A DNA stretch of 64,000 bases from Collinsella aerofaciens ATCC 25986 (GTDB taxonomy: Bacteria > Actinomycetota > Coriobacteriia > Coriobacteriales > Coriobacteriaceae): the NCBI RefSeq assembly GCF_010509075.1, contig NZ_CP048433.1, forward strand, positions 1,116,001 to 1,180,000, written 5' to 3'. The notes under the pieces were generated by a model. That model saw only the letters and a list, made by a program, of their open reading frames with translations, was not told the origin of the DNA and ran no database searches. Position 1 is the stretch's first letter. Every line of letters starts with the position of its first letter. Both the position numbers and the translations under genes were made by a program. Shown here piece after piece: positions 1-64,000 of the stretch.

Positions 1-581
1 GTGTCCTGAACGATGACGCCGCGCTCGCAGGCGTCGGCCTCGGCAGCGGCCATGCGCACGCACTCGTCGTAGTTGACCTCTTCGATGGTCACCGTTGCGC
101 CCTCGGCGGCGATGTTATCGAAGCGGGGCTTAGTGGAACCCTTGGGCATGTGAACGACGGCCTTCTGGCCCAGCTTGTTGGCAGCCCATGCCACGCCGCG
201 GCCATGGTTGCCGTCGGTGGCGGTAAAGAAGGTGGCCTGGCCAAAGTCCTTGGCAAGTTGATCGGAGGTCAGGTAATCGAAGGTGCACTCGGCAACGTCC
301 TTGCCGGTCTCGTCGGCAATGTAGTTGGCCATGGCAAACGAACCGCCCAGAACCTTAAAGGCGTTGAGGCCAAAGCGATAGCTCTCGTCCTTAACGCACA
401 GGTTGGACAGGCCCAGGCGCGCAGCCTGGCCGTCCAGGCGGGCAAGCGGAGTGACGGTATATTGGGGGAACGACTGGTGGAAGGCGCGGGCCTTCTTCAC
501 GTGGTCGAGGCTCATGATTCCCAAGTGCTTGTCATCGCTCTTGGGCATCGTGTTGCTCGCCCACTGGATCTTATCGGCCAT
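1..581 (-). CDS. dpaL: diaminopropionate ammonia-lyase (YgeX/DpaL), 5' part only
   Basis: PLP enzyme that converts 2,3-diaminopropionate to pyruvate and two ammonia; in gut bacteria it belongs to the ygeX-ygfK-ssnA-xdhD set of anaerobic purine/urate catabolism genes. About 193 N-terminal residues lie in the window and the rest runs off the left edge. The motif KDESYRFGLNAFK (residues 64-76) carries the expected PLP-binding lysine, and TDGNHGRGVAWAA follows near residue 120. Both match E. coli YgeX in order and spacing. The ATG at 581 has an AAGGAG ribosome site just upstream. It is transcribed divergently from a YheO-like regulator, its likely controller. Identity is firm; the physiological role is inferred from the family and from the purine genes at 24-33 kb. 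Confidence 0.93.
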   Translation of the reverse strand, partial: MADKIQWASNTMPKSDDKHLGIMSLDHVKKARAFHQSFPQYTVTPLARLDGQAARLGLSNLCVKDESYRFGLNAFKVLGGSFAMANYIADETGKDVAECTFDYLTSDQLAKDFGQATFFTATDGNHGRGVAWAANKLGQKAVVHMPKGSTKPRFDNIAAEGATVTIEEVNYDECVRMAAAEADACERGVIVQD

Positions 582-673
582 ACGGTGAACTCCTTAAGTC
601 CTCTCTTGCCGGCCCCCGCATACGCGTTTCAGCCCATTCCCATTCATGCGACTGAACTTTTATGTGGATGCCA

Positions 674-688
674 AACAAAAAGTTTGTT
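674..688. promoter_or_regulatory. 15-bp palindrome in the dpaL/regulator divergent region
   Basis: AACAAA-AAG-TTTGTT is a perfect 6-bp inverted repeat with a 3-bp spacer in the 277-bp AT-rich gap between the divergent dpaL (starts at 581) and the regulator (starts at 859). A related half, ATTGTTTGTT, occurs near 731-740. The position suits an operator for the adjacent PAS/HTH regulator. Binding is inferred. Nothing else is recognised in the gap. Confidence 0.35.
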
Positions 689-858
689 AGTAATGTTCTA
701 TCACACTTTTTGATTGGTATACCTAACGAATTGTTTGTTGCCGCAATCGGTACTTTTTCGCCGCCGAACGGTCATGAATTGCCTTGTTGATGGATTTGTT
801 TGCGGTCATGTGTGGTTTATGGCACAGTGAGCCCAAACTAATTTTTAGGAAGGCACCT

Positions 859-1512
859 ATGACCCCCGCACAGATTGAGTTTTATAAGCGCCTTGCACAC
901 GGCCTGGCGCTCCAATTTGGCCCCAACTGCGAAATCGTCGTCCACGATCTGGAGACCGATGACGTGGACCACTCCATCGTAGTGATTGAAAACGGCCACG
1001 TCAGCGGGCGCAAACTGGGTGACGGCCCCAGCCATATCGTGTTTGAGTCCATGCACGAGGGCGCCACCGATGTACACGACCGCGAGCCGTACCTCACTAA
1101 AACCACCGACGGTAAGCTGCTCAAATCGTCGACGATCTTTATCCGCAACGACGAGGGCAAGCCCGTCGGCATTTTGGGCATCAACTTTGACATTACGCTT
1201 ATGAAGGCTTTTGAGCGTTCGCTCGACGCCTTTACCGGCACCGGCGGCACGGGCTATACCGAGCCCGAGCCCATTACCAAGAACATCGGCGACCTGCTCG
1301 AGGACCTGCTGCACGAGTGCGAGCAGTTTGTGGGCAAGCCCGCGGCACTCATGACCAAAGACGAGCGCATTCGTGCCATTGGCTACCTCGACCGTCGCGG
1401 CGCCTTCCTCATTTCCAAGTCGAGCGAGCGCGCCTGCGAGTTCTTTGGCATCTCCAAGTACAGCTTCTATAGCTACCTCAATGAGGCCAAGGCTGCTGCC
1501 GGCGACAAGTAG
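859..1512 (+). CDS. YheO-like PAS-domain transcriptional regulator
   Basis: Protein of 217 residues with the YheO/DauR architecture: an N-terminal PAS-type sensor (about residues 1-120, with the typical IVVHDLETDDVDHSIVVIENG and SGRKLGDGPSH segments) and a C-terminal helix-turn-helix (about 160-215, ending in ACEFFGISKYSFYSYLNEA). The family includes D-amino-acid and amino-acid catabolism regulators. It is divergent from dpaL, so control of that gene is the simplest guess. The ATG at 859 has AGGAAGG just upstream; an in-frame ATG at 784 lacks a good ribosome site and lies in promoter-like DNA. A second protein of the same family and nearly the same length is encoded at 33.5-34.2 kb beside the purine permease. 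Confidence 0.85.
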   Translation: MTPAQIEFYKRLAHGLALQFGPNCEIVVHDLETDDVDHSIVVIENGHVSGRKLGDGPSHIVFESMHEGATDVHDREPYLTKTTDGKLLKSSTIFIRNDEGKPVGILGINFDITLMKAFERSLDAFTGTGGTGYTEPEPITKNIGDLLEDLLHECEQFVGKPAALMTKDERIRAIGYLDRRGAFLISKSSERACEFFGISKYSFYSYLNEAKAAAGDK

Positions 1513-1635
1513 GCACTCGCCTGGATTGCCCCTCCCCTTTTGGGCGCGAGTTCTGGAAAGCACGAATCCAAGACCGAGCCGCTTGGGAAGTTCCATATAA
1601 TCGATGTCATTAGTATTTCGAAAGGATGGAACAGA

Positions 1636-2598
1636 ATGGCGTTGAGCAAGGCATCATGCACCGGTCGCGGATTGATTCCGGCAATTGGTGGACATGTGCA
1701 CCGCATGTTCGATGAGAGTGAAGACGACCTGTTTTCGCTGAGCCTTGACGACGTGATGGATGATCGCCCGTGGACCGCCGACGAACTCATGGGCGGCGGG
1801 GCTCGCCCGTCAAGTCCCAATCCCGCACTTGCGCCTAAGCCCGCATCTGCGCCGACGCCCGCGCCTACGCCCGCACCCACTTCGGCGCCCACGACCGCTC
1901 CCCGCCCCGCAAGCGACCCGTCCGAGACGGCGGCATTTCTCGCTGCGGCGACGCAGGGCAAATCGGCCGACAGCACCGTTATGTACAACGCCCAGCAGTT
2001 GCCCGTTCCTGCGGCACGCAAGCCTCCGGTCACAAGGCTCGATGAGCCCGTTGCCCATCAGGTTGCCTACGATTCCTGGGCTGCAACCGATCTGGATGAG
2101 ACCTCTACCGGCATGCCGGCGCTCGACGTTCCAGTTAACCCGCTTTTTGCCGCCAACACGAGCGCCGCGGACTATGAGGGCGGTGCGGCATATTCCGATT
2201 ATTCCGATGGCTATGCTGGCAACGGTCGCATCGAGACCGAGAACTATGGCACCGCATCGAGCGATTATCTCAACGATCCGTACGCCGCCACGCCTGCACC
2301 GGAATATGACCCGGAGGCCGCGTCCGCGCCGGCGTATACCAAAAGCACGGGCGAAGAGCGCTTTGCCGATTATTACGCCGAGGAAAAGGCGCTGCGTTTC
2401 TCGGAATTTCCGCAGGCAGTCAAGGTTGCCTTTATCGCCATTATCATTGCCCTGCTCGGTGTCATTGCGTTTGAGGGGTTCCAGCTGTTCCGCGGCCCCA
2501 CCCAAGCGGAGTCGGAGACCCAGCAAAAAGAGGACGATAACCAGTACCTGGACATCAACACCCTCAAGGGCGACCCCAACGACGGAGACGACGAGTAG
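1636..2598 (+). CDS. proline/alanine-rich single-pass membrane protein, unknown function
   Basis: About 320 residues. An acidic stretch near residues 24-45 (MFDESEDDLFSLSLDDVMDD) is followed by a Pro/Ala repeat segment of AP, AT and PT pairs (about residues 58-95), then a low-complexity region rich in Ala, Asp, Tyr and Ser. One hydrophobic helix (about 262-285, FIAIIIALLGVIAFEGF) precedes a 35-residue charged tail ending DPNDGDDE. No catalytic motif is seen and I do not recognise a family. The ATG at 1636 follows GAAAGGATGG; a start at 1705 is possible. A cytoplasmic Pro-rich N-terminus and an outward tail would fit an envelope or scaffolding protein, but that is a guess. Confidence 0.7.
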   Translation: MALSKASCTGRGLIPAIGGHVHRMFDESEDDLFSLSLDDVMDDRPWTADELMGGGARPSSPNPALAPKPASAPTPAPTPAPTSAPTTAPRPASDPSETAAFLAAATQGKSADSTVMYNAQQLPVPAARKPPVTRLDEPVAHQVAYDSWAATDLDETSTGMPALDVPVNPLFAANTSAADYEGGAAYSDYSDGYAGNGRIETENYGTASSDYLNDPYAATPAPEYDPEAASAPAYTKSTGEERFADYYAEEKALRFSEFPQAVKVAFIAIIIALLGVIAFEGFQLFRGPTQAESETQQKEDDNQYLDINTLKGDPNDGDDE

Positions 2599-2735
2599 CG
2601 AGAGCTGAAGGCGGCCGCAGGATCCCGCATCCAGCACCGGCTTCTAAGTGCTGTTTTGTCATCCAGCTACACTTTTCCGAAGTTTTAAGGTGCCTATTTC
2701 GACACTTTTCCGGATTTTATACTCTGTCCCTCCAG

Positions 2736-3029
2736 ATGCGCTTTACGGTGCAGGCGTTGGAAGAAGGGCCATGTGCCGCTGGCGGCCCACATGTTCTGCA
2801 GATCAAGCTGCTCGGAGACGGCTCGCGCGAGCCGTCCAGCTGGAAGCTTTTTGCCGACGGTGCGTGCGTTGCGGACGGATCCGGCGCCTTTGCCCGCGAG
2901 TGCTTCTGCGAGGGCGCCGAGGTGTTCCTGGACCTGTGTCGCGACGCCGTGCACGCGGCCGAGCTGCACCAGTGGAGCCAGAGGGAGTACGAGCTGCTGA
3001 GCGCGGCGCGCGGGATTGCGGGGGTGTAG
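2736..3029 (+). CDS. small hypothetical protein (97 aa)
   Basis: 97 residues, beginning MRFTVQALEEG and containing HVLQIKLLGDG and SWKLFADGACVADGSG. The pattern is of short beta strands followed by a helical C-terminus (DLCRDAVHAAELHQWSQREYELL). I do not recognise the family. There is no clear ribosome site. A TATACT -10-like box at 2718-2723 lies only 12 bp before the ATG, so translation may be leaderless. A terminator hairpin follows at 3068. Other frames in this stretch are also open because of high GC, so the call is moderate. Confidence 0.5.
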   Translation: MRFTVQALEEGPCAAGGPHVLQIKLLGDGSREPSSWKLFADGACVADGSGAFARECFCEGAEVFLDLCRDAVHAAELHQWSQREYELLSAARGIAGV

Positions 3030-3067
3030 GTGGGCAGATAAGCCATCGGCAATTCCGAGATGGCAAG

Positions 3068-3092
3068 GGCCGGGAATTAGATTCCCGGCCTT
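3068..3092. terminator. bidirectional terminator
   Basis: GGCCGGGAAT-TAG-ATTCCCGGCC is a perfect 10-bp stem with a 3-base loop followed by TTT. It sits between the convergent ends of the small gene at 2736-3029 and the DUF262 gene on the minus strand, so it can serve both. Confidence 0.75.
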
Positions 3093-3096
3093 TAAC

Positions 3097-5220
3097 CTAG
3101 CACTGCTTTATAAGATCGAGCACCGCGGGAATGTCATCGGCATTACGAAGAGCAACATAGGTCGGTAGGCCTGGGCCAAATCCACCCTGCGTACGTTTGT
3201 CCTGGCACATGTCCTCTGGATCAATTAGGTCATCCACGCTCTTTGCCAGGCCGACGGCAATCCAGCCACCGTTGCTGGTCCTACCTTCTAACACGGCATG
3301 CAGTTTTCGCTTGCCCGACCTGAAGCCTACATAGTACTTGGCTATGTAGGACTCCCACGAAGGGTTACCACTCAGAACGGACTCGCGCACCTCATCGAAA
3401 AGCTTCTGGTTGAGCCCACCTTCGGCAAAGGTGGGGTGGTTCTCATGCAGAGTCCAGACAGGAGCCTCGTCAGGCTCCCCACGAGAAGGACGGTACTTGT
3501 CGACGACGTCTGCCGGAAGGTCGGGATACTTCCATATCTCGCACGCTTCTTTCGCCAGCTCGTCCGCGCGCTGCCCAATCTCTTCCTCACCCCATTTTTC
3601 ATGCGAGACAATCGATTTGTTTAGGTAGAGCGGGCTGCACTTAAATCCGACGTCAGGCAGATTGAGCTTGTCCGAGAACGACCGGTTTGAGTACTCCTGG
3701 TTGTAGCCCGTCAGCGTAAGATTTCCCAAGTTGTTGCACAGCCTGTCGTGGACGTCTTCCCAGTTCTCACCAAGCGATTCCTTCCAGCCGTGCTCATCAT
3801 CAATCGTCTGGGGCATGATGTGCTCGATCTGGTAATCGTCGGCTGAGATGGACTCCTTCGGGTGGTGCCAGTTCTCCATGCGTTCCAGGTAATAGCGCTT
3901 TTTAGAGAAGCGGTTGTAGCAGTCACGCGCCTTAAACTCCTCGACAAAATGCTCGTCTGTCGGAAAGTATGCGGTCATACCGCTGCTGTGGATAAGGAGC
4001 ATCGCCGTAACGTACTCCTCGATATCGTCCTGCTGCTCGAGATTGCGATACATGCCGGCAAAGAAATTATTTAGGCCCGTGGTAAGTCTGCCGCAAACCG
4101 CTCGCCTGAACAGAAACGACTCGATAGTCTCGCAGATACGTAAAAACGCATTGCGGTCTAGTCCATTCCCCTCGTAAACCGAATAAAGCAACATTAAGAG
4201 GGGCCTTATCTGCTTCACGTCGAGGCTTACGATTCTGCCGAACACTCGGCGCAGTCCGTCGTCCTTCTCCTTACCAAGGAACAGACTGGCGTATCTATGT
4301 GCATACCCGCGCAGCTCCTTAAGCAGGCCCTCGGTGTCACCATCGTAGTCGTCGGCGAAATAGCGCTTAAACTCGTAGTAGGCCTCGTTCTCCTTCGGCA
4401 TCCTATTGGGAACTTTAAGCCACAGCCAGTACCAGATAAATGCATTGAACTCGTCCTCGCCGCCTTTTCCGAACAAGCACTCGAGTGGATGCCAATAACC
4501 CTCATAAAGCTTGGTCTGTTCGTCGTTGGGAAGCGACATTAGAACGTAGTTACGGATGAGGTCAATGGGCGTGAGCGGCTTGCCCTTGGAGTTCATGGAC
4601 TCAAATATGAGCTGGGCATTATCAACGCCAGCGGTGAGCTTAGTGTCGATGACCTGCACGCGGTTTAGCCCCGCCCAAAGCCTTGCCGGGTCAAATGATT
4701 TACCACGCATCTTCTCGCGGAAGAACGCATGGTTCTCGACAATCCGATCCGATTTTTCATCTGGCACGGGAGCCCCAGACACGATGGAGAACAGCGTCTC
4801 TTTATCGTCCTGCGAGAGCACCAGCTTGTAGCGTGCCAGACCGTTGTAGTCGTCATCGTTAAAGAGGTAATTTTTCCTCAGCGCCGAGATTTTGAGGTCG
4901 CCAAGGAAGCCAGCCTTGTCGGGGTTGCTCTCCAAATAGTCAGCCAAAGCTGCAATCATCAACGAAAACGTCGTCATGCGCTGCTGTCCGTCAATCAGAA
5001 GCACGCGCGAAATGCTCGTGGCAGAGCTCTCGGACTCGGGGATATAAAGCATTGACCCCACGAAGTGCGATACGCCATCACGACCCGCTCGCATGACGTC
5101 ATCCCAAAGCACCTCGCACTCTTTTACACTCCACGAGTAAACTCGCTGGTACACGGGAATGACAAACTGCATCTTCGCCACGCCCATAAGGTCGAGCAGA
5201 TTCGCCTCGGTTGCTTTCAT
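3097..5220 (-). CDS. DUF262/DUF1524 (GmrSD-like) nuclease-family protein
   Basis: 707 residues with the organisation of GmrSD-type type IV restriction proteins and relatives. The N-terminal DUF262 domain has VIPVYQRVYSW (residues 20-30) and the nucleotide-binding signature LLIDGQQRMTTF (about 74-85). The central part has the DUF1524 HNH-type nuclease signature EHIMPQT (about 466-472), followed by NNLGNLTLTGYN near 500. The last 100 residues resemble the DUF5655/DUF4268-type tail seen on such proteins. GmrSD proteins cut modified DNA; substrate and activity here are unknown. The gene sits next to a type I restriction-modification locus, which supports a defence role. The start at 5220 follows AAAGGGG. 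Confidence 0.85.
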   Translation of the reverse strand: MKATEANLLDLMGVAKMQFVIPVYQRVYSWSVKECEVLWDDVMRAGRDGVSHFVGSMLYIPESESSATSISRVLLIDGQQRMTTFSLMIAALADYLESNPDKAGFLGDLKISALRKNYLFNDDDYNGLARYKLVLSQDDKETLFSIVSGAPVPDEKSDRIVENHAFFREKMRGKSFDPARLWAGLNRVQVIDTKLTAGVDNAQLIFESMNSKGKPLTPIDLIRNYVLMSLPNDEQTKLYEGYWHPLECLFGKGGEDEFNAFIWYWLWLKVPNRMPKENEAYYEFKRYFADDYDGDTEGLLKELRGYAHRYASLFLGKEKDDGLRRVFGRIVSLDVKQIRPLLMLLYSVYEGNGLDRNAFLRICETIESFLFRRAVCGRLTTGLNNFFAGMYRNLEQQDDIEEYVTAMLLIHSSGMTAYFPTDEHFVEEFKARDCYNRFSKKRYYLERMENWHHPKESISADDYQIEHIMPQTIDDEHGWKESLGENWEDVHDRLCNNLGNLTLTGYNQEYSNRSFSDKLNLPDVGFKCSPLYLNKSIVSHEKWGEEEIGQRADELAKEACEIWKYPDLPADVVDKYRPSRGEPDEAPVWTLHENHPTFAEGGLNQKLFDEVRESVLSGNPSWESYIAKYYVGFRSGKRKLHAVLEGRTSNGGWIAVGLAKSVDDLIDPEDMCQDKRTQGGFGPGLPTYVALRNADDIPAVLDLIKQC

Positions 5221-5319
5221 TTACGCTTGTCCCCTTTCTTGTTTACGCCGCTTGCGGTCAGTCCCCCACTGAACGAAAGACGCTAAAGACCAGAGCATCG
5301 AAGCGCTGGAGCAACCGGG

Positions 5320-6801
5320 ATGCTCGTCTCACTAGATTTTACAACGCTTGTCGCGAATACAGTTGAAAGCCAATCCGGTTCCGATGGCTCCCCCTATGAG
5401 AAGCACGTGGACACTAAGGGACGCGTTCTGAGCGACAAGTGCATCGCGGACGAGGTTCCGTTTGGGATTCCGGAAAGCTGGGCCTGGGCGAGATTTAGTG
5501 AAGTCATTGGAATTGCAGCGCGTTTGGTCGACCCGTTGAAATATCAGGACTTTCCTCATATCGCGCCTGACAACATCCAAAAAGGCACCGGAAAGCTCTT
5601 GTTCTGTCATAGTGTTAAGGCCGACGAGGTTAAGAGCGCCAATCACCTGTTCTCTGCAGGACAGATTCTCTATTCGAAGATTCGTCCAGCTCTTCGAAAG
5701 GCGGTTATCGCCCCTTTTGATGGGCTGTGTAGTGCGGATATGTATCCGCTCAACACCAAGCTGCAACCTGAATATGTCCTCACGGTTCTCCTCAGCAATT
5801 TCTTCACTGAGGAGACGCTTAAGGGTGATACGCGTGTCAAAATGCCAAAGACTAATCAGAAGTCATTGAACGTCATTCTGGTCCCAGTTCCGCCTCTCGC
5901 CGAGCAGCGCCGCATCGTCGAGCGGGTGAACGAGCTCATGCCCCTGGTCGAGGAGTACGGTGAGCTCGAGGACGCCCGCGAGGAGCTCGACGCCGCGCTG
6001 CCCGGCCGCCTGCGCAAGTCGGTGCTGCAGCTGGCGGTTCAGGGAGGGCTCGTGCCGCAGGACCCCGCAGACGAGCCCGCCGGCGTTCTGCTGGAGCGCA
6101 TCCGCGGGCAGCGCCGGCAGCTCGTGGCCGAGGGGGAGATGAAGGCCCCGAAGGGCGGTGAGTCGATCATCTTCGCCGGTTCCGATGGCCGCCGCTATGA
6201 GAAGAGGGTGGACGCCAGGGGCCGCGAGTCCGAGCCCGTCTGCATCGAGGACGAGATCCCGTTCGAGATACCCGAGAGCTGGGAGTGGGCGAGGCTCGAG
6301 AGCGTCACCACTTACATCCAGAGGGGCAAGTCGCCGAAGTATTCGACCGTCGAGAAATACCCCGTGATCGCCCAAAAGTGCAACCAATGGAGCGGATTCT
6401 CCGTGGAAAAGGCGAGGTTCATCGACCCAGCCACCGTATCCAAGTACGCGGATGAGCGGATTCTGAAGGATGGTGACCTTCTCTGGAACTCGACCGGCCT
6501 CGGCACGTTGGGCAGGATGGCGGTCTATGACTCGGCGAAAAACAGATACGGCTGGGCCGTCGCCGACAGCCACGTGACGGTGATCAGGACGCGGGAAGAT
6601 TGGCTTGATCACCGGTTTGCCTTCGCCTATTTCGCGGGGCCGTCAGTCCAGTCTGAAATTGAAGACCAGGCAAGCGGCAGCACGAAGCAGAAAGAGCTTG
6701 CGCAGGAGACGGTCAGAAACTACCTAATCCCAGTTCCGCCCCTCGCCGAGCAGCGTCGCATCGTTTATGAAGTTGACTGGCTTTTCAAAATACTTGTCTA
6801 A
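5320..6801 (+). CDS. hsdS: silent hsdS cassette (type I specificity subunit, N-terminally truncated)
   Basis: Open frame of about 493 residues carrying two target-recognition domains (about 30-185 and 320-480) separated by the conserved PVPPLAEQRRIVERVNELMPL helix region. Compared with the expressed copy at 10044-11606 it lacks the first ~55 residues (MKAKDLKNSILQMAIEGK onward). Homology starts abruptly at the 28-bp repeat 5376-5403, and codons before it match no HsdS. It has no convincing ribosome site. It is therefore read as a donor of alternative recognition domains that reach the expression site by inversion. The downstream recombinase and the opposite orientation of the expressed copy fit known phase-variable type I systems. 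The C-terminus ends LAEQRRIVYEVDWLFKILV. Confidence 0.85.
   Translation: MLVSLDFTTLVANTVESQSGSDGSPYEKHVDTKGRVLSDKCIADEVPFGIPESWAWARFSEVIGIAARLVDPLKYQDFPHIAPDNIQKGTGKLLFCHSVKADEVKSANHLFSAGQILYSKIRPALRKAVIAPFDGLCSADMYPLNTKLQPEYVLTVLLSNFFTEETLKGDTRVKMPKTNQKSLNVILVPVPPLAEQRRIVERVNELMPLVEEYGELEDAREELDAALPGRLRKSVLQLAVQGGLVPQDPADEPAGVLLERIRGQRRQLVAEGEMKAPKGGESIIFAGSDGRRYEKRVDARGRESEPVCIEDEIPFEIPESWEWARLESVTTYIQRGKSPKYSTVEKYPVIAQKCNQWSGFSVEKARFIDPATVSKYADERILKDGDLLWNSTGLGTLGRMAVYDSAKNRYGWAVADSHVTVIRTREDWLDHRFAFAYFAGPSVQSEIEDQASGSTKQKELAQETVRNYLIPVPPLAEQRRIVYEVDWLFKILV
5376..5403 (+). repeat. 28-bp inversion-site repeat, copy 1 (5' of silent TRD1)
   Basis: Begins CGGTTCCGATGGC and ends CTATGAGAAG. 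It is identical to the reverse complement of 11397-11424 in the expressed hsdS and matches 25 of 28 bases at 6177-6204 (plus) and 10569-10596 (minus). All four copies encode GSDG-x-x-YEK in the same reading frame, so recombination between opposite copies keeps hsdS open. The role as crossover site is inferred. Confidence 0.8.
5888..6288 (+). repeat. 401-bp inverted repeat, copy in silent hsdS
   Basis: Identical, base for base in my comparison, to the reverse complement of 10485-10885. It covers the central conserved region of HsdS from PPLAEQRR to the IPESWEW segment, and it includes the internal 28-bp site at 6177-6204. Perfect identity beside fully divergent recognition domains indicates recent or ongoing exchange. 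Confidence 0.92.
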
Positions 6802-6834
6802 CTGTTTTCATGACCTCGTCGAAAGGAAGATGTC

Positions 6835-7629
6835 ATGAGAATGTTTGTACAATACTTGCAGGAAAAGGGTTATGCGGAAAACACTGTTGATTCTTATTCC
6901 TTTGCAATATGCCAGCTTATCGATAAAACTCAGTCTCTAACAAACCAGTCACTTCTTGCGCACAAAGAGTGGCTGGTTTCTTCATTCGCTCCGAAAACGG
7001 TTAACAACCGCATCGGCGCAATTAACACCTACCTTGATTTCATCGCTTTCGATGGAATCCGACTCAAAGGAGTGCGAATTCAACAGAAGCCGTTTCTCGA
7101 CAATGTCATCAGCAATGAACAATACATGCAGTTAATCAGCGGCCTGAAGCAAGACGGTGATTGGTTTTGGTATTTCATCGTTCGCTTTCTTGGTTGTACG
7201 GGTGCGAGAGTAAGTGAGTTAAGACAGTTCAAAGTAGAACACGTTACCGCTGGATATATGGACATTGTTTCAAAAGGCCAGAAGCTCAGGAGAATTTGGA
7301 TACCTGACTCTTTGCGTGAAGAAAGTCTTACATGGAAAGCCAAGCCAATGAATGGCCTTCTATTTCCAGGCAAAAACGACAACGCGATTACTTCGCGCGG
7401 CATATCCGTAGGGTTGAAGCGTGCCGCACTGCGCTATGGCGTCGACCAAGACGTCGTATACCCGCATTCATTTCGGCACTTGTTCGCAAAAAACTTTATC
7501 AACCGCAACCCAGATATTTCACTGCTTGCTGATCTTATGGGACACGAAAGCATTGAGACAACGCGAATCTATCTGCGGCGCACTGCCGATGAACAGCGCG
7601 CCGCGGTTGATGAAGCAGTCAATTGGTAA
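6835..7629 (+). CDS. tyrosine recombinase (XerC/D-like), putative hsdS invertase
   Basis: 264 residues: an N-terminal SAM-like DNA-binding domain (about 1-85) and a catalytic domain with the tyrosine-recombinase residues R125 (GARVSEL), H211-x-x-R214 (HSFRH), H237 (GHES) and nucleophile Y246 (TRIYLRR). It lies between two inverted hsdS copies, where dedicated recombinases are found in phase-variable type I loci. No phage structural genes or att sites are nearby. Base composition is lower in GC than its neighbours. Its last codons overlap the tail of the pre-insertion expressed hsdS on the other strand (stop of that frame near 7619-7621). Family certain; role inferred from position. Confidence 0.9.
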   Translation: MRMFVQYLQEKGYAENTVDSYSFAICQLIDKTQSLTNQSLLAHKEWLVSSFAPKTVNNRIGAINTYLDFIAFDGIRLKGVRIQQKPFLDNVISNEQYMQLISGLKQDGDWFWYFIVRFLGCTGARVSELRQFKVEHVTAGYMDIVSKGQKLRRIWIPDSLREESLTWKAKPMNGLLFPGKNDNAITSRGISVGLKRAALRYGVDQDVVYPHSFRHLFAKNFINRNPDISLLADLMGHESIETTRIYLRRTADEQRAAVDEAVNW

Positions 7630-7826
7630 GAGCAAATACTTCGGTGACTCTAGAAACAATTCGTTTCTGCTCGCTGGCCGGGGGAACAGTGTTAGCGCCG
7701 GGCGATTTTAGCCGCTAATAGTCAAACGATTTTGACCAATCCCGGTCACCGAATAATGGCCACCGTGCCTCCCCGCCGCCACTACGCTGGTGGTGCCAAC
7801 ACGCCGGCGTTAGGAGGACCATTGAG

Positions 7827-9134
7827 GTGAACGAGAGACACGATGACCTACAGGAGATTATAGACGCGGCGCTCCGGGAGATGGCCGCGGAGGAGGGCGA
7901 CGGGTTCGACCCGCAGGCATGCAACCTCGCGGAGTTCTGCAGGAGGACGGGGCTCACCCGCTCCCGCGCGAGGACGGTCAGGGCACACGGGTTCAGGGCC
8001 CTGCCCCACGGGAACAGCGGGAGGAGGGCCGCGCCGGGCGTGCTCGCCGGCCACACCGGCCTGGTGGACGACCTCCTGCGGAAGGGCGTCACCAACTCGC
8101 AGGTGATATTCGAGCGGCTGCTCGGCCAGGGCTACGCCGGCGGCCTCACCACGGTGAAGACCTATATCGCCGCGCACCGGGACCTCGTGCCCGCGAAGAG
8201 GCGGCAGGCGGCCCCGCAGGGCTGCCGCGGCCAGCGCTTCAGGACGGCGCCCGGAGAGGCCTACCAGATGGACTGGGGCTTCGTCGCGGTCGAGCGCCCC
8301 GGCGGGGAGCGGGCGCGGATCGCCTGCTTCGCCATGGTCTGCCACCATTGCGGGGGCGCCCACGTCGAGTTCTTCCCGAACGCGCGCCAGGAGAACCTCC
8401 TCATCGGGATGCTGCACGCGTTCTCGGCGCTGGGCGTGCCCGCGACCGTGCTCACCGACAACATGAAGAGCGTGGTCGTCCGCCGCGATGCCGACGGCCG
8501 GCCCGTCTGGCAGGCCGACTACGCCGAGTTCATGGGCGTCGTCGGCTTCCGCACCAGGCTGTGCAGGCCGCGCCACCCCTATACGAAGGGCAAGGTGGAG
8601 AGGCTCGTCCGCTTCGTGAAGGGGAACTTCCTCGCGGGAAGGTCCTTTACCGACCTTGACGCCCTCAACCGGGAGGCCGCCCTCTGGTGCGCCGAGCAGG
8701 GAGGCCGCTGGCGGCGCGCGGCGGCATGCGTCCCGATGCGCGAGCACGAGGCGGCGTGCTCGGCGAACACCAGGCCGCTCGAGGTCACGGCCGAGGTCGA
8801 GCGGTACCTGTGCCCGCGCCGGAAGATCTCCTTCGACGGCTTCGTGAGCTTCGAGGGGCACCGCTACGGCGTGCCCTACTGGTACGTCCGCCGCGAGTGC
8901 AGGGTGAACCGGGAGGGGCGCGTGGTGCACATATACAGCGACGACCTCTCCCGCGAGCTCGTCGCCCACGCCGTCGGCACCGGCGCCGACAGCTGGTGCG
9001 AGGGGCAGTGGGAGACATCGCCGGCGCAGCCCGAGGAGCTGCCGACCCAGCCGGTGGGGACCGTGGTCGAGCAAATCGCCCCGCCCAGGACGAAACCCGG
9101 TTTCGAGAGGTTCGACTTCGGGAGGGCCGAATGA
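7827..9134 (+). CDS. istA: IS21 transposase IstA
   Basis: 435 residues with a GTG start after an AGGAGG ribosome site. An N-terminal helix-turn-helix region (about 25-80) precedes an rve-type DDE integrase core with D149 (QMDWGF), D211 (LTDNMKS) and E258 (KGKVERLV). It catalyses cut and strand transfer at the element ends together with IstB. The istB start codon overlaps its stop (ATGA), giving translational coupling. It appears intact. Confidence 0.95.
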   Translation: MNERHDDLQEIIDAALREMAAEEGDGFDPQACNLAEFCRRTGLTRSRARTVRAHGFRALPHGNSGRRAAPGVLAGHTGLVDDLLRKGVTNSQVIFERLLGQGYAGGLTTVKTYIAAHRDLVPAKRRQAAPQGCRGQRFRTAPGEAYQMDWGFVAVERPGGERARIACFAMVCHHCGGAHVEFFPNARQENLLIGMLHAFSALGVPATVLTDNMKSVVVRRDADGRPVWQADYAEFMGVVGFRTRLCRPRHPYTKGKVERLVRFVKGNFLAGRSFTDLDALNREAALWCAEQGGRWRRAAACVPMREHEAACSANTRPLEVTAEVERYLCPRRKISFDGFVSFEGHRYGVPYWYVRRECRVNREGRVVHIYSDDLSRELVAHAVGTGADSWCEGQWETSPAQPEELPTQPVGTVVEQIAPPRTKPGFERFDFGRAE

Positions 9135-9958
9135 TGGCGGGCGCGGGGGCGAGCCCCTACGAGCTCGCGAGCGACGCCGCGTCGAGGCTCGGGATCGCCG
9201 TCGGGGCGGAGGAGCTCGCGACCCTCGCCTCGGACCTCGACCTCGGCGACGGGGAGATGGCCGCCGTGGCAGCCACCTTCTCCTACCTTGCGGAGAAGAG
9301 GAGGCTCGCCTCCATCGAGACGCTGCTGAGGCTGAGCAGGCTGCCCAGGCGCGAGCCCAAGACCTTCGAGGGCTTCGACTTCTCCAGGATCCAGGGCCGG
9401 GACGCGGCCGCGCTGGGCAAGCTCCCGTCGCTGGCCGACCTCTACGCGCACCGCAACGTCGCCTTCGTCGGGCCCGGCGGCATAGGGAAGACGCACCTCG
9501 CGCAGGCCTACGGGCGCGAGTGCTGCATGCGGGGGCTCAAGACCTACTACATAAAGGCGACCGAGCTCAGGGACAGGTTCCAGAAGGCCGTCCAGCGGGG
9601 AAACACCTCGCGGGTCGTCTCCTCGCTCGTCAAGCCGTCGTGCCTCATCGTTGACGAGGTGGGGAGATGCGTCTACGACAGGCCGTGCACCGACCTGTTC
9701 TTCGATGTCGTCGACAGGCGCTACGAGAAGGAGGGGCCGAACGCGATGGTCCTCACGAGCAACATCGCCCCGAGCGGGTGGGATGAGTTCTTCACGGGCG
9801 ACGACACGCTCCTCTGCGCCCTCGACAGGCTGTTCGACAAGGCGTCGGTGTTCGTGATGCGGGGCCCGAGCTACCGCGGCAGGGAGCTTGACACCTACTC
9901 GGTGGAGGCCGTCCCCCAGGCGGTGAAGGTGAGGGGGATCCAGCCCGAGGGGATGTAG
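9131..9958 (+). CDS. istB: IS21 helper ATPase IstB
   Basis: 275 residues, DnaC/IstB-type AAA+ ATPase. Walker A is GPGGIGKTH (about 113-121) and Walker B is CLIVDEVG near residue 174. IstB regulates target choice and stimulates IstA. The ATG overlaps the istA stop codon by four bases. It appears intact and is followed by the right end of the element with its internal repeats. Confidence 0.94.
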   Translation: MMAGAGASPYELASDAASRLGIAVGAEELATLASDLDLGDGEMAAVAATFSYLAEKRRLASIETLLRLSRLPRREPKTFEGFDFSRIQGRDAAALGKLPSLADLYAHRNVAFVGPGGIGKTHLAQAYGRECCMRGLKTYYIKATELRDRFQKAVQRGNTSRVVSSLVKPSCLIVDEVGRCVYDRPCTDLFFDVVDRRYEKEGPNAMVLTSNIAPSGWDEFFTGDDTLLCALDRLFDKASVFVMRGPSYRGRELDTYSVEAVPQAVKVRGIQPEGM

Positions 9959-10043
9959 GAATGCGATAGGAAAGTCATAGATGCGGGCGTGTTGGCTAAA
10001 ATGGGTCGGCCGGGATTGGTCAATCTCGGCCGACTATATTTGG

Positions 10044-11606
10044 CTAAAATAATCCGGCGCTAACAACAGGAACTAGAGCGCGATACAGCCTGTTGTCATT
10101 GATTGCCGGATAGGCAACCCCCTTCGCGTTCTCATTGGCATTTGCATAAGAGTCAAAGCTAGGAGAAACCAAAAAGTAGAGAAGAAAACTAGGAAGGAAT
10201 CCGTCAAGACATGAAAGGACAGCAAACCCAGTACTTGCGATGGGCTTAATATTAAAATCCTTATCTACGATACAGGCATTATGCAAATAAGGGCGGACGG
10301 TCGCATAGAGCACATCATTCTTTGCGACTAGCTTTCTTGCTCGTGAGGGCGCGTCAGCTGCATTTATAACAGTTTCTTGTCCGAGCTTTTGGTTCACATT
10401 GTCAATCGACGAGATGTCGATATAGGCAAAACGCGCCTCAGGCCTCTTCTGCCCGCGATTCAAGACAAGAGACCCTAAACGACGCCACTCCCAGCTCTCG
10501 GGTATCTCGAACGGGATCTCGTCCTCGATGCAGACGGGCTCGGACTCGCGGCCCCTGGCGTCCACCCTCTTCTCATAGCGGCGGCCATCGGAACCGGCGA
10601 AGATGATCGACTCACCGCCCTTCGGGGCCTTCATCTCCCCCTCGGCCACGAGCTGCCGGCGCTGCCCGCGGATGCGCTCCAGCAGAACGCCGGCGGGCTC
10701 GTCTGCGGGGTCCTGCGGCACGAGCCCTCCCTGAACCGCCAGCTGCAGCACCGACTTGCGCAGGCGGCCGGGCAGCGCGGCGTCGAGCTCCTCGCGGGCG
10801 TCCTCGAGCTCACCGTACTCCTCGACCAGGGGCATGAGCTCGTTCACCCGCTCGACGATGCGGCGCTGCTCGGCGAGAGGCGGAATCGGAAGAAATAGCT
10901 CTTTTAGCACTGCTGCTTTGATTCCTTTTGCGGTCGTCCCCGTGGCATGATCCTTAACTTGAATTTGGAACAGTGGAGATAGAATTATTTGGCAGAACAG
11001 GGCATTGTCTGGACCAACTGTGCCGTAATTCTGAAGGGTAATGACACGCTGTCCACAGCTGCAACGTTTCATTTCGCATATCGCGCAATACCCCATCGGG
11101 GCTTCGGTTGTAAACAGCAAATCGCCACGGTGGGTCTCTCCGCGAGACAAGCGTGTTGCATATTCGTCTTCTGAAATATACTCCTCGCGTGTGTAATCAA
11201 TATAGCCTTGGCGAATGTTGCTCGCAGTCATTAGTCGAACACCTGAAGGTGATTTGTGAGGTGTTTTACCCCTGTAATCAATGAAGTTATATACGGTTTC
11301 CAGCCTTGCCCAAGCCCACCCCTCGGGCAGCTCCTCAAACGGCACTTCGTTCGCGATGCACTTATCGCTAGTCACGCGACCCTTGGCATCCACCTTCTTC
11401 TCATAGGGGGAGCCATCGGAACCGATATAGATAATGCTCTCCCCGCCCTTCGGGAATTTAGCCTTACCCTCAGCAATAAGCTTATGCTTCTCTTCACGAA
11501 TACGCTCAAGCAGGACGCTTGCAGGCTCATCACTCGGGTCTTGTGGAACGAGCTTTCCCTCAATCGCCATTTGCAGGATTGAGTTCTTCAGGTCTTTTGC
11601 CTTCAT
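10044..11606 (-). CDS. hsdS: type I restriction specificity subunit HsdS, expressed copy, C-terminus cut by IS21
   Basis: 520 residues in the present frame. HsdS sets the DNA target of the HsdM/HsdR complex. The start MKAKDLKNSILQMAIEGK follows hsdM directly (the ATG abuts its stop), so the two are co-transcribed. Two recognition domains (about 75-235 and 375-510) are joined by the 401-bp repeat region. The frame ends VPVVSAGLF because the IS21 element at 7690-10065 replaced the final ~20 residues (PPASEQKRIVSRVTEVFALTN, recoverable beyond the element). Host sequence ends at 10066. The lost tail is part of the second conserved helix, which normally contacts HsdM, so function may be impaired. 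Confidence 0.92.
   Translation of the reverse strand: MKAKDLKNSILQMAIEGKLVPQDPSDEPASVLLERIREEKHKLIAEGKAKFPKGGESIIYIGSDGSPYEKKVDAKGRVTSDKCIANEVPFEELPEGWAWARLETVYNFIDYRGKTPHKSPSGVRLMTASNIRQGYIDYTREEYISEDEYATRLSRGETHRGDLLFTTEAPMGYCAICEMKRCSCGQRVITLQNYGTVGPDNALFCQIILSPLFQIQVKDHATGTTAKGIKAAVLKELFLPIPPLAEQRRIVERVNELMPLVEEYGELEDAREELDAALPGRLRKSVLQLAVQGGLVPQDPADEPAGVLLERIRGQRRQLVAEGEMKAPKGGESIIFAGSDGRRYEKRVDARGRESEPVCIEDEIPFEIPESWEWRRLGSLVLNRGQKRPEARFAYIDISSIDNVNQKLGQETVINAADAPSRARKLVAKNDVLYATVRPYLHNACIVDKDFNIKPIASTGFAVLSCLDGFLPSFLLYFLVSPSFDSYANANENAKGVAYPAINDNRLYRALVPVVSAGLF
10485..10885 (-). repeat. 401-bp inverted repeat, copy in expressed hsdS
   Basis: Reverse complement of 5888-6288 with no mismatch seen. 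It contains the 28-bp site variant at 10569-10596. Homologous or site-specific exchange here would swap only the second recognition domain. Confidence 0.92.
11397..11424 (-). repeat. 28-bp inversion-site repeat, copy in 5' part of expressed hsdS
   Basis: Reverse complement of 5376-5403 with no mismatch. It encodes GSDGSPYEK just before the first recognition domain. Exchange with 5376-5403 would swap both recognition domains and flip about 6 kb, including the recombinase gene and the IS21 element. Confidence 0.8.
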
Positions 11607-13085
11607 CTACGCCTCAATCCCAAGAATCTCGCAAATACGAGCAAGCTTCTGGTCAATCTCGGCATCGAGCTTAGCGCGCTCTTCTTTGTAGTTCCTGATC
11701 AGTTCGTCAGGCGGTAAGATCTCCTCTTCCTCGTGAGGATAGCCGCACACGTCAAAGTTAAAACCGCCGTCTCGCAACTCGTCAACCGTATAGTACTTGG
11801 CCTTGGGATTGCCGTCTTCCTCGATATCCCGACGGTTCTCCCACCATTCCTTTACAGGTGCAAAATGTTCGATCCTAATGGGCTTGGTCTTAGAGAAGTG
11901 TTTATACCCCTCGGGCATGTCCATGCGATAGAACCAAACGCCCTCAGAGGCCCCCGTATTATCGAAGAACAGAACGTTAGTAGTGATGCTCGTGTACGGA
12001 GCGAAAACACTCTGTGGAAGGCGCAAGACAGTATGCAAGTTCATGTCCTCAAGCAGGCGACGCTTGATCTCCGTCTTTGCACTATCCTGGCCAAAGAGAA
12101 AACCATCCGGAATGATAACAGCAGCGCGGCCGCCTCGCTTAAGACGATAAAGAATGAGTCCAAGGAATAGATCTGCGGTCTCGGAGCTACGGAGTGCAAC
12201 AGGGAAGTTGTTTTGCACCGATGCACTCTCGGACCCGCCATAGGGCGGGTTCATAAGTACGACGTCAAACTGGCCGTCAGGCTTGTGCTTCCACTCGCGA
12301 ACATCCTTCTCGAGAGAGTTATCGTGAAAGACTTCAGGATTATCAATATCGTGCAACAGCATGTTGGTCACGCACAGCAGGTAAGGGAGCTGCTTCTTCT
12401 CGATGCCGTAGACCGATCTTGCATAGAGTTCACGATCGGCTGGAGTCTGAACCTGGGAGTCGAGAATCTTGAGGGCGCTCGTCAAAAAGCCGCCCGTGCC
12501 ACACGCGAAGTCAGCCACAGTCTCGCCGAGCTTGGGCGCAAGTGCCTGGGCCATAAAGTCAGTCACCGCTCGGGGCGTGTAAAACTCGCCGGCATTACCC
12601 GCGGACTGTAAGTCTTTCAGGATGGTCTCGTAAATTTCACCGAAGGCGTGGCGCTCTTTGTACTCGGTAAAATCAACCGACTCGTCAATCTCGTTGATGA
12701 CTTGACGAAGTAGAATCCCATCCTTCATGTAGTTGTTGGCGTCAGTAAAAGCAGCCTTGACGACGACGTGTCGCAAAGGCGCATCAGGTGCAAGCTCAAG
12801 ACTCTCAAGAGTCTTGAATAGATCATTGTTCACAAAGTCGAGAAGCTCATCGCCAGTAAGCGCCTTGCCGTCTTTCGCATCGTGCGCCCAGCTATACCAG
12901 CGCAGGCGCTCGGGGATGATGGACTGATAGGAGTCATCGTGAAACTCCCACTCCTGCTCCTTGGCATCGTAAATCTTGAGGAAGAAAAGCCAAGTCATCT
13001 GCTCAATGCGCTGCGCATCGCCATTGATGCCGGCGTCTTTGCGCATGATGTTCTGCAGGGTCTTTACGAGAGATCCCAGTGCCAT
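11607..13085 (-). CDS. hsdM: type I restriction-modification DNA methyltransferase HsdM
   Basis: 492 residues, N6-adenine methyltransferase subunit. An N-terminal HsdM helical domain (about 5-140) is followed by the SAM-binding motif I FACGTGGFL (about 191-199) and catalytic motif IV NPPYGG (about 278-283). With HsdS it methylates, and with HsdR it restricts. It lies 19 bp after hsdR and immediately before hsdS on the minus strand, forming an hsdR-hsdM-hsdS operon. The frame is intact and full length for the family. Since hsdR is broken, it may act as a stand-alone, possibly phase-variable, methyltransferase if HsdS still works. Confidence 0.95.
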   Translation of the reverse strand: MALGSLVKTLQNIMRKDAGINGDAQRIEQMTWLFFLKIYDAKEQEWEFHDDSYQSIIPERLRWYSWAHDAKDGKALTGDELLDFVNNDLFKTLESLELAPDAPLRHVVVKAAFTDANNYMKDGILLRQVINEIDESVDFTEYKERHAFGEIYETILKDLQSAGNAGEFYTPRAVTDFMAQALAPKLGETVADFACGTGGFLTSALKILDSQVQTPADRELYARSVYGIEKKQLPYLLCVTNMLLHDIDNPEVFHDNSLEKDVREWKHKPDGQFDVVLMNPPYGGSESASVQNNFPVALRSSETADLFLGLILYRLKRGGRAAVIIPDGFLFGQDSAKTEIKRRLLEDMNLHTVLRLPQSVFAPYTSITTNVLFFDNTGASEGVWFYRMDMPEGYKHFSKTKPIRIEHFAPVKEWWENRRDIEEDGNPKAKYYTVDELRDGGFNFDVCGYPHEEEEILPPDELIRNYKEERAKLDAEIDQKLARICEILGIEA

Positions 13086-13104
13086 TTGCTATCGTTACCT
13101 TTCT

Positions 13105-14510
13105 CTATGCGATGTAGAGCTCGTCCTCGAGCATCTGCGCTGCCTGAATGTACTGTTGTTTGCCGCCGAATGCGGCGACGATCTTCATTGGGCTGCCAAA
13201 CCGACGGAATTCCTCGAGGTCGAGGACGTGGGTGTCGTCCAAGTCTACGAGGTTCGACGTCGCATATTTGTCGAGAAGCGCTTCAAGGACCTCACGCGCG
13301 ACGCCGGCATACTCATAGAGCACGCCCTTTTTCTTGACACTATTGGCTCTCTCGCTGCGCGTAAGAGGTCTCTGGTCGTAAGCAATGTGGCAAATGAGGT
13401 CAAAGTCGCTCATTTGCTCCTGTCCAGTCTCGAGCCGCAGCTCATCCAGGAATACGCCACGCGCGCGCAGCTCATCGATAATCGCTTGTTTCTTATGTTC
13501 AGAGTTCCACGCCGCTAGGAAGTGGTCAAGAGTGTCGTATTCGCCGAGAATGTTTTTTCGCGTATAGTCCTTAAGGCTCTCAGTTACAAGAAGGCCATCG
13601 GAGGAGTAATACTGCACCATCTCCGACACTACATAGACGTCGGCCCCATGAACGTGATATTTCACATGGGAGGACGGATCGTCCGGCGGCAATACGGGTG
13701 GGTCTACGATCGGAGACGGAGGCGGAACGGGACTGCCGCCATTGCCGCCGGGACCCGGATCCGCAATGGGGTCACCCGGATTAGGCTCAAACACAACAAC
13801 AGGTTCGCCATCAAACTCGGGATCTGCAAACAAACGCGATGCGTCACGAAAATCGAGGATGGTGAAATAGAGTTTGTCGTAGTCCTCACAGATACGGGTT
13901 CCGCGGCCGATAATCTGCTTGAACTCCGTCATTCCGTGCTCACCGAACTTGTTGTCGAGCACGACTACCTTACACGTCTTGCAATTAACACCAGTGGTGA
14001 GAAGCTTCGAAGTCGTAACGATGGTCGGGTATTTCTCGTCGGGGTCGATGAAGTTATCTAACTGAGCCTTACCTTCCCTGTCGTCACCCGTAATCTTCAT
14101 GATGTAGGTGGGGTGATCTCTTACGATATCGGCGTTCTCGTTTACAAGGGCACGTCGCATATTTTCGGCATGCTCGATGTCAACGCAAAAGACTATGGTC
14201 TTGGAGTAACGATCCGTCTCCTTTAGAAATTGAGTTATCCGCTTGGCAACTTCCTCGTAGCGCTCTTTGATGACAATCTCGCTGTCGAAGTCTTGCTTCT
14301 CGAAAACACGTTTGGGCAGAGCTTCGCCGCGATCATCTATGGTGCCTTCCTCAGTACGGTATCCGTAAATGTCGACGTTCAGCTTAGGACGAATAACTTT
14401 ATACGGGGCGAGAAAGCCATCCTCGATTCCCTGTTTAAGGGAGTAGGTGTAGACAGGTTCGCCGAAGTAGGTAATGTTTGAAACCTCTTCAGTCTCCTTT
14501 GGCGTAGCCG
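13105..14510 (-). pseudogene. hsdR: type I restriction endonuclease HsdR, 3' fragment
   Basis: C-terminal two-thirds of HsdR, about 468 codons. The protein resumes at ATPKETEEVSNITYFGEPVY, directly after helicase motif III. It carries helicase domain 2 with IVTTSKLLTTGVN and IIGRGTRI (motifs V and VI), a proline/glycine-rich linker (near 13680-13770) and an EcoEI_R_C-like C-terminal region. Upstream the frame continues only into the inserted IS256-type element. Joined with 18286-19210 minus one 8-bp target duplication, the two parts give a single in-frame gene of 777 codons, confirming simple disruption rather than drift. Confidence 0.92.
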
Positions 14511-14621
14511 GGTAGCGCACAGAGATGTGGTGTAAGAGGCGGGGCATGCCCCGCCTCCGCCCTTTCTTGAAAGGGAGGGGACACCGCCTAGAATTCGTCG
14601 TTGGAGTAATGAAGGTGACGA

Positions 14622-15302
14622 ATGGAAGGAAAGGCGATGCCCCAAGAAGAGAGTGTACTGCGCCTCGGCCGCGACGAGGCCCTCGAGGCGGCGAGGCTTT
14701 GGCAGGAGTGCGGCGACGCGCGCGAGTTCGCGTGCAGGGTGCTGGGCGGCGTGATGAACGCACTGATGGACTCCGAGGCCCAGCAGATGTGCGGCGCGAG
14801 CCGCAATGAGCGCAGCGACGGCAGGGAGAACAGTCGCAACGGCTACCGCCCCAGGTCGCTCAAGACCGCCGTGGGCGACGTGGAGCTCGAGATACCCAAG
14901 CTCAGGCACGGCACCTACTACCCCGAGGGCATGCTCGCGCGATGGTCGCGCGTCGACACCTCGGTGGCCGCCATCGTGCAGGAGATGTACGTGTGCGGCG
15001 TATCCACCCGCAAGGTCGAGCGCGTGGCGTCCAGGCTGGGCATATCCTCGCTGTCGAGCTCGGAGGTCTCGAGCCTCTGCTCCGACCTCGACGCCGAGGT
15101 GGCGGAGTTCCGCCGCCGCGACCTGTCGGGCACGCCGTGCTGCTACCTGTGGCTCGACGCCACCTACATGAGCTGCAGGGTCGGCTCGTCGGTCGTCTCG
15201 CAGGGCGTCGTGACCGCGATCGGGCTGGGCGCCGACGGGCGCAAGCACTTCCTGGGCTGCGACGTGGTCGACACCGAGAGCGAGGACTCCTGGGCGGCAT
15301 TC
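14622..15302 (+). pseudogene. IS256-family transposase, 5' fragment
   Basis: First 227 codons of a mutator-type transposase. The start could also be the ATG at 14637, which has AAGGAAAGG just upstream. The catalytic core begins with the first aspartate in YLWLDATYMSC. The frame is broken after DSWAAF by the nested IS21 element and stops a few bases inside it. The remaining part resumes at 17564 in the same frame; together they would make 444 residues, close to the family length. Confidence 0.92.
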
Positions 15303-15403
15303 TGTTAGCGTCAATCTATTTTTCACCAGTTTCGCTAAACAGGCGTGCCGTTCGCGCAAAGGCGGTTTCACCGGTTGCGCTAACGTATTTTCACCGATTC
15401 CGG

Positions 15404-16177
15404 TCACGGCTTGACGGGACCGTCCCTCGGCAGGTCCTTCAGCCTGTAGGACCTGCCCGTTATCTTGACCAGGTGGCAGTGGTGGCACACCCTGTCCGCG
15501 ATCGCGCTCGCCGCCACGTCGTCCCCGAACACCCTGCCCCAGCCGCTGATCCCCACGTTGGTGGTGATGATCGTCGAGCGCTGCTCGTAGCGCGTCGATA
15601 TCAGCTGGAACAGCAGGTCCGCGCCCGCGCTACCGACGTCGAGGTAGCCGAGCTCGTCGATGATCAGCAGCCTCGAGTGGGCGTAGTACTTGAGCCTCTT
15701 CTTGAGGATGCCGCGCGACGAGGCGTCCTCCAGGTCCTCGACGAGCCGGGCGCAGTCCACGAACCTGACCTCGCGCCCCGCCCTGACCGCCTCGATGCCC
15801 AGCGCGACGGCGAGGTGCGTCTTGCCCACGCCGGGGCTCCCCACGAACAGGACGTTCTCGGCCCGCTCGACGAACCTCAGGGTCGCGAGCTCCTCGATCT
15901 CGGCGCGCGGGACCGACGGCTGGAAGTCCCAGTCGAAGTCCGCCAGCCCCTTGACGTAGGGGAACCCCGACGACCGTATGCGCTGGCTGGTAATCCTGAC
16001 CTCCCGGGCGGCGACCTCGACGCGCGTCATCTCCTCGAGGGCGGAGGCGAAGCCCCGCTCGCCCGCGGCGACCATCCTCACGTAGTCGGGCAGGGACGCC
16101 GCCATCTCGTGCAGCCCGAGCGCGGAGAGGTTCGCCTGCGCCCTGATCGAGGGGCTACCCTCCGCGACGGCGCCCAT
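15404..16177 (-). CDS. istB: IS21 helper ATPase IstB (nested element)
   Basis: 257 residues, IstB/DnaC-like AAA+ ATPase with Walker A GSPGVGKTH (about 107-115) and Walker B LLIIDELGYLD (about 168-178). It is the canonical IstB form, closer to classical IS21 than the other IstB in this window. The ATG overlaps the istA stop by one base (TGATG). It appears intact. Confidence 0.94.
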   Translation of the reverse strand: MGAVAEGSPSIRAQANLSALGLHEMAASLPDYVRMVAAGERGFASALEEMTRVEVAAREVRITSQRIRSSGFPYVKGLADFDWDFQPSVPRAEIEELATLRFVERAENVLFVGSPGVGKTHLAVALGIEAVRAGREVRFVDCARLVEDLEDASSRGILKKRLKYYAHSRLLIIDELGYLDVGSAGADLLFQLISTRYEQRSTIITTNVGISGWGRVFGDDVAASAIADRVCHHCHLVKITGRSYRLKDLPRDGPVKP

Positions 16178-17409
16178 CACGCCCCTCCGAGCGAGTCGAG
16201 CAGCGCGAGGTTGGCGCGCGCGGCCTCGGCGATGTCCGCGTCGGCCAGGCCGCGCTTCCCCTCGAGGGCCTGCCCATAGTGGTCGGGGTCGTAGTTGATG
16301 GGCCTCGACGGCCCGGACGCGGCGTCGTGGACGGCGACCTCCTCGCCGGCCATCCTCACCACGACCTGGCCGCCGGGCATCGCTATGACGCTCACGCGCC
16401 GGCCGATGCAGCGCCTGGGCACGGACCACTCCCTGCCGGCGGCCCTGACGAGCATGGTCGGCGGGACGGTCTGGACGCTCACGTCGCCCACCATCGACTC
16501 GAGGAGACGGAGGTTCCCGATGGGTCGCAGGCTCTCCTTCTCCCGCATGAACAGCGCGTCAGGCGGCAGGCCGGTGGTGCGGTTCGGCTCCGAGTTTGCC
16601 TGGGCCTCGATCCGGGCCACCGCCTCGGCGAGGCCGCTCCACCCGGTGAACTCGCCGCCGTAGGCGAGCAGGCGGTTCAGGAAGCGGTTGGCCGACTCGT
16701 CCTTGCCCTTGGTCTGCGGCGAGCGCGGCGCGCAGAGCCTGAGCTCGAAGCCGGCCTCCCGCGCGAACCGCCACGCCCTCTCCTGCCTGGTCCTCCTGCG
16801 GCCCGAGACGGTCACCAGGCACGACATGTTGTCCGTGATGCACTCCTCCGGGACGCCGCCGAGGCGGGTGAAGGTGGCGAGCAGGCAGGACAGCAGGTCG
16901 TCGAGCGTGCGGCTCCTGACCGGTATGAAGCGGTGCTTCCGGGAATAGCCGAGCGTCGCGGTGAACACGCTGAACTCGAAGACCTCGCCCTCCGAGTCGA
17001 CGAGCCTCATGCCCTCCTTCCAGTCGAACTGCAGCTGCCTGCCCGGGGGCGTCTCGAACCGCGGGTGCGGCTCGCGGCCGCCCACACCCCCGAAGGGCAC
17101 GTCGCGGCCCCGGCACCATGCGGTGAAGGCGCCGTACCCGGGCAGCCCCTCCCCGCGGCCCTCGCGCAGGAACGCGTACACGGCCATCTTGGTCATCCCG
17201 GGCAGCTGGGCCTTCGCGCGGATCACCTCCTCGAGCGGGTCGAAGGCGCTGCCCCTCGCGGACCTCCCGTCGGCGGCGGCCTCGCCCTCCCGCCAGTACT
17301 TGGCGACCGTGTGCCGGTCCATGCCGTGCCTCCTCGCGATCTCGCTGAAGTTCGGCTTCGCGCCGGACCCCCTGTAGACGTTCAGCTCTCCCATTACGTT
17401 TCGCTCCAT
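16177..17409 (-). CDS. istA: IS21 transposase IstA (nested element)
   Basis: 410 residues. The N-terminal helix-turn-helix (NFSEIARRHGMDRHTVAKYW, about 20-39) recognises the element ends. The DDE core shows QFDWKEG, ITDNMSC and KGKDESANRF as the three acidic motifs. The start may be the second methionine (MGELNVYRG). It is coupled to istB downstream and appears intact, so this element may still be mobile. Confidence 0.94.
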   Translation of the reverse strand: MERNVMGELNVYRGSGAKPNFSEIARRHGMDRHTVAKYWREGEAAADGRSARGSAFDPLEEVIRAKAQLPGMTKMAVYAFLREGRGEGLPGYGAFTAWCRGRDVPFGGVGGREPHPRFETPPGRQLQFDWKEGMRLVDSEGEVFEFSVFTATLGYSRKHRFIPVRSRTLDDLLSCLLATFTRLGGVPEECITDNMSCLVTVSGRRRTRQERAWRFAREAGFELRLCAPRSPQTKGKDESANRFLNRLLAYGGEFTGWSGLAEAVARIEAQANSEPNRTTGLPPDALFMREKESLRPIGNLRLLESMVGDVSVQTVPPTMLVRAAGREWSVPRRCIGRRVSVIAMPGGQVVVRMAGEEVAVHDAASGPSRPINYDPDHYGQALEGKRGLADADIAEAARANLALLDSLGGA

Positions 17410-17563
17410 ATCCCGCTCCTCCCGGGTCGGATACCCGATCGGAGCATAGTTCCGTTAGCGCAGTTGGTGAAAGTACGTTAGCGGGGTCGGCGAAAGCGCG
17501 TTAGCGCATTCGGCGAGATGCGTTTGCGAAAGTGGTTAATTTTAGATTAGCGCTAACACATTC

Positions 17564-18217
17564 CTCGGCGGGCTGCGCGAGCGCGGGCTGGCCGGCGTTC
17601 GCCTCGTGGTCTCCGACAGCCACGCCGGGCTCGTGGCCGCCGTCTCGCGCCTGTTCCAGGGCTGCGCCTGGCAGCGCTGCGTGACGCACCTGCAGCGCAA
17701 CCTCCAGAGCGCCTGCTCGGGCAGGCCCGAGGACTCCAAGGCGGCCGTCAGGGACCTCGTGCATGCCGCGGTCTACCAGGACGACCCCGACCTCGCGCGC
17801 TGCGTGTGGGCCGAGGCGGCGCCCTGGGTGGCGTCGGTGTCCGCCAGGGCCGGCGAGGTCTTCGAGCAGGCCGAGGACTCCGCGCTGGCGTTCACGGCCT
17901 TCCCCAGGGCGCACTGGGCCAAGCTCCGCACCAACAACGTCCAGGAGCGCGCCAACCGCGAGATCAAGCGCCGCTACAGGGTCGTGCAGTCCTTCCCCTC
18001 GAGGGAGTCGATGCTGCGCCTGACGTGCGCGAGCCTCATGGAGACCGAGGGACAGTGGTCCCAGCAGCGCGTGTTCTCCGAGGCCTCGGCCGCCGAGGGC
18101 TTCGCCGAGCCCGCGGACAGGCCGGCCCCGACAGAGGGGAGGCGCCGCGCGCTCGGGCGGCGCGCCAGGGAGATAGTGGACGAGATAGTCGAGAGGCGCG
18201 GCCTCAAGAAGGAGTAA
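17564..18217 (+). pseudogene. IS256-family transposase, 3' fragment
   Basis: Remaining 218 codons of the interrupted transposase, starting LGGLRERGLAGVRLVVSDSH. It carries the second catalytic aspartate (VVSDSHAG), the CxxC/H signature region CAWQRCVTHLQRN and the catalytic glutamate in NNVQERANREIKRRYR. It lacks its own start. The right inverted repeat of the element follows at about 18250-18277. Confidence 0.92.
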
Positions 18218-18285
18218 TATCGGGACTTGCAGCGACGGACCTCAGGACGCTCTTACACCACGTCTGCGCGCGCCACCCGTAGCCG

Positions 18286-19210
18286 TCATACCGATTTGAA
18301 TTGCACAATTGAAATACTCAAGTACCTTACGCCATGCGGAGTCCGCCGCGGCGCTTCCGCGATGGCACTCGTCGACGATAATCAAATCGAAGAATTCCGA
18401 GTCGAACTCGCGGAATATTTCTTCACCGTTTTCTCCAACAAGCTGTTGGTAGAGCGAGAAATAGACCTCGTAAGCAGAATCGAGCTTTCGACCTACGACC
18501 TTGGTTGTAACCCTCTTGAGAGGCTTGAAATCGCCGTCTATGGTCTGATCGACGAGAATATTGCGGTCCGCCAGATAGAGAACCTTACGAACCTCGGTAG
18601 TCTGTCGCAAGCGATGAACGATTTGAAAAGCCGTAAAAGTCTTTCCCGTTCCCGTTGCCATAACGAGCAAGATGCGATTCTTACCTCGCGCAATAGCTTC
18701 AAGCGTACGATTGATGGCGATGCACTGATAGTAGCGAGGATGATTGCCGCCGTGCTCCTGGTAATACGGAGCGGTCACAATCTCCTGGCTATACGGATGT
18801 TCAAGCCCCTTAGCTTTTGAGTATCGTGTCCAAAGTTCCGCCGGAGTGGGAAACTCGTCCATGGCAAGAGCGCGCTCTTTCCCGGTAAGAAAATCGTGCT
18901 CAACAAAACCCTTTCCGTTTGAGCTGTACGCAAACGGAATATCGAGCAGCTGGGCATATCCCATCCCCTGTTGGAGACCGGCATCAACGGTGTGCTCCGT
19001 ATCCTTAGCCTCGACGATTGCGATAGGGATGCCCGGAGCATACATCAGAAGGTAGTCAGCCTTCTTCTTGTCTTTACGGGTGACCATACTTCCGCGCACA
19101 ACAATCTCGCCACTGGTAAAGAAATACTCAGTGAAGACTTGGGTATTGCGATCCCACGACTTCATAATCGCAGGATCAATGAGTTTAAGCCGTGTGTCAG
19201 ACTCGTTCAT
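18286..19210 (-). pseudogene. hsdR: type I restriction endonuclease HsdR, 5' fragment
   Basis: N-terminal part of HsdR. The nuclease domain has IAIVEAKD (about residues 70-77; E-x-K of the PD-(D/E)xK site). Helicase domain 1 has Walker A MATGTGKTF (about 180-188), the DECH box IVDECHRG (about 276) and motif III IGMTAT near 305, where the IS256-type element interrupts. The frame runs into the element and stops near 18242 after a short foreign tail. The intact gene would give 776 residues. Restriction by this system is therefore predicted to be lost while methylation may persist. Confidence 0.92.
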
Positions 19211-19401
19211 ACGTCTCGGAACCCCTCATTGCGCAAAGCGACAGCTATTGATGTTGAGTTGATTAATTTTATCATCACTATGCAATCTAGCAGCCGCTTT
19301 ATACTAAATGAGACGAAGTAAAGTCAGCCCCGTGAGAAAGCTCCAAAGAAAGCAAAATGAGCCCCGTTGACTTGAGTCAGAGGTCATTCCCGGAGCCCCG
19401 C

Positions 19402-20136
19402 CTACCTCCCCTCCGCCTTCAGCTTCAGCAGCAGGTCGCCCAGCTCGGGGCACTTGTTGGAAAGGCGCATCTGGGCTCGATCGCCCATCCTCCACCGCTG
19501 GCGGATCTCCTGAGCACGCGGACTCACGCGATAGTCCCCGTCCATCACCTGCTTGAGCAACTTGGCGGTCACGCGCGCGTCGGCTAGGGCACTGTGGGCG
19601 TGACCCGTCGACTCGTCAAACTCGATGCCAAACCACGTCGCCGCGTCATTCAAAGAGACGCACTCGTGGCTGCCCACGTCCATGATCGAGGTGTAAAACG
19701 CCTGCAGATCGGCCCAGTCCGTAGGAAATGCGGCAAGGTCGATTTGCTTTGCCTGGCACTCGGTCATAAGCTGTCGACGGTCCGTCCCGCTCCAGCAAAC
19801 TATCTGGGCGGAGTAGCGGCCGATCCAATCGCTGAGCCTTTTGATCACCATGTAGAGCGGGTCGGCCATCGCGGTGTCCACGGCCGATATACCTGTGAGC
19901 TCGCGGACGGGAAACGCAACGCCTTCGGTAAATTCCGTCTGCACAAACTGCGAGAACTCGCCCATAACGTTGCCGTGGTAGTCGAGCTTGACGGCGCCGA
20001 CCTCGATAATCTCATTGCGCATTCCACGGCGCTGGCGCTGCTTTGGCACCGGCGCAAACTCAAAATCCAGCACAATCTGGCGCGCAAAGTTCGTCGTATC
20101 GATAGCCGAGATACACGGCGTCTTTTCAGCTGACAC
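19402..20136 (-). CDS. DnaQ-like DEDDh 3'-5' exonuclease
   Basis: 244 residues from a GTG at 20136 preceded by GGAGAAAGG. Exonuclease motif I is VLDFEFAP (D-x-E), motif II includes WSGTDRRQL, and motif III is HSALADA (H-x4-D), which defines the DEDDh group of DnaQ, RNase T and related enzymes. It is probably a house-keeping or repair exonuclease acting on DNA or RNA; the exact substrate cannot be told. It is not fused to a polymerase or GIY-YIG domain. An upstream extension to 20250 is open but has no ribosome site. Confidence 0.85.
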   Translation of the reverse strand: MSAEKTPCISAIDTTNFARQIVLDFEFAPVPKQRQRRGMRNEIIEVGAVKLDYHGNVMGEFSQFVQTEFTEGVAFPVRELTGISAVDTAMADPLYMVIKRLSDWIGRYSAQIVCWSGTDRRQLMTECQAKQIDLAAFPTDWADLQAFYTSIMDVGSHECVSLNDAATWFGIEFDESTGHAHSALADARVTAKLLKQVMDGDYRVSPRAQEIRQRWRMGDRAQMRLSNKCPELGDLLLKLKAEGR

Positions 20137-20309
20137 GGTTAGGGCCTTTCTCCGTTGCTGGCCGCTTACTACACAGGCGGCTACATTGCTGTAAGGATAG
20201 GCGCCCGTGCGGACGTGAAAGCGGGGCGCAATACCATGCGCCAAGCACACGCCATGCAGACGGCCCCAAGAGAGTCGCCCGCTCTATTCAAATGTGTGAA
20301 AAAAATTTA

Positions 20310-20344
20310 GGCCCGGTGACTTGAATCAGCGGTCATCCCGGGCC
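20310..20344 (-). terminator. rho-independent terminator
   Basis: Stem GGCCCGG with CCGGGCC, extended by GTCA/TGAC, followed on the minus strand by a run of seven T (20297-20309). It lies directly after the stop of the short frame at 20347-20436. A related but degenerate sequence (GTTGACTTGAGTCAG..GGTCATTCCCGG) follows the exonuclease gene at about 19368-19398. Confidence 0.7.
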
Positions 20345-20346
20345 CA

Positions 20347-20436
20347 TCAGAGCTCGTAGAGCTCTTGGTTGCTTTGGTCTCGCTCTTCACGACGCTTATC
20401 GAACTTTCCGAGGCACTCAAGCAGCATTCGAAGCAT
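20347..20436 (-). pseudogene. short frame, possible tail of a lost gene (29 aa)
   Basis: Frame MLRMLLECLGKFDKRREERD continuing to QSNQELYEL and a stop, immediately followed by a strong terminator. The composition is charged and helical, like the C-terminus of a larger protein, and no ribosome site precedes it. The rest of the 341-bp gap (20251-20591) shows nothing recognisable. It could be a gene remnant or a micro-protein. Confidence 0.25.
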
Positions 20437-20591
20437 AACAAGTCGCTGCCATTAAGGCACTGACCTCTTGACCAAGCAACGGCGCTGCCCAGCTATCACC
20501 CTTGGGCTGCCGTCAACTTTATTCTATCCGCGAGCATCTGGTTTACCAAATGGATTTTCGGTAAAGGAAGCACGGCACGCCCGCAAAACCA

Positions 20592-21887
20592 CTACGCCCC
20601 AAGTGCCGCCATGGGAATCACCGCCACGCCGTCGTCGCGTGTGTAGGCAATGCTCCCCTTTCCAACCACGACCGCCAAAAACGCCGGCGCGGCATTCTGG
20701 GCGGCAGGATTGGAGAGCACTTTCCTCTCCAGCGCCTTGAGATTTCTCGCTCCATCGTCTGCTTTCGCATCACTCAGCTTGACCTCGATGGCTCCCCAGC
20801 GCCCGTCGTGCTCAACGATCAGATCGACCTCAAGGCCCTTCTCATCTCGGAAATAATGGACACTGTTGTCGACACCGCCGTAGGTGGAAAGGAACACGCG
20901 CACGTCGCGCAGGACGAGATTCTCAAAGAGCATCCCCAGCGTTTGCATATCGCCAAGCAGCCGCTCAGGGGTAGCCCCCAGCAACGCCGCCGCAAGTGAC
21001 GGGTCACAGAAGTAGCGCTTGGGGCGCACGCGAACGCGGGCCTTCGAGCGCATGGGCGGCTCCCATCCGCACAGGTCCTCGGTCAGCTTGAGCCTGTTGA
21101 AGAGGTCCAAGTACGCAGCGATGGTCCTCTCGTCGGGGCCCGCCTCACCGTACGAGGCGTCCTTTACGAGCGTCTTGTACGTGACAGCCTGGCTCTCGTT
21201 CATGGCAAGAGCTCGCAAAAGGCCGTGTGCAAGCTCGGGCGACATGCCCTCGTCCAGCACGTTGACGTCGAGCACCGAGTGCACGTACTGGCTTGCCGTC
21301 TCTCGCGCAAGATCTTCCGAAAGCCCAAGATTTGCAGGCCAACCGCCCCTGCAGCACCAGCGGGCGACGTCATCCACCGTGCTCTCGCGACGCTGAGGGG
21401 CAAAATCCTCGCCCTTAAAGAGGCTTGCCAGTGACACGAGCGGCTCGCCGTCGCCCGACTCACACAGGGCCATGGGGCGCATTGACAGACGGGCGATCCT
21501 ACCCGTGCCGGAATGACGAACATGGCTGCGCTCCTCGCTTTTGAGCGCGGTCGAGCCCGTGAGCAAAAGTGTCCCCCGTTCGTTGCCGCTCGCGTCCACG
21601 AAACGCCGGGCGGCATCCCAAACCTCGGGCACCTCCTGCCATTCATCGACCAGGTGTGGCGCATCGCCGATGAGCGCCAGGCTTGGGTCGACCTCTGCCG
21701 CCGCACGCTGCGCAGGCTCATCGAGCCTGGAGACGCTCGCCGAGCGAGAGAGCGCCGTCCAGGTCTTGCCGCACCATTTGGGGCCGTTGATCTCCACACA
21801 GCCAAACGCCCGCATAAGGGTGTCGAGGCGCTCCTCTATGAGCCGGGGCCTATATCCCTTTTGGGTCAATCTCTTTGGTGCATCCAT
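20592..21887 (-). CDS. AAA ATPase with C-terminal DUF4143
   Basis: 431 residues. The N-terminal AAA part has a P-loop-like INGPKWCGKTWTA (about 33-45) and the Walker B-type segment HLVDEWQEVPEVWDAARR (about 78-95). The middle has a helix-turn-helix-like region (about 230-290). The C-terminal DUF4143 part carries the PD-(D/E)xK-type signature DLIVEHDGRWGAIEVKLSD (about 365-383). Such proteins are common in gut bacteria, usually as multiple paralogues of unknown function. It stands alone, preceded by a cluster of about 23-bp repeats (21915-22020). Confidence 0.85.
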   Translation of the reverse strand: MDAPKRLTQKGYRPRLIEERLDTLMRAFGCVEINGPKWCGKTWTALSRSASVSRLDEPAQRAAAEVDPSLALIGDAPHLVDEWQEVPEVWDAARRFVDASGNERGTLLLTGSTALKSEERSHVRHSGTGRIARLSMRPMALCESGDGEPLVSLASLFKGEDFAPQRRESTVDDVARWCCRGGWPANLGLSEDLARETASQYVHSVLDVNVLDEGMSPELAHGLLRALAMNESQAVTYKTLVKDASYGEAGPDERTIAAYLDLFNRLKLTEDLCGWEPPMRSKARVRVRPKRYFCDPSLAAALLGATPERLLGDMQTLGMLFENLVLRDVRVFLSTYGGVDNSVHYFRDEKGLEVDLIVEHDGRWGAIEVKLSDAKADDGARNLKALERKVLSNPAAQNAAPAFLAVVVGKGSIAYTRDDGVAVIPMAALGA

Positions 21888-21914
21888 AGACGGCCGTCCC
21901 TCTCTATCACGCGA

Positions 21915-22020
21915 TATGCGATATTACGCCATTCTCAATGCTGATTTTACGCTACTTTCAATGTAGTTTTTACGCCATGACAGATGTAGTTTTTACGCCA
22001 TTTTCATTGAAGGTTTTACG
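21915..22020. repeat. five degenerate tandem repeats of about 22-24 bp
   Basis: Units share the core TGTAGTTTTTACGCCATTTTC; clear cores TTTTACGC or ATTACGCC occur near 21923, 21946, 21967, 21990 and 22012. They lie in the gap upstream of the DUF4143 ATPase gene (start 21887) and downstream of the second ATPase gene (stop 22073). They look like iterated binding sites for a regulator, or a decayed repeat element. Confidence 0.55.
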
Positions 22021-22072
22021 CTTGGCATCCTTAGCGCGACCCATTCCGAGCATCACATCAGAGCGTGCTTGG

Positions 22073-23464
22073 TTATCTCCGCTCGCACATCTCGGCAAAC
22101 GAAATCAGCTTGGCATCTCCCCTGCTCGCCGCAGCTTCCTGACATCCTTGCGTAAAGCCTCGCTTCGAGAAGATCGCATAGCTTTTGTGCTGCCGCCTAA
22201 AGAGCTCGCTTCGATGCACGAGCTTTTGCAGCACGTCTTCGCCCACCGGTTCATTGCGCCATTTGCATTCCGCAAACAGCGCAGTGCCCTCGCCATCGTC
22301 AACAATCAAGTCGATTTCTTCCTGCGTATGCGTGCGATTATCCGTCCCCCACCAGCGCCCAACGCTTGCCGGAACCACATCAAGCTGGCCCGCCCGCGCG
22401 AGTTCGTACACGTATTGTCTGCATATAAGCTCAAAGACCGTACCCATGTAATCCGATACGTGCGGCTCAATGCGCTCATACGCCATCTCGGCCATATCGT
22501 TTTGAATCAGCCCGATGTTCTGCGGAACAAACTTGTACCAGAACCTAAACATCTGATCGCTCAGCAGATACACGGCTCGCTTATTGCTCGTCTCGTTTAG
22601 GGGCAGCTCGCGCTCGACAATCCCAAGCGACGCCAGCTTATCCACATAGCTCTTTACGTTGCTCGCAGGGATTCCCGTAGAGCTCGCAATCTCCGAGATC
22701 TTCGAGCGCCCCTGGGCAATTGCTTGCACGATCGCATCATATTGCTCGGGATTGCGGCACTCCTGCAATAGCAGGTTACTCGGCTCCTCAAAGAGATAGC
22801 CCGTAGAAGTAAGAAAAAGACGTTTGATGTTGTCCTTGAGCGATGCGGCAGGATCGACTCTCTCGATATATGCAGGAATGCCGCCCGTCATACCATAGCA
22901 AACTGCAGCGTCTTCGCGACTCATGCTCTGCCACAGGCCGAGGGTCGTCGTAAAATCGAGCGGCATGATCTTAAACTGGGCCGTACGCCTACCGTATAGT
23001 GGGCTCTCGTAGCCCAACACCTGTTCCTCCATAAACGAAAGAGACGAGCCGCATAGAATCAGCATGAGCCTAGTCTCTTTGTACAAGTGATCAATCTTGT
23101 CTTGCAGCAACGAACTGATCTCGGGATTCGATTGGGCGAGATAGGGATACTCGTCAATCACGACAATCAAACGTTCCGTGCGAGCCATGGTGGCCAATGC
23201 ATCGAACGCCTCGTCAAAACTACGAAACGACACGCCTGCAGCACCAACCGAACCCGCAAGTATCGCCTGGCTAAAGCCGTGCAGGTTTGCCTCTGCATTG
23301 GTACGACGAGCTTGAAAGTAAATAGCCTTCTTGTCTTGGATGAATTCTGTGATAAGACGCGTTTTGCCCACACGACGACGGCCGTAAATCACAGGCATCT
23401 CAAAGGAGCCCGTGCCATACAGTCGATTGAGCTCGGACATTTCCACTGTTCTTCCGATAAACAT
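22073..23464 (-). CDS. AAA ATPase with DUF234 C-terminal domain
   Basis: 463 residues. The archaeal-type ATPase domain has Walker A YGRRRVGKTRL (about 27-37), Walker B LIVVIDEYPYLA (about 99-110) and sensor LILCGSSLSFM (about 134-144). A winged-helix segment (about 260-300, SKISEIASSTGIPASNVKSYV) follows. The DUF234 nuclease-like end has EEIDLIVDD and ALFAECKWRN (E-x-K). Function is unknown in bacteria. The start at 23464 follows AAGGAAGGATGG and lies just below a 24-bp perfect palindrome that may be its operator. Confidence 0.85.
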   Translation of the reverse strand: MFIGRTVEMSELNRLYGTGSFEMPVIYGRRRVGKTRLITEFIQDKKAIYFQARRTNAEANLHGFSQAILAGSVGAAGVSFRSFDEAFDALATMARTERLIVVIDEYPYLAQSNPEISSLLQDKIDHLYKETRLMLILCGSSLSFMEEQVLGYESPLYGRRTAQFKIMPLDFTTTLGLWQSMSREDAAVCYGMTGGIPAYIERVDPAASLKDNIKRLFLTSTGYLFEEPSNLLLQECRNPEQYDAIVQAIAQGRSKISEIASSTGIPASNVKSYVDKLASLGIVERELPLNETSNKRAVYLLSDQMFRFWYKFVPQNIGLIQNDMAEMAYERIEPHVSDYMGTVFELICRQYVYELARAGQLDVVPASVGRWWGTDNRTHTQEEIDLIVDDGEGTALFAECKWRNEPVGEDVLQKLVHRSELFRRQHKSYAIFSKRGFTQGCQEAAASRGDAKLISFAEMCERR

Positions 23465-23480
23465 AGGGCCATCCTTCCTT

Positions 23481-23534
23481 TACGTTATAGCTAGCTATAT
23501 TATACCTTCCTATAATATAGCTAGCTATAACGTA
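23481..23534. promoter_or_regulatory. perfect 24-bp inverted repeat upstream of the DUF234 ATPase
   Basis: Arms 23481-23504 and 23511-23534 are exact complements around a CCTTCC loop. Each arm contains the self-complementary TATAGCTAGCTATA. It is AT-rich, in contrast to the flanking DNA, and ends 17 bp before the start codon at 23464. It may be an operator overlapping the promoter, or an mRNA hairpin masking the ribosome site. Confidence 0.6.
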
Positions 23535-23586
23535 ATTCGACAAGCGGCGCACGCAAAAGGGGCGGTACACCACCGCACGTGGACCG

Positions 23587-23700
23587 TTCCGGAAAATGTA
23601 TCCCGTTCTGGAGCCAAAAACTGGGCCGTAGTTTCCGCCAAGCATCCCATCCGGAAAGCGTGTCCCGTTCTGAGCGCCAAATCCGGGACGCAGTTTCCAC
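23587..23700. repeat. two tandem imperfect repeats of about 58 bp
   Basis: Copy 1 starts TTCCGGAAAATGTATCCC and copy 2 starts ATCCGGAAAGCGTGTCCC. Both continue GTTCTG and end with a GTTTCC segment. They occupy most of the 274-bp gap between the palindrome and the xanthine dehydrogenase stop codon at 23809. No coding potential is seen. Probably part of an interspersed repeat family. Confidence 0.5.
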
Positions 23701-23808
23701 TCCAAACAAAAGGCCTCGGCTCGCGATGGAGCCGGGGCCAAAGGCGCAGCGTATGTAGTTGATGTTGAGCGCGAACGGCCCATCAGCAATGGTCGTCCGC
23801 GCTCTACC

Positions 23809-26586
23809 CTAGCCGCGGTGACGGGCGCGGCTGTACGGCGTATCCACCATGGGCAGATCCGGACGCAGCTTGCCGTCAAACGCGCGGTAGGCGTTCTGCA
23901 CGGCGGGCGCCGTGGGAATCGTTGCGATCTCGCCGATGCCCTTGCCGCCGTATGCCACGGGCAGCAGCTCGTCCTTCTCCACGTAGATGGCATGGATATC
24001 CGGAATCTCGGGCGCACGGAACAACCCGAGCGTACCGTACCTTGCCTGGGGTACGCAGTCCTTGAGCGGCCAGTCCTCGGTAAGTGCGTAACCCATACCC
24101 ATGAGCACACCGCCTTCGATCTGACCCTGGATGGAGATGGGGTTGACCACCTTGCCGGAATCGTGCGCGGCGTAGACCTCGCTCACGCGGCCGTCATCAT
24201 CCAGAATGACCACATGCGTGGCAAAGCCGTAGCAGATATGGCTCTTGGGGTTGGGAACATCCGCACCCAGTTTGTCGGTCGGCTCCAGGTACACGTAGCC
24301 AAACTCGCATCCCTCAAGCGCCTTGATGGCGGCCGCGGGATCCTGAGGATGCATACCCTGGCCGGCGACGAGCTCCTGCGTGCGCAGCTGGTAGGCGCGA
24401 CCGTCATCGTACTCGATCTTGACGCCGTCGCCATGCGCGCTCACGGGAGCATCGGGCGCGGGCTTGCCGGCCTCGATGCCAACCATGGCATCGCGCAGCA
24501 GGAAGGCGGCGCCGCGCACGGCCTCGCCGGTCACGACCGTCTGACGCGAACCAGACGTGGTGCCGGAGTCGGGAGCGTTCTCGGTGGAGCACTCGCCGTT
24601 GGCGATGCAGCGAAGCGGCAGGCCGCATGCCTCGGCAACGTCCTGCAAAAAGACGGTGTTACAGCCCTGGCCAATGTCGGACGTGGCGGCATAGACCACG
24701 GCCGCGCCGTTCTCGATGCGAATCTTGCAGCGGCCGGCATCGGGCAGGCCCACGCCCACGCCGGCGTTCTTCATGGCGCAGGCAATGCCGGCGTGTCCGG
24801 GATGCGCATAGTAGGCATCCTTGACCTCGAGCAGTGTCTCCTTCAGCGCCGTGGAGCAGTCGGCAATCTGACCGTTGGGCAAAACCTCGCCCGGCTCGAT
24901 GGCGTTGCGGTAGCGAATCTCCCACGGATCCAGGCCGACCTTCTCGGCCAGCAGGTCGATTAGGCTCTCGAGCGCAAACTCGGACTGGCAAACGCCAAAG
25001 CCGCGGTACGCGCCGGCGGGCGGGTTGTTGGTGTAGTAGCCATAACCGCGAATATCGGTGTTCTGGTACTTGTAGGGGCCGACGGCATGTGTGCAGGCGC
25101 GCTCGAGCACCGGGCCACACAGCGACGCGTAGGCGCCGGTGTCAAAGTTGATCTCGCAGTCCAGACCGGTAAAGTTGCCCTCGGCGTCGCAGCCCAGCGT
25201 AAAGGTACCGTCCATGGCATGGCGCTTGGGATGGAAAGCGAGCGACTCGGCACGCGTGAGCTTGCACTTCACAGGACGCTGAAACTTATATGCGGCGAGC
25301 GCGGCCAGATGCTGGATGGACACGTCCTCCTTACCGCCAAAGCCGCCGCCCACGAGCATGGTCTCGACGACCACGCGCTCGGGTTCGTTGTCCCAGCCAA
25401 ACATGTGGGCACACTCTTTGCGCGTGTCGTAGGCGCCCTGGTCGGTCGACTGCACCTTGACGCCGTTCTTGTACGGGAAGGCAACGGCACACTCGGGCTC
25501 CAAGAAGGCATGCTCGGTAAAGGGCGTGGTAAAGCGCTGCGTCACGGTGAACGCGCTTTCGGCCAGCGCCTTGGCGGCGTCGCCGCGCGTCACGTGGCGG
25601 CTCTGGCACACGTTGTCCTTGAGCTCCACCGTGTTGCCAAAGGCAAAGAAGCTGTCATGCAGGCGCGGAGCGTCGGCGGCCCTGGCCTCGACAATGTTGC
25701 GCACGGGCTCCAGCGGCTCGTAGTCAATCTTTACGAGCTTCTTGGCCTTCTCGAGCGTCGCCTCGTCCTCGGCGACCACCAGCACGATGGCATCGCCCAC
25801 GCAGCGGGTGATATCGCCCTGAGCGATCATGACGTCCCAGTCCTGGATAAGGTGGCCGACCTGGTTGACCGGCACGTCCTCGGCGCGCAGGATGCCCACC
25901 ACACCGGGCAGGGCCTCGGCCTTGGAGGTGTCGATGGAGAGCACGCGGGCGCGCGGATACTTGGAGCGCACGGCGCTGGCATAGGTCAGGCCCGGCTGAT
26001 CGAGCTCGTCGATGTCGTCGGGATACTTGCCCTCGCCGAGCACCTTCTTGCGCACGTCAATACGAAAGGCGCGCTTGCCCACGCCGTAGTCATCGCCGCG
26101 CTCCAGGTCCTCGTCGATCTGCTTTTCGCCGCGGAGCGCCGCAGCGGCCAGCGAGATGCCCTCGATAATCTTTTTGTAGCCGGTGCAGCGACAGACGTTA
26201 CCGCGAATGGCGTACTTGATCTGCTCCTCGGTGGGCTCGGGGTCCTCGGCGATGAGCGCCGCACCCGCCATGACCATGCCGGGAATGCAAAAACCGCACT
26301 GCACGGCGCCCACGGCGCCAAAGGCGTACACAAAGGCCTCGCGCACGTCCTCGGGCAGGCCCTCGACGGTCACGATGTTGCGGCCGGCGGCAAGAGCGGT
26401 GGTCAGCACGCACGCCTTGACGGCCGCACCGTCCACATGGATGGTGCAGGTGCCGCAGGCGCCCTCGGAGCAGCCGTCCTTGGCGGAGTGAATGTGCAGG
26501 TCGTCGCGCAGATAGCGCAGCAGTGGTTTATTCTCCGTCGTCGTGTGCTCGACACCGTTAACGGTAAAAGTGAATTCCTGTGCCAT
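23809..26586 (-). CDS. xdhD: XdhD-like selenium-type molybdenum hydroxylase (xanthine dehydrogenase family)
   Basis: 925 residues. An N-terminal plant-type 2Fe-2S domain (CSEGACGTCTIHVDGAAVKAC, about 39-59) is followed by the second 2Fe-2S domain (CGFCIPGM about 98-105, CRCTGY about 131-136), a hammerhead domain and a molybdopterin-binding domain with GGGFGGKED (about 395-403) and GAYRGFGV. The family oxidises purines such as hypoxanthine and xanthine. It lacks a FAD domain and no FAD-subunit gene is beside it, so electrons probably leave through the Fe-S protein and YgfK encoded upstream in the same operon. The selenium-dependent type is inferred from this context. Last gene of the ssnA-ygfK-ferredoxin-xdhD series. 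Confidence 0.9.
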   Translation of the reverse strand: MAQEFTFTVNGVEHTTTENKPLLRYLRDDLHIHSAKDGCSEGACGTCTIHVDGAAVKACVLTTALAAGRNIVTVEGLPEDVREAFVYAFGAVGAVQCGFCIPGMVMAGAALIAEDPEPTEEQIKYAIRGNVCRCTGYKKIIEGISLAAAALRGEKQIDEDLERGDDYGVGKRAFRIDVRKKVLGEGKYPDDIDELDQPGLTYASAVRSKYPRARVLSIDTSKAEALPGVVGILRAEDVPVNQVGHLIQDWDVMIAQGDITRCVGDAIVLVVAEDEATLEKAKKLVKIDYEPLEPVRNIVEARAADAPRLHDSFFAFGNTVELKDNVCQSRHVTRGDAAKALAESAFTVTQRFTTPFTEHAFLEPECAVAFPYKNGVKVQSTDQGAYDTRKECAHMFGWDNEPERVVVETMLVGGGFGGKEDVSIQHLAALAAYKFQRPVKCKLTRAESLAFHPKRHAMDGTFTLGCDAEGNFTGLDCEINFDTGAYASLCGPVLERACTHAVGPYKYQNTDIRGYGYYTNNPPAGAYRGFGVCQSEFALESLIDLLAEKVGLDPWEIRYRNAIEPGEVLPNGQIADCSTALKETLLEVKDAYYAHPGHAGIACAMKNAGVGVGLPDAGRCKIRIENGAAVVYAATSDIGQGCNTVFLQDVAEACGLPLRCIANGECSTENAPDSGTTSGSRQTVVTGEAVRGAAFLLRDAMVGIEAGKPAPDAPVSAHGDGVKIEYDDGRAYQLRTQELVAGQGMHPQDPAAAIKALEGCEFGYVYLEPTDKLGADVPNPKSHICYGFATHVVILDDDGRVSEVYAAHDSGKVVNPISIQGQIEGGVLMGMGYALTEDWPLKDCVPQARYGTLGLFRAPEIPDIHAIYVEKDELLPVAYGGKGIGEIATIPTAPAVQNAYRAFDGKLRPDLPMVDTPYSRARHRG

Positions 26587-26598
26587 GGTGATTCCCTT

Positions 26599-27078
26599 CT
26601 ACACGCCGGCGGCGATGCCGGTGCGGTCGTGGATGGCGCCATGCGGGCAGACGACGGCGCACATGCCGCACGACAGGCAGTCCACGCCGTCGATATGGGC
26701 GCAGTTGTCCTCGATGCGGATAGCGCCGGCAGGGCACTTTTTGGCGCACATACCGCAACCGATGCAGCTCGTGTCGCAAATCTTGCGCGCAATGGCACCC
26801 TTATCGGTGTTGTTGCAGCGCACCAGAATGTTCTGGTAGCCGGGGACGAAGGCAATCACGCGCTGCGGGCACGCCATGCCGCACAGGCCACAGCCCGTGC
26901 ACTTTGAGCGATCCACGCGGGCGATGCCATCGACCAGCGCAATGGCACCGTGGGGGCAGGCCGTGACGCAGGCGCCACAGCCAATGCAGCCTTCGCTGCA
27001 GCGGGCGTCGCCGCCTGCGGAGGCGCAACCGCTTCCGCAGGCAACGTAGGCCACGTTATGTTGAATGGATTTGGCCAT
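26599..27078 (-). CDS. 4Fe-4S ferredoxin-type electron-transfer protein
   Basis: 159 residues with four CxxCxxCxxxCP clusters: CIGCGACVTACP, CTGCGLCGMACP, CIGCGMCAKKCP and CLSCGMCAVVCP. They resemble RnfB- and YgfS-like polyferredoxins. It lies 11 bp after ygfK and 12 bp before xdhD, so it most likely carries electrons between the molybdenum hydroxylase and YgfK or another acceptor. No signal peptide or membrane segment is seen; it should be cytoplasmic. Confidence 0.88.
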   Translation of the reverse strand: MAKSIQHNVAYVACGSGCASAGGDARCSEGCIGCGACVTACPHGAIALVDGIARVDRSKCTGCGLCGMACPQRVIAFVPGYQNILVRCNNTDKGAIARKICDTSCIGCGMCAKKCPAGAIRIEDNCAHIDGVDCLSCGMCAVVCPHGAIHDRTGIAAGV

Positions 27079-27089
27079 AAGAGACTCGC

Positions 27090-30089
27090 CTATTTCTTAA
27101 GGAGATACGGATAGTTGTCGCGCACAGCCCTGATGGTCAGGCGGACGGCCTCGGGAAGGCCGGTGTTGACGGCATCGACCGAGACGGTGCGGACCGTGCC
27201 GGCGACGCGGACCTTAAAGTGGTCCTCGTCCACAGCCAGGAAGCCCTCGTTCTCGGAGTTCTCCATGTCCTGCTCGCTCCAGAACAGGGTGAGCTTGTCC
27301 TTGTAGGGACGGCCCTCCTGGTAGGGACAGAACACGGCGCAGTTGCCGCACTCGTTGCACATGCCATCGACGTGGACGACCTGATGCTTGGCCAGGCCCG
27401 GCACCTTAATTGCCACGTTGGCACGGTTGGGGCACACATCGCAGCAGACCTCGCACACCGAGCCGCAGCCCAGGCAGCGAGTCTTGGTGCAGTTGCGCTT
27501 GTCGCGGCACAGCGACCCCTTGCGCTCGTAGCAAGTGTCCTCGCGGCCGGCCTGCTCGTTGCAGTCGGCGTACTTGTTAAAGTCCACGCCGGCGATGGCG
27601 CGGGCGACCTCGGCGGCATCGGCAATAGCCTCGACCACGGTGGCAGGACCGCGGCGGCAGTCGCCCGCAGCCCAAACGCCCTCGACGCCAGTGGAGGTGG
27701 CGGCAAGGCGGCCGCGACGGTCGTGCTCGACACCCGCGGCATCGTACAGGCTGGCATCGATGCCCTCGCCCACGGCGCAGATCACCGTGGTGGCGGAAAG
27801 CTCGACGGTCTCGCCCGTGGCGACGGGGCTGCGACGGCCGCTTGCATCCGGCTCGCCAAGCTCCATGACGTCGCAGGTCAGCACGGCGCCGTTAAGCGCC
27901 TTGGGGGCCAGCAGCTCGCAGAACTCAACACCATCGGCAAGAGCAAGATCAAGCTCTTCCTCGTCGGCGGGCATCTGCTTCTTGGTGCGGCGATACACCA
28001 GGCGCACGTTCTTCACGCCAGCCAGGCGCTTGGCCACGCGGGCCGCATCCATGGCGGTGTTGCCGGCGCCAATGACCACGACGTCCTCGCCCAGCTCGAG
28101 CTTCTCGCCCCTCTTGGCGGCCTCGAGGAACTCCAGCACGTCGAGCTCGGCATCCTCGCCCAGGCCCGCAGAGCCGGGCATCCAGGCGCCGGTGGCCACG
28201 ACCACGTCGGTAAAGCCCTGGGCCTTGAGCTCGTCAATGGACTCCACGCGGGCATTGAGCTGCACCTTGGCACCAAAGGCCAGGCAGAGCTCGGCATCGT
28301 GGGAGATGTCATCGCTCGCAATGCGGAACTCGGGGATGACGTGACGGACCACGCCGCCGAGCGAATCGCGGGCCTCGAAGATGGTGACGGGCACGCCAGC
28401 GCGCGTCAGGAAGAACGCCGTCGCCAAGCCGGCCGGGCCGCCGCCGATAACGGCAACGTTGCGCTCGCCGTCGTTGGCGATGGCCTGGGCGCGCAGCTTG
28501 GGCAGCACGGCGGTCATGGCCTCGCGGGCGGCCTTGAGCTTGCTGGCGCGGATCTGGGCGCCCTCGGGCTCGTAGAACGCACGCTCGCAGGCACGGCCGC
28601 AGGGATGCGGGCAGATAGTGCCGGTAATGAACGGCAGAGCGTTGCGCTCGATGATGATGTTGAGTGCGTCCTCGTAGCGGCCCTCGTCAACAGCCGCCAA
28701 GTAGGCGGGAATATCCTGCTGGATGGGGCAGCTCGTGCGGCACGGCGTGGTAAAGCAGTCGGAAAGCGGGCTCTTGCCGGCGACCTTGCGGTCGGGCAGC
28801 GGGCGCAGCGGCTTCTTGTATAGCGGGTTGGTGAGCGAATCGGTCTGGATCGCAGTCACAGCCTCGAGAGAGACACCCGCGAACGGCTTGCCGTCCAGAT
28901 CGGTAAACTCGCCGGCCATCTGGCTAAAGCGCTCGTAGCCACCGGGCTTGAGCACGTCGGTCGCCAGGGTAACGGGCCAAATGCCGGCATCGTACAGGGC
29001 GCGGATGTTGTAGACCGTGGCACCGCCAGAGTAGCTAATGCGTAGTTTGCCATCGAACTGCTCGGCAATGCGGCGGGCAGCCTCGATGGTCAGCGAGAAC
29101 AGCGAACGGCCGGACATGTACATCTCGGTGGAGGGCAGCTCGTTCCTCGTCACGTCGACGGGGAACGTGTTGGTCAGCTTGACGCCAAACTCCAGGCCGC
29201 GCTCGGCGCACAGGGCAATCAGGCGCTCGAACATAGGCACGGCATCGGCCCACTGCAGGTCCTCGCGGAAGTGCGTGTCATCGAAGACGATGTAGTCAAA
29301 GCCCAGCTCGTTGAGGCGCTGGCGGGCAAACTCATAGCCCAGCAGCGTGGGGTTGCACTTGATGTAGGTGTTGAGGCCCTTCTCGGTGATCAGATAGGTC
29401 GCGATGCGCTCGATCTCGGCCGGCGGGCAGCCATGCAGCGTGGACTCGGTGATGGAGTTGGACACGCGCGCCGGAATGGACTCGACAAACGCGGCGTCGA
29501 CATGCTCAAACTTGTCCAGGTTGGCGAGCGCCCATGCGCGGCACTCGTTCCAGACGTCGGAGCCGCTGGCGTCCTTCATGCCCTCGATGTAGGCGTCGAC
29601 CTTGGGGCTCTTGATGCCCTCGAGGTCATAGCCCACGGACATGTTAAAGACAAAACCGTCCGGGCTGCCCAGACCGTACTCGCGAGCGATCAGGTGGCAG
29701 GCAAACCATGCCTTCACGTACTCGGCAAAGGCCTGCGGAACCTCGAGCTCGGTCGACCACTCGCAGTTGTAGCACTCGTCCTGTGCCACGATGCAGGGTT
29801 TGTTCACACACTTGGAGAGCTCCTCGCCGTCCATAACCTGAACGGTCTTGAGCTCAAAGAAGCGGGAACCGGCCACATAAGAGGCCACGATGTTCTGGGC
29901 CAGCTGCGTGTTGGGGCCGGCGGCCGGGCCAAACGGAGTCTCGATGCGCTCGTCAAAAATGGGAAGCGCGCCCTCCTGGTTGGTCGTGACCATCTTGCGC
30001 ACGCCAAAGATGGCGCCCTGGGTCTTGTGCTCCTCGATGATCCAGTTCATCAGCTGCGAAAACGGGATCGGCCTCATAATGTCGCTCAT
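27090..30089 (-). CDS. ygfK: YgfK-type Fe-S flavoprotein (putative selenate reductase subunit)
   Basis: 999 residues, close to E. coli YgfK. A dihydroorotate dehydrogenase-like barrel fills about 1-430. A GltD-type Fe-S entry domain has CFTTPCRTSCP and CPHPCGRACE (about 460-530). The FAD site GGGPAGLATAFFL lies near 570 and the NAD(P) site VIGAGNTAMDAARVAKR near 690. The last 120 residues hold ferredoxin clusters (CLGCGSVCEVCCDVCP, CNECGNCAVFCP). The name selenate reductase is historical; genetics in several bacteria link it to purine/urate reduction or oxidation. The ATG at 30089 has GGAGC just upstream; longer frames run through a GC-rich hairpin region. Operon with the ferredoxin and xdhD downstream. 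Confidence 0.9.
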   Translation of the reverse strand: MSDIMRPIPFSQLMNWIIEEHKTQGAIFGVRKMVTTNQEGALPIFDERIETPFGPAAGPNTQLAQNIVASYVAGSRFFELKTVQVMDGEELSKCVNKPCIVAQDECYNCEWSTELEVPQAFAEYVKAWFACHLIAREYGLGSPDGFVFNMSVGYDLEGIKSPKVDAYIEGMKDASGSDVWNECRAWALANLDKFEHVDAAFVESIPARVSNSITESTLHGCPPAEIERIATYLITEKGLNTYIKCNPTLLGYEFARQRLNELGFDYIVFDDTHFREDLQWADAVPMFERLIALCAERGLEFGVKLTNTFPVDVTRNELPSTEMYMSGRSLFSLTIEAARRIAEQFDGKLRISYSGGATVYNIRALYDAGIWPVTLATDVLKPGGYERFSQMAGEFTDLDGKPFAGVSLEAVTAIQTDSLTNPLYKKPLRPLPDRKVAGKSPLSDCFTTPCRTSCPIQQDIPAYLAAVDEGRYEDALNIIIERNALPFITGTICPHPCGRACERAFYEPEGAQIRASKLKAAREAMTAVLPKLRAQAIANDGERNVAVIGGGPAGLATAFFLTRAGVPVTIFEARDSLGGVVRHVIPEFRIASDDISHDAELCLAFGAKVQLNARVESIDELKAQGFTDVVVATGAWMPGSAGLGEDAELDVLEFLEAAKRGEKLELGEDVVVIGAGNTAMDAARVAKRLAGVKNVRLVYRRTKKQMPADEEELDLALADGVEFCELLAPKALNGAVLTCDVMELGEPDASGRRSPVATGETVELSATTVICAVGEGIDASLYDAAGVEHDRRGRLAATSTGVEGVWAAGDCRRGPATVVEAIADAAEVARAIAGVDFNKYADCNEQAGREDTCYERKGSLCRDKRNCTKTRCLGCGSVCEVCCDVCPNRANVAIKVPGLAKHQVVHVDGMCNECGNCAVFCPYQEGRPYKDKLTLFWSEQDMENSENEGFLAVDEDHFKVRVAGTVRTVSVDAVNTGLPEAVRLTIRAVRDNYPYLLKK

Positions 30090-30187
30090 AATGAGCTCCT
30101 CTCTGTAACGCCCGGCGAGACCGCGCGGCGGGCGCAAATACGGTGTAGCGCTAGCACAGCGCCGGCGACCCCGCGGAGGCCGCCTAT

Positions 30188-30224
30188 GCGCGCGCCGGAT
30201 GCGGCGAAACATCCGACGCGCGCG
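30188..30224. other. GC-rich hairpin between ssnA and ygfK
   Basis: GCGCGC and CGGATG pair with CATCCG and CGCGCGC around a CGGCGAAA loop. It lies right after the ssnA stop codon (30239) and has no T-run, so it is more likely an mRNA-stabilising or partial-termination element inside the operon than a full terminator. The remaining gap to 30090 holds only the ygfK ribosome site. Confidence 0.45.
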
Positions 30225-30238
30225 AATCTCCAGTTGGA

Positions 30239-31594
30239 TTAGTACACGCGATCGTTGAGCGTGCTCCAGAGCTTCTTGGACTCGGCCATGGTCCACGCGT
30301 TGATCTTGTCCTCATCGATACCGACAAACTCGCGATCCTTGTACAGGACACGACCGTTGATGATGGTGGTGCGGCAGTTTTTGCCCATCATGCCAAAGAG
30401 CATGTGGCCGTCGATGTTCTCCTCGCTCAGCGGCGTAAAGGGCTTGTAGTCCATAACGATGACGTCGGCGGCGGCGCCGGCCTCGAGCACGCCGAGTTTG
30501 CGATCGAAGTACTTGCTCGCCATCTTGGCGTTGTTCTCGAACAGCATCGTCATGGCCTCGCACCAGCCCACGTTGGGCATGGCGGCGTTGTGGCGCTGAA
30601 TGATCAGGAAGACCTTGAGGCTCTCGAGCATATCGTGGGTGTAGGCGTCGGTGCCCATGCACACGGGGATACCGCGGCGGAAGAACTCGAGCACGGGGGC
30701 GCAGCCCACGGCGTTGCCCATATTGGATTCGGGGTTGTTGACGAGCCAGGTGCCGGACTCCTTGACGATATCCATCTCGGCAGGCGTCACGTGGATGCAG
30801 TGGCCGAGCATGGTGTCGGGACCCAGCAGGTTGTGCTGCAGTAGGCGCTCGACGGGGCTGATGCCGCCGCGGTTGAGGCGGGAGTCCCACACGTCGTTCA
30901 TGCCCTCGCACACATGGATGTGGAAGCCGGTCAGGCCGTTGTTGGCCTCGGCCATCTTGTCCATGGTCTCGTCCGACAGCGTAAAGGTGGCGTGACCGCC
31001 AAACATGGCGGCGATCATGTGGTTATCGTTATCGCGACGCTCCTTGGCGGCCCACTGGGCAAACTCGGCGTTCTCGGCAATGGCCTGGTCGCATTTTTCC
31101 TGGCCGCGACGATCGGAGACCTCGTAGCACAGGCACGAACGCATGCCCAGCTCCTGCGCGGCATCCTTAATGGTAAAGAGGCTTCCCGGGATCTCGCAGA
31201 AGCTCGCATGGTGATCGAAGATCGTGGTGACGCCATCGCGGATGGAGTCAAGAATCGTGGCATAGGCGCTGGCCTTGGTGCCGTCGAGCGTCAGGTTGTC
31301 GTCGATCTTCCACCACTGCTGCTCAAGATTCTCCAGGAAGTTGGTGGGGTTGCAGCCCTTGATGGCAAGGCCGCGGGCCAGACCCGAGTAGATGTGGGTG
31401 TGGCAGTTGATGAGTCCGGGCATGATGAGGTTGCCCTGGGCGTCGACGTACTCGGCATCCGGGTACTTGGCCTTGAGCTCGCACTCGGGGCCCACTTCGA
31501 CGATCGTATCTCCGTCAATGGCGACCGCACCGTTTGGAATGAACGGGGTCTGAGCGTTGCGGGTAAAAACGGAACCGTTAGCGACCAGAAGCAT
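30239..31594 (-). CDS. ssnA: SsnA-type aminohydrolase (amidohydrolase superfamily)
   Basis: 451 residues, metal-dependent amidohydrolase of the guanine deaminase/chlorohydrolase group. The metal-binding NCHTHIYSGLARG (about 63-75), the later histidines in FHIHVCEG and LGHCIHVTP, and the TDAYTHDM aspartate (about 315) are all present. Known from the E. coli ygfK-ssnA-xdhD cluster, where it is thought to deaminate or open a purine-type ring; the exact substrate is unsettled. The ATG at 31594 follows AAGGGA; the ATG six codons earlier has no such site. The 195-bp gap to the permease upstream contains two GC-rich hairpins near 31620-31645 and 31741-31772. Confidence 0.9.
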   Translation of the reverse strand: MLLVANGSVFTRNAQTPFIPNGAVAIDGDTIVEVGPECELKAKYPDAEYVDAQGNLIMPGLINCHTHIYSGLARGLAIKGCNPTNFLENLEQQWWKIDDNLTLDGTKASAYATILDSIRDGVTTIFDHHASFCEIPGSLFTIKDAAQELGMRSCLCYEVSDRRGQEKCDQAIAENAEFAQWAAKERRDNDNHMIAAMFGGHATFTLSDETMDKMAEANNGLTGFHIHVCEGMNDVWDSRLNRGGISPVERLLQHNLLGPDTMLGHCIHVTPAEMDIVKESGTWLVNNPESNMGNAVGCAPVLEFFRRGIPVCMGTDAYTHDMLESLKVFLIIQRHNAAMPNVGWCEAMTMLFENNAKMASKYFDRKLGVLEAGAAADVIVMDYKPFTPLSEENIDGHMLFGMMGKNCRTTIINGRVLYKDREFVGIDEDKINAWTMAESKKLWSTLNDRVY

Positions 31595-31789
31595 GGATGT
31601 TCCCTTCAACATCAGAGGCGGGGTTTGACACCTCTGACATGGCGGAGTGCGAAGCGCCGGCCTACACCGGAAACGGGCCCTCTCCCGTCAACGCTTCACC
31701 AAAGGGACAAACCCTTTGAAGTGCGGCTTGGCGCCGCATGGCGTCGGCGGACGAGGCGATGCGCCCGCCGACGAATAGCACCGAATTGG

Positions 31790-33184
31790 TTACTTCTTGC
31801 TCTCGGGCAAGACCAGATCCACGGCAGCGTCCTTGGCAGCATCGATGTGCTGAGCCACGACCGGCGTCTGCGGAAGGATCAGGTTAAGGACAATAGCCAT
31901 GATGGCGGTGGGGGTTACAGCATTGGAGCCGATGACGGTGGGCACCCAAGTGGGCATACCCTCGCCGGCAAGGCAACCGCTGGCCATCCAGATACCCAGG
32001 CCAAAGACGACGGAGGTACCGACGATGGTGGTGGTGCGCTGCGTGAGGCCCTCGCGGGTGAACATGCGCACGCCGTTCATGGTGATGGTGCCAAAGACAC
32101 CGACGGTCGCGCCGCCGATGACGGGCTGCGGGATAGCGGAAAGGACGGCAGAGAGCTGCGGGAACAGACCGGCGATGGCAAAGACGGCCGCGATGATCAC
32201 AAAGACCCACTTGTTGACGACCTTGTTGGAGCAGATGATGCCCACGTTCTGGCCAAGGGCGCTGGTGGGAAGACCGCCCAGCAGGCCGCCGACCATAGAG
32301 GTGAGGCCCTGGGACACGATAGCGCCGGAGAGCTCGCGCTCGGTGGGCATACGGTCGATGGAGCCCAGGCAGGCGGCGGAGACGTCACCGATAACCTGGA
32401 TGGCAACCATGGGGAACACGACGGCGAGGGTAATGCAGACCTCGGGATCAAACTCGAGCGCGTAGGGCATGAGCTTGGGAAGGGCGAAGACCTGAGCGGT
32501 GGCGACGCTGGAGAAGTCGATCATGCCAAAGGGGATCGAAACGATCATGCCAACGATCATGCCAAAGAACACGGATCCCAGCTTGAGCGTGCCCTTGCCA
32601 AAGTTGGCGAGCGCAAAGACCACGGCGAAGGTGATAAGAGCGACGCACCATGCCTGCGGGGTGCCCCACAGCGGCGTGCCCATACCGCCGGCCATATACT
32701 TGACGGCCGTGGGATACAGCGAAACGCCGATGGAGAAGATGACCGTACCGGTCACGACGGGCGGGAACAGCCACTTGATCTTGCTGTAGGCCAGACCAAA
32801 GAGGACCGCGACGGCACCGCCGACAATCTCGCCGCCCAGCAGCGCACCAAAGCTAAAGCCCGAGGCGCCCATGGCCTGAAGGGCCGGCAGGAACGCGAAC
32901 GAGACGCCCATGACGATGGGCAGGCCGCCGCCGATGCGACGGAAGGGAGCGAACGCCTGAAGGGCCGTGTCGATTGCCGAAAGAATGAGCGCGACCTGAA
33001 TGATGTCGGTACTCTGCTGGCTATTAAAGCCGTAGACGCCGGCCATGATGACCGCCGGGGTAATGATGCCGGCAAACGATGCCAGTACGTGCTGAAGGGC
33101 ACACGGGATCATTTCCTTAACGGGAGGCATGCCTTCGCGAGTGAACAGGGCTTCAGTGCCGTTCGTAACCGTCTCCTGGGTCAT
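31790..33184 (-). CDS. NCS2-family purine (xanthine/uric acid) permease
   Basis: 464 residues with about 12-14 hydrophobic segments. It has the nucleobase-cation symporter-2 fold, including ALQHVLASFAGIITPAVIM near residue 30 and the signature QVIGDVSAACLGSI (about 260-273). The segment GLPTSALGQNVGIICSNKVVNKW matches the UraA/XanQ/YgfU motif with its conserved Q-N-x-G. It imports a purine at the cytoplasmic membrane for the enzymes encoded downstream. Likely first gene of the permease-ssnA-ygfK-Fd-xdhD series. The substrate is inferred from context. Confidence 0.9.
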   Translation of the reverse strand: MTQETVTNGTEALFTREGMPPVKEMIPCALQHVLASFAGIITPAVIMAGVYGFNSQQSTDIIQVALILSAIDTALQAFAPFRRIGGGLPIVMGVSFAFLPALQAMGASGFSFGALLGGEIVGGAVAVLFGLAYSKIKWLFPPVVTGTVIFSIGVSLYPTAVKYMAGGMGTPLWGTPQAWCVALITFAVVFALANFGKGTLKLGSVFFGMIVGMIVSIPFGMIDFSSVATAQVFALPKLMPYALEFDPEVCITLAVVFPMVAIQVIGDVSAACLGSIDRMPTERELSGAIVSQGLTSMVGGLLGGLPTSALGQNVGIICSNKVVNKWVFVIIAAVFAIAGLFPQLSAVLSAIPQPVIGGATVGVFGTITMNGVRMFTREGLTQRTTTIVGTSVVFGLGIWMASGCLAGEGMPTWVPTVIGSNAVTPTAIMAIVLNLILPQTPVVAQHIDAAKDAAVDLVLPESKK

Positions 33185-33535
33185 TTGACCACCAATCCTC
33201 GAAGTAGTTGTTTCGCATCTAACGCTCTATTGTGACGCAGTGCGGGGTTGAGGTTGTGCCTTCGTTGCATATCGTATTAAAGATGATTCTCATTCTCAAT
33301 AATAATTTTTTGTTATCAGACTATTCTTCAGCTGAGATAACGCATTTCCGCAGGTCAGGAAAGTGTCTGGTCAAAATAACATCTAACTTTTCTTTTGGTC
33401 GACCGTTTACCGCCAAATTCCTACCGCTCGTCTGTATTACGCAATGTACCTGCGGACATACGAGATGATGGGCAGCGTGTTACCATGAGAAAAAATTGTT
33501 ATGAACATTTCCGATTTCACCCAAAGGAGTTACCC
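33185..33535. promoter_or_regulatory. divergent AT-rich control region between purine permease and regulator
   Basis: 351-bp low-GC gap. A small inverted repeat GTTATC/GATAAC spans 33312-33341. Near 33281-33301 the minus strand reads GAGAAT-GAGAAT-C-ATC, which resembles the hexamer pattern of Fur-type boxes. No purine riboswitch core was found. The regulator's ribosome site AAAGGAG is at about 33523-33529. Confidence 0.35.
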
Positions 33536-34192
33536 GTGAACGAGACCGTACGTCGCTTTTTGCCGATGGTCGATTTCCTTGAACAGGTGCTCGGCAAAAA
33601 CAGCGAAATCGTGCTGCATGATTTCTCGGATCCCGACCATGCCATTGTCGATATTCGCAACGGTATCGTGAGCGGGCGCAAGATTGGCGGACCCGCTACC
33701 GATCTGGCACTCAAGATTATGCACGATGGTAAATATCGCGATCTGCCGTTCATTACGGGCTACGAAGGCCGCGGCGCCGGCGGCAAGACGCTGGAATCCG
33801 CAACGTACTTCATTCGCGAGGATGACGAGATCGTCGGCATGCTGTGCGTCAACACCGATCTTTCGGCCGTGCGCAACATCAACGCCATGGCCCAGCAGCT
33901 TATGGCCTGCTTCGACGCCGCGCCGGTCCGCACGGAGCCCTCCCCCATCGAGGTCGAAAGCCTTTCGGAGTCCACACAGGAGCTCATCGACCGCAGCATT
34001 TCCGAGCTGCTCGAAAGCCGCGGGCAGGATGTCGCCTCGCTTGGGCAGGCCGACCGCGTGGACGTTATCCGCCATCTCAACGGAAACGGCGTGTTTATGC
34101 TCAAGGGTGCCGTTGCCTGCGCCGCCGCCGCACTTGGAATCTCTGAGCCCAGCGTCTACCGCTATCTGCAAAAGGTCCGCAAGGAGGGCTAG
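33536..34192 (+). CDS. YheO-like PAS-domain transcriptional regulator (second copy)
   Basis: 218 residues from a GTG at 33536 preceded by AAAGGAG. The PAS-type sensor has EIVLHDFSDPDHAIVDIRNG and SGRKIGGPATD (about 22-55); the C-terminal helix-turn-helix is near 165-215 (ACAAAALGISEPSVYRYLQKV). It is homologous in layout and length to the regulator at 859-1512 but clearly diverged. It is divergent from the purine permease, so it probably senses a purine or intermediate and controls that operon; this is inference. A start at 33485 is possible but has a poor ribosome site. Confidence 0.85.
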   Translation: MNETVRRFLPMVDFLEQVLGKNSEIVLHDFSDPDHAIVDIRNGIVSGRKIGGPATDLALKIMHDGKYRDLPFITGYEGRGAGGKTLESATYFIREDDEIVGMLCVNTDLSAVRNINAMAQQLMACFDAAPVRTEPSPIEVESLSESTQELIDRSISELLESRGQDVASLGQADRVDVIRHLNGNGVFMLKGAVACAAAALGISEPSVYRYLQKVRKEG

Positions 34193-34197
34193 CCCGC

Positions 34198-34227
34198 TGA
34201 TCCTTGGGGACGGAGGGAAACGGATCA
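34198..34227 (+). repeat. TGATCC/GGATCA interspersed element, solo copy
   Basis: 30-bp unit that begins TGATCC, has the core GGGGACGGAGG and ends GGATCA, followed by a T-run. It lies just after the regulator stop codon. Same family as 34893-34956 and 42139-42222. Confidence 0.7.
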
Positions 34228-34248
34228 TTTTTGTCGCATCGCTTGACA

Positions 34249-34282
34249 AAAGACCCTGCAGCTCGCACTGCAGGGTCTTTTT
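34249..34282. terminator. bidirectional terminator
   Basis: Perfect 13-bp stem AAAGACCCTGCAG/CTGCAGGGTCTTT around CTCGCA, followed by T residues, between the convergent regulator gene and ridA. Confidence 0.85.
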
Positions 34283-34311
34283 GCATGTCATGTTTAGTTG
34301 TTGCCAACGCC

Positions 34312-34689
34312 CTAGAGAGCGGCGACGACCTCGATCTCGACCAGACCGCCAGCCGGAAGGGCGGCAACCTGGAAGGCGCTGCGCGCGGGGAACGGGGCCT
34401 CGAACTTGGAGGCGTAAATCTCGTTCACAGCGGCGAAGTCGGCGATATCGGCCAGGTAGACCGTGGTCTTGACGACATCGGCAAACGTGGCGCCGGTAGC
34501 GGTCAGCAGGGCCTCGACGTTAGCGAGGGACTGCTTGGCCTGAGCCTCGACACCCTCGGGCATCTTGCCGGTCGCAGGGTCAATGCCCAGCTGGCCGGAC
34601 AGGAACACCATGTTGCCGGTCTGGATACCGGGGGAATAGGGGCCGATGGCTGCGGGTGCGTTATCGGAAGACACGACGGTCTTGCTCAT
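34312..34689 (-). CDS. ridA: RidA-family enamine/imine deaminase
   Basis: 125 residues, the standard YjgF/YER057c/UK114 length. It hydrolyses reactive enamine and imine intermediates made by PLP enzymes to keto acids and ammonia. The N-terminal APAAIGPYSPGI and C-terminal ARSAFQVAALPAGGLVEIEVVA with the conserved R and E are present. Together with a PLP lyase (dpaL) elsewhere in the window it would deal with 2-aminoacrylate. The ATG at 34689 follows a GGAGAAA site; upstream in-frame codons have no ribosome site. Confidence 0.93.
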   Translation of the reverse strand: MSKTVVSSDNAPAAIGPYSPGIQTGNMVFLSGQLGIDPATGKMPEGVEAQAKQSLANVEALLTATGATFADVVKTTVYLADIADFAAVNEIYASKFEAPFPARSAFQVAALPAGGLVEIEVVAAL

Positions 34690-35066
34690 GTTTTTCTCCT
34701 TACGATCAAATAGAGAGCGTGAGCGCGGCGTTCGCACCGGGAGGCACAGTTCGGTCTGAACACCGCGCTTGATTGGGATAGTAGGGGATGATTTTGCGCT
34801 GTGCAAGATTATTATCACATTGCGAGAATATTTTATCGCCCAACGGCGCGTACGGGCCGATGAACGGCGTGACCGGCGACGTGCCCGAATACTGATCCCT
34901 TTTCCTCCGTCCCCTTCGGATCACGTGATCCCTTAGGGACGGAGGAAAAGGGATCATTTTTACATGAGAGGCTGCTGAAGACTTTGTCCTGCTTAGGCTG
35001 CGGGCATCGCCTGCCGCGACTGCACCACTATACTTTTGAGTATCTGAGCATTTTGAAAGGCAGGAT
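34690..35066. other. 377-bp intergenic region
   Basis: Divergent gap between ridA and the U32 gene. It holds the inverted pair of TGATCC elements (34893-34956) and AT-rich promoter-like DNA near 34800-34840 for ridA. The U32 ribosome site AAAGGCAGG is at about 35055-35063. No gene is seen. Confidence 0.6.
34893..34956. repeat. TGATCC/GGATCA interspersed element, two copies head to head
   Basis: Copy 34893-34923 is on the minus strand and copy 34926-34956 on the plus strand, separated by CG. Their outer 21 bases are exact complements (34893-34913 with 34936-34956), so the pair folds into one long hairpin whose tip is GGATCACGTGATCC. Confidence 0.75.
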
Positions 35067-37562
35067 ATGACCGCAACCGCCAGTCGAACCACCAACCGCA
35101 GGCCCGAGCTCTTGGCCCCCGCCGGAGGCCCGGAGCCCTTTGCCGCCGCACTCGCTGCCGGGGCAGACGCCATCTACTGTGGCATGGGCAGCTTCAACGC
35201 CCGCCGCAAGGCAACGAACTTTACCGACGAGGCCTTTGAGCAGGCCTGCCGCGCCGCGCACCTGGCCGGCTCGCACGTCTACGTCACGGTCAACATCGTC
35301 ATCAAGCAGTCCGAGATGAGCGATGCGCTGCAGCTCATCCATCGCTGCTCCACGCTGGGCGCCGATGCCTTCATTATCCAGGACTGGGGCCTGTTCTTTG
35401 AGGTCAAGCGCACCATGCCCGGCATCGAGACGCACATCTCGACCCAGGCGAACATCCACGATGACCGTGGGACCATCTGGTGCCGCGAGCAGGGCGCCGA
35501 CCGCGTGACCCTCTCGCGCGAGCTCTCCATTGACGAGATCGCCGCCATTCACAACGCTGCGCCCGACGTTGACCTGGAGGTTTTTAGCCACGGCGCCATC
35601 TGCTTTTGTTACTCGGGCCTGTGCCTGCTGTCGAGCTTTGCCATGGCGGGCCGCTCGGCCAACCGCGGCATGTGCGCTCAGCCCTGTCGCCTGCCCTACG
35701 AGCTGATTGACGAGAACGGCCGCTCGCTCTCCCCTGCCGGTCGCGAGCGCGCGCTGTGCCCGCGCGACACCAACACGTCGCAGCTCGTTCGCCGTCTGTA
35801 TGACGCCGGCGCCGCATCACTCAAGCTCGAGGGCCGCATGAAGGCCCCCGATTACGTGTATTCCATCGTCGACGTGTACCGTCATCAGATCGATGACATG
35901 CTGGCCGGGGTCGCCGTAGATAAGGACGAGGACGCCGCCCGCCAGCGCCAGCTCAAGCGCTGCTTTAACCGCGACTTTACGCACGCCTACCAAGACGGCA
36001 CCTCGGGTGACGAGATGATGAGCTACGAGCGCTCCAACAACCGCGGCCAGATCGTGGGCACGGTGCTCGGCAGCCACCTGGCCAACCGCGATGTGCGCGG
36101 GCTCAAGCCCGACGATCGCCGTCGCCGCGCCGCCATCGCCCGCATTGAGTTGTTTGAGCCCGTGGGCAAGGGCGACCTGTTGGAGCTTCGCCACGACGAT
36201 GAGTTCGACCAATTCCTGACCACCATTGCCGCCGATGATGCCGCCGCCGGTGACGTCATCGAGTGCCGCGTGCCCCGCAGCATGCCCGAGGGCTGCCGCG
36301 TCCGCGTGATTCGCAGCCAGCGCGCTATCGACGCCGCCGGCGCCGCGCTCAAGCGCGACGTGCTGCGCCGCCGTGCCGTAGATGTGTCTATCGTGGCGCG
36401 TCTGGGCGAGCCGTTTACCGTGACGCTCACCTGCTGCGACGACCCCGCGCTCGCTGCCACTGCGACCGGCTTTACCGTCGAGGCCGCCAAGACGCGCGCC
36501 GTCGAGGCATCCGATCTGGTGGAGCATGTGGGCCGCATGGGCTCCTCGCCCTTTGAGGCTGCGAGCTTTGATGTGACGCTCGATGAGGGCTGCGGCATGG
36601 GCTTCTCCGCCGTACATAAGGTGCGTGCCGCCGCTTGCAAGGCACTGGAGGAGGCCATTCTGGCGCCGTACGCGGAGCGCGCCCGCACGCTCGAGCTGCC
36701 GGCGATTGTCACCAGTGATTCCCGCCCCGCGCCCGAGCATTACCGCGATGAGCCGCAGATCTGCGCCACCGTCACCTCGCTCGAGGCCGCCGAGGCCGCT
36801 CGCGCCGAGGGTGCAACGCGCATCTACATGACCACCGACGCGCTCCAGGCCGCCGGTGTCTCCCCCGCCGATGCGTTTGAGCAGGGCATCGTACCCGTAC
36901 TCGACGAGATCTGCCGCGCCGTCGACCACGAGCGCGTCGATTCGTGGATACAGGCTGGGGCCACCATCGCTGTCGGTAACATCTCTGAGCTTGCCCTGGC
37001 CGCCCAGGTTGGCGCCACGGCCGAAATTCGATCCTGCCTGCCCGTGCACAACACGCCTTGCATGGAGGCACTCGCCGAGCGCGGGGCCGGCGCTTTTTGG
37101 CTCTCGCCCGAGATTACGCTCGACGAGATTATCTCGCTTGGCCCCTCCGCGCCCGCAGCCCTGGGCATCACCGTTTTCGGCCGCCCGCGCGTTATGACGA
37201 GCGAGCACTGCATCCTGCAGGTTGCCAACGGCTGCATCCACGATTGCGCCAACTGCCGCCTGCGCGCCCGCAAGCTGTCGCTCAAGAATATCGACGGCAA
37301 GGTCATGCCCGTGCGCACCGACATCCATGGCCGCTCTCGCTTGTACGACGCCTACCCCATCGACCTTACGCCGCAGGTACCACAGCTGCTCGACGCCGGC
37401 GTGCGCCGTCTTATGGTTGACGGAACCCTGCTCGAAGCCGATGAGATTGGCCGTGCCGTTGCTCGTGTCCGCCGCGCCATTGAGGCAGCTCAGGCAGGTC
37501 GCAAGCCCGCTGCCCGCCTGCGCGGCGCCACCTCGGGCTGCATGTTTGTGGGAATTAGCTAA
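35067..37562 (+). CDS. U32 peptidase-family protein with DUF3656 (RlhA-like)
   Basis: 831 residues. The N-terminal U32 domain starts LLAPAGGPEPFAAALAAGADAIYCG (about 14-38) and includes STQANIHD and the cysteine signature FCYSGLCLLSSFAMAGRSANRGMCAQPCR (about 176-204). A DUF3656 region follows (about 380-500), and a C-terminal half has LQVANGCIHDCANCRLR. Some U32 proteins are collagenase-like, but RlhA and TrhP of E. coli act in hydroxylation of rRNA or tRNA cytidine/uridine, and the domain order here resembles RlhA. The cysteines suggest an Fe-S cluster. The start follows AAAGGCAGG. A pseudouridine synthase gene follows after 15 bp, in keeping with an RNA-modification role. Confidence 0.88.
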   Translation: MTATASRTTNRRPELLAPAGGPEPFAAALAAGADAIYCGMGSFNARRKATNFTDEAFEQACRAAHLAGSHVYVTVNIVIKQSEMSDALQLIHRCSTLGADAFIIQDWGLFFEVKRTMPGIETHISTQANIHDDRGTIWCREQGADRVTLSRELSIDEIAAIHNAAPDVDLEVFSHGAICFCYSGLCLLSSFAMAGRSANRGMCAQPCRLPYELIDENGRSLSPAGRERALCPRDTNTSQLVRRLYDAGAASLKLEGRMKAPDYVYSIVDVYRHQIDDMLAGVAVDKDEDAARQRQLKRCFNRDFTHAYQDGTSGDEMMSYERSNNRGQIVGTVLGSHLANRDVRGLKPDDRRRRAAIARIELFEPVGKGDLLELRHDDEFDQFLTTIAADDAAAGDVIECRVPRSMPEGCRVRVIRSQRAIDAAGAALKRDVLRRRAVDVSIVARLGEPFTVTLTCCDDPALAATATGFTVEAAKTRAVEASDLVEHVGRMGSSPFEAASFDVTLDEGCGMGFSAVHKVRAAACKALEEAILAPYAERARTLELPAIVTSDSRPAPEHYRDEPQICATVTSLEAAEAARAEGATRIYMTTDALQAAGVSPADAFEQGIVPVLDEICRAVDHERVDSWIQAGATIAVGNISELALAAQVGATAEIRSCLPVHNTPCMEALAERGAGAFWLSPEITLDEIISLGPSAPAALGITVFGRPRVMTSEHCILQVANGCIHDCANCRLRARKLSLKNIDGKVMPVRTDIHGRSRLYDAYPIDLTPQVPQLLDAGVRRLMVDGTLLEADEIGRAVARVRRAIEAAQAGRKPAARLRGATSGCMFVGIS

Positions 37563-37577
37563 CCGAAAGGCTTACAC

Positions 37578-38237
37578 GTGAACGAAGAACCTCAAGTCCT
37601 CTACTGCGACGCCTGGCTCATGGCCATCGATAAGCCCGCCGGCATGATCGTCCACGGCGACGGCACCGGTGAGCGCACACTTACCGACTACGCCAGCGAC
37701 CTTTTGCTGGCGATGGGCGACGGCTTTGCCGCGACCGACATGCAGCCGCTCAACCGCCTGGACCGCAACACCACCGGCGTGGTGCTGTTCTCGCTCGACA
37801 AACAGACGCAGCCCGCCTTTGACCAGATGGTGAACGACCACGCCTTCGAAAAGCACTATCTGGCGCTGGCCGAGGGCAAGATCGACTGGAACGAGAAGCT
37901 CATCGACAAGCCCATCGCCCGCGACCGCCACGACAGCCGCAAGATGCGCGTCGGCGCCAGCGGCAAGCCGTCGCAGACGCGCGTGAAGGTGCTCAAGCGC
38001 CTTAAGAGCCGCCGAGGTCTGCCCACGCGTTCGTATATCGATGTCGAGCTGCTCACCGGCCGCAAGCATCAGATTCGCGTCCACCTGGCCAGTGAGCATC
38101 ACCCCCTGGTCGGCGACGACCTGTACGGCACTGCTCGCCCCTGTGGATTGATGCTCCACGCCCACAGCGTGTCCTTTACGCATCCCGTTACCGGCGAGCA
38201 CATCCACATCGAAGCCCCCTGCCCCTGGGAGCCTTAA
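37578..38237 (+). CDS. RluA-family pseudouridine synthase
   Basis: 219 residues from a GTG start after GAAAGG. It converts specific uridines in rRNA or tRNA to pseudouridine. The catalytic aspartate lies in PLNRLDRNTTGVVLFS (HRLD-type motif, about residues 57-72), and RKHQIRVHLA (about 157-166) is the second family motif. There is no N-terminal S4 domain, so it is the short single-domain form. Target site unknown. Probably co-transcribed with the U32 gene. Confidence 0.9.
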   Translation: MNEEPQVLYCDAWLMAIDKPAGMIVHGDGTGERTLTDYASDLLLAMGDGFAATDMQPLNRLDRNTTGVVLFSLDKQTQPAFDQMVNDHAFEKHYLALAEGKIDWNEKLIDKPIARDRHDSRKMRVGASGKPSQTRVKVLKRLKSRRGLPTRSYIDVELLTGRKHQIRVHLASEHHPLVGDDLYGTARPCGLMLHAHSVSFTHPVTGEHIHIEAPCPWEP

Positions 38238-38294
38238 ACCACCACAAAGGTGCCTGTGAACTGCGCCCCGAAACTTGGACTGAATAAATAGCGA

Positions 38295-39206
38295 CTACGC
38301 CGCAAGGGCCCGGTTCCGGAACTCCTCCGGCGTCAGGCCCTTCAATCTTACCTGCCTGCGCCGCGTGTTCCAATGGGCTATGTACTCCTCCAGGTCGCGC
38401 TTGAAGTCCCCGAAGCTGCCCCACTCCCTGCCGCGGTAGAACTCGTCCTTCACGTGGCCGAAGAGCTGCTCGGTGGCGGCGTTGTCGATGCAGTTCCCCT
38501 TGCGCGACATGCTCTGGGTGATGCCCGCCCCCTCCAGCCTGGAGGCGTAGGACTCGTGCTGGTACTGCCAGCCCATGTCCGAGTGCATGGTCGGCGCCGC
38601 CCCGCCGGGCAGGGCCTCGAGGAGCCGGTCGAGCATCCCGTGCTGCTGGGCGAGGTCCGGCGAGGTCGATATGTCGCTCGCCACGATCTCCTTCGTGCAG
38701 AAGTCGAGCACCGGGGCCCAGTAGGCCTTGGCGCCGGCCACCTTGAACTCGGTGACGTCGGTGCCGAGCTTCTGCCACGGCCCCTCGGCGCCGAAGTCCC
38801 TCGCGATGACGTTCTCGAACGTGCTCCCCACGAGCCCCCTGTAGGAGCTGTACCGGCGGCGGGAGCCCCGGCGGCGCATCCCGCACCGGATGCCCATCTC
38901 GCGCATCATCTTGAGCACGGTCTTGTCGGCCACGACCGCGCCCAGCTCGGCGCGCAGGCACATGGCTATCTGCCGGTGCCCGCAGCCGTTGGCGGTGCGC
39001 GAGAATATCTCGGCCGCGGCGTCGCGCAGCTCGGGCCTGGTCGGCCTCCGCGGGTGCGCCAGCGCGTAGTAGTAGGTCGACCTTCTGAGCCCCGAGCACT
39101 CCAGCAGGTGGCGCAGGGAGTGCCCCTCCGCCCTCAGCGCCCTCACCGCCTCGGCCGCCGCCCTGGTCAGAGCCCGTCCCGCTCGACCAGGGCGCGCAAT
39201 TTTTTT
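38295..39206 (-). CDS. IS3 transposase OrfB (DDE integrase)
   Basis: About 303 codons in the -1 frame relative to orfA. The rve core shows GTDVTEFKV (first D), HSDMGWQYQH (second D) and the glutamate of AATEQLFGHVKDEF. It has no good start of its own and is expected to be made as an OrfAB fusion by -1 frameshifting at an A7 run (39206-39200) in the orfA message, giving AYLKK-IARPGRAG. Intact. Confidence 0.9.
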   Translation of the reverse strand, partial: KKIARPGRAGRALTRAAAEAVRALRAEGHSLRHLLECSGLRRSTYYYALAHPRRPTRPELRDAAAEIFSRTANGCGHRQIAMCLRAELGAVVADKTVLKMMREMGIRCGMRRRGSRRRYSSYRGLVGSTFENVIARDFGAEGPWQKLGTDVTEFKVAGAKAYWAPVLDFCTKEIVASDISTSPDLAQQHGMLDRLLEALPGGAAPTMHSDMGWQYQHESYASRLEGAGITQSMSRKGNCIDNAATEQLFGHVKDEFYRGREWGSFGDFKRDLEEYIAHWNTRRRQVRLKGLTPEEFRNRALAA

Positions 39207-39664
39207 AGGTAGGCGACCTCGGCCTCGAGCCTGCGGCAGCGCTCCTCGAGCTCCTGCTCGCGGGTGCGGGCCCGGGGTTTCGACCTCGACCCCCTCGGCC
39301 TGCCCTTCGGGCGGGGCCGCAGCGCCTCGGCGCCGCCCTCGCGGTAGAGCCTGCACCAGCGCTCCAGCGGGGACTTCGACCTGATCCCGAACTCGGCCAT
39401 GGCGTCGGCCTTCGCCATCCCGCCGTCGACCACGGCCGACGCCGCGGCGACCCTCTGCTCGAATGTGTAACTGGATTGTTTCCCGCCCATGGACAGCAGC
39501 GCCTCGCTTCCGAACGCCCGGTATACCCACTGCCATTCTCTCACGGTCTCGCGGGGGACGGACAGGGCCTCGGCCGCCGGCTTGCAGCCGACGCCGGCGT
39601 CGAAGAGCTCGACGGCCCGCCTCCTGGACTCCAGGTCGTGCTTCACCCTGAGGTCTTTACTCAT
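39167..39664 (-). CDS. IS3 OrfA (DNA-binding)
   Basis: 165 residues. A helix-turn-helix N-terminus (RRRAVELFDAGVGCKPAAEALSV) is followed by a second HTH region and an arginine/glutamate-rich coiled coil (TREQELEERCRRLEAEVAYLKKL), the leucine-zipper-like part typical of IS3 OrfA. The ATG at 39664 follows GGAGG. It overlaps orfB by about 40 bp at the slippery A7. Confidence 0.9.
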   Translation of the reverse strand: MSKDLRVKHDLESRRRAVELFDAGVGCKPAAEALSVPRETVREWQWVYRAFGSEALLSMGGKQSSYTFEQRVAAASAVVDGGMAKADAMAEFGIRSKSPLERWCRLYREGGAEALRPRPKGRPRGSRSKPRARTREQELEERCRRLEAEVAYLKKLRALVERDGL

Positions 39665-39762
39665 GGAAAACCTCCCATTTCCCGATGTCCAAGAAATGGG
39701 AGGCAGTTCACAGGCACCTTTGCGGTGGTTTTGACGCAATGGCTTAGCCGCGGTCCCAAAAC

Positions 39763-39979
39763 GTCTCGATCTGTAACAGTTAGAACCCATTTTCCGGTCT
39801 ATCTGTTACAGATCGAGACACTCAAATCCCCCTCAAGGGAAAATCTCAATCTGTAACAGTAACTCGGCAAAATCCGTCCCAGATGTTACAGATTGAGACA
39901 AAGGGACGGCGCGGTTCGGAAGTATCTCAATCTGTAACACCTAGCCTACTTTTAACGGTCCAGTTGTTACAGACTTAGA
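39763..39979. repeat. array of three hairpins at 81-bp spacing
   Basis: Each unit is an inverted repeat of TCTCAATCTGTAACA with its complement around a 23-26 bp unique loop. Left arms start at 39763 (17-bp form GTCTCGATCTGTAACAG), 39844 and 39925, exactly 81 bp apart. Right arms are at 39803-39819, 39884-39898 and 39965-39979, the last imperfect. Non-coding, between the IS3 element and the deoR terminator. Confidence 0.75.
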
Positions 39980-39996
39980 CAAGCCGGCAGACAACG

Positions 39997-40032
39997 AAAG
40001 CGGCAACGCCCGTGATGGACGTTGCCGCTTTT
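39997..40032. terminator. bidirectional terminator hairpin
   Basis: AAAGCGGCAACG/CGTTGCCGCTTT, a perfect 12-bp stem with an 11-base loop and a short T-run on the plus strand. It can end transcription of the deoR gene coming from the right. Confidence 0.7.
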
Positions 40033-40124
40033 CTAATGGGAAAACTACTCGGTTTTCGTTACTAACCGCCACAATGGGGACAGGCACCTTTGCGGTGGTT
40101 TTGGCCTTAACCTGCCTCTGCTTG

Positions 40125-40871
40125 CTAGACCGTGATGACGTTGTCCATTGCCCGGTACTTGGCGGGGACCTCGCCTGCGGTAATAATCGTTGCGTCGCGG
40201 AAGTCCGCAAACTTGACGGGCGCCACCATGCCAAATTTGCTGGCGTCCGAGATTACGAAGCGCTTGGCCGTATGGCGCATCGAGATGCGCTTTACTTGCG
40301 CCTCCTCGATATCTGGCGCCGTGAAGCCCTGCTCGGCAGCAATGCCGTTAGAACCCCAAAAGCCACAGTTGAAGTTGTAGTGGTCTAGGGTTGCCAAGGC
40401 ATCGGGGCCAACGAGCGCCTCGGTCTCGGGCTTGAGCTCGCCACCCAACACCACAGTGCGCATGCCGCGCAGGGCGAGATGCTGAGCATGGAGCACGGAG
40501 TCGGTCACGTAGGTGACACCTTCAAGGTGTGGAAGATGCTCGATGAGCTTGAGCGTCGTCGAGCCCGAGTCGATGTATACAAAGCTCTCGGGCTCCACAA
40601 GCGCCGCCGCACGGGCGCAGATACGCTCCTTGTCGTCGTTATGGAGGTCGCTGCGCTCATTGAGCGTTAGGTCGCGCGTCACGTGCGCGCGTTCAAGACT
40701 CGTCGCTCCGCCGTGGACCTTGGCGATGCGGTGCGCTCGATCGAGCGTCTGCAGGTCGCGCCGAATGGTAGACGCCGTCACGCCCAGGGTATCGGCAAGC
40801 TCTGGCACAGTAACCGAGCCAGCCTGCTGCACCATCGACACAATCGCGTTGAGCCTATCTTCCGCAAGCAT
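40125..40871 (-). CDS. DeoR/GlpR-family transcriptional regulator
   Basis: 248 residues. The N-terminal winged helix-turn-helix (RLNAIVSMVQQAGSVTVPELADTLGVTASTIRRDL, with family signature to about residue 56) is followed by a DeoR effector domain (about 75-230) with YIDSGSTTLKLIEHL and VVLGGELKPETEALVGPDA. The family senses sugar phosphates and usually represses the adjacent catabolic gene. It lies 3 bp after the Gfo/Idh/MocA oxidoreductase gene on the same strand, so it probably controls that sugar-related operon. Confidence 0.9.
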   Translation of the reverse strand: MLAEDRLNAIVSMVQQAGSVTVPELADTLGVTASTIRRDLQTLDRAHRIAKVHGGATSLERAHVTRDLTLNERSDLHNDDKERICARAAALVEPESFVYIDSGSTTLKLIEHLPHLEGVTYVTDSVLHAQHLALRGMRTVVLGGELKPETEALVGPDALATLDHYNFNCGFWGSNGIAAEQGFTAPDIEEAQVKRISMRHTAKRFVISDASKFGMVAPVKFADFRDATIITAGEVPAKYRAMDNVITV

Positions 40872-40874
40872 CGC

Positions 40875-41954
40875 TTACTCCTCCTCGGGGTACACGACTC
40901 CCCAGTCGGCGCGGAGCTTGGTCATAAGCTCCATAACATCATAAGCATAATCCAGCAGCTCGCGCTTGGAGTCGTCGCCGGCAACCGCCTTCTCGAGGTC
41001 GGCCATCTCGTAGCACAGGGCATAAGCCTCGGTGCCGGCGTGGACCTCCTCGCGGTGGCCGTCCGCAGTCCACACAATGGTCGCGTGATCGGCACGCGGA
41101 TACTCGTTGACCTCGATATAGCACTTGTCAAAGCTGATGACCGAGCGCTTGGGCTGCTTGGAGTGAAGCGTAAGACTCACAACACCCAGCTGCTGCTCGG
41201 CATTACGGCAGACGATGCCGCCCGCAACGTCAACGCCGGTCTCACAGGTGTTGCCCAGCGAAACGACCTCAGCGGGCTGGCTTGCCATAAAGAGGCGCAT
41301 AACGGACAGAGCATAGACGCCAATGTCGAGCATGGCACCGCCAGCAAGGTTGCGATTGTAGAAACGGTTGGTCAGATCGCCGTACTCCTTGTAGCTGCCA
41401 AAGTTGAGCTGAGCGAGGTTCATGCGGCCAAACTCAGCGGCATCCATGCGGCGGCGCAGCTCTTGATATAAGGGCATGTGGAGCACCGTTGTAGCGTCCA
41501 TAAGGACCACGTTATGCTCGTCGGCAATGGCACGTGCCTCGTCGAGCTCGGCGGAGTTGAGGGTAATGGCCTTTTCGCAGAGCACGTGCTTGCCAGCTGC
41601 CAGGGCGGCGCGCAGGTAGGTGATATGCGTGTTATGCGGAGTGGTGATATAGATTGCGTCGATGTTAGGGTCGGCATAGAGGTCCTCGGCCGTTTCATAG
41701 ACCTTCTCGATGCCATACTGCTCGGCAAAAGCTTGAGCCTTTGACAGCGTGCGGTTAGCGACGCCCGCAAGCTTGCGACCGGCAAGAGCGAGAGACTGGG
41801 CCATCTGGTTGGCGATAACGCCGCACCCAATCACAGCCCAACGAAGCTCGGGAGCCGTAAAGATATCATCGGGGAACGGCTTGCCCTGGACCGAAGCGAA
41901 CGCTGCCTTTGCGGCTGCCGCGGAGTCGAGTGGAGCCTGCTTGGAATCTGCCAT
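40875..41954 (-). CDS. Gfo/Idh/MocA-family NAD(P)-dependent oxidoreductase
   Basis: 359 residues. The Rossmann NAD(P) site is VIGCGVIANQMAQSL (about 36-50), and the family EK motif is in GKHVLCEKAITLN (about 121-133). The C-terminal alpha/beta domain includes GGAMLDIGVYALSVMRLF. It probably oxidises a sugar, inositol or sugar-derivative ring hydroxyl; the substrate is unknown. The start is preceded by GGAGGCAC. Upstream there is a cluster of TGCGTG motifs that may be the DeoR operator. Confidence 0.9.
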   Translation of the reverse strand: MADSKQAPLDSAAAAKAAFASVQGKPFPDDIFTAPELRWAVIGCGVIANQMAQSLALAGRKLAGVANRTLSKAQAFAEQYGIEKVYETAEDLYADPNIDAIYITTPHNTHITYLRAALAAGKHVLCEKAITLNSAELDEARAIADEHNVVLMDATTVLHMPLYQELRRRMDAAEFGRMNLAQLNFGSYKEYGDLTNRFYNRNLAGGAMLDIGVYALSVMRLFMASQPAEVVSLGNTCETGVDVAGGIVCRNAEQQLGVVSLTLHSKQPKRSVISFDKCYIEVNEYPRADHATIVWTADGHREEVHAGTEAYALCYEMADLEKAVAGDDSKRELLDYAYDVMELMTKLRADWGVVYPEEE

Positions 41955-41994
41955 ATGTGCCTCCTACATCGTGAAAAGTCTTTCATTTCTGACA

Positions 41995-42135
41995 GCTCTA
42001 TATTCGCACAAATGCGCGTGTATGTGCGTGCTTCTGCGTGTATTACCGCTAAATGGTCAAAATTCAGGAGTTAACGGCGCATATACACGTATACTCACGC
42101 AATCATACGCACGCAGCTACGCACAGATGCGCATC
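41995..42135. promoter_or_regulatory. cluster of TGCGTG/CACGCA motifs upstream of the oxidoreductase operon
   Basis: Within 140 bp there are TGCGCGTGTATGTGCGTG and CTGCGTGTATTA near 42010-42044, and the opposite orientation in TACACGTATACTCACGCA, ATACGCACGC and TACGCACAGATGCGCAT at 42076-42134. The two halves form a loose inverted arrangement around 42060. Probably repeated operator sites for the DeoR protein; inferred from position. Confidence 0.4.
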
Positions 42136-42138
42136 ACC

Positions 42139-42222
42139 TGATCCCCTGGGGACGGAGGAAAACGGATCATCTTTTACGCGGAAAGCTGTGATGATCCGTT
42201 GGGGACGGAGGAAAACGGATCA
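42139..42222 (+). repeat. TGATCC/GGATCA interspersed element, two copies in tandem
   Basis: Copies 42139-42169 and 42192-42222, both on the plus strand, share the core GGGGACGGAGGAAAACGG. A 22-bp spacer separates them. The rest of this 485-bp gap (41955-42439) holds the TGCGTG cluster on one side and the ribosomal terminator on the other; no gene is seen. Confidence 0.75.
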
Positions 42223-42377
42223 TTTGAGGCGTCGCGCCAGCCAGCAGTTGCCCTTTTAACCGTTGCCTCACCGAGTTCGCAACAACGCACGAGCTGACCG
42301 ACTGTCACGCCAGCCTTTCGCGCGCGCAACCACTCATTTAAGGCTGTCCCCAATGAGTACCCAATGAATAGGGATAG

Positions 42378-42413
42378 AAAAAAGGCCCGGGTGCCGTGGC
42401 ATCCGGGCCTTTG
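42378..42413 (-). terminator. terminator of the rplN-rplX operon
   Basis: AAGGCCCGG/CCGGGCCTT with an inner TGCC/GGCA extension forms a long GC stem. It is followed on the minus strand by six T residues. It ends transcription 27 bp after rplX, so the operon stops there. Confidence 0.85.
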
Positions 42414-42439
42414 CTAGCAACTTAACTGTTGCGGGCAGC

Positions 42440-42745
42440 TTAGAACTTGTGGCCGCACTTCTTGCAGACGCGCAGCTTGTTCTTGCCGTCCTTCTCGTGA
42501 CCGACGCGGGTAACCTTACCGCACTCGGGGCAAACGAGATTGACGTTGGAGGCGTCGATGGGAGCCTCCTGCGAAACGATGCCGCCCTGCTGGTTGGCAG
42601 CGTTGGGCTTGACGGCCTTCTTGACGACCGAAACGCCCTCGACAACGACCTTGTTCTCGGCGGGGAGAGCACGCAGGACAACGCCCTGCTTGCCGCGATC
42701 CTTACCAGAGAGAACCTGGACCTTATCGCCCTTCTTGATATACAT
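42440..42745 (-). CDS. rplX: 50S ribosomal protein L24
   Basis: 101 residues with the KOW motif [20 protein letters not shown] (residues 4-23). A zinc-ribbon-like C-terminus has [10 protein letters not shown] and CKKCGHKF, as in several Gram-positive and actinobacterial L24 proteins. An assembly initiator of the 50S subunit. It follows rplN after 13 bp and is the last gene before a strong terminator; rplE, which usually follows, is absent here. Confidence 0.97.
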
Positions 42746-42758
42746 ATATCTCCCCTAA

Positions 42759-43127
42759 CTACAGGGTCTCGGGAGCGAGCGAGACGATCTTCATGTACTT
42801 CTTGTCACGAAGCTCGCGAGCGACGGGCCCGAAGATACGGGTGCCGACGGGCGAACCATCGTTGTTGATGACAACGCAGGCGTTCTCATCAAAGCGAATG
42901 TAGGAGCCATCCTTGCGGCGGATCTCCTTAACGGTGCGAACGACGACGCAACGGACAACGTCCTTCTTCTTGACGTTGGCGCCAGGGGTAGCCTCCTGGA
43001 CAGCACCGATGAACACATCGCCGATGCCTGCATAACGACGCTTGGAACCGCCAAGCACCTTGATGCAGCGAATCTTGCGAGCGCCGGAGTTGTCGGCGAC
43101 GTTCAGCATGGTTTGCATCTGAATCAT
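42759..43127 (-). CDS. rplN: 50S ribosomal protein L14
   Basis: 122 residues, full length, beginning [19 protein letters not shown] and including [14 protein letters not shown] and the C-terminal REL-type end. It binds 23S rRNA at the subunit interface. In E. coli it heads the spc operon; here a 118-bp structured gap separates it from rpsQ, matching that S10/spc boundary. Confidence 0.97.
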
Positions 43128-43152
43128 GGTAGATGTTCCTCCGAACTAAGAA

Positions 43153-43218
43153 CCGAAGAGAGGTGCGCAGCCTTTATACGGCCCGTGGTATGCAAGCCAG
43201 GCATACGCACATCTTCGG
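43153..43218. other. structured leader between rpsQ and rplN
   Basis: Outer stem CCGAAGA and GTGCG pairing with CGCAC and TCTTCGG encloses a small hairpin GTATGC/GCATAC. It fills the only large gap in the ribosomal cluster, at the S10/spc operon border. It could be an attenuator, processing site or protein-binding leader for rplN-rplX. Function inferred from position. Confidence 0.45.
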
Positions 43219-43245
43219 AAACGTACAAGTCGTAAGAGCGACTGC

Positions 43246-43506
43246 TTATTTAGCGCGCTCGACGACCTCGATGAGGCGCCAGCGCTTCATCTTGGACATA
43301 GGACGGGTCTCCATAACGCGGACGGTATCGCCCACGCCAGCCGTGCACTCCTCGTCGTGAGCGTGCAGCTTCTTGGAGCTGGTCATCATCTTGCCGTACT
43401 TGGGGTGACGCTTGCGCTCGGTGATGGTGACAACGATGGTCTTGGCACCGGAGACGGAGGTAACGACACCCGTACGGACCTTACGCGAGTTACGCGAATC
43501 AGTCAT
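43246..43506 (-). CDS. rpsQ: 30S ribosomal protein S17
   Basis: 86 residues with the S17 signature KTIVVTITERKRHPKYGK and GDTVRVMETRPMSKMKRWRL. It binds 16S rRNA early in assembly. Last gene of the S10-type operon. It lies 16 bp downstream of rpmC. Confidence 0.97.
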   Translation of the reverse strand: MTDSRNSRKVRTGVVTSVSGAKTIVVTITERKRHPKYGKMMTSSKKLHAHDEECTAGVGDTVRVMETRPMSKMKRWRLIEVVERAK

Positions 43507-43522
43507 GTTCTCTCCTTAGGTC

Positions 43523-43738
43523 CTACTCGGCGACAGCGGACTTCTCCGCTGCGATCTCGCGGGCGCGCTGCTCCGTGAGGACGCGAGCGATGTCCTTCTT
43601 CACGGTGTTGACGCGAGCGGTGTTGTCCAGCTGGCTGGTGGCCATCTGGAAACGAAGGTTAAAGAGCTCGGCGCGCATTTCCTTCAGCTTCTCAACGAGC
43701 TGAGCGTCCGAGAGCTCACGAATCTCTGCGGGCTTCAT
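43523..43738 (-). CDS. rpmC: 50S ribosomal protein L29
   Basis: 71 residues, two-helix L29: IRELSDAQLVEKLKEMRAEL and the LFNLRFQMATSQLDNTARV signature. It lies near the peptide exit tunnel. The start overlaps the rplP stop codon by one base. The final alanine/glutamate-rich residues slightly exceed the E. coli length. Confidence 0.96.
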   Translation of the reverse strand: MKPAEIRELSDAQLVEKLKEMRAELFNLRFQMATSQLDNTARVNTVKKDIARVLTEQRAREIAAEKSAVAE

Positions 43739-44241
43739 TAGTTCTCCTCCTTGGCGGCGGCGGCGTCCTCAGCAGCCCACTTGGCCTCGAGAGCGGCCTC
43801 CTCAGCCATCTCCTTCTGGATGCGCTGCTCAGCGTTCTTGGCAGCAACAATCTTGGTCTTGATGGGAAGCTTGTGCTGTGCAAGACGCAGAGCCTCGCGA
43901 GCGACCTCCTCGGGCACGCCCTTGACCTCGAACATGATGCGGCCGGGCTTGACGACGGCCACCCACTCCTCGGGGTTACCCTTACCAGAACCCATGCGAG
44001 TCTCGGCAGGCTTCTTGGTGATGGGCTTATCGGGGAAGATCGTGATGTAGACACGACCGCCACGCTTCATGTAGCGGGTCATGGCAATACGAGCGGCCTC
44101 GATCTGACGGTTGGTGATCCAATGGGCCTCGAGAGCCTGGATACCAAACTCGCCGAAATGCAGCTCGGTATTACCCTTGGCCTGGCCCTTCATGGAGCCA
44201 CGCTGCACCTTGCGGTGAAGAATACGCTTAGGGGCAAGCAC
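43738..44241 (-). CDS. rplP: 50S ribosomal protein L16, with C-terminal extension
   Basis: 167 residues. The core (about 1-137) matches L16, with [17 protein letters not shown] and the [20 protein letters not shown] signature. It organises the tRNA A-site region. About 30 extra residues at the end ([20 protein letters not shown] onward) form a charged, probably helical tail not present in E. coli L16. It overlaps rpsC and rpmC by one base each. Confidence 0.96.
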
Positions 44242-44951
44242 TACTGACCCCTCCTCTCGGAGTTACGACGACGAGGACGGGAAGAGCCCTCGAGTGCAGG
44301 GTTGGGAACAGGCTGGCCCGGGAGCTTCTCGCCCAGGTAGATCCAGACCTTCACGCCGCAGGCACCCATGGTGGTGCTGGCGACAGCCGTGCCGTAGTCG
44401 ATCTTGGCGCGGAGGGTGTGCAGAGGCACGCGACCCTCACGGTACCACTCACGACGGCCCATCTCGGCACCGCCGAGACGACCGGAGCACTGGATACGGA
44501 TGCCCTTGGCGCCGGCCTTGCGGGCGGACTGGACAGCCTTGCGCATAGCGCGACGGAAGGCAACGCGGCCCTCGAGCTGCTCAGCGATGGACTGAGCAAC
44601 GAGGTTGGCGTCGAGCTCGGGGCGCTTAATCTCGACAACGTCGACGGAGAGCTGGCCCTTGGAGACGCCAGCGACCTTCTCGAGCTCGGTGCGGAGGGTA
44701 TCGATCTCGGCACCCTTCTTACCGATGACAACGCCGGGGCGAGCGGTGAGGATGATGACCTTCACCTTGTCGCCAGCGCGCTCGATCTCGACGCGGGAGA
44801 CAGCTGCGCGGGAAAGACGCTTCTCGAGGTACTTGCGGATCTCGAGATCGTTACCGAGGGTCTTAGCGTAATCCTTCTCTGCGAACCAGCGGGAGCGCCA
44901 GTTCTCGGTGATGCCAAGACGGAAGCCGGTGGGGTAGACTTTCTGACCCAT
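44241..44951 (-). CDS. rpsC: 30S ribosomal protein S3
   Basis: 236 residues with the KH domain ([16 protein letters not shown], about 74-89) and the C-terminal S3 domain ([21 protein letters not shown]). It lines the mRNA entry site. The C-terminal tail is basic ([12 protein letters not shown]). The start is preceded by a GGAGG-like site; rplV ends 6 bp upstream. Confidence 0.97.
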
Positions 44952-44957
44952 ACAGCT

Positions 44958-45329
44958 TTACGCCTCCTTTCGAGGAGCAACGACGACGGTGATGTGGGAA
45001 GTACGCTTCAGAATGCGAGAAGCGGAACCCTTGGCGCGGGGACGGATGCGCTTAAGCGTCGGACCCTCGTCAACATAGGCAGCGGCGACAACCAGGTTGT
45101 CGGCACGCAGACCATTGTTGTTCTCGGCGTTCGCAACGGCGGAACGGAGAACCTTCTCGACATCCACGGCGACGGCGCGGTCGCAGAAGTGGAGGATGTC
45201 GAAGGCCTGAGCGACAGGCTTGCGGCGGATCAGATCGACCACCAGGCGGGCCTTGCTGGGGGAAACACGCACGTACTTAGCGACGGCGCGAACCTCGGTG
45301 GCCTCAGTTTCAATAGACTTAGTTGCCAT
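44958..45329 (-). CDS. rplV: 50S ribosomal protein L22
   Basis: 123 residues. It includes [21 protein letters not shown] near the N-terminus and the beta-hairpin tip region [24 protein letters not shown] that lines the exit tunnel, a macrolide-relevant site. Standard length and position between rpsS and rpsC. Confidence 0.97.
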
Positions 45330-45343
45330 TTACGGTTAACCCC

Positions 45344-45604
45344 CTATTTGGCCTTGTGGCCACGGAACGTACGAGTCGGCGCGAACTCGCCGAGCTTGTG
45401 ACCAACCATGGACTCGGTAACATACACGGGCACATGCTTGCGGCCGTCGTGGACGGCGATGGTGTGACCAACCATCTCGGGGAAGATGGTGGACGCGCGG
45501 GACCAGGTCTTCACGACGTCCTTCTTGCCAGCCTCGTTCATCGCGGTGATACGCGAGAGAAGGCGAGTCTCCACGAACGGGCCCTTTTTGAGACTTCTGC
45601 TCAT
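45344..45604 (-). CDS. rpsS: 30S ribosomal protein S19
   Basis: 86 residues, starting [19 protein letters not shown], with [36 protein letters not shown] typical of S19. It binds 16S rRNA in the head of the small subunit with S13. Position rplB-rpsS-rplV as in other bacteria. Confidence 0.97.
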
Positions 45605-45636
45605 AAGTGCTTTCTCCTAAAACTCGGTATCCGAAA

Positions 45637-46467
45637 TTACTTCTTACGGCGACGAATGATGTGCTGGTTCGAGACCTTCTTCTTCTTGCGCGTACGAAGG
45701 CCCTTCGTCGGCTTACCCCAGGGGGTAACAGAGGGACGACCAGAGGTGTGGTTCTTGCCCTCGCCACCGCCGTGCGGGTGGTCGACAGGGTTCATGACGG
45801 TACCGCGGACGGTCGGGCGCACGTTCATGTGACGCTTACGGCCGGCCTTGCCGATGACGATGTTGGAGTGATCGGCGTTGCCGACCTCACCGACGGTGGC
45901 GCGGCAGGTAACGAGGATGCGGCGCATCTCGGAGGAAGGCATACGGACGATAGCGTACTTGCCCTCCTTACCCATCAGCTGGCAGGAGTTACCGGCGGAA
46001 CGGGCGATAGCAGCGCCCTTGCCCGGCTGGAACTCGACGGCGTGGATGAGCGTACCGACGGGGATGTCGGCAAGGGGCAGAGCGTTGCCCGGCTTGATGT
46101 CGGCGTCAGAACCGGACATGATGGTCTGACCGACCTCGAGGCCCTTGGGGGCCAGGATGTAGCGCTTCTCACCGTCAGCGTAGTGCAGCAGAGCGATGCG
46201 AGCGGAACGGTTCGGATCGTACTCGATCGTGGCAACCTTGGCGGGCACGCCGTCCTTGTTGCGCTTGAAGTCGATCACGCGGTAACGACGCTTCACGCCG
46301 CCGCCCTGGTGGCGGGTGGTGATGCGGCCGTTGTTGTTACGACCGGCCTTCTTGGGCAGGGGCTCGAGAAGAGACTTCTCGGGCTTGGTGCAGGTGATCT
46401 CGGAGAAGTCGGAGATCGTCTGCCAACGCCTACCAGCGGAGGTCGGCTTAAGGTGCTTTACAGCCAT
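45637..46467 (-). CDS. rplB: 50S ribosomal protein L2
   Basis: 276 residues from the ATG at 46467 ([14 protein letters not shown]) preceded by GAAAGGGA. It has the peptidyl-transferase-associated signature [15 protein letters not shown] near residue 220 and the C-terminal [14 protein letters not shown]. The gap upstream to rplW is 179 bp and holds a hairpin and a 26-nt motif also found before rplC. Confidence 0.97.
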
Positions 46468-46547
46468 TACAATCCCTTTCAATAGGAATCCGTTAGCCAT
46501 CGCAGACAGGGATTCGAGGTTCTGCCTCGGGTGCGATGACACCGGAC

Positions 46548-46573
46548 GTATACACGGCTCCGGGCGTGTCCAT
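46548..46573 (-). promoter_or_regulatory. 26-nt leader motif, copy before rplB
   Basis: On the minus strand it reads ATGGACACGCCC, then GGAGCC and GTGTATAC. It matches 48413-48438 in the rplC leader at 24 of 26 positions. It lies in the 179-bp rplW-rplB gap, directly after a TATAAAAT box (46574-46582, minus strand). Shared control or promoter element; inferred. Confidence 0.5.
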
Positions 46574-46592
46574 TTTATACGCCCAAAACCTT

Positions 46593-46628
46593 GAGCTCTC
46601 GCCTCCCCTATTTGGGAGGCATGAGCTC
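46593..46628. other. hairpin in the rplW-rplB gap
   Basis: GAGCTC and GCCTCCC pair with GGGAGGC and GAGCTC, with a 2-base internal loop and a 6-base tip. It lies 18 bp after the rplW stop. No strong T-run follows on the minus strand (AAGGTTTTGGG), so it is probably an attenuator or processing site rather than a full terminator. Confidence 0.5.
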
Positions 46629-46646
46629 ACTCAACAGCAGCGAGTC

Positions 46647-46934
46647 TTAGGCCTGGTTGCCAAAGACCTCGATGGTGTCGCCCTCGGCCAGCGTGACGAT
46701 GGCCTTCTTCCAAGAACGGGTCTTGCCGGCGACATAGCGCACGCGCTTGGTCTTGGGCTTGACCGTCAGGGTGTTCACGCGAACGACCTTGACGCCGAAG
46801 ATCTCCTCGACAGCGTCCTTGATCTGATACTTGTTAGCATCCTTGGCGACCTCGAACGTGTACTTGTTCTGCTCCATGCCGGAGAAGGAACGCTCGGACA
46901 CGATCGGACGGATGATGATCTCGTGGGCGGTCAT
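46647..46934 (-). CDS. rplW: 50S ribosomal protein L23
   Basis: 95 residues, beginning MTAHEIIIRPIVSERS, with KYTFEVAKDANKYQIKDAVEEIFGVKV and the R-x-x-x-G-x-x-x-x-W-K-K-A end. It docks trigger factor and SRP at the tunnel exit. The start follows rplD by one base. Confidence 0.97.
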   Translation of the reverse strand: MTAHEIIIRPIVSERSFSGMEQNKYTFEVAKDANKYQIKDAVEEIFGVKVVRVNTLTVKPKTKRVRYVAGKTRSWKKAIVTLAEGDTIEVFGNQA

Positions 46935-47561
46935 TTAAGCAAGCACCTCCCCGAAGTGAGCGGCGATGTCGGCGGGCATCAGCACGGCGTTGTTGTTGAC
47001 GAGATCGTAGGTGTTGGCCTCGTCGGCAGTGATGATGAACGTCTTGGGAATGTTGCGGAACGACAGGTAGGCGTTGACGTCCTCATCGCGAACGATGATG
47101 GTCAGACGCTTGCCCTCAAGGCCGAGAGCCTTGAGCATGGCGACGGCAGCCTTGGTGGAAGGCTTCTCGAAGCCGTAGTCGTCGACGAGCACGAGCTCGC
47201 CATCGGCCAGCTTGGCGGACAGCGCGGAGCGCATAGCCAGCTTGACCTCCTTGTTGTTCATACGCTTAGCGTAGGAACGGGGCTTGGGGGCGAAGACGAC
47301 GCCACCGTGACGCCACTGGGCAGCACGGATGGAACCCTGGCGGGCACGGCCGGTGCCCTTCTGACGCCAAGGCTTCTTGCCGCCACCGGAAACCTCAGAG
47401 CGGCCCTTAGCGGACTGGGTGCCCTGACGCCAAGAGGCCATCTGGCACTTGACGATGTGGTGCATAACGTGGATGTTCGGCTCGATGCCGTACACCTCAG
47501 CGGCGAGCTCGGCCTCGGCGACCTTCTTGCCCTCGCTGTTCTTTACTTCAAACTTTGCCAT
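46935..47561 (-). CDS. rplD: 50S ribosomal protein L4
   Basis: 208 residues. The central extended loop GGGKKPWRQKGTGRARQGSIRAAQWRHGG (about 61-90) lines the exit tunnel. In E. coli L4 represses the S10 operon by binding its leader; whether that holds here is unknown, since the leader differs and rpsJ is elsewhere. Confidence 0.97.
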   Translation of the reverse strand: MAKFEVKNSEGKKVAEAELAAEVYGIEPNIHVMHHIVKCQMASWRQGTQSAKGRSEVSGGGKKPWRQKGTGRARQGSIRAAQWRHGGVVFAPKPRSYAKRMNNKEVKLAMRSALSAKLADGELVLVDDYGFEKPSTKAAVAMLKALGLEGKRLTIIVRDEDVNAYLSFRNIPKTFIITADEANTYDLVNNNAVLMPADIAAHFGEVLA

Positions 47562-47607
47562 TTAAGTGTTCTCCTTGGTATGACGCTGGGCTAAATGGGC
47601 TGGGCCC

Positions 47608-48228
47608 TTAGGCCATACGGATGGCGACGAGACCATTCTTGGCACCCGGGACAGCGCCCTTGACCAAGATGAGGTTCTGCTCGGCATCGATGCGGACAAC
47701 GGAAAGGTTCTTGACGGTAACGCGCTCGTTACCCATGTGACCGGCCATCTTGACGCCCTTGAGGACGCGCGCAGGATAGGCGCACTGACCGATAGAACCG
47801 GGGTGACGCTGGAAGTGAGAACCATGCGTCATAGGACCGCGGCGCTGACCCCAGCGCTTGATGCGACCCTGGAAGCCCTTACCCTTGGAGGTACCGATGA
47901 CGTCGACCTTCTCGACATCAGCGAAATCAGCGACGGTGACGACCTCGCCGACCTTGTGCTCCTCGCCGTTCTCGACGCGGACCTCACGAAGGAAGCGGAC
48001 AGGCTCGACGCCAGCCTTGGCGAAGTGACCAGCCATGGGCTTGTTCACGTTCTTGGCCTTGATGTCGCCGAAACCGATCTGGACGGCATCATAGCCGTCG
48101 GTTGCCTGAGTTTTAACCTGCGAGACAGCGCAGGGGCCAGCCTGGATGACCGTGACGGGAACGACGTTGTCGTCCTCGTCCCAAACCTGGGTCATGCCAA
48201 TCTTGCGGCCGAGAATCATGCTGATCAA
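47608..48228 (-). CDS. rplC: 50S ribosomal protein L3
   Basis: 206 residues if the TTG at 48228 is used, 203 from the ATG at 48219; neither has a strong ribosome site. It begins [28 protein letters not shown] and carries the L3 signature [19 protein letters not shown]. It is the first gene of this operon, because rpsJ, which normally precedes it, is at 62160-62468. Confidence 0.96.
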
Positions 48229-48412
48229 GATATGATCCCAACTCTCGCGTGGTCTTGGGACAATGCGTACACCACCGAGCGTACGCCCCTAGAGGACCAC
48301 TACTTACACGACGTGCTCCCCAGCCTTGTATTTCGCCCGGACTACCTGACAACCCTATTAAGCAGGCATTTTGTCCAGCCAGAATACTCCCCTGGTTACA
48401 CACAGCTGTTTA

Positions 48413-48438
48413 GTATACACGGCTGCGGGCGTATCCAT
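48413..48438 (-). promoter_or_regulatory. 26-nt leader motif, copy before rplC
   Basis: On the minus strand it reads ATGGATACGCCC, then GCAGCC and GTGTATACT, where TATACT could be a -10 box. It matches the rplB leader copy at 46548-46573 with two differences. It lies about 190 bp before rplC, so it may mark the promoter or a control site of the ribosomal operon. Confidence 0.5.
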
Positions 48439-48480
48439 CGAGATTCATATTTCACTCACATTGTTTACGCAGGTAAAGTG

Positions 48481-48657
48481 CGTGGCACGTTCCCAGTGTG
48501 CGGCGGAGGGGGCGGGCCTGAGACATATTAAGGTTGCTGCTCTACAGTCCTGCTCACGACGGAGAGCACATTAAGTGCTCTCCTGTTCGTGCGGAACTCG
48601 CGACAACCTTAATATGTCTCAGGCCCGCCCCCTCCGCCGCACACTGGGAACGCCACG
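48481..48657. repeat. giant inverted repeat (49-bp perfect arms) between gpm-like gene and rplC leader
   Basis: Arms 48489-48537 and 48604-48652 are exact complements (beginning GTTCCCAGTGTGCGG, ending ATATTAAGGTTG). They extend outward with a 2-base bulge to 48481 and 48657. The 66-base loop folds again: CACGA, GGAGAGCAC, ATTAA, GTGCTCTCC, TCGTG. No coding capacity. It could be a terminator for the phosphatase gene, a MITE, or a structured RNA. The rest of the 459-bp gap holds the rplC leader. Confidence 0.85.
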
Positions 48658-48687
48658 TTGATGTCTGCTAAACCTTGCTCGCTCAGG

Positions 48688-49314
48688 CTAATGACTTTGT
48701 TGGGGGTCCACTATTTGCTGGAGAGTGAACTTGCATTGGGGCCTGTCACTCTCTCCTTGCAAATCTTCTTCGTCAAAATCGAAGATCATGATGGCGCAGT
48801 TGGGGAGTTTTGTTGGGAGCTCGAAGCCCTCTGGGGCTGCAGCCTTAATGAATTGGCGGCTGGCGCTGCCGTGGCTTACTGCTAGGAGGGCTTCGATGCC
48901 CTCGGAGTCCATGAGATTAGTGAGGGTGCCTACCATGCGTTCTTGCAGCGCCTGGTTTCCTTCTCCTCCGAAGGGGACCAGGTCCTCGCCCGGATCCCAG
49001 ACGTCGGTGGGCAGCGCGCCGTGCGGGCCTTCTTCGAAGGAGCCGTAGCAGCGCTCGATGATGCCTTCGCAGGGCTCGACTGCTGCGTCCGGGCCAAGGA
49101 GTTCGGTTGCGACGAGCTGAGCTGTGTCCATGGCTCGGCCTAAGGGTGATGAGACCACTTTGTCGGGGACAACGTCGTGGCTCTTGAGCCATGCGGCTGC
49201 CATTCCCGCTTGTTTGCGGCCCAGGTCGGTCAGCGGTGAATCGCAGCGGCCCTGGACCAGCTTTTTGACGTTGAACTCCGTCTGGCCGTGGCGGAGTAGA
49301 TACAGCTTCTTCAT
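48688..49314 (-). CDS. histidine phosphatase family protein (phosphoglycerate mutase-like)
   Basis: 208 residues. The catalytic RHG motif is LYLLRHGQTEFN (about 4-15), the second arginine/serine segment is VVSSPLGRAMDTAQ, and the second catalytic histidine lies in LLAVSHGSASRQF (about 147). It could be a cofactor-dependent phosphoglycerate mutase relative or a broad phosphatase (PhoE/GpmB type); the length favours the latter. Single-gene unit. Confidence 0.88.
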   Translation of the reverse strand: MKKLYLLRHGQTEFNVKKLVQGRCDSPLTDLGRKQAGMAAAWLKSHDVVPDKVVSSPLGRAMDTAQLVATELLGPDAAVEPCEGIIERCYGSFEEGPHGALPTDVWDPGEDLVPFGGEGNQALQERMVGTLTNLMDSEGIEALLAVSHGSASRQFIKAAAPEGFELPTKLPNCAIMIFDFDEEDLQGESDRPQCKFTLQQIVDPQQSH

Positions 49315-49353
49315 GCTCTCCCCTTCTGCATAACCTGCTTTGCCGGCACAGCC

Positions 49354-50514
49354 TTACTCGTGGGTATGTCCTACGTAGTCTTCGTCGATCGTAATCTTGG
49401 CAATCGACTTGGGATATTCCGATTCGACCCGTTGTGCCAGCGCGTGCTTTACGTCTTCGGCACTCATCTGCAGATCCGAGGGACGCACGCAGTCAAAGAT
49501 CACGTTGGTGTGCGTAGGGCCCGGCACGCAACGCAGATCGTGAATCGAAAGGCGGCTATTAATCTCCTGGGCCATAGCGTTGATGCGCAGGCGCATGCTC
49601 GCCACATTTGAATCGTCGGTCACGATGGGATCGTAATGGAGCGTGACGATCATGCCGTCTTCGTCCCTAAACGACTGCTCGATGTTATCGAGCGTGTCAT
49701 GACTTTCCAGCGGGCTGGCCTCGGCTGACATCTCGGCGTGAGCGCTTGCGAACTTCCTGCCCGGGCCATAGTCGTGAACCATTAGGTCATGAACGCCCAA
49801 AACGCCGGGATAGCTCATGATCTTGTCTCGAATGTGCTTTACCAACTTGGGATCGGGTGCCTGGCCCAAAAGCGGACTCACCGTATCTTGGATAAGCTCA
49901 AAGCCGCTCCAGCCAATATAGGCGCCAACGGCAAGTCCAACCCAGGCATCAAGATTGATATGCGTCACCTGGGAAACAATTGCGCACGCCAGCACAGCAC
50001 CCGTAGCAAGGACATCGTTCTTGGAATCCTGAGCGGTCGCATGCAGCGTCTCGGACTCAATGCGGTCACCGAGCTTTTGGTTGAGGGCTGCCATCCACAG
50101 CTTAACAATCATCGAAAGCACTAGAACTGCCACCAGGGCAAGCGAGAACTCGACAGGTTCGGGGTGGATGACGCGCTCAACCGAGGACTTCACCAGCTCA
50201 ACGCCGATCAGCAGCACGAGCGCCGCCACGACCAGACCCGAGAGATACTCGTAGCGGCCATGTCCGTAAGGATGCTCGGGGTCCGCCGGCTTGCTCGCCA
50301 GCTTAAAGCCCAGCACACTCACGATATTCGAGCTGGCATCGGACAGGTTGTTCATGGCATCCGCCACAATCGAAACCGATCCCGACAGCACACCAATTGC
50401 GCCCTTCGCAGCACAAAGCGCAACATTAGCGAGAATACACACCATGCCCGTCAACGTGCCCACGCGCGCACGGTCGCCCTGCGCACGACGAACGATCCAC
50501 TCGACCATCTTCAT
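49354..50514 (-). CDS. cation diffusion facilitator (CDF) transporter
   Basis: 386 residues, six predicted membrane helices in the first ~210 residues. Metal-site aspartates lie in SIVADAMNNLSDASSN (about 49-64) and the typical HPYGHGRYEYLSGL loop (about 80-93) follows. A long cytoplasmic tail (about 215-386) includes the dimerisation domain with HDLMVHDYGPG. CDF proteins export Zn, Mn, Fe or Cd by proton antiport; the metal cannot be told. The closing residues have histidine (VGHTHE). Confidence 0.92.
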   Translation of the reverse strand: MKMVEWIVRRAQGDRARVGTLTGMVCILANVALCAAKGAIGVLSGSVSIVADAMNNLSDASSNIVSVLGFKLASKPADPEHPYGHGRYEYLSGLVVAALVLLIGVELVKSSVERVIHPEPVEFSLALVAVLVLSMIVKLWMAALNQKLGDRIESETLHATAQDSKNDVLATGAVLACAIVSQVTHINLDAWVGLAVGAYIGWSGFELIQDTVSPLLGQAPDPKLVKHIRDKIMSYPGVLGVHDLMVHDYGPGRKFASAHAEMSAEASPLESHDTLDNIEQSFRDEDGMIVTLHYDPIVTDDSNVASMRLRINAMAQEINSRLSIHDLRCVPGPTHTNVIFDCVRPSDLQMSAEDVKHALAQRVESEYPKSIAKITIDEDYVGHTHE

Positions 50515-50589
50515 CAGCCCCCACGGTACTGCCTATATATATCTATTGCTCAAACGGTTTGTAGTGTAGCCACTTTGTCCTTCAGATAC

Positions 50590-50622
50590 AAAAAGGCCGC
50601 GACCCACACGGGCCACGGCCTT
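50590..50622 (-). terminator. terminator after the PTS EIIC gene
   Basis: AAGGCCG..CCC/GGG..CGGCCTT stem followed on the minus strand by TTTTT, 39 bp after the EIIC stop codon. Confidence 0.8.
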
Positions 50623-50660
50623 GGAGCATGGCAAAGGAATCGTCCTTGTGTCGCACAGGT

Positions 50661-51875
50661 TTACGCGCTTACTTCGGCCACGCTCTTCGAGGTTTCGGGT
50701 GAATCGGCTCCGTCCCCCATCGTCTGCCCCTTCGCCGGCACCACGCCAAAGCAGTAGCTCAGCGCCGCAGACACCGCAAATGCCACACCGCCGGCAGCGC
50801 AGCACCACAGCAGGTTCGAGATGCCGCCCGTGGCAAAGCCAATGACCATGAAGACATTCGTCATGCCGATGGTATAGGCCGTAACGTGGCCCACGGCTGC
50901 AACAAGGCCTCCGACGGCGCCGCCAATGGCCATGCACGTCAGGCACCTGCCATATTTAAAGCCGCAACCGTACAGCGCCGGCTCGCTTACGCCGCCAAGA
51001 ACACCCGAGATTGAATAGCCCAGCATGAGCGCCTTCTCGTCCTTATCCGCAACGCGAAGCGACGCGCCAAAGGGCATGCCCCAAACGGCGAACGTTGCCA
51101 TCGTCGCGGCGATCAGGATGCACGAATCCGTTCCCACACTCATAAACTGCGCGTACGCAAGCGATAGAACGACGTTGCTGACACCCGCGATCTTAAGAAA
51201 CTCCCAACCCGCGGCAAGCCCCATGAGCGTGAGCAGCGACACGATGCCACCGGAATTGCCAAGCATAAACATAAGCTGGCCCAACAGCATGCCCAGATAG
51301 CTGCCCGCCGGCGCCGTGATACACAGCGAAACCGGAACCATGACAAGCATGGTCGCAAACGGAACGAACGAAAACGCCACGGCCTTAGGGATAACGCGCT
51401 GAAAGAAACACTCCACTCGCCATAGCACGGGCACCGAGATGAGAATCGGAATAACAGTCGTCGTGTAATCGTTGACCGGCGCGGGAAGCAGACCATACAC
51501 GGAAGTCATCGATGCCCCCGTCGTCGATGCGGCATCGACAAGCTTGAGTAAATCGGGTGCAATCAATACGCCGCCCAGCATCATGCCCAGCTGCTCCGAG
51601 CAACCGAGCTGGCGGGCGGCCGCCCAACCAAGATAAATGGGCAAAAAGTAGTAGCCGGCGTTATAGAGCCAACTGTAGAACAGGCGATAGATATCGGAAT
51701 CGGCAGACCACAGGCCCAGCATGCCTTCGCCCATAATGACGGCGACGGTGCGGAACAACGCCGCGCAGACAATAAACGGCAGCGCCGACATCATGCTTTT
51801 GGACAGATAGTCCACCACGGCCATGGCGTTTGATGAAACCGACGTTGTAAACGAGGTGTTAGAAACTTGTGACAT
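50661..51875 (-). CDS. PTS system EIIC membrane component (glucose/beta-glucoside type)
   Basis: 404 residues with about 10 hydrophobic segments. It starts MSQVSNTSFTTSVSSNAMAVVDYLSKSMM and includes the sugar-binding region near GVSEPALYGCGFKYGR (about 300-315), the equivalent of the conserved GITEPAL motif of glucose/beta-glucoside EIIC proteins. No EIIA or EIIB domain is attached or encoded nearby, so it must use partners encoded elsewhere or have become a different transporter. The ATG at 51875 follows AAAGGCG. Downstream of accDA on the same strand with a 40-bp gap. Confidence 0.88.
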   Translation of the reverse strand: MSQVSNTSFTTSVSSNAMAVVDYLSKSMMSALPFIVCAALFRTVAVIMGEGMLGLWSADSDIYRLFYSWLYNAGYYFLPIYLGWAAARQLGCSEQLGMMLGGVLIAPDLLKLVDAASTTGASMTSVYGLLPAPVNDYTTTVIPILISVPVLWRVECFFQRVIPKAVAFSFVPFATMLVMVPVSLCITAPAGSYLGMLLGQLMFMLGNSGGIVSLLTLMGLAAGWEFLKIAGVSNVVLSLAYAQFMSVGTDSCILIAATMATFAVWGMPFGASLRVADKDEKALMLGYSISGVLGGVSEPALYGCGFKYGRCLTCMAIGGAVGGLVAAVGHVTAYTIGMTNVFMVIGFATGGISNLLWCCAAGGVAFAVSAALSYCFGVVPAKGQTMGDGADSPETSKSVAEVSA

Positions 51876-51915
51876 GGAACGCCTTTCCCAATGTGACATG
51901 CGAGCTTTCCCTTTG

Positions 51916-53626
51916 TCACATCGTGCGGTACTGACCGATTGCGCGGTACTTTTCGTAGCGGAGGTTTGTGAGGGTCGCGTCGTCGAGCTGCCCAAGCGTA
52001 TCGAAGGCATCAAATGCCGAGGACATGACGGCACCGGCGATCTCCTCATGCGACAGGCCCCTATCGTCAACAATGCCGTCGATGATGCCGAGCGCCAACA
52101 GATCGGGGGCCGTGAGCTTAAGTGCCTCGGCGGCCTCATTCGCGCGCTCGGTATCCTTCCACAGGATCGACGCACAGGCCTCGGGGCTCACGACCGAATA
52201 GGCCGAGCTCGAGAGCATCAGGATGCGGTCGGCCACGGATAGCGCCAGCGCGCCACCAGAGCCGCCCTCGCCTGTCACCACCGAGACAATCGGCGTCTTA
52301 AGGCCGCTCATCTCCATGAGATTCTGGGCAATCGCCTCGCCCTGGCCGCGCTCCTCGGCACCGATGCCGCAAAACGCGCCCGAAGTATCGACCAGGCACA
52401 GAACCGGTCGACCAAACTTTTCGGCCTGGCGCATCAGGCGACGCGCTTTGCGGTAGCCCTCGGGATGTGCCATACCAAAGTTGCGACGCATGCGCTCTTT
52501 GGTCGTGGTGCCGCGCTCGATGGCGATGACCGTTACGGGGCGTCCGTCTTTCCAGCCAATGCCAGCCACCACAGCAGCGTCGTCGCCAAAGTAGCGGTCG
52601 CCGTGCAGCTCCACAAATCCATCCAGGCCCAGCGAGATCATCTCGCCTGCCGTGGCGCGATCTGCCGAGCGGGTCTGCTTGACAATCTCGAACGCGGTTT
52701 TTGGTGCGGCCGAGCGCTTGAACAAGTGTCCCAGCTTTTTGCCGCGGCGACCCGTATGCACGATCTCATGCGGTGCCCCCAGGCCGGGCGCGTGCCCTTC
52801 GTGCAGCGCCAGCAGCTCGCCTACCGTGAGCGCAATCTCACCACGCGGAACAACGGCATCGCAAAAGCCGTGCTCCAGCAAAAACTCGGAGCGCTGGAAT
52901 CCCTTGGGCAGGCGCTTGTGCATGTTCTGCTCGATCACGCGCGGGCCGGCAAATGCCGTCAGGGCATCGGGCTCGGCCAGGATAATGTCGCCCTCCATGG
53001 CAAAGCTCGCGGTTACGCCTCCGGTCGTGGGGTCGGTGAGCACCGTGATATACAGGCCGCCCGCCTCGCTGTGGCGCCTAACCGCCGCAGAAATCTTGGC
53101 CATCTGCATAAGCGATGTCACGCCCTCTTGCATGCGCGCACCGCCCGAAACGGTAAAGCCGACAACTGGCAATCCAAGCTCGGTCGCTCGCTCAAATGTG
53201 CGACAGATCTTCTCGCCCACCACGGAACCCATCGAGCCCATCATAAAGTTGGCGTCCATAAAGAAGAGCGCGGTATCGCAACCGCAGATTTTGCCCCTGC
53301 CGCACACAACGGCATCGTGCTCGCCCGAACGCTCGCTCACGCTCTTGAGCTTGTCGGCATAGCCGGGAAACGAGAGGAAGTCCTCCGGCGCCAGACTGGC
53401 ATCCCATTCCTCAAACGTGCCCTCGTCAATCGTCATGCGCATGCGGTCGCGCCCGCTCACGCGAAAGTGTTTGCCGCAACGAGGGCAGACCTCGAGGTTG
53501 TCGTGCAGGCGCGCCTCATCGATCACGCGGCGGCACTCCGGGCACTTGATAAACACGTGGCGCGCGGGAAACTCGGCGCACGACTCGGTCATCGGTCCCT
53601 CGAGGACGTTGACCGTCTTCGCTTTT

Positions 53627-53640
<14 letters not shown>
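51916..53640 (-). CDS. accDA: acetyl-CoA carboxylase carboxyltransferase, fused beta-alpha (AccD-AccA)
   Basis: 574 residues joining the two carboxyltransferase subunits in one chain. The AccD half has the zinc finger CPEC..CPRC (residues 33-55) and GGARMQEGVTSLMQMAK (about 167-183). The AccA half has FGMAHPEGYRKARRLM and GEGGSGGALALSVADRI (about 470-490). It transfers carboxyl from biotin to acetyl-CoA to make malonyl-CoA. The start at 53640 (or the ATG at 53634) overlaps the accC stop, so it is translationally coupled. Last gene of the fatty-acid cluster. Confidence 0.95.
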
Positions 53641-54970
<1,330 letters not shown>

Positions 54971-54980
54971 GGAGCCTTCC

Positions 54981-55403
54981 TTAACTTTCGTGCATGAGTG
55001 CAAAAGACATATCGGCGCGGCAGCAAACCTCACCGTTGACGCTCGCGGTACCCGTCGCAAAGCGGAACGGCCCGCGCGCACGCGTGATGGAGCACACCAG
55101 ATCCACCGTGTCGCCCGGGCGCACCGGACGCTTAAAGCGCACCTTGTCCAGACTCGTGTAGAACGGCGTCGCGCCGCGCGCCTCCTCATCGCCCATCAGC
55201 AGCACGCAGCAGTTTTGGGCGAGCATCTCGCACTGGATCACGCCGGGGACCACCGGGTTTCCCGGAAAATGCCCCTGCAAAAAGTATTCGTCGCCCGTAA
55301 TCGTGATCTTGCCGTGGGCCTCGTCGCCCACCAGCTCGGCTTCGTCGAGCAAAAGCATCGGCTCGCGATGCGGCAACAGTTCCTTAAGCTCTTCTTTGTT
55401 CAT
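54981..55403 (-). CDS. fabZ: 3-hydroxyacyl-ACP dehydratase FabZ
   Basis: 140 residues, hot-dog fold. The catalytic histidine is in GHFPGNPVVPGVIQCEMLAQ (about 44-63), with the LLPHREPMLLLDEA start typical of FabZ. It dehydrates 3-hydroxyacyl-ACP. The ATG at 55403 is preceded by AGGTGA; a GTG three codons earlier overlaps the accB end. Confidence 0.96.
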   Translation of the reverse strand: MNKEELKELLPHREPMLLLDEAELVGDEAHGKITITGDEYFLQGHFPGNPVVPGVIQCEMLAQNCCVLLMGDEEARGATPFYTSLDKVRFKRPVRPGDTVDLVCSITRARGPFRFATGTASVNGEVCCRADMSFALMHES

Positions 55404-55412
55404 GGATATCAC

Positions 55413-55886
55413 CTATCCGATCCTCATGAGGCAGCTGCCAAACTCCACGAGGTCGCCGTCGGCCACGCAGATCTCGAGCACCTCGCCGTCTGCCTCTGCC
55501 GTTACCTCGTTGAGAACCTTCATGGCCTCGATGATGCAGAGCGTCTCGCCGGCCTTGACCTTAGAGCCCACGTGCACAAACGGCTCGTCGCCCGGCGCCG
55601 GGGCAGCATAGAAAACGCCGACCATGGGAGCGGTCACCTCGGTGCCCTTGGGCTCCGGTGCGGCGGCAGGTGTCTGCGCGGCGGGCTCCGGTGCGGCAGG
55701 CGCGACTGTGGGAGCTGCAACTGGAGCGGCCATAGCGCTCGGCATGGGCATGGGCGCGGCAACCGGCTGTGCGGCGCTCGCGCGCTCGAGTTCGACCGCG
55801 GTGCCATCGGGCTCCTCAACGCGTACGCGCGTGAGGCCGCGGTCCTCCATAACATCGGCTATCTCGGCAAGTCTTTTGGAATCCAT
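55413..55886 (-). CDS. accB: acetyl-CoA carboxylase biotin carboxyl carrier protein
   Basis: 157 residues. The N-terminal 35 residues are followed by a long Ala/Pro swinging linker (about 38-80) and a C-terminal biotinyl domain with the target lysine in IIEAMKVLNEV (about 119-129). Biotinylated by the BirA encoded at 61267-62043. It sits between fabF and fabZ. Confidence 0.97.
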   Translation of the reverse strand: MDSKRLAEIADVMEDRGLTRVRVEEPDGTAVELERASAAQPVAAPMPMPSAMAAPVAAPTVAPAAPEPAAQTPAAAPEPKGTEVTAPMVGVFYAAPAPGDEPFVHVGSKVKAGETLCIIEAMKVLNEVTAEADGEVLEICVADGDLVEFGSCLMRIG

Positions 55887-55889
55887 GCT

Positions 55890-57140
55890 CTAGCTCCTCG
55901 TATATCTACGCAGCGCGATGGCGGCGTTGTGTCCGCCAAAGCCCAGGTTGGTCGAAAGCGCCCAGGTAAGGTCGGCGCGAACCGCGCGATTGGGCGTGTA
56001 GTCAAGATTGCAGGCGGGATCGGGCGTGTGGTAGTTAATGGTCGGCGGCACCACGCCCTGCTCGAGCGCCATGGCGCAGGCCATGACCTCGATGGCGCCC
56101 GTGGCACCGATCATGTGGCCGGTCATCGACTTAGTCGACGAGACGTGCGCGGCGCGCGCCGCGTCCTCGCCGAGCGCACGCTTAATGCCCGTCGTCTCGG
56201 ACGAATCGTTGAGCTTGGTCGATGTGCCGTGGGCATTGATGTAGAGACCCTCGGAAGGCTTGACGTCGCCCTCGGTCACCGCCAGCGATATCGCGCGGGC
56301 AATGCCGGCAGCCTCGGGATCAGGACTCGTGATGTGATAGGCATCATCGGTGTTGCCGTAGCCCACGACCTCGGCATAAATGTGCGCACCGCGCGCCTGC
56401 GCATGTTCCATGCTCTCGAGTACCAGCACGCAGGCGCCCTCGCCCATCACAAAGCCGTCGCGGTCTGCATCGAACGGACGGCAGGCCGTCGCGGGATCGG
56501 GGTTGGTGGTCAATGCGCGGCAGGACGTAAAGCCCGCAACGGCATCGGGGATAATTGCAGCCTCGGCGCCGCCCGCGAGGATCGCGTCGGCATAGCCGTG
56601 CTTGATGGCGCGGAACGCCTCGCCCACCGCATGGGCCGAGGTTGCGCACGCGGTCACCACGGGCAGGGTCGGGCCCTTTGCCTTGTGGCGGATTGCGATA
56701 TTGCCCGATGCCATGTTGGGGATCATCATCGCGATCATATAGGGCGATGCGCGGCGGGGCCCACGTTCGGCAATCGTATGGACGTTGTCGACGAGCGTCG
56801 TCATGCCGCCCACGCCCGAGCCCACGTAGACGCCCAGGCGCTCGCGATCGATGGCGCCTTCGACATCAAAGCCCGCATCGTGCATGGCTTCGTCCGAAGC
56901 CGCCATCGCAAACTGAACGCAGGGGTCGAGATGCTTGGCGTCACGCTTGCCAAAGTACTCGTTGCTGTCAAAGCCCTTGACCTCGGCTGCCACCTTGACG
57001 GCAAACGCATCGGTATCGAAGTGCGTGATCGGGCCGATGCCGCACGTGCCGGCGCACATGGCCGCCCAGGTGGCAAGCGCGGTGTTGCCGAGCGGCGACA
57101 CGGCACCGATACCGGTGATTGCAACTCTCTGTTCCATCAT
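55890..57140 (-). CDS. fabF: 3-oxoacyl-ACP synthase II FabF
   Basis: 416 residues from an ATG with GAGGAG upstream. The catalytic triad is C in VVTACATSAHAVGEA (about 160-174), H in NAHGTSTKLND (about 300), and H in SMTGHMIGATGAIE (about 337-350). It elongates acyl-ACP with malonyl-ACP. Operon between fabG and accB with a 3-bp gap to accB. Confidence 0.96.
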   Translation of the reverse strand: MMEQRVAITGIGAVSPLGNTALATWAAMCAGTCGIGPITHFDTDAFAVKVAAEVKGFDSNEYFGKRDAKHLDPCVQFAMAASDEAMHDAGFDVEGAIDRERLGVYVGSGVGGMTTLVDNVHTIAERGPRRASPYMIAMMIPNMASGNIAIRHKAKGPTLPVVTACATSAHAVGEAFRAIKHGYADAILAGGAEAAIIPDAVAGFTSCRALTTNPDPATACRPFDADRDGFVMGEGACVLVLESMEHAQARGAHIYAEVVGYGNTDDAYHITSPDPEAAGIARAISLAVTEGDVKPSEGLYINAHGTSTKLNDSSETTGIKRALGEDAARAAHVSSTKSMTGHMIGATGAIEVMACAMALEQGVVPPTINYHTPDPACNLDYTPNRAVRADLTWALSTNLGFGGHNAAIALRRYTRS

Positions 57141-57176
57141 GGTCTCCTCATCCAAGCCGTTCTTCGGCCCTGGTTT

Positions 57177-57950
57177 CTACATCGCCATTCCGCCGTCGAC
57201 GCGTACGACTTCGCCCGTAATGTAGGCAGCCGCGTCGCTCGCCAAAAAGCGCACCACGCCGGCCACTTCCTCGGGACGCGCCATGCGCCTCAGGGGAATC
57301 TGCTCCTCGCACGCCGCACGCACCTTCTCCGAGAGCTTTGCCGTCATATCCGTCTCGACAAACCCGGGGGCAACCGCGTTCACTCGTACGCCGCGGGGCG
57401 CAAGCTCGCGCGCCACCGCCTTGGTCAGGCCGATCACGCCCGCCTTGGAGGCAGCGTAGTTGGCTTGCCCGGCATTGCCCATCAGGCCCACGACCGAGCT
57501 CATGTTGACGACGCAGCCGCCGCGCTGGCGCATAAAGGTCTTGGTGAGCGCGCGCGTCGTGTTAAACGTTCCTTTAAGATTGACATCGAGCACGCGATCG
57601 AAGGCGTCATCGCCCATGCGCATGAGCAGGCCATCGCGGGTGATGCCAGCGTTGTTGACGAGCGCCCAAATGGAGCCAAAGTCGTTGAGGACCGCTTCCA
57701 CGCACGCGTTGACGGCAGCGGGGTCGGCCACGTCGCATTGATATGAGCGCGCCGTGGCGCCAGCCGCCTCGCAGGCGTCGCACGTCTCGCGCGCCGCATC
57801 GACGCTGCCGGCATAGACGACGGCGATATCGTAGCCATCCTCCGCCAGACCGATAGCGCAGGCGCGGCCGATACCCCGCGAGCCGCCCGTGACCAGTGCC
57901 ACGCGACGTGAGTCGTTGCGCTCGAGCGCGCCATTGTTCAAGTTGCCCAT
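57177..57950 (-). CDS. fabG: 3-oxoacyl-ACP reductase FabG
   Basis: 257 residues, short-chain dehydrogenase. NADPH site is VALVTGGSRGIGRACA (about 17-32), NNAG near 97, and catalytic S-Y-K in NMSSVVGLMGNAGQANYAASKAG (about 146-168). A ten-residue extension precedes the core. The start follows AAAGGAATGAC. Confidence 0.96.
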   Translation of the reverse strand: MGNLNNGALERNDSRRVALVTGGSRGIGRACAIGLAEDGYDIAVVYAGSVDAARETCDACEAAGATARSYQCDVADPAAVNACVEAVLNDFGSIWALVNNAGITRDGLLMRMGDDAFDRVLDVNLKGTFNTTRALTKTFMRQRGGCVVNMSSVVGLMGNAGQANYAASKAGVIGLTKAVARELAPRGVRVNAVAPGFVETDMTAKLSEKVRAACEEQIPLRRMARPEEVAGVVRFLASDAAAYITGEVVRVDGGMAM

Positions 57951-57980
57951 GTCATTCCTTTCGGGTTACAGCCCTGTGGA

Positions 57981-58907
57981 CTATGCGAGCTCGTCGGCAA
58001 TAGCTGCGACCTGCTCGGCCGTCTCGCACGAATACACACGAACGTCGCTCAGCGTACGCTTGACCAGGCCGGACAGCGTTTTGCCGGGGCCGACCTCAAT
58101 AAATGTGTCGATGCCTTGATCCTGCAGAGCATGCAGCGTATCGACCCAGCGTACGGCATGGCTCACCTGATTGGCCAAGACATCCGATGCCGTCTGGGGA
58201 TCCGCCGGATAGGGCGCCGCTGTCATATTTGCCAAAACAGGAATGAGCAACGGGGACGGCGCGTGACCGGCCTCAATATATGCGGCAAGGCCACAGGTCG
58301 CCTCGGCCATATAGGGGCTATGAAATGCACCCGACACCGCGACCTTCATGGCGCGGCCGCCAGCCTCTTTTACTAGGACGTCGAGGGTCTGCAGCGCATC
58401 GGGCGCTCCGGCCACAACCGTCTGCTGGGGACTGTTGTAGTTGACCGGCCAGCAGTCCTCGCCGGCCTGCGCAGCCAGGTTCTCGACTTGCGCAGCATCA
58501 AGTTTGATGACGGCGCGCATGCCGCCGGGGTGACGCTCGGCCGCCGTGGCCATCAATGCCGCGCGCTCACACACGAGCTCAAAACCCGCTCGCGTATCGA
58601 ATGCCCCCGCAAAGGTGAGTGCAGCGACCTCGCCCAGCGAGAATCCCGCACAGGCGGCAGGCACCACGCCGCGCTCGCGCAGGGCGACGGCGACAGCCAA
58701 GTTGTGCACGAACACGCAAGGCTGCGTGTTCTCGGTCTGCGAGAGCTCCTCCTTGGAGGCACTCCGGCACTGCTCGCTGGTCCCCGGGCGCACCTCGTCG
58801 GCAATGGCGAACACCTCGGCGGCCGCCGGCGATGTCTCGATCAAGTCGACGCCCATCGCGGGGTGCTGGGCACCCTGGCCGGCAAACAAAAACGCTACGC
58901 CACCCAT
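57981..58907 (-). CDS. fabD: malonyl-CoA:ACP transacylase FabD
   Basis: 308 residues from the ATG at 58907 (a GTG at 58913 is possible). The nucleophile serine is in AGFSLGEVAAL (about 88-98), FAGQGAQHPAMG lies at the N-terminus, and the catalytic histidine is in VSGAFHSPYMAEA (about 194-206). It loads malonyl groups on ACP. It overlaps the fabK 3' end by 13 bp. Confidence 0.96.
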   Translation of the reverse strand: MGGVAFLFAGQGAQHPAMGVDLIETSPAAAEVFAIADEVRPGTSEQCRSASKEELSQTENTQPCVFVHNLAVAVALRERGVVPAACAGFSLGEVAALTFAGAFDTRAGFELVCERAALMATAAERHPGGMRAVIKLDAAQVENLAAQAGEDCWPVNYNSPQQTVVAGAPDALQTLDVLVKEAGGRAMKVAVSGAFHSPYMAEATCGLAAYIEAGHAPSPLLIPVLANMTAAPYPADPQTASDVLANQVSHAVRWVDTLHALQDQGIDTFIEVGPGKTLSGLVKRTLSDVRVYSCETAEQVAAIADELA

Positions 58908-59839
58908 GCGCACGCACCCTTCAGGACGTGCTCGGCGCCATCGACCAGGTCGTCAACGATTTCGCGTGCGCTCTGGCGCTCGTTGACCATGCCGGCAATC
59001 TGTCCACACAAAAACGAACCCTCTTCGTAGTTGCCGTCCTTGGCGGCCTTACGCAGCGCACCGGTTCCCATAGCACCGAGCTCCTCGGCACTCGCGCCGG
59101 AACCCTCGCTCTTGGCATAGGCGTTGGTGAAGGGGCTCTTGAGGGCGCGCACTGGATGTCCCGTCGAGCGACCGGTCGCACGCGTTGAAGTGTCGTTGGC
59201 CTTCAGGACCATCTCTTTGTACTGCTCCGAGACGGTGCACTCGTCTGCGACCAGAAAGCGCGTACCCACTTGCACGCCTTCGGCGCCCAGCATAAAGGCG
59301 GCCGCCACGCCGCGGCCGTCGGCAATACCGCCGGCGGCCACGACGGGAATGTCAACCGCATCGACGACCTGCGGCACCAGTGCCATCGTCGAGGTCTCGC
59401 CAATATGGCCGCCCGATTCGGTACCCTCGGCAACAACCGCCGTGGCTCCACGACGTGCCACGAGGCGCGCCAGCGCCACCGAGGCAACGACCGGGATGAC
59501 CTTGATGCCCGCCTCGTTCCACGCCTTCATGTACTTGGCGGGATTGCCGGCGCCCGTCACGACGACCGGCACTCGCTCGTCAATCACGACCTGTGCAACC
59601 TCGTCGGCAAACGGGCTCATGAGCATGACGTTCACGCCAAAGGGCTTATCCGTCTTGGCGCGCAGCTCATGAATCTGGTCGCGAAGCCAGTTGGCGTCGG
59701 CGTTCATGGCCGCGATGATGCCTAAGCCACCCGCCTCGGACACTGCGGACGCCAGCGAGGCATCGGCAATCCAGGCCATACCGCCCTGGAACACGGGCTT
59801 TTCGATGCCGAGCAGATCGCAGAGAGGAGTCTTGAGCAT
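58895..59839 (-). CDS. fabK: enoyl-ACP reductase II FabK (FMN type)
   Basis: 314 residues. FMN-dependent enoyl reductase of the nitronate monooxygenase-like barrel family: VFQGGMAWIADASLASAVSEAGGLGIIA (about 16-43), VTGAGNPAKYM, EGTESGGHIGE (about 142-152) and GTRFLVADEC. It performs the last step of the elongation cycle and is the triclosan-insensitive alternative to FabI. No fabI is in the cluster. Confidence 0.95.
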   Translation of the reverse strand: MLKTPLCDLLGIEKPVFQGGMAWIADASLASAVSEAGGLGIIAAMNADANWLRDQIHELRAKTDKPFGVNVMLMSPFADEVAQVVIDERVPVVVTGAGNPAKYMKAWNEAGIKVIPVVASVALARLVARRGATAVVAEGTESGGHIGETSTMALVPQVVDAVDIPVVAAGGIADGRGVAAAFMLGAEGVQVGTRFLVADECTVSEQYKEMVLKANDTSTRATGRSTGHPVRALKSPFTNAYAKSEGSGASAEELGAMGTGALRKAAKDGNYEEGSFLCGQIAGMVNERQSAREIVDDLVDGAEHVLKGACAWVA

Positions 59840-59841
59840 CT

Positions 59842-60078
59842 CTACTTCTCCAATGCCGCCTCGACCGTATCGGCGAACTCGCCGACCGTCTTGGGGTTCT
59901 CCTCGGTATCGAGCTGGATGCCAAACTCGTCCTCGACGGCAACGAGGATCTCGACGGTGCCCAGGCTGTCGAGACCAATCTCCTCGAGCGTGGACTCGGG
60001 CTTCATCTCGACATCGTCAAGACCGGCGGTCTCGCGGATAACGTCGCAAACGCGCTCGAAGGTCTTCTGATCTGCCAT
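59842..60078 (-). CDS. acpP: acyl carrier protein
   Basis: 78 residues, acidic. The phosphopantetheine serine is in GLDSLGTVEILVAVEDEF (serine at about 38). It starts MADQKTFERVCDVI after GGAGAA. It lies between fabH and fabK, 2 bp before the latter. Confidence 0.96.
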   Translation of the reverse strand: MADQKTFERVCDVIRETAGLDDVEMKPESTLEEIGLDSLGTVEILVAVEDEFGIQLDTEENPKTVGEFADTVEAALEK

Positions 60079-60130
60079 GGTAGTTCTCCTTTGGTTGTGC
60101 CCTAGGGGCGTTTTTATTTCCTATGTGCGA

Positions 60131-61090
60131 CTACTTCCAACGAAGCAGATAGCCACCTATATCCAGACCGGCGCCAAATCCAACCAAGGCGATGGTGTCG
60201 CCTGTGTGAAGTGCACCGGCGTTTGCCAGCCGGTCGAGGGCAAGCGGAATGCATGCGCTCGAAATGTTGCCGGTCTCGCGCAACGTGCGAACCACGCGCT
60301 CGTCCGGCACGCCCAGGCGCTTGACCGCCTGGCTCAGGATTCGTTCGTTAGCCTGATGGAATACAAAATGATCGATGTCTTCGACCAAAATGCCCGCATC
60401 GATCGCAAGCTTATGGACCGTGTCGCAGATGGCGTTGACGCCGAACTTGAACACGCGGCGGCCGTTCATGGACAGCACGCTCGCGCTATCTGCGGAAGCC
60501 TTAAACGGCGAGGTACCGACCAGACCGGGAACGCGCAACGTCTCGACGTCGGGCGCCGTCGAAAGCTCAATGGCAAGGGGACTGTCTCCCCCAGCCTCAA
60601 TCACTGCGGCGCCTGCCCCATCGCCAAAGAGCACGCAGGTGGCACGGTCGGTCCAGTCGAGCGCGCGCGTCATCTGCTCGGCAGCAACGACAAGCACGCG
60701 CTCGGCGCGACCGCGGGCGATATAGCCCTCGGCGACATCGAGCGCAAATACGAAGCCGGCACAAGCCGCCGAGACATCGAAGGCAGGGCACGTCGCGCCT
60801 AGTCGCTCAGCAACGGCACACGCCTCAGCGGGAACAAGGTGGTCACCCGTCGTCGTCGAGCAGACGATCAGATCCAGCTGGCTCGCGTCGATTCCGGACA
60901 CCTGGAGTGCCCGCTCACTCGCCGCTACGGCAAGGTCGTCAAGTGACTCGGTGGTGCAGACGTGGCGGCTCTTGATACCCGTGCGGGTAAAAATCCACTC
61001 ATCCGAGGTATCGAGGAACTCAGACAGCTCGTCATTGGAAACACTGTGTTCAGGAAGCGCCGAGCCTGTTCCAAGAATCGTGAAACCCAT
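60131..61090 (-). CDS. fabH: 3-oxoacyl-ACP synthase III FabH
   Basis: 319 residues from the ATG at 61090 with AAAGGAGG upstream. Catalytic Cys in FDVSAACAGFVFALD (about 104-118), His in FVFHQANERI (about 244-253), Asn in ETGNISSACIPLAL (about 274-287). It starts each fatty-acid chain by joining an acyl-CoA primer with malonyl-ACP. First gene of the cluster; its upstream region carries two copies of an 18-bp operator-like motif. Confidence 0.96.
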   Translation of the reverse strand: MGFTILGTGSALPEHSVSNDELSEFLDTSDEWIFTRTGIKSRHVCTTESLDDLAVAASERALQVSGIDASQLDLIVCSTTTGDHLVPAEACAVAERLGATCPAFDVSAACAGFVFALDVAEGYIARGRAERVLVVAAEQMTRALDWTDRATCVLFGDGAGAAVIEAGGDSPLAIELSTAPDVETLRVPGLVGTSPFKASADSASVLSMNGRRVFKFGVNAICDTVHKLAIDAGILVEDIDHFVFHQANERILSQAVKRLGVPDERVVRTLRETGNISSACIPLALDRLANAGALHTGDTIALVGFGAGLDIGGYLLRWK

Positions 61091-61107
61091 CACTAACCTC
61101 CTTTGAG

Positions 61108-61173
61108 TTGTTGACGTGTTTACATCGACCAAGAGAGGATAACGCATTTCAGTCTTTGTTGACGTGTTAACAT
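61108..61173. promoter_or_regulatory. two operator-like repeats between fabH and birA
   Basis: 61108-61125 and 61156-61173 are 18-bp direct repeats (TTGTTGACGTGTT, then T or A, then ACAT) differing at one base. Each is a partial palindrome (TGTTGAC/GTTAACA). They straddle the fabH promoter region, with a second set of promoter-like bases facing birA. Probably sites for a fatty-acid-synthesis regulator not encoded in the window; BirA here lacks a DNA-binding domain, so it is unlikely to bind them. Confidence 0.55.
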
Positions 61174-61266
61174 TAAATTGTCCAAATGCGACAAAGGCTT
61201 CACATTGTGTCTATCTCTCGACACCATTGCGTCATTCACTTATTCAATAAGGAGGTAGCAGCCGCT

Positions 61267-62043
61267 ATGGATGCCCAATTAACGATTGTCGACGTAACCG
61301 GATCGACCAACGATGACCTGCTCGAAGCAGGAAAACAGGGAGCGCCGCACGGCACAGGACTTGCCGCCCGGGCTCAAACAGCAGGGCGCGGCCGGCGCGG
61401 GCACAAGTGGGACTCAACCGTCGGCAACTTATTGCTTTCGCTTGTCCTGCGCCCATGCGTTAATCCTGCAAAGTTCTCTGGTCTTGCCGCCGTCAGCGGC
61501 CTAGCGGTGCTCGAAGCACTCGAAAAGCAGGGTCTTGCAAACGAGATTCGTCTTAAATGGCCCAACGACCTTGTCGCGCGAGGACGCAAGCTCGGCGGCA
61601 TTCTGGTCGAGGCCGCACGCGATAACGAAGGCAAACCTTTCGCCGTCTGCGGCATTGGCGTCAATGTGAACTATGCGCCCCAAGAGGTGCCCGATGGCGG
61701 CCTGCCGGCAATCGGCCTCTCGGATCTCAACGAGAGCGTACCTGCCGTCGACATGCTCCTCGATGAGGTCTATCACGCAGTTATAGACGCTGCAGATGCC
61801 TGGGCAGAGCGCCTCAACGCCAAGGAAGAAGATGCCGGTCCGCTCGCGCCCGTCCACGACGAATATATTGCCCACCTTAATTGGATCGGGAAGCACGTTA
61901 TCGCCCGCTCCCCCGCTGGAGACGAGCTGGCACGAGGCATATTTAGAACGGTCGACGATTGCGGCCGCGCATGCATTGAGACCGAGAGCGGCTTGTGCGT
62001 CTTCCACTTCGAAGAAGCATCCTTGCGCCCCCTGAGCGAATAG
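61267..62043 (+). CDS. birA: biotin--[acetyl-CoA-carboxylase] ligase
   Basis: 258 residues from an ATG with AAGGAGG. It activates biotin as biotinyl-AMP and transfers it to the AccB lysine. The biotin/AMP-binding loop is GRGRRGHKW (about 40-48), with WPNDLVARGRKLGGILVE (about 98-115) as second signature; the C-terminal SH3-like domain follows (about 205-258). No N-terminal helix-turn-helix is present, so it is a monofunctional ligase. It is divergent from the fatty-acid cluster that makes its substrate. Confidence 0.94.
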   Translation: MDAQLTIVDVTGSTNDDLLEAGKQGAPHGTGLAARAQTAGRGRRGHKWDSTVGNLLLSLVLRPCVNPAKFSGLAAVSGLAVLEALEKQGLANEIRLKWPNDLVARGRKLGGILVEAARDNEGKPFAVCGIGVNVNYAPQEVPDGGLPAIGLSDLNESVPAVDMLLDEVYHAVIDAADAWAERLNAKEEDAGPLAPVHDEYIAHLNWIGKHVIARSPAGDELARGIFRTVDDCGRACIETESGLCVFHFEEASLRPLSE

Positions 62044-62103
62044 GGCGCCGCAGCCGCCGGCTCGGCAGACGAATTCGCTATCCCAAAATCTAAATTCAAA
62101 ACA

Positions 62104-62140
62104 AAAGGGCCCCGCTACCGTAACGGCAGCGGGGCCCTTT
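62104..62140. terminator. bidirectional terminator
   Basis: AAAGGGCCCCGCT/AGCGGGGCCCTTT perfect 13-bp stem around an 11-base loop, between the convergent ends of birA and rpsJ. T-runs lie on both sides. Confidence 0.9.
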
Positions 62141-62159
62141 AAGCTATGAGCGATATCGC

Positions 62160-62468
62160 TTAGAGCTTGATGTCGATGTCGACGCCAGCGGGGAGGTCGA
62201 GACGCATGAGCGAATCAACGGTGCCCGAGGTAGGGTCGAGGATGTCGATGAGGCGCTTGTGGGTGCGCATCTCGAACTGCTCACGGGAGTCCTTGTTCAC
62301 GTGCGGCGAGCGGATAACCGTGTACAGGTTGCGCTCGGTGGGCAGGGGGACAGGACCGGAAACGCGAGCGCCGGTCTTCTGAGCGGTCTCGACGATGAGC
62401 TTCGCGGACTGATCGACGACCTCGTGATCATAGCCCTTGAGGCGAATGCGGATCTTCTGGGTAGCCAA
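62160..62468 (-). CDS. rpsJ: 30S ribosomal protein S10 (NusE)
   Basis: 102 residues, [22 protein letters not shown], with the S10 signature [25 protein letters not shown] ribosomal head protein that also acts as NusE in antitermination. It usually heads the S10 operon before rplC; here it closes the fusA operon (61 bp after fusA) and is followed by a terminator, about 14 kb from rplC. Confidence 0.97.
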
Positions 62469-62529
62469 CTTAAACCTCCAAAGAGTGCGAGAGATGTTCT
62501 CGCAGGATTACGTAACAGGGAGCTCGAAC

Positions 62530-64000
62530 TTAGGCGTTCTTGCTCATGACCTCGTCCACGATGGACTTGGGCGCAGGCTCATAAGAGTCGAACTGCATCG
62601 TGTAGGATGCACGGCCCTGGGTCTGGGAGCGAAGGTCGGTAGCGTAACCGAACATCTCGCCCAGCGGCACCTTGGCACGGATGAGCTTACTGTTCTTGCG
62701 ATCCTCCATGCCCTCGATCTTGCCGCGGCGACCGGAGAGGTTGCCCATAACGTCGCCCATGTACTGCTCGGGGGTCTCGACCTCGACAGCCATGATCGGC
62801 TCGAGCAGCTGCGGGTCGGACTTCTTGAGGGCGTCCTTGATAGCCATGGAACCGGCGATCTTGAAGGCGGCCTCGGAGGAGTCGACCTCGTGGTAAGAAC
62901 CGTCGAACAGGGTGACCTTAACGTCGAGGACCGGGAAGCCGGCGATAACACCGGTGTTCAGGGCCTCCTGGATGCCCTTGTCGATGGACGGGATGTACTC
63001 CTTGGGCACGACGCCGCCGACGATAGCGTTGACGAACTCGTAGCCGAAGCCCTCCTCCATCTTCTCGAGCTTGATGACGGCGTGGCCGTACTGACCGCGA
63101 CCGCCGGACTGACGGACGAACTTGCCCTCAGCCTTCTCGACGTCGTGACCAGCGGTCTCGCGGTAGGCAACCTGGGGCTTACCAACGTTAGCGTCAACCT
63201 TGAACTCACGGAGCAGACGGTCGACGATGATCTCGAGGTGCAGCTCGCCCATGCCGGCGATGATGGTCTGGCCGGTCTCGTGGTTGGTGGACACCTGGAA
63301 GGTCGGGTCCTCCTCGGCGAGCTTGGTCAGAGCCAGGGACATCTTGTCCTGCTCGGCCTTGGTCTTGGGCTCGATGGCAACGTCGATAACGGGCTTAGCG
63401 AACTCGATCTTCTCGAGGACGATCTCCTTGCCCTCGGCGCACAGGGTGTCGCCGGTGGTGGAGTTCTTGAAGCCGACGCAAGCGACGATGTCGCCGGCGG
63501 CAGCGTCGTCACGGTCGATACGCTCGGCGGCGTTCATCTCGAGGATGCGGCCGAGGCGCTCGCGCTGACCGTTGGAAGCGTTGACAACGTAGGAGCCGGA
63601 CTCGGCGCGGCCGGAGTAAACGCGGACATAGGTGAGCTTACCGACGAACGGGTCGGTCATGATCTTGAAGACCAGGCCGGAGAAGGGCTCGTCGAAGGAA
63701 GGATGACGCTGGATCTCCTCGCCGGTGTCCGGATCGGTACCGGTGACGGCCTCAACGTCGAGCGGGCTGGGCAGGTAGTCGACGACAGCGTCGAGCAGCT
63801 CCTGAACGCCCTTGTTCTTGTAGGCGGAGCCCACGAAGACGAGGTTGAGATCGTTGGCCAGAACGCCCTTGCGCAGAGCGGCCTTAAGCTCCTCGACGGT
63901 GAAGTCCTCCTCCATGAGGATCTTCTCCATGAGCTCGTCGTCAAAGCTGGCAGCAGCGTCGAGGAGCTCCTCGCGCTTGGTGGCAGCGATGTCAGCGAAC
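62530..64000 (-). CDS. fusA: elongation factor G, C-terminal part (5' end beyond window)
   Basis: About 490 residues, continuing off the right edge; the N-terminal GTPase motifs lie outside. The visible part covers the end of the G domain ([25 protein letters not shown]), domain II ([17 protein letters not shown]), and domains III-V ([47 protein letters not shown]-type motif as [23 protein letters not shown]). It translocates tRNA-mRNA on the ribosome. No tuf gene lies between it and rpsJ. Confidence 0.97.

Follow-up and report, generated by a model that had tools for sequence, protein, structure and literature searches.

What keeps the recognition domains (TRDs) of a shuffling hsdS gene from being scrambled, and what the recombinase recognises beyond a short core, is left unexplained in the parts of the CreX/PsrA literature that were seen. 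Both questions are raised by the locus described here, which lies in a window (the whole stretch of Collinsella DNA that was analysed) of 64,000 nucleotides. An EcoAI-type restriction-modification (R-M) operon, hsdR-hsdM-hsdS, on the minus strand stands opposite an inverted silent hsdS cassette on the plus strand, and a PsrA-family tyrosine recombinase is located between the operon hsdS and the cassette. The features are as follows.

3097-5220, minus strand: GmrSD/DUF262 family gene (Pfam GmrSD_N and GmrSD_C), the neighbour past the silent cassette
5320-6801, plus strand: silent hsdS cassette (open reading frame, Methylase_S) with TRD1s, central region and TRD2s, C-terminus intact
5376-5403, plus strand: outer site, silent copy, GGTTCCGATGG-CTCCCC-CTATGAGAAG
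5376-5464, plus strand: outer inverted repeat, arm 1 (89 bp, 84%)
5888-6288, plus strand: inner inverted repeat, arm 1, central conserved region and inner site (401 bp, 100%)
6177-6204, plus strand: inner site, silent copy, GGTTCCGATGG-CCGCCG-CTATGAGAAG
6835-7629, plus strand: PsrA-family tyrosine recombinase, 264 aa (Phage_integrase)
7619-7685, minus strand: displaced 3′ end of the operon hsdS, severed by the IS (from the empty-site reading and the intact relative G025)
7690-10065, plus strand: IS21-family element (istA, istB) in the 3′ end of the operon hsdS, TIR TGTTAGCGCCGG, TSD ACAG
10044-11606, minus strand: operon hsdS in the expressed position, with N-terminus, TRD1e, central region and TRD2e; truncated, ending VSAGLF
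10485-10885, minus strand: inner inverted repeat, arm 2 (401 bp, 100%)
10569-10596, minus strand: inner site, operon copy, spacer CCGCCG at 10579-10584
11336-11424, minus strand: outer inverted repeat, arm 2 (89 bp, 84%)
11397-11424, minus strand: outer site, operon copy, spacer CTCCCC at 11407-11412
11607-13085, minus strand: hsdM, intact (N6_Mtase, HsdM_N)
13105-14510, minus strand: hsdR C-terminal part (NF046051, EcoAI-type HsdR, positions 311-767); the reading frame extends to 14763 within insertion sequence
14511-18277, no strand assigned: nested insertion in hsdR, in which a second IS21-family element interrupts an element of the IS256/Mutator family (8-bp TSD by comparison with the intact G025 hsdR)
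15404-16429 and 16177-17409: istB and istA of that second IS21-family element, inside the nested hsdR insertion
18278-19210, minus strand: hsdR N-terminal part (NF046051 profile positions 1-312)

An earlier note on this DNA gave the coordinates and complete identity of the 401-bp repeat correctly, and the four 28-bp copies it placed at 5376 and 6177 (plus) and 10569 and 11397 (minus) do all lie in one HsdS frame as GSDG-x-x-YEK. The copies are not uniform but form two pairs with three base differences, all of them in the central 6 bp. The 28-bp motif is best read from its sequence as a recombination site comprising a left arm, a 6-bp spacer and a right arm; the arms are the same in all four sites, while the spacer is CTCCCC in the outer pair and CCGCCG in the inner.

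The locus is likely a PsrA/CreX-type inverting type I R-M locus with spacer-matched site pairs and four HsdS forms. The tyrosine recombinase would act at the four sites, which lie within the two convergent hsdS copies, and strand exchange would require identical spacers: an outer site would then recombine with the other outer site, which transfers both TRDs at once, and an inner site with the other inner site, which transfers just TRD2. The spacer would choose the partner and prevent fusions with three TRDs or one, which would account for the two pairs not mixing and agrees with the four forms that the note had predicted from them. Comparison with relatives bears out the classification as an inverting, recombinase-linked locus; inversion in this strain (one assembly), catalysis by this recombinase and partner choice by the spacer we infer from sequence. 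Xer/dif and heterospecific Cre/lox sites have two recombinase-binding arms and a centre of 6-8 bp that must be the same in both partners if they are to recombine. The Collinsella sites differ from these in being coding, in predicted inversion rather than resolution and in having two natural spacer classes in one gene.

The site pattern TTCCGATGG-N6-CTATGAGAAG occurs 46 times in 15 of 395 genomes of the order (Coriobacteriales) and its reversed control in none of the 395, so it is not due to chance. Of the 16 genomes of the order that have the recombinase, 11 show the same architecture (hsdR-M-S, recombinase, inverted silent hsdS). In nine of the 11 the recombinase gene runs opposite to the operon and in two (G057, G235) in the same direction, as expected if the segment carrying it flips. 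Partner sites have identical spacers in outer pairs (12/12 genomes) and inner pairs (10/10), and outer and inner spacers differ in all 12 (G129, G122, G244 and G295, with a single site or no assignable pair, are excluded from the pair counts). When operon outer and inner sites are compared in 11 genomes, the arms are identical at 209/209 positions, the spacers at 23/66 and the flanks at 74-78%. The twelfth genome, G100, has 14/19 for the arms and 3/6 for the spacer, which brings the arms to 223/228. G034, G122, G244 and G295 were picked up by a pattern search for exact arms and so say nothing about arm conservation; without G034 the operon arms are at 190/190 (10 genomes). The search for the remaining sites tolerated as many as 7 mismatches, or went by their position and by weaker scans. 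The matched spacers could in part have been inherited with a duplicated hsdS and homogenised by conversion.

Some of the recombinase-positive genomes depart from this arrangement. G200 has three sites only, its silent inner site being lost. G129 (truncated recombinase, one-TRD hsdS) and G274 (hsdS pieces, no site within 7 mismatches) lack the four-site architecture, no hsdS match is present in the stretch examined of G219, G236 and G135, and none lies alongside the more distant recombinases (31-32%) of G016 and G040. In a 396-genome sample of the phylum (Actinomycetota) no family member outside the order was found at E<=1e-40. Scanning viral_contigs gave 0 matches to the exact site and, for the recombinase, L010/L011 (38%), which are without hsdS.

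Are the long repeats themselves sufficient? The inner repeat, identical over 401 bp within this genome yet 96.6% identical to that of G025, would permit homologous recombination without a recombinase, and in pneumococcus recombination at 333-bp and 85-bp repeats is reported, in the part of the source seen, to continue without CreX (PMC6620402). GSDGxxYEK-type motifs are, moreover, common to these HsdS proteins. It is nevertheless improbable that inversion proceeds mainly by homologous or other RecA-independent exchange across the long repeats, with the recombinase mattering for lesser exchanges only and the 28-bp motif conserved for the protein it encodes. Conservation of the arms extends to synonymous positions and to silent flanks past the limit of upstream homology. 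At the silent outer sites of nine genomes identity to the operon copy is 54/216 (25%) upstream, 78/81 (96%) in the left arm, 54/54 in the spacer and 89/90 in the right arm, the low upstream figure being partly by choice since these are the nine of 12 genomes with upstream identity of at most 14/24 (G057, G131 and G348, related upstream, were left out). Without G034 the corresponding values are 46/192 upstream, 69/72 in the left arm and 79/80 in the right; the upstream flank here is unrelated, with 4/24 identical. Among 12 genomes with a close hsdM, two are without the recombinase. One, G085, retains the amino acids of the motif (GADGSYYERR) but not the DNA: its two sites have 5 and 6 mismatches in the arms and share the spacer CTCGTA. 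On this control the proposal that the motif is only a protein motif was rejected. The other, G244, has kept the outer site and lost the inner.

Nine E. faecalis plasmids, whose recombinase is 52% identical to the one here, have the same modules reassorted. TRDs keep to their spacer class at 42/42 counted sites while flanks and TRDs reassort, the count being of sites with an exact right arm and 400 bases downstream in 9 of 11 matched Enterococcus records. Reassortment within spacer classes is thus evident in these relatives, and the counted sites, like all Coriobacteriia pairs examined, are in sequence consistent with identical-spacer pairing. Two half-cassette flanks share just ~17-21 bp with the operon inner site, and reassortment by way of them also speaks against inversion mainly across long repeats. 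Their left arms are unlike the others (TATTCAAGTTT, TATTCATGTAC), and left arms are altered in G025 and G235 too, so requirements on the left arm may be loose. There is variation in the right arm too, at some sites of G100, R. albus, Segatella and S. dysgalactiae.

Could the four sites instead recombine freely, with selection against scrambled HsdS alone giving the observed pairing? Cross-pair inversion would yield in-frame products of 811 aa (three TRDs) or 268 aa (one TRD), which may be selected against. TRD families are found in both operon and silent places across species (TRD2s of the silent cassette is 81% identical to TRD2 of the G200 operon gene) and in some other species occupy the other slot, so over long times TRDs do not hold strictly to one slot. 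Free recombination is, however, very unlikely: in 11 of 12 genomes the spacers differ between pairs where the arms do not, and the E. faecalis silent storage sites (flanks 4 and 5), where selection on products is weak, hold inner-class TRDs only (12/12). In plasmid L092, further, both outer spacers are TATCCA where the remaining plasmids have TTTACA. The differing spacers and the E. faecalis data led to rejection of the proposal that any pair of the four sites recombines.

A motif inside coding sequence had been taken as a peculiarity of this locus; it is not one, as sites of the same form are in or at the hsdS genes of S. dysgalactiae, E. faecalis, R. albus and Segatella. Spacers are likewise matched in S. 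dysgalactiae, R. albus and Segatella, whose sites were identified by eye from printed stretches; the S. dysgalactiae operon inner site was not found in the stretch printed. Mycoplasmopsis relatives do not show this site.

The recombinase is 51.5% identical, over 100% of its length, to the annotated PsrA of S. dysgalactiae. Seven aligned members have in common the blocks TGARVSE, KG-K-RR, PHSFRH and GHESIETTRIYLR, which presumably include the catalytic residues (the Mycoplasmopsis recombinase was left out because it is only 111 aa under table 11). Solved structures related to it by sequence include XerC-like, XerD, XerA and XerH.

Among the nearest known counterparts is the SpnIII/cod locus of S. 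pneumoniae with PsrA (CreX), which like the present one combines hsdR-M-S with additional hsdS copies in inverted orientation and a tyrosine recombinase linked to them. There, three inverted repeats act in PsrA inversion and inversions at IR2 and IR3 rely on IR1-like sequences, according to the part of PMC7096588 seen. The three repeats have a 10-bp core in common, ATTATGGGAA, and the 5 bp before it read CTCTT in two repeat classes and GAAAC in the third (PMC6620402, seen in part). This core and the 5 bp upstream fit the right arm and spacer of the Collinsella sites, where the short core common to every inverted repeat takes the form of four sites with the same arms. In the portions of these two papers seen, the pneumococcal locus is described as repeats plus core, with no partner-selecting spacer. 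The Collinsella locus differs from it in the IS insertions in hsdR and operon hsdS and in two site classes sharing both arms. The E. faecalis inverting type I R-M system in the part seen of Atack et al. 2020 (PMC7394358) similarly has a linked recombinase/integrase, multiple hsdS and inverted repeats, though the plasmid loci compared here are not established as that locus. Those plasmid loci are like the present one in matched spacers and differ in having five TRDs, half-cassette stores and variable left arms. Type I R-M inversions are reported in 13 species, and in 3 of 19 Actinobacteria species, in the part seen of PMC5903667, where 'Collinsella' does not occur in the main text; the main text of PMC7394358, as far as seen, names neither Collinsella nor Actinobacteria. 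No paper on phase-variable or invertible hsdS in Collinsella or Coriobacteria was found in a search whose coverage leaves out most subscription journals, and the spacer rule may already be in print. If true, it predicts from sequence which pairs recombine and which HsdS combinations are allowed. We lean, with some reserve, toward a wider generalisation, in which a 6-bp spacer code keeps the TRD slots in PsrA-family hsdS switches of Actinomycetota, Bacillota and Bacteroidota through two non-matching spacers on common arms, within variable HsdS motif residues; the pneumococcal 15-, 85- and 333-bp repeats would follow the same rule, and through the IS here what had been a specificity switch would in part switch a methylation-only system on and off.

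The earlier note overlooked the IS21 truncation of the operon hsdS and the splitting of hsdR by the nested IS256/IS21 insertion. Its 'expressed' hsdS does occupy the operon position, but the gene is not intact, and a reading of it as such was rejected on the truncation: the 2376-bp IS21 element, flanked by the ACAG duplication, leaves a product of 520 aa instead of 535 aa. The empty-site reading, with the element removed, ends ..VPVPPASEQKRIVSRVTEVFALTN, and the intact G025 gene ends ..IPVPPASEQKRIVSRITEVFALTN. In the hsdR insertion the domains are the IS256 transposase first part, the Transposase_mut second part, IstB_IS21, rve and Mu-transpos_C_2. By sequence comparison the locus descends from a complete EcoAI-type system, its G025 counterpart being uninterrupted (the two hsdM are 98% identical), but in this strain the set of hsd genes is no longer complete. 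As hsdR is split, restriction by this system is probably lost, and what is left here is probably methylation-only at most.

With hsdR and the operon hsdS both interrupted, the locus might be a decaying remnant whose switch no longer matters. This is unlikely, if less so than the alternatives considered above: the recombinase, hsdM, the silent cassette and the four sites are intact and the inner repeat has stayed identical throughout, while at least seven full-length copies of the IS21 element at 100% identity among the candidates scored (40 of 108, making the number a lower bound) suggest a recent insertion. The predicted inversion products, besides, include a full-length HsdS of 535 or 544 aa. 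A functioning switch remains the preferred reading, in a genome whose linked restriction gene is broken. Given the IS21 in the operon gene, two of the four predicted states, the one sequenced and one other, would carry an HsdS without its C-terminus (the last conserved segment), and inversion should also toggle between damaged and intact HsdS.

The cassette is taken to be silent from its position. It had been called promoterless and start-less; a consensus scan of 5150-5500 agrees with the former, finding 0 promoters against 0.2 expected (weak evidence), while the latter is not strictly so, there being an in-frame ATG at 5320, 56 bases ahead of the outer site, that opens no HsdS N-terminus. 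The GmrSD/DUF262 gene beyond it has a 93% identical counterpart adjoining the silent cassette in G025 and G034 as well.

In the 2.46 Mb source genome, ORF and profile searches of the window place an R-M operon of hsdR (EcoAI type), hsdM and hsdS on the minus strand, opposite another hsdS copy, which lies on the plus strand, with the gene for a 264-aa tyrosine recombinase between the two hsdS copies. The coordinates in the earlier note are exact, and its 401-bp perfect inverted repeat and four 28-bp sites were recovered. The outer inverted repeat is of 89 bp (84%). A GmrSD/DUF262 family gene, 3097-5220, adjoins the silent cassette, and GmrSD-like matches are also close to recombinase loci in several relatives, so that a single defence island is possible.

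5320-6801, plus strand: silent hsdS cassette, with 28-bp sites at 5376 (outer) and 6177 (inner)
6835-7629, plus strand: PsrA-family tyrosine recombinase
7690-10065: IS21-family element between recombinase and operon hsdS; TIR TGTTAGCGCCGG, 4-bp target duplication ACAG
10044-11606, minus strand: operon hsdS, with 28-bp sites at 10569 (inner) and 11397 (outer)
14511-18277: nested insertion in hsdR, an IS256/Mutator-family element holding a second IS21-family element (istB 15404-16429, istA 16177-17409)

Among 395 genomes of the order, 16 have the recombinase at a cut-off of E<=1e-45, and 11 of these, the source genome G000 and its relatives G025, G028, G057, G100, G127, G131, G200, G223, G235 and G348, have the same layout with sites (the G127 locus is spread over two contigs and G200 has lost one site by deletion). 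In G129 and G274 the recombinase is accompanied by hsdS remnants, and at that of G219, G236 and G135 no hsdS was found in the stretch examined. The recombinase gene is opposed to the operon in nine of the 11 and in the same direction in two (G057, G235), as expected if the segment flips. Sites of the same form occur in G100, G034 and G122 even though their hsdM, like that of G274, is of a very different type (28-29% identity), which makes the switch module independent of a single R-M lineage. In a 396-genome sample of the phylum, the recombinase search matched three genomes only, each within the same order. Plasmid relatives with 48-52% identity are next to hsdS in Streptococcus dysgalactiae (annotated PsrA), Enterococcus faecalis, Ruminococcus albus, Segatella and Mycoplasmopsis. 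Blocks containing the catalytic residues are kept in seven aligned members.

Alignment of 51 sites from 16 genomes divides the 28-bp motif into a left arm, a 6-bp spacer and a right arm, and most sites are GGTTCCGATGG-N6-CTATGAGAAG or nearly so. The G100 form, GGTGAGGATA(A/G)-N6-TTATGAGAAG, is similar to E. coli dif; its silent inner site has arms GGTGAGGATAA / TTATGAGAAG, and the locus (L037 7440-11858) has an extra half cassette with inner spacer CTCCTA and a site near 9421. Comparisons of silent flanks, of operon arms and of genomes without the recombinase together show that the motif is to be read as a DNA site and not solely as a protein motif. Between silent and operon outer sites of nine genomes, those of 12 whose upstream flank is unrelated to the operon copy, identity is 54/216 in that flank, 78/81 in the left arm, 54/54 in the spacer and 89/90 in the right arm. 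Comparing the outer operon site with the inner one in 11 genomes gives identity at 209/209 arm positions (190/190 without G034, as genomes found by exact arm search are no evidence on arm conservation), at 74-78% of the flanks and at 35% of the spacers. The twelfth, G100, has 14/19 in the arms and 3/6 in the spacer, the low arm match being due to the degenerate right arm of its inner site. Left arms in E. faecalis are under looser constraint. Two of the 12 genomes with a close hsdM, G085 and G244, are without the recombinase and both have lost sites, G244 retaining the outer one alone. In G085 (L110 5321-6949) the residues GADGSYYERR are kept but encoded by different codons, and its two sites have an equal spacer and arms with 5 and 6 mismatches; this close relative is a natural control, with the HsdS motif retained and the DNA site gone.

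The outer sites of a genome share a spacer (12/12 genomes), the inner sites share a second one (9/9, and G100), and the two are unlike each other (11/11, and G100); in the source genome they are CTCCCC and CCGCCG. Beyond the order, the pairs are GAAACC (twice) and CTCTCC (twice) in S. dysgalactiae, TTTGCA (twice) and CTCTTA (three times) in R. albus, and TTCCTA (twice) and CAAGTA (four times) in Segatella. The paired pattern is also found in E. faecalis, and right arms are altered at some of the non-Coriobacterial sites. No arm-spacer-arm site is present at Mycoplasmopsis plasmids L088 and L090, where PsrA-like recombinases beside hsdS have other repeats (TTAACACTAT..). From these patterns we infer that partner choice is by spacer.

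Nine E. faecalis plasmids offer a natural experiment: their six flanks and five TRD modules are joined in 13 different ways, which shows that TRDs have been reassorted. Outer spacers TTTACA (15 sites) and TATCCA (2 sites) are joined to TRD1 or TRD5 only, and inner spacer CGCCTA (25 sites) to TRD2, 3 or 4 only; TRDs thus obey spacer class at 42/42 counted sites, which are not 42 independent events as the plasmids are closely related. Flanks 4 and 5 match the inner site of the operon over only ~17-21 bp, made up of CGCCTATTATGAGAAGT plus a few bases, yet they carry TRDs that occur at that site too; by its length, such identity is short for ordinary homologous recombination. In one plasmid, L092 (LR962290.1), both outer spacers, at 4104 and 9872, are TATCCA, not TTTACA, and the silent flank differs.

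By the features tested, the source locus groups with the pneumococcal SpnIII/cod locus and would work like it, its own inversion being presumed. In published work on pneumococcus, a 10-bp core, ATTATGGGAA, is common to all three repeats, preceded by GAAAC in the 85-bp repeat and by CTCTT in the other two, of 333 and 15 bp (PMC6620402), and inversion requires the 15-bp repeat and immediately upstream sequence (PMC7096588). The core, the upstream 5 bp and the upstream need fit a right arm, a class-specific spacer and a left arm; pneumococcal CTCTT and GAAAC compare with the CTCTTA of R. albus and GAAACC of S. dysgalactiae. No statement of the spacer rule was found in the literature searched, of which coverage was incomplete, and 'spacer' occurs 0 times in PMC7096588.

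Matched outer exchange would move TRD1 and TRD2 together, and matched inner exchange TRD2 alone. The suggestion of up to four specificities holds in silico, with predicted HsdS of 520 aa as sequenced, 544 after inner, 535 after outer and 511 after both exchanges, except that the first and last are IS-truncated: the element leaves two of the four predicted states ending VSAGLF. Were an outer site to recombine with an inner one, the predicted product would have either 811 aa and three TRDs or 268 aa and a single TRD; the spacer rule would exclude both. Inner-pair inversion could instead come from recombinase-independent recombination at long repeats; we keep this as a rival, CreX-independent recombination at such repeats being reported for pneumococcus (PMC6620402). 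The two arms of the inner repeat do not differ from each other in this genome but are 96.6% identical to the repeat of G025, which fits ongoing exchange or conversion. TRD families are in opposite slots across species (for example, 90% identity between the G131 inner and G129 outer TRDs, and 80% between those of G200 outer and G223 inner), so other recombination relocates them over long times.

The hsdS described earlier as expressed does occupy the operon position, but the IS21-family element, then overlooked, is inserted close to its 3′ end. The truncated ORF ends ..LVPVVSAGLF; the IS-free reading of the site is of 535 aa and ends ..LVPVPPASEQKRIVSRVTEVFALTN, and the intact HsdS of G025 ends ..LIPVPPASEQKRIVSRITEVFALTN. 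The genome has this element in full length at least seven times, with 100% identity among the copies listed (six of them on contig C1 and one on C2), which suggests a recent burst. hsdR is broken into two (profile positions 1-312 and 311-767) by the 14511-18277 insertion, with an 8-bp duplication relative to the uninterrupted hsdR of G025, whose operon is uninterrupted and without IS (protein identity 98% for hsdM, 99% for hsdR). The source copy therefore gives no uninterrupted HsdR, and HsdS is shortened in the sequenced state.

Upstream of hsdR are two neighbouring ATPase genes (Pfam DUF4143/AAA_14, 20592-21887; ATPase_2/DUF234, 22073-23464). At 23809-33184 is a Pfam-assigned cluster of molybdopterin hydroxylase, 4Fe-4S protein, pyridine-nucleotide oxidoreductase, amidohydrolase and xanthine/uracil permease, possibly for purine degradation. 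Two more Methylase_S matches outside the window, ~5 kb apart (C1:2246016-2246363 and C1:2251412-2251906), probably belong to another type I system.
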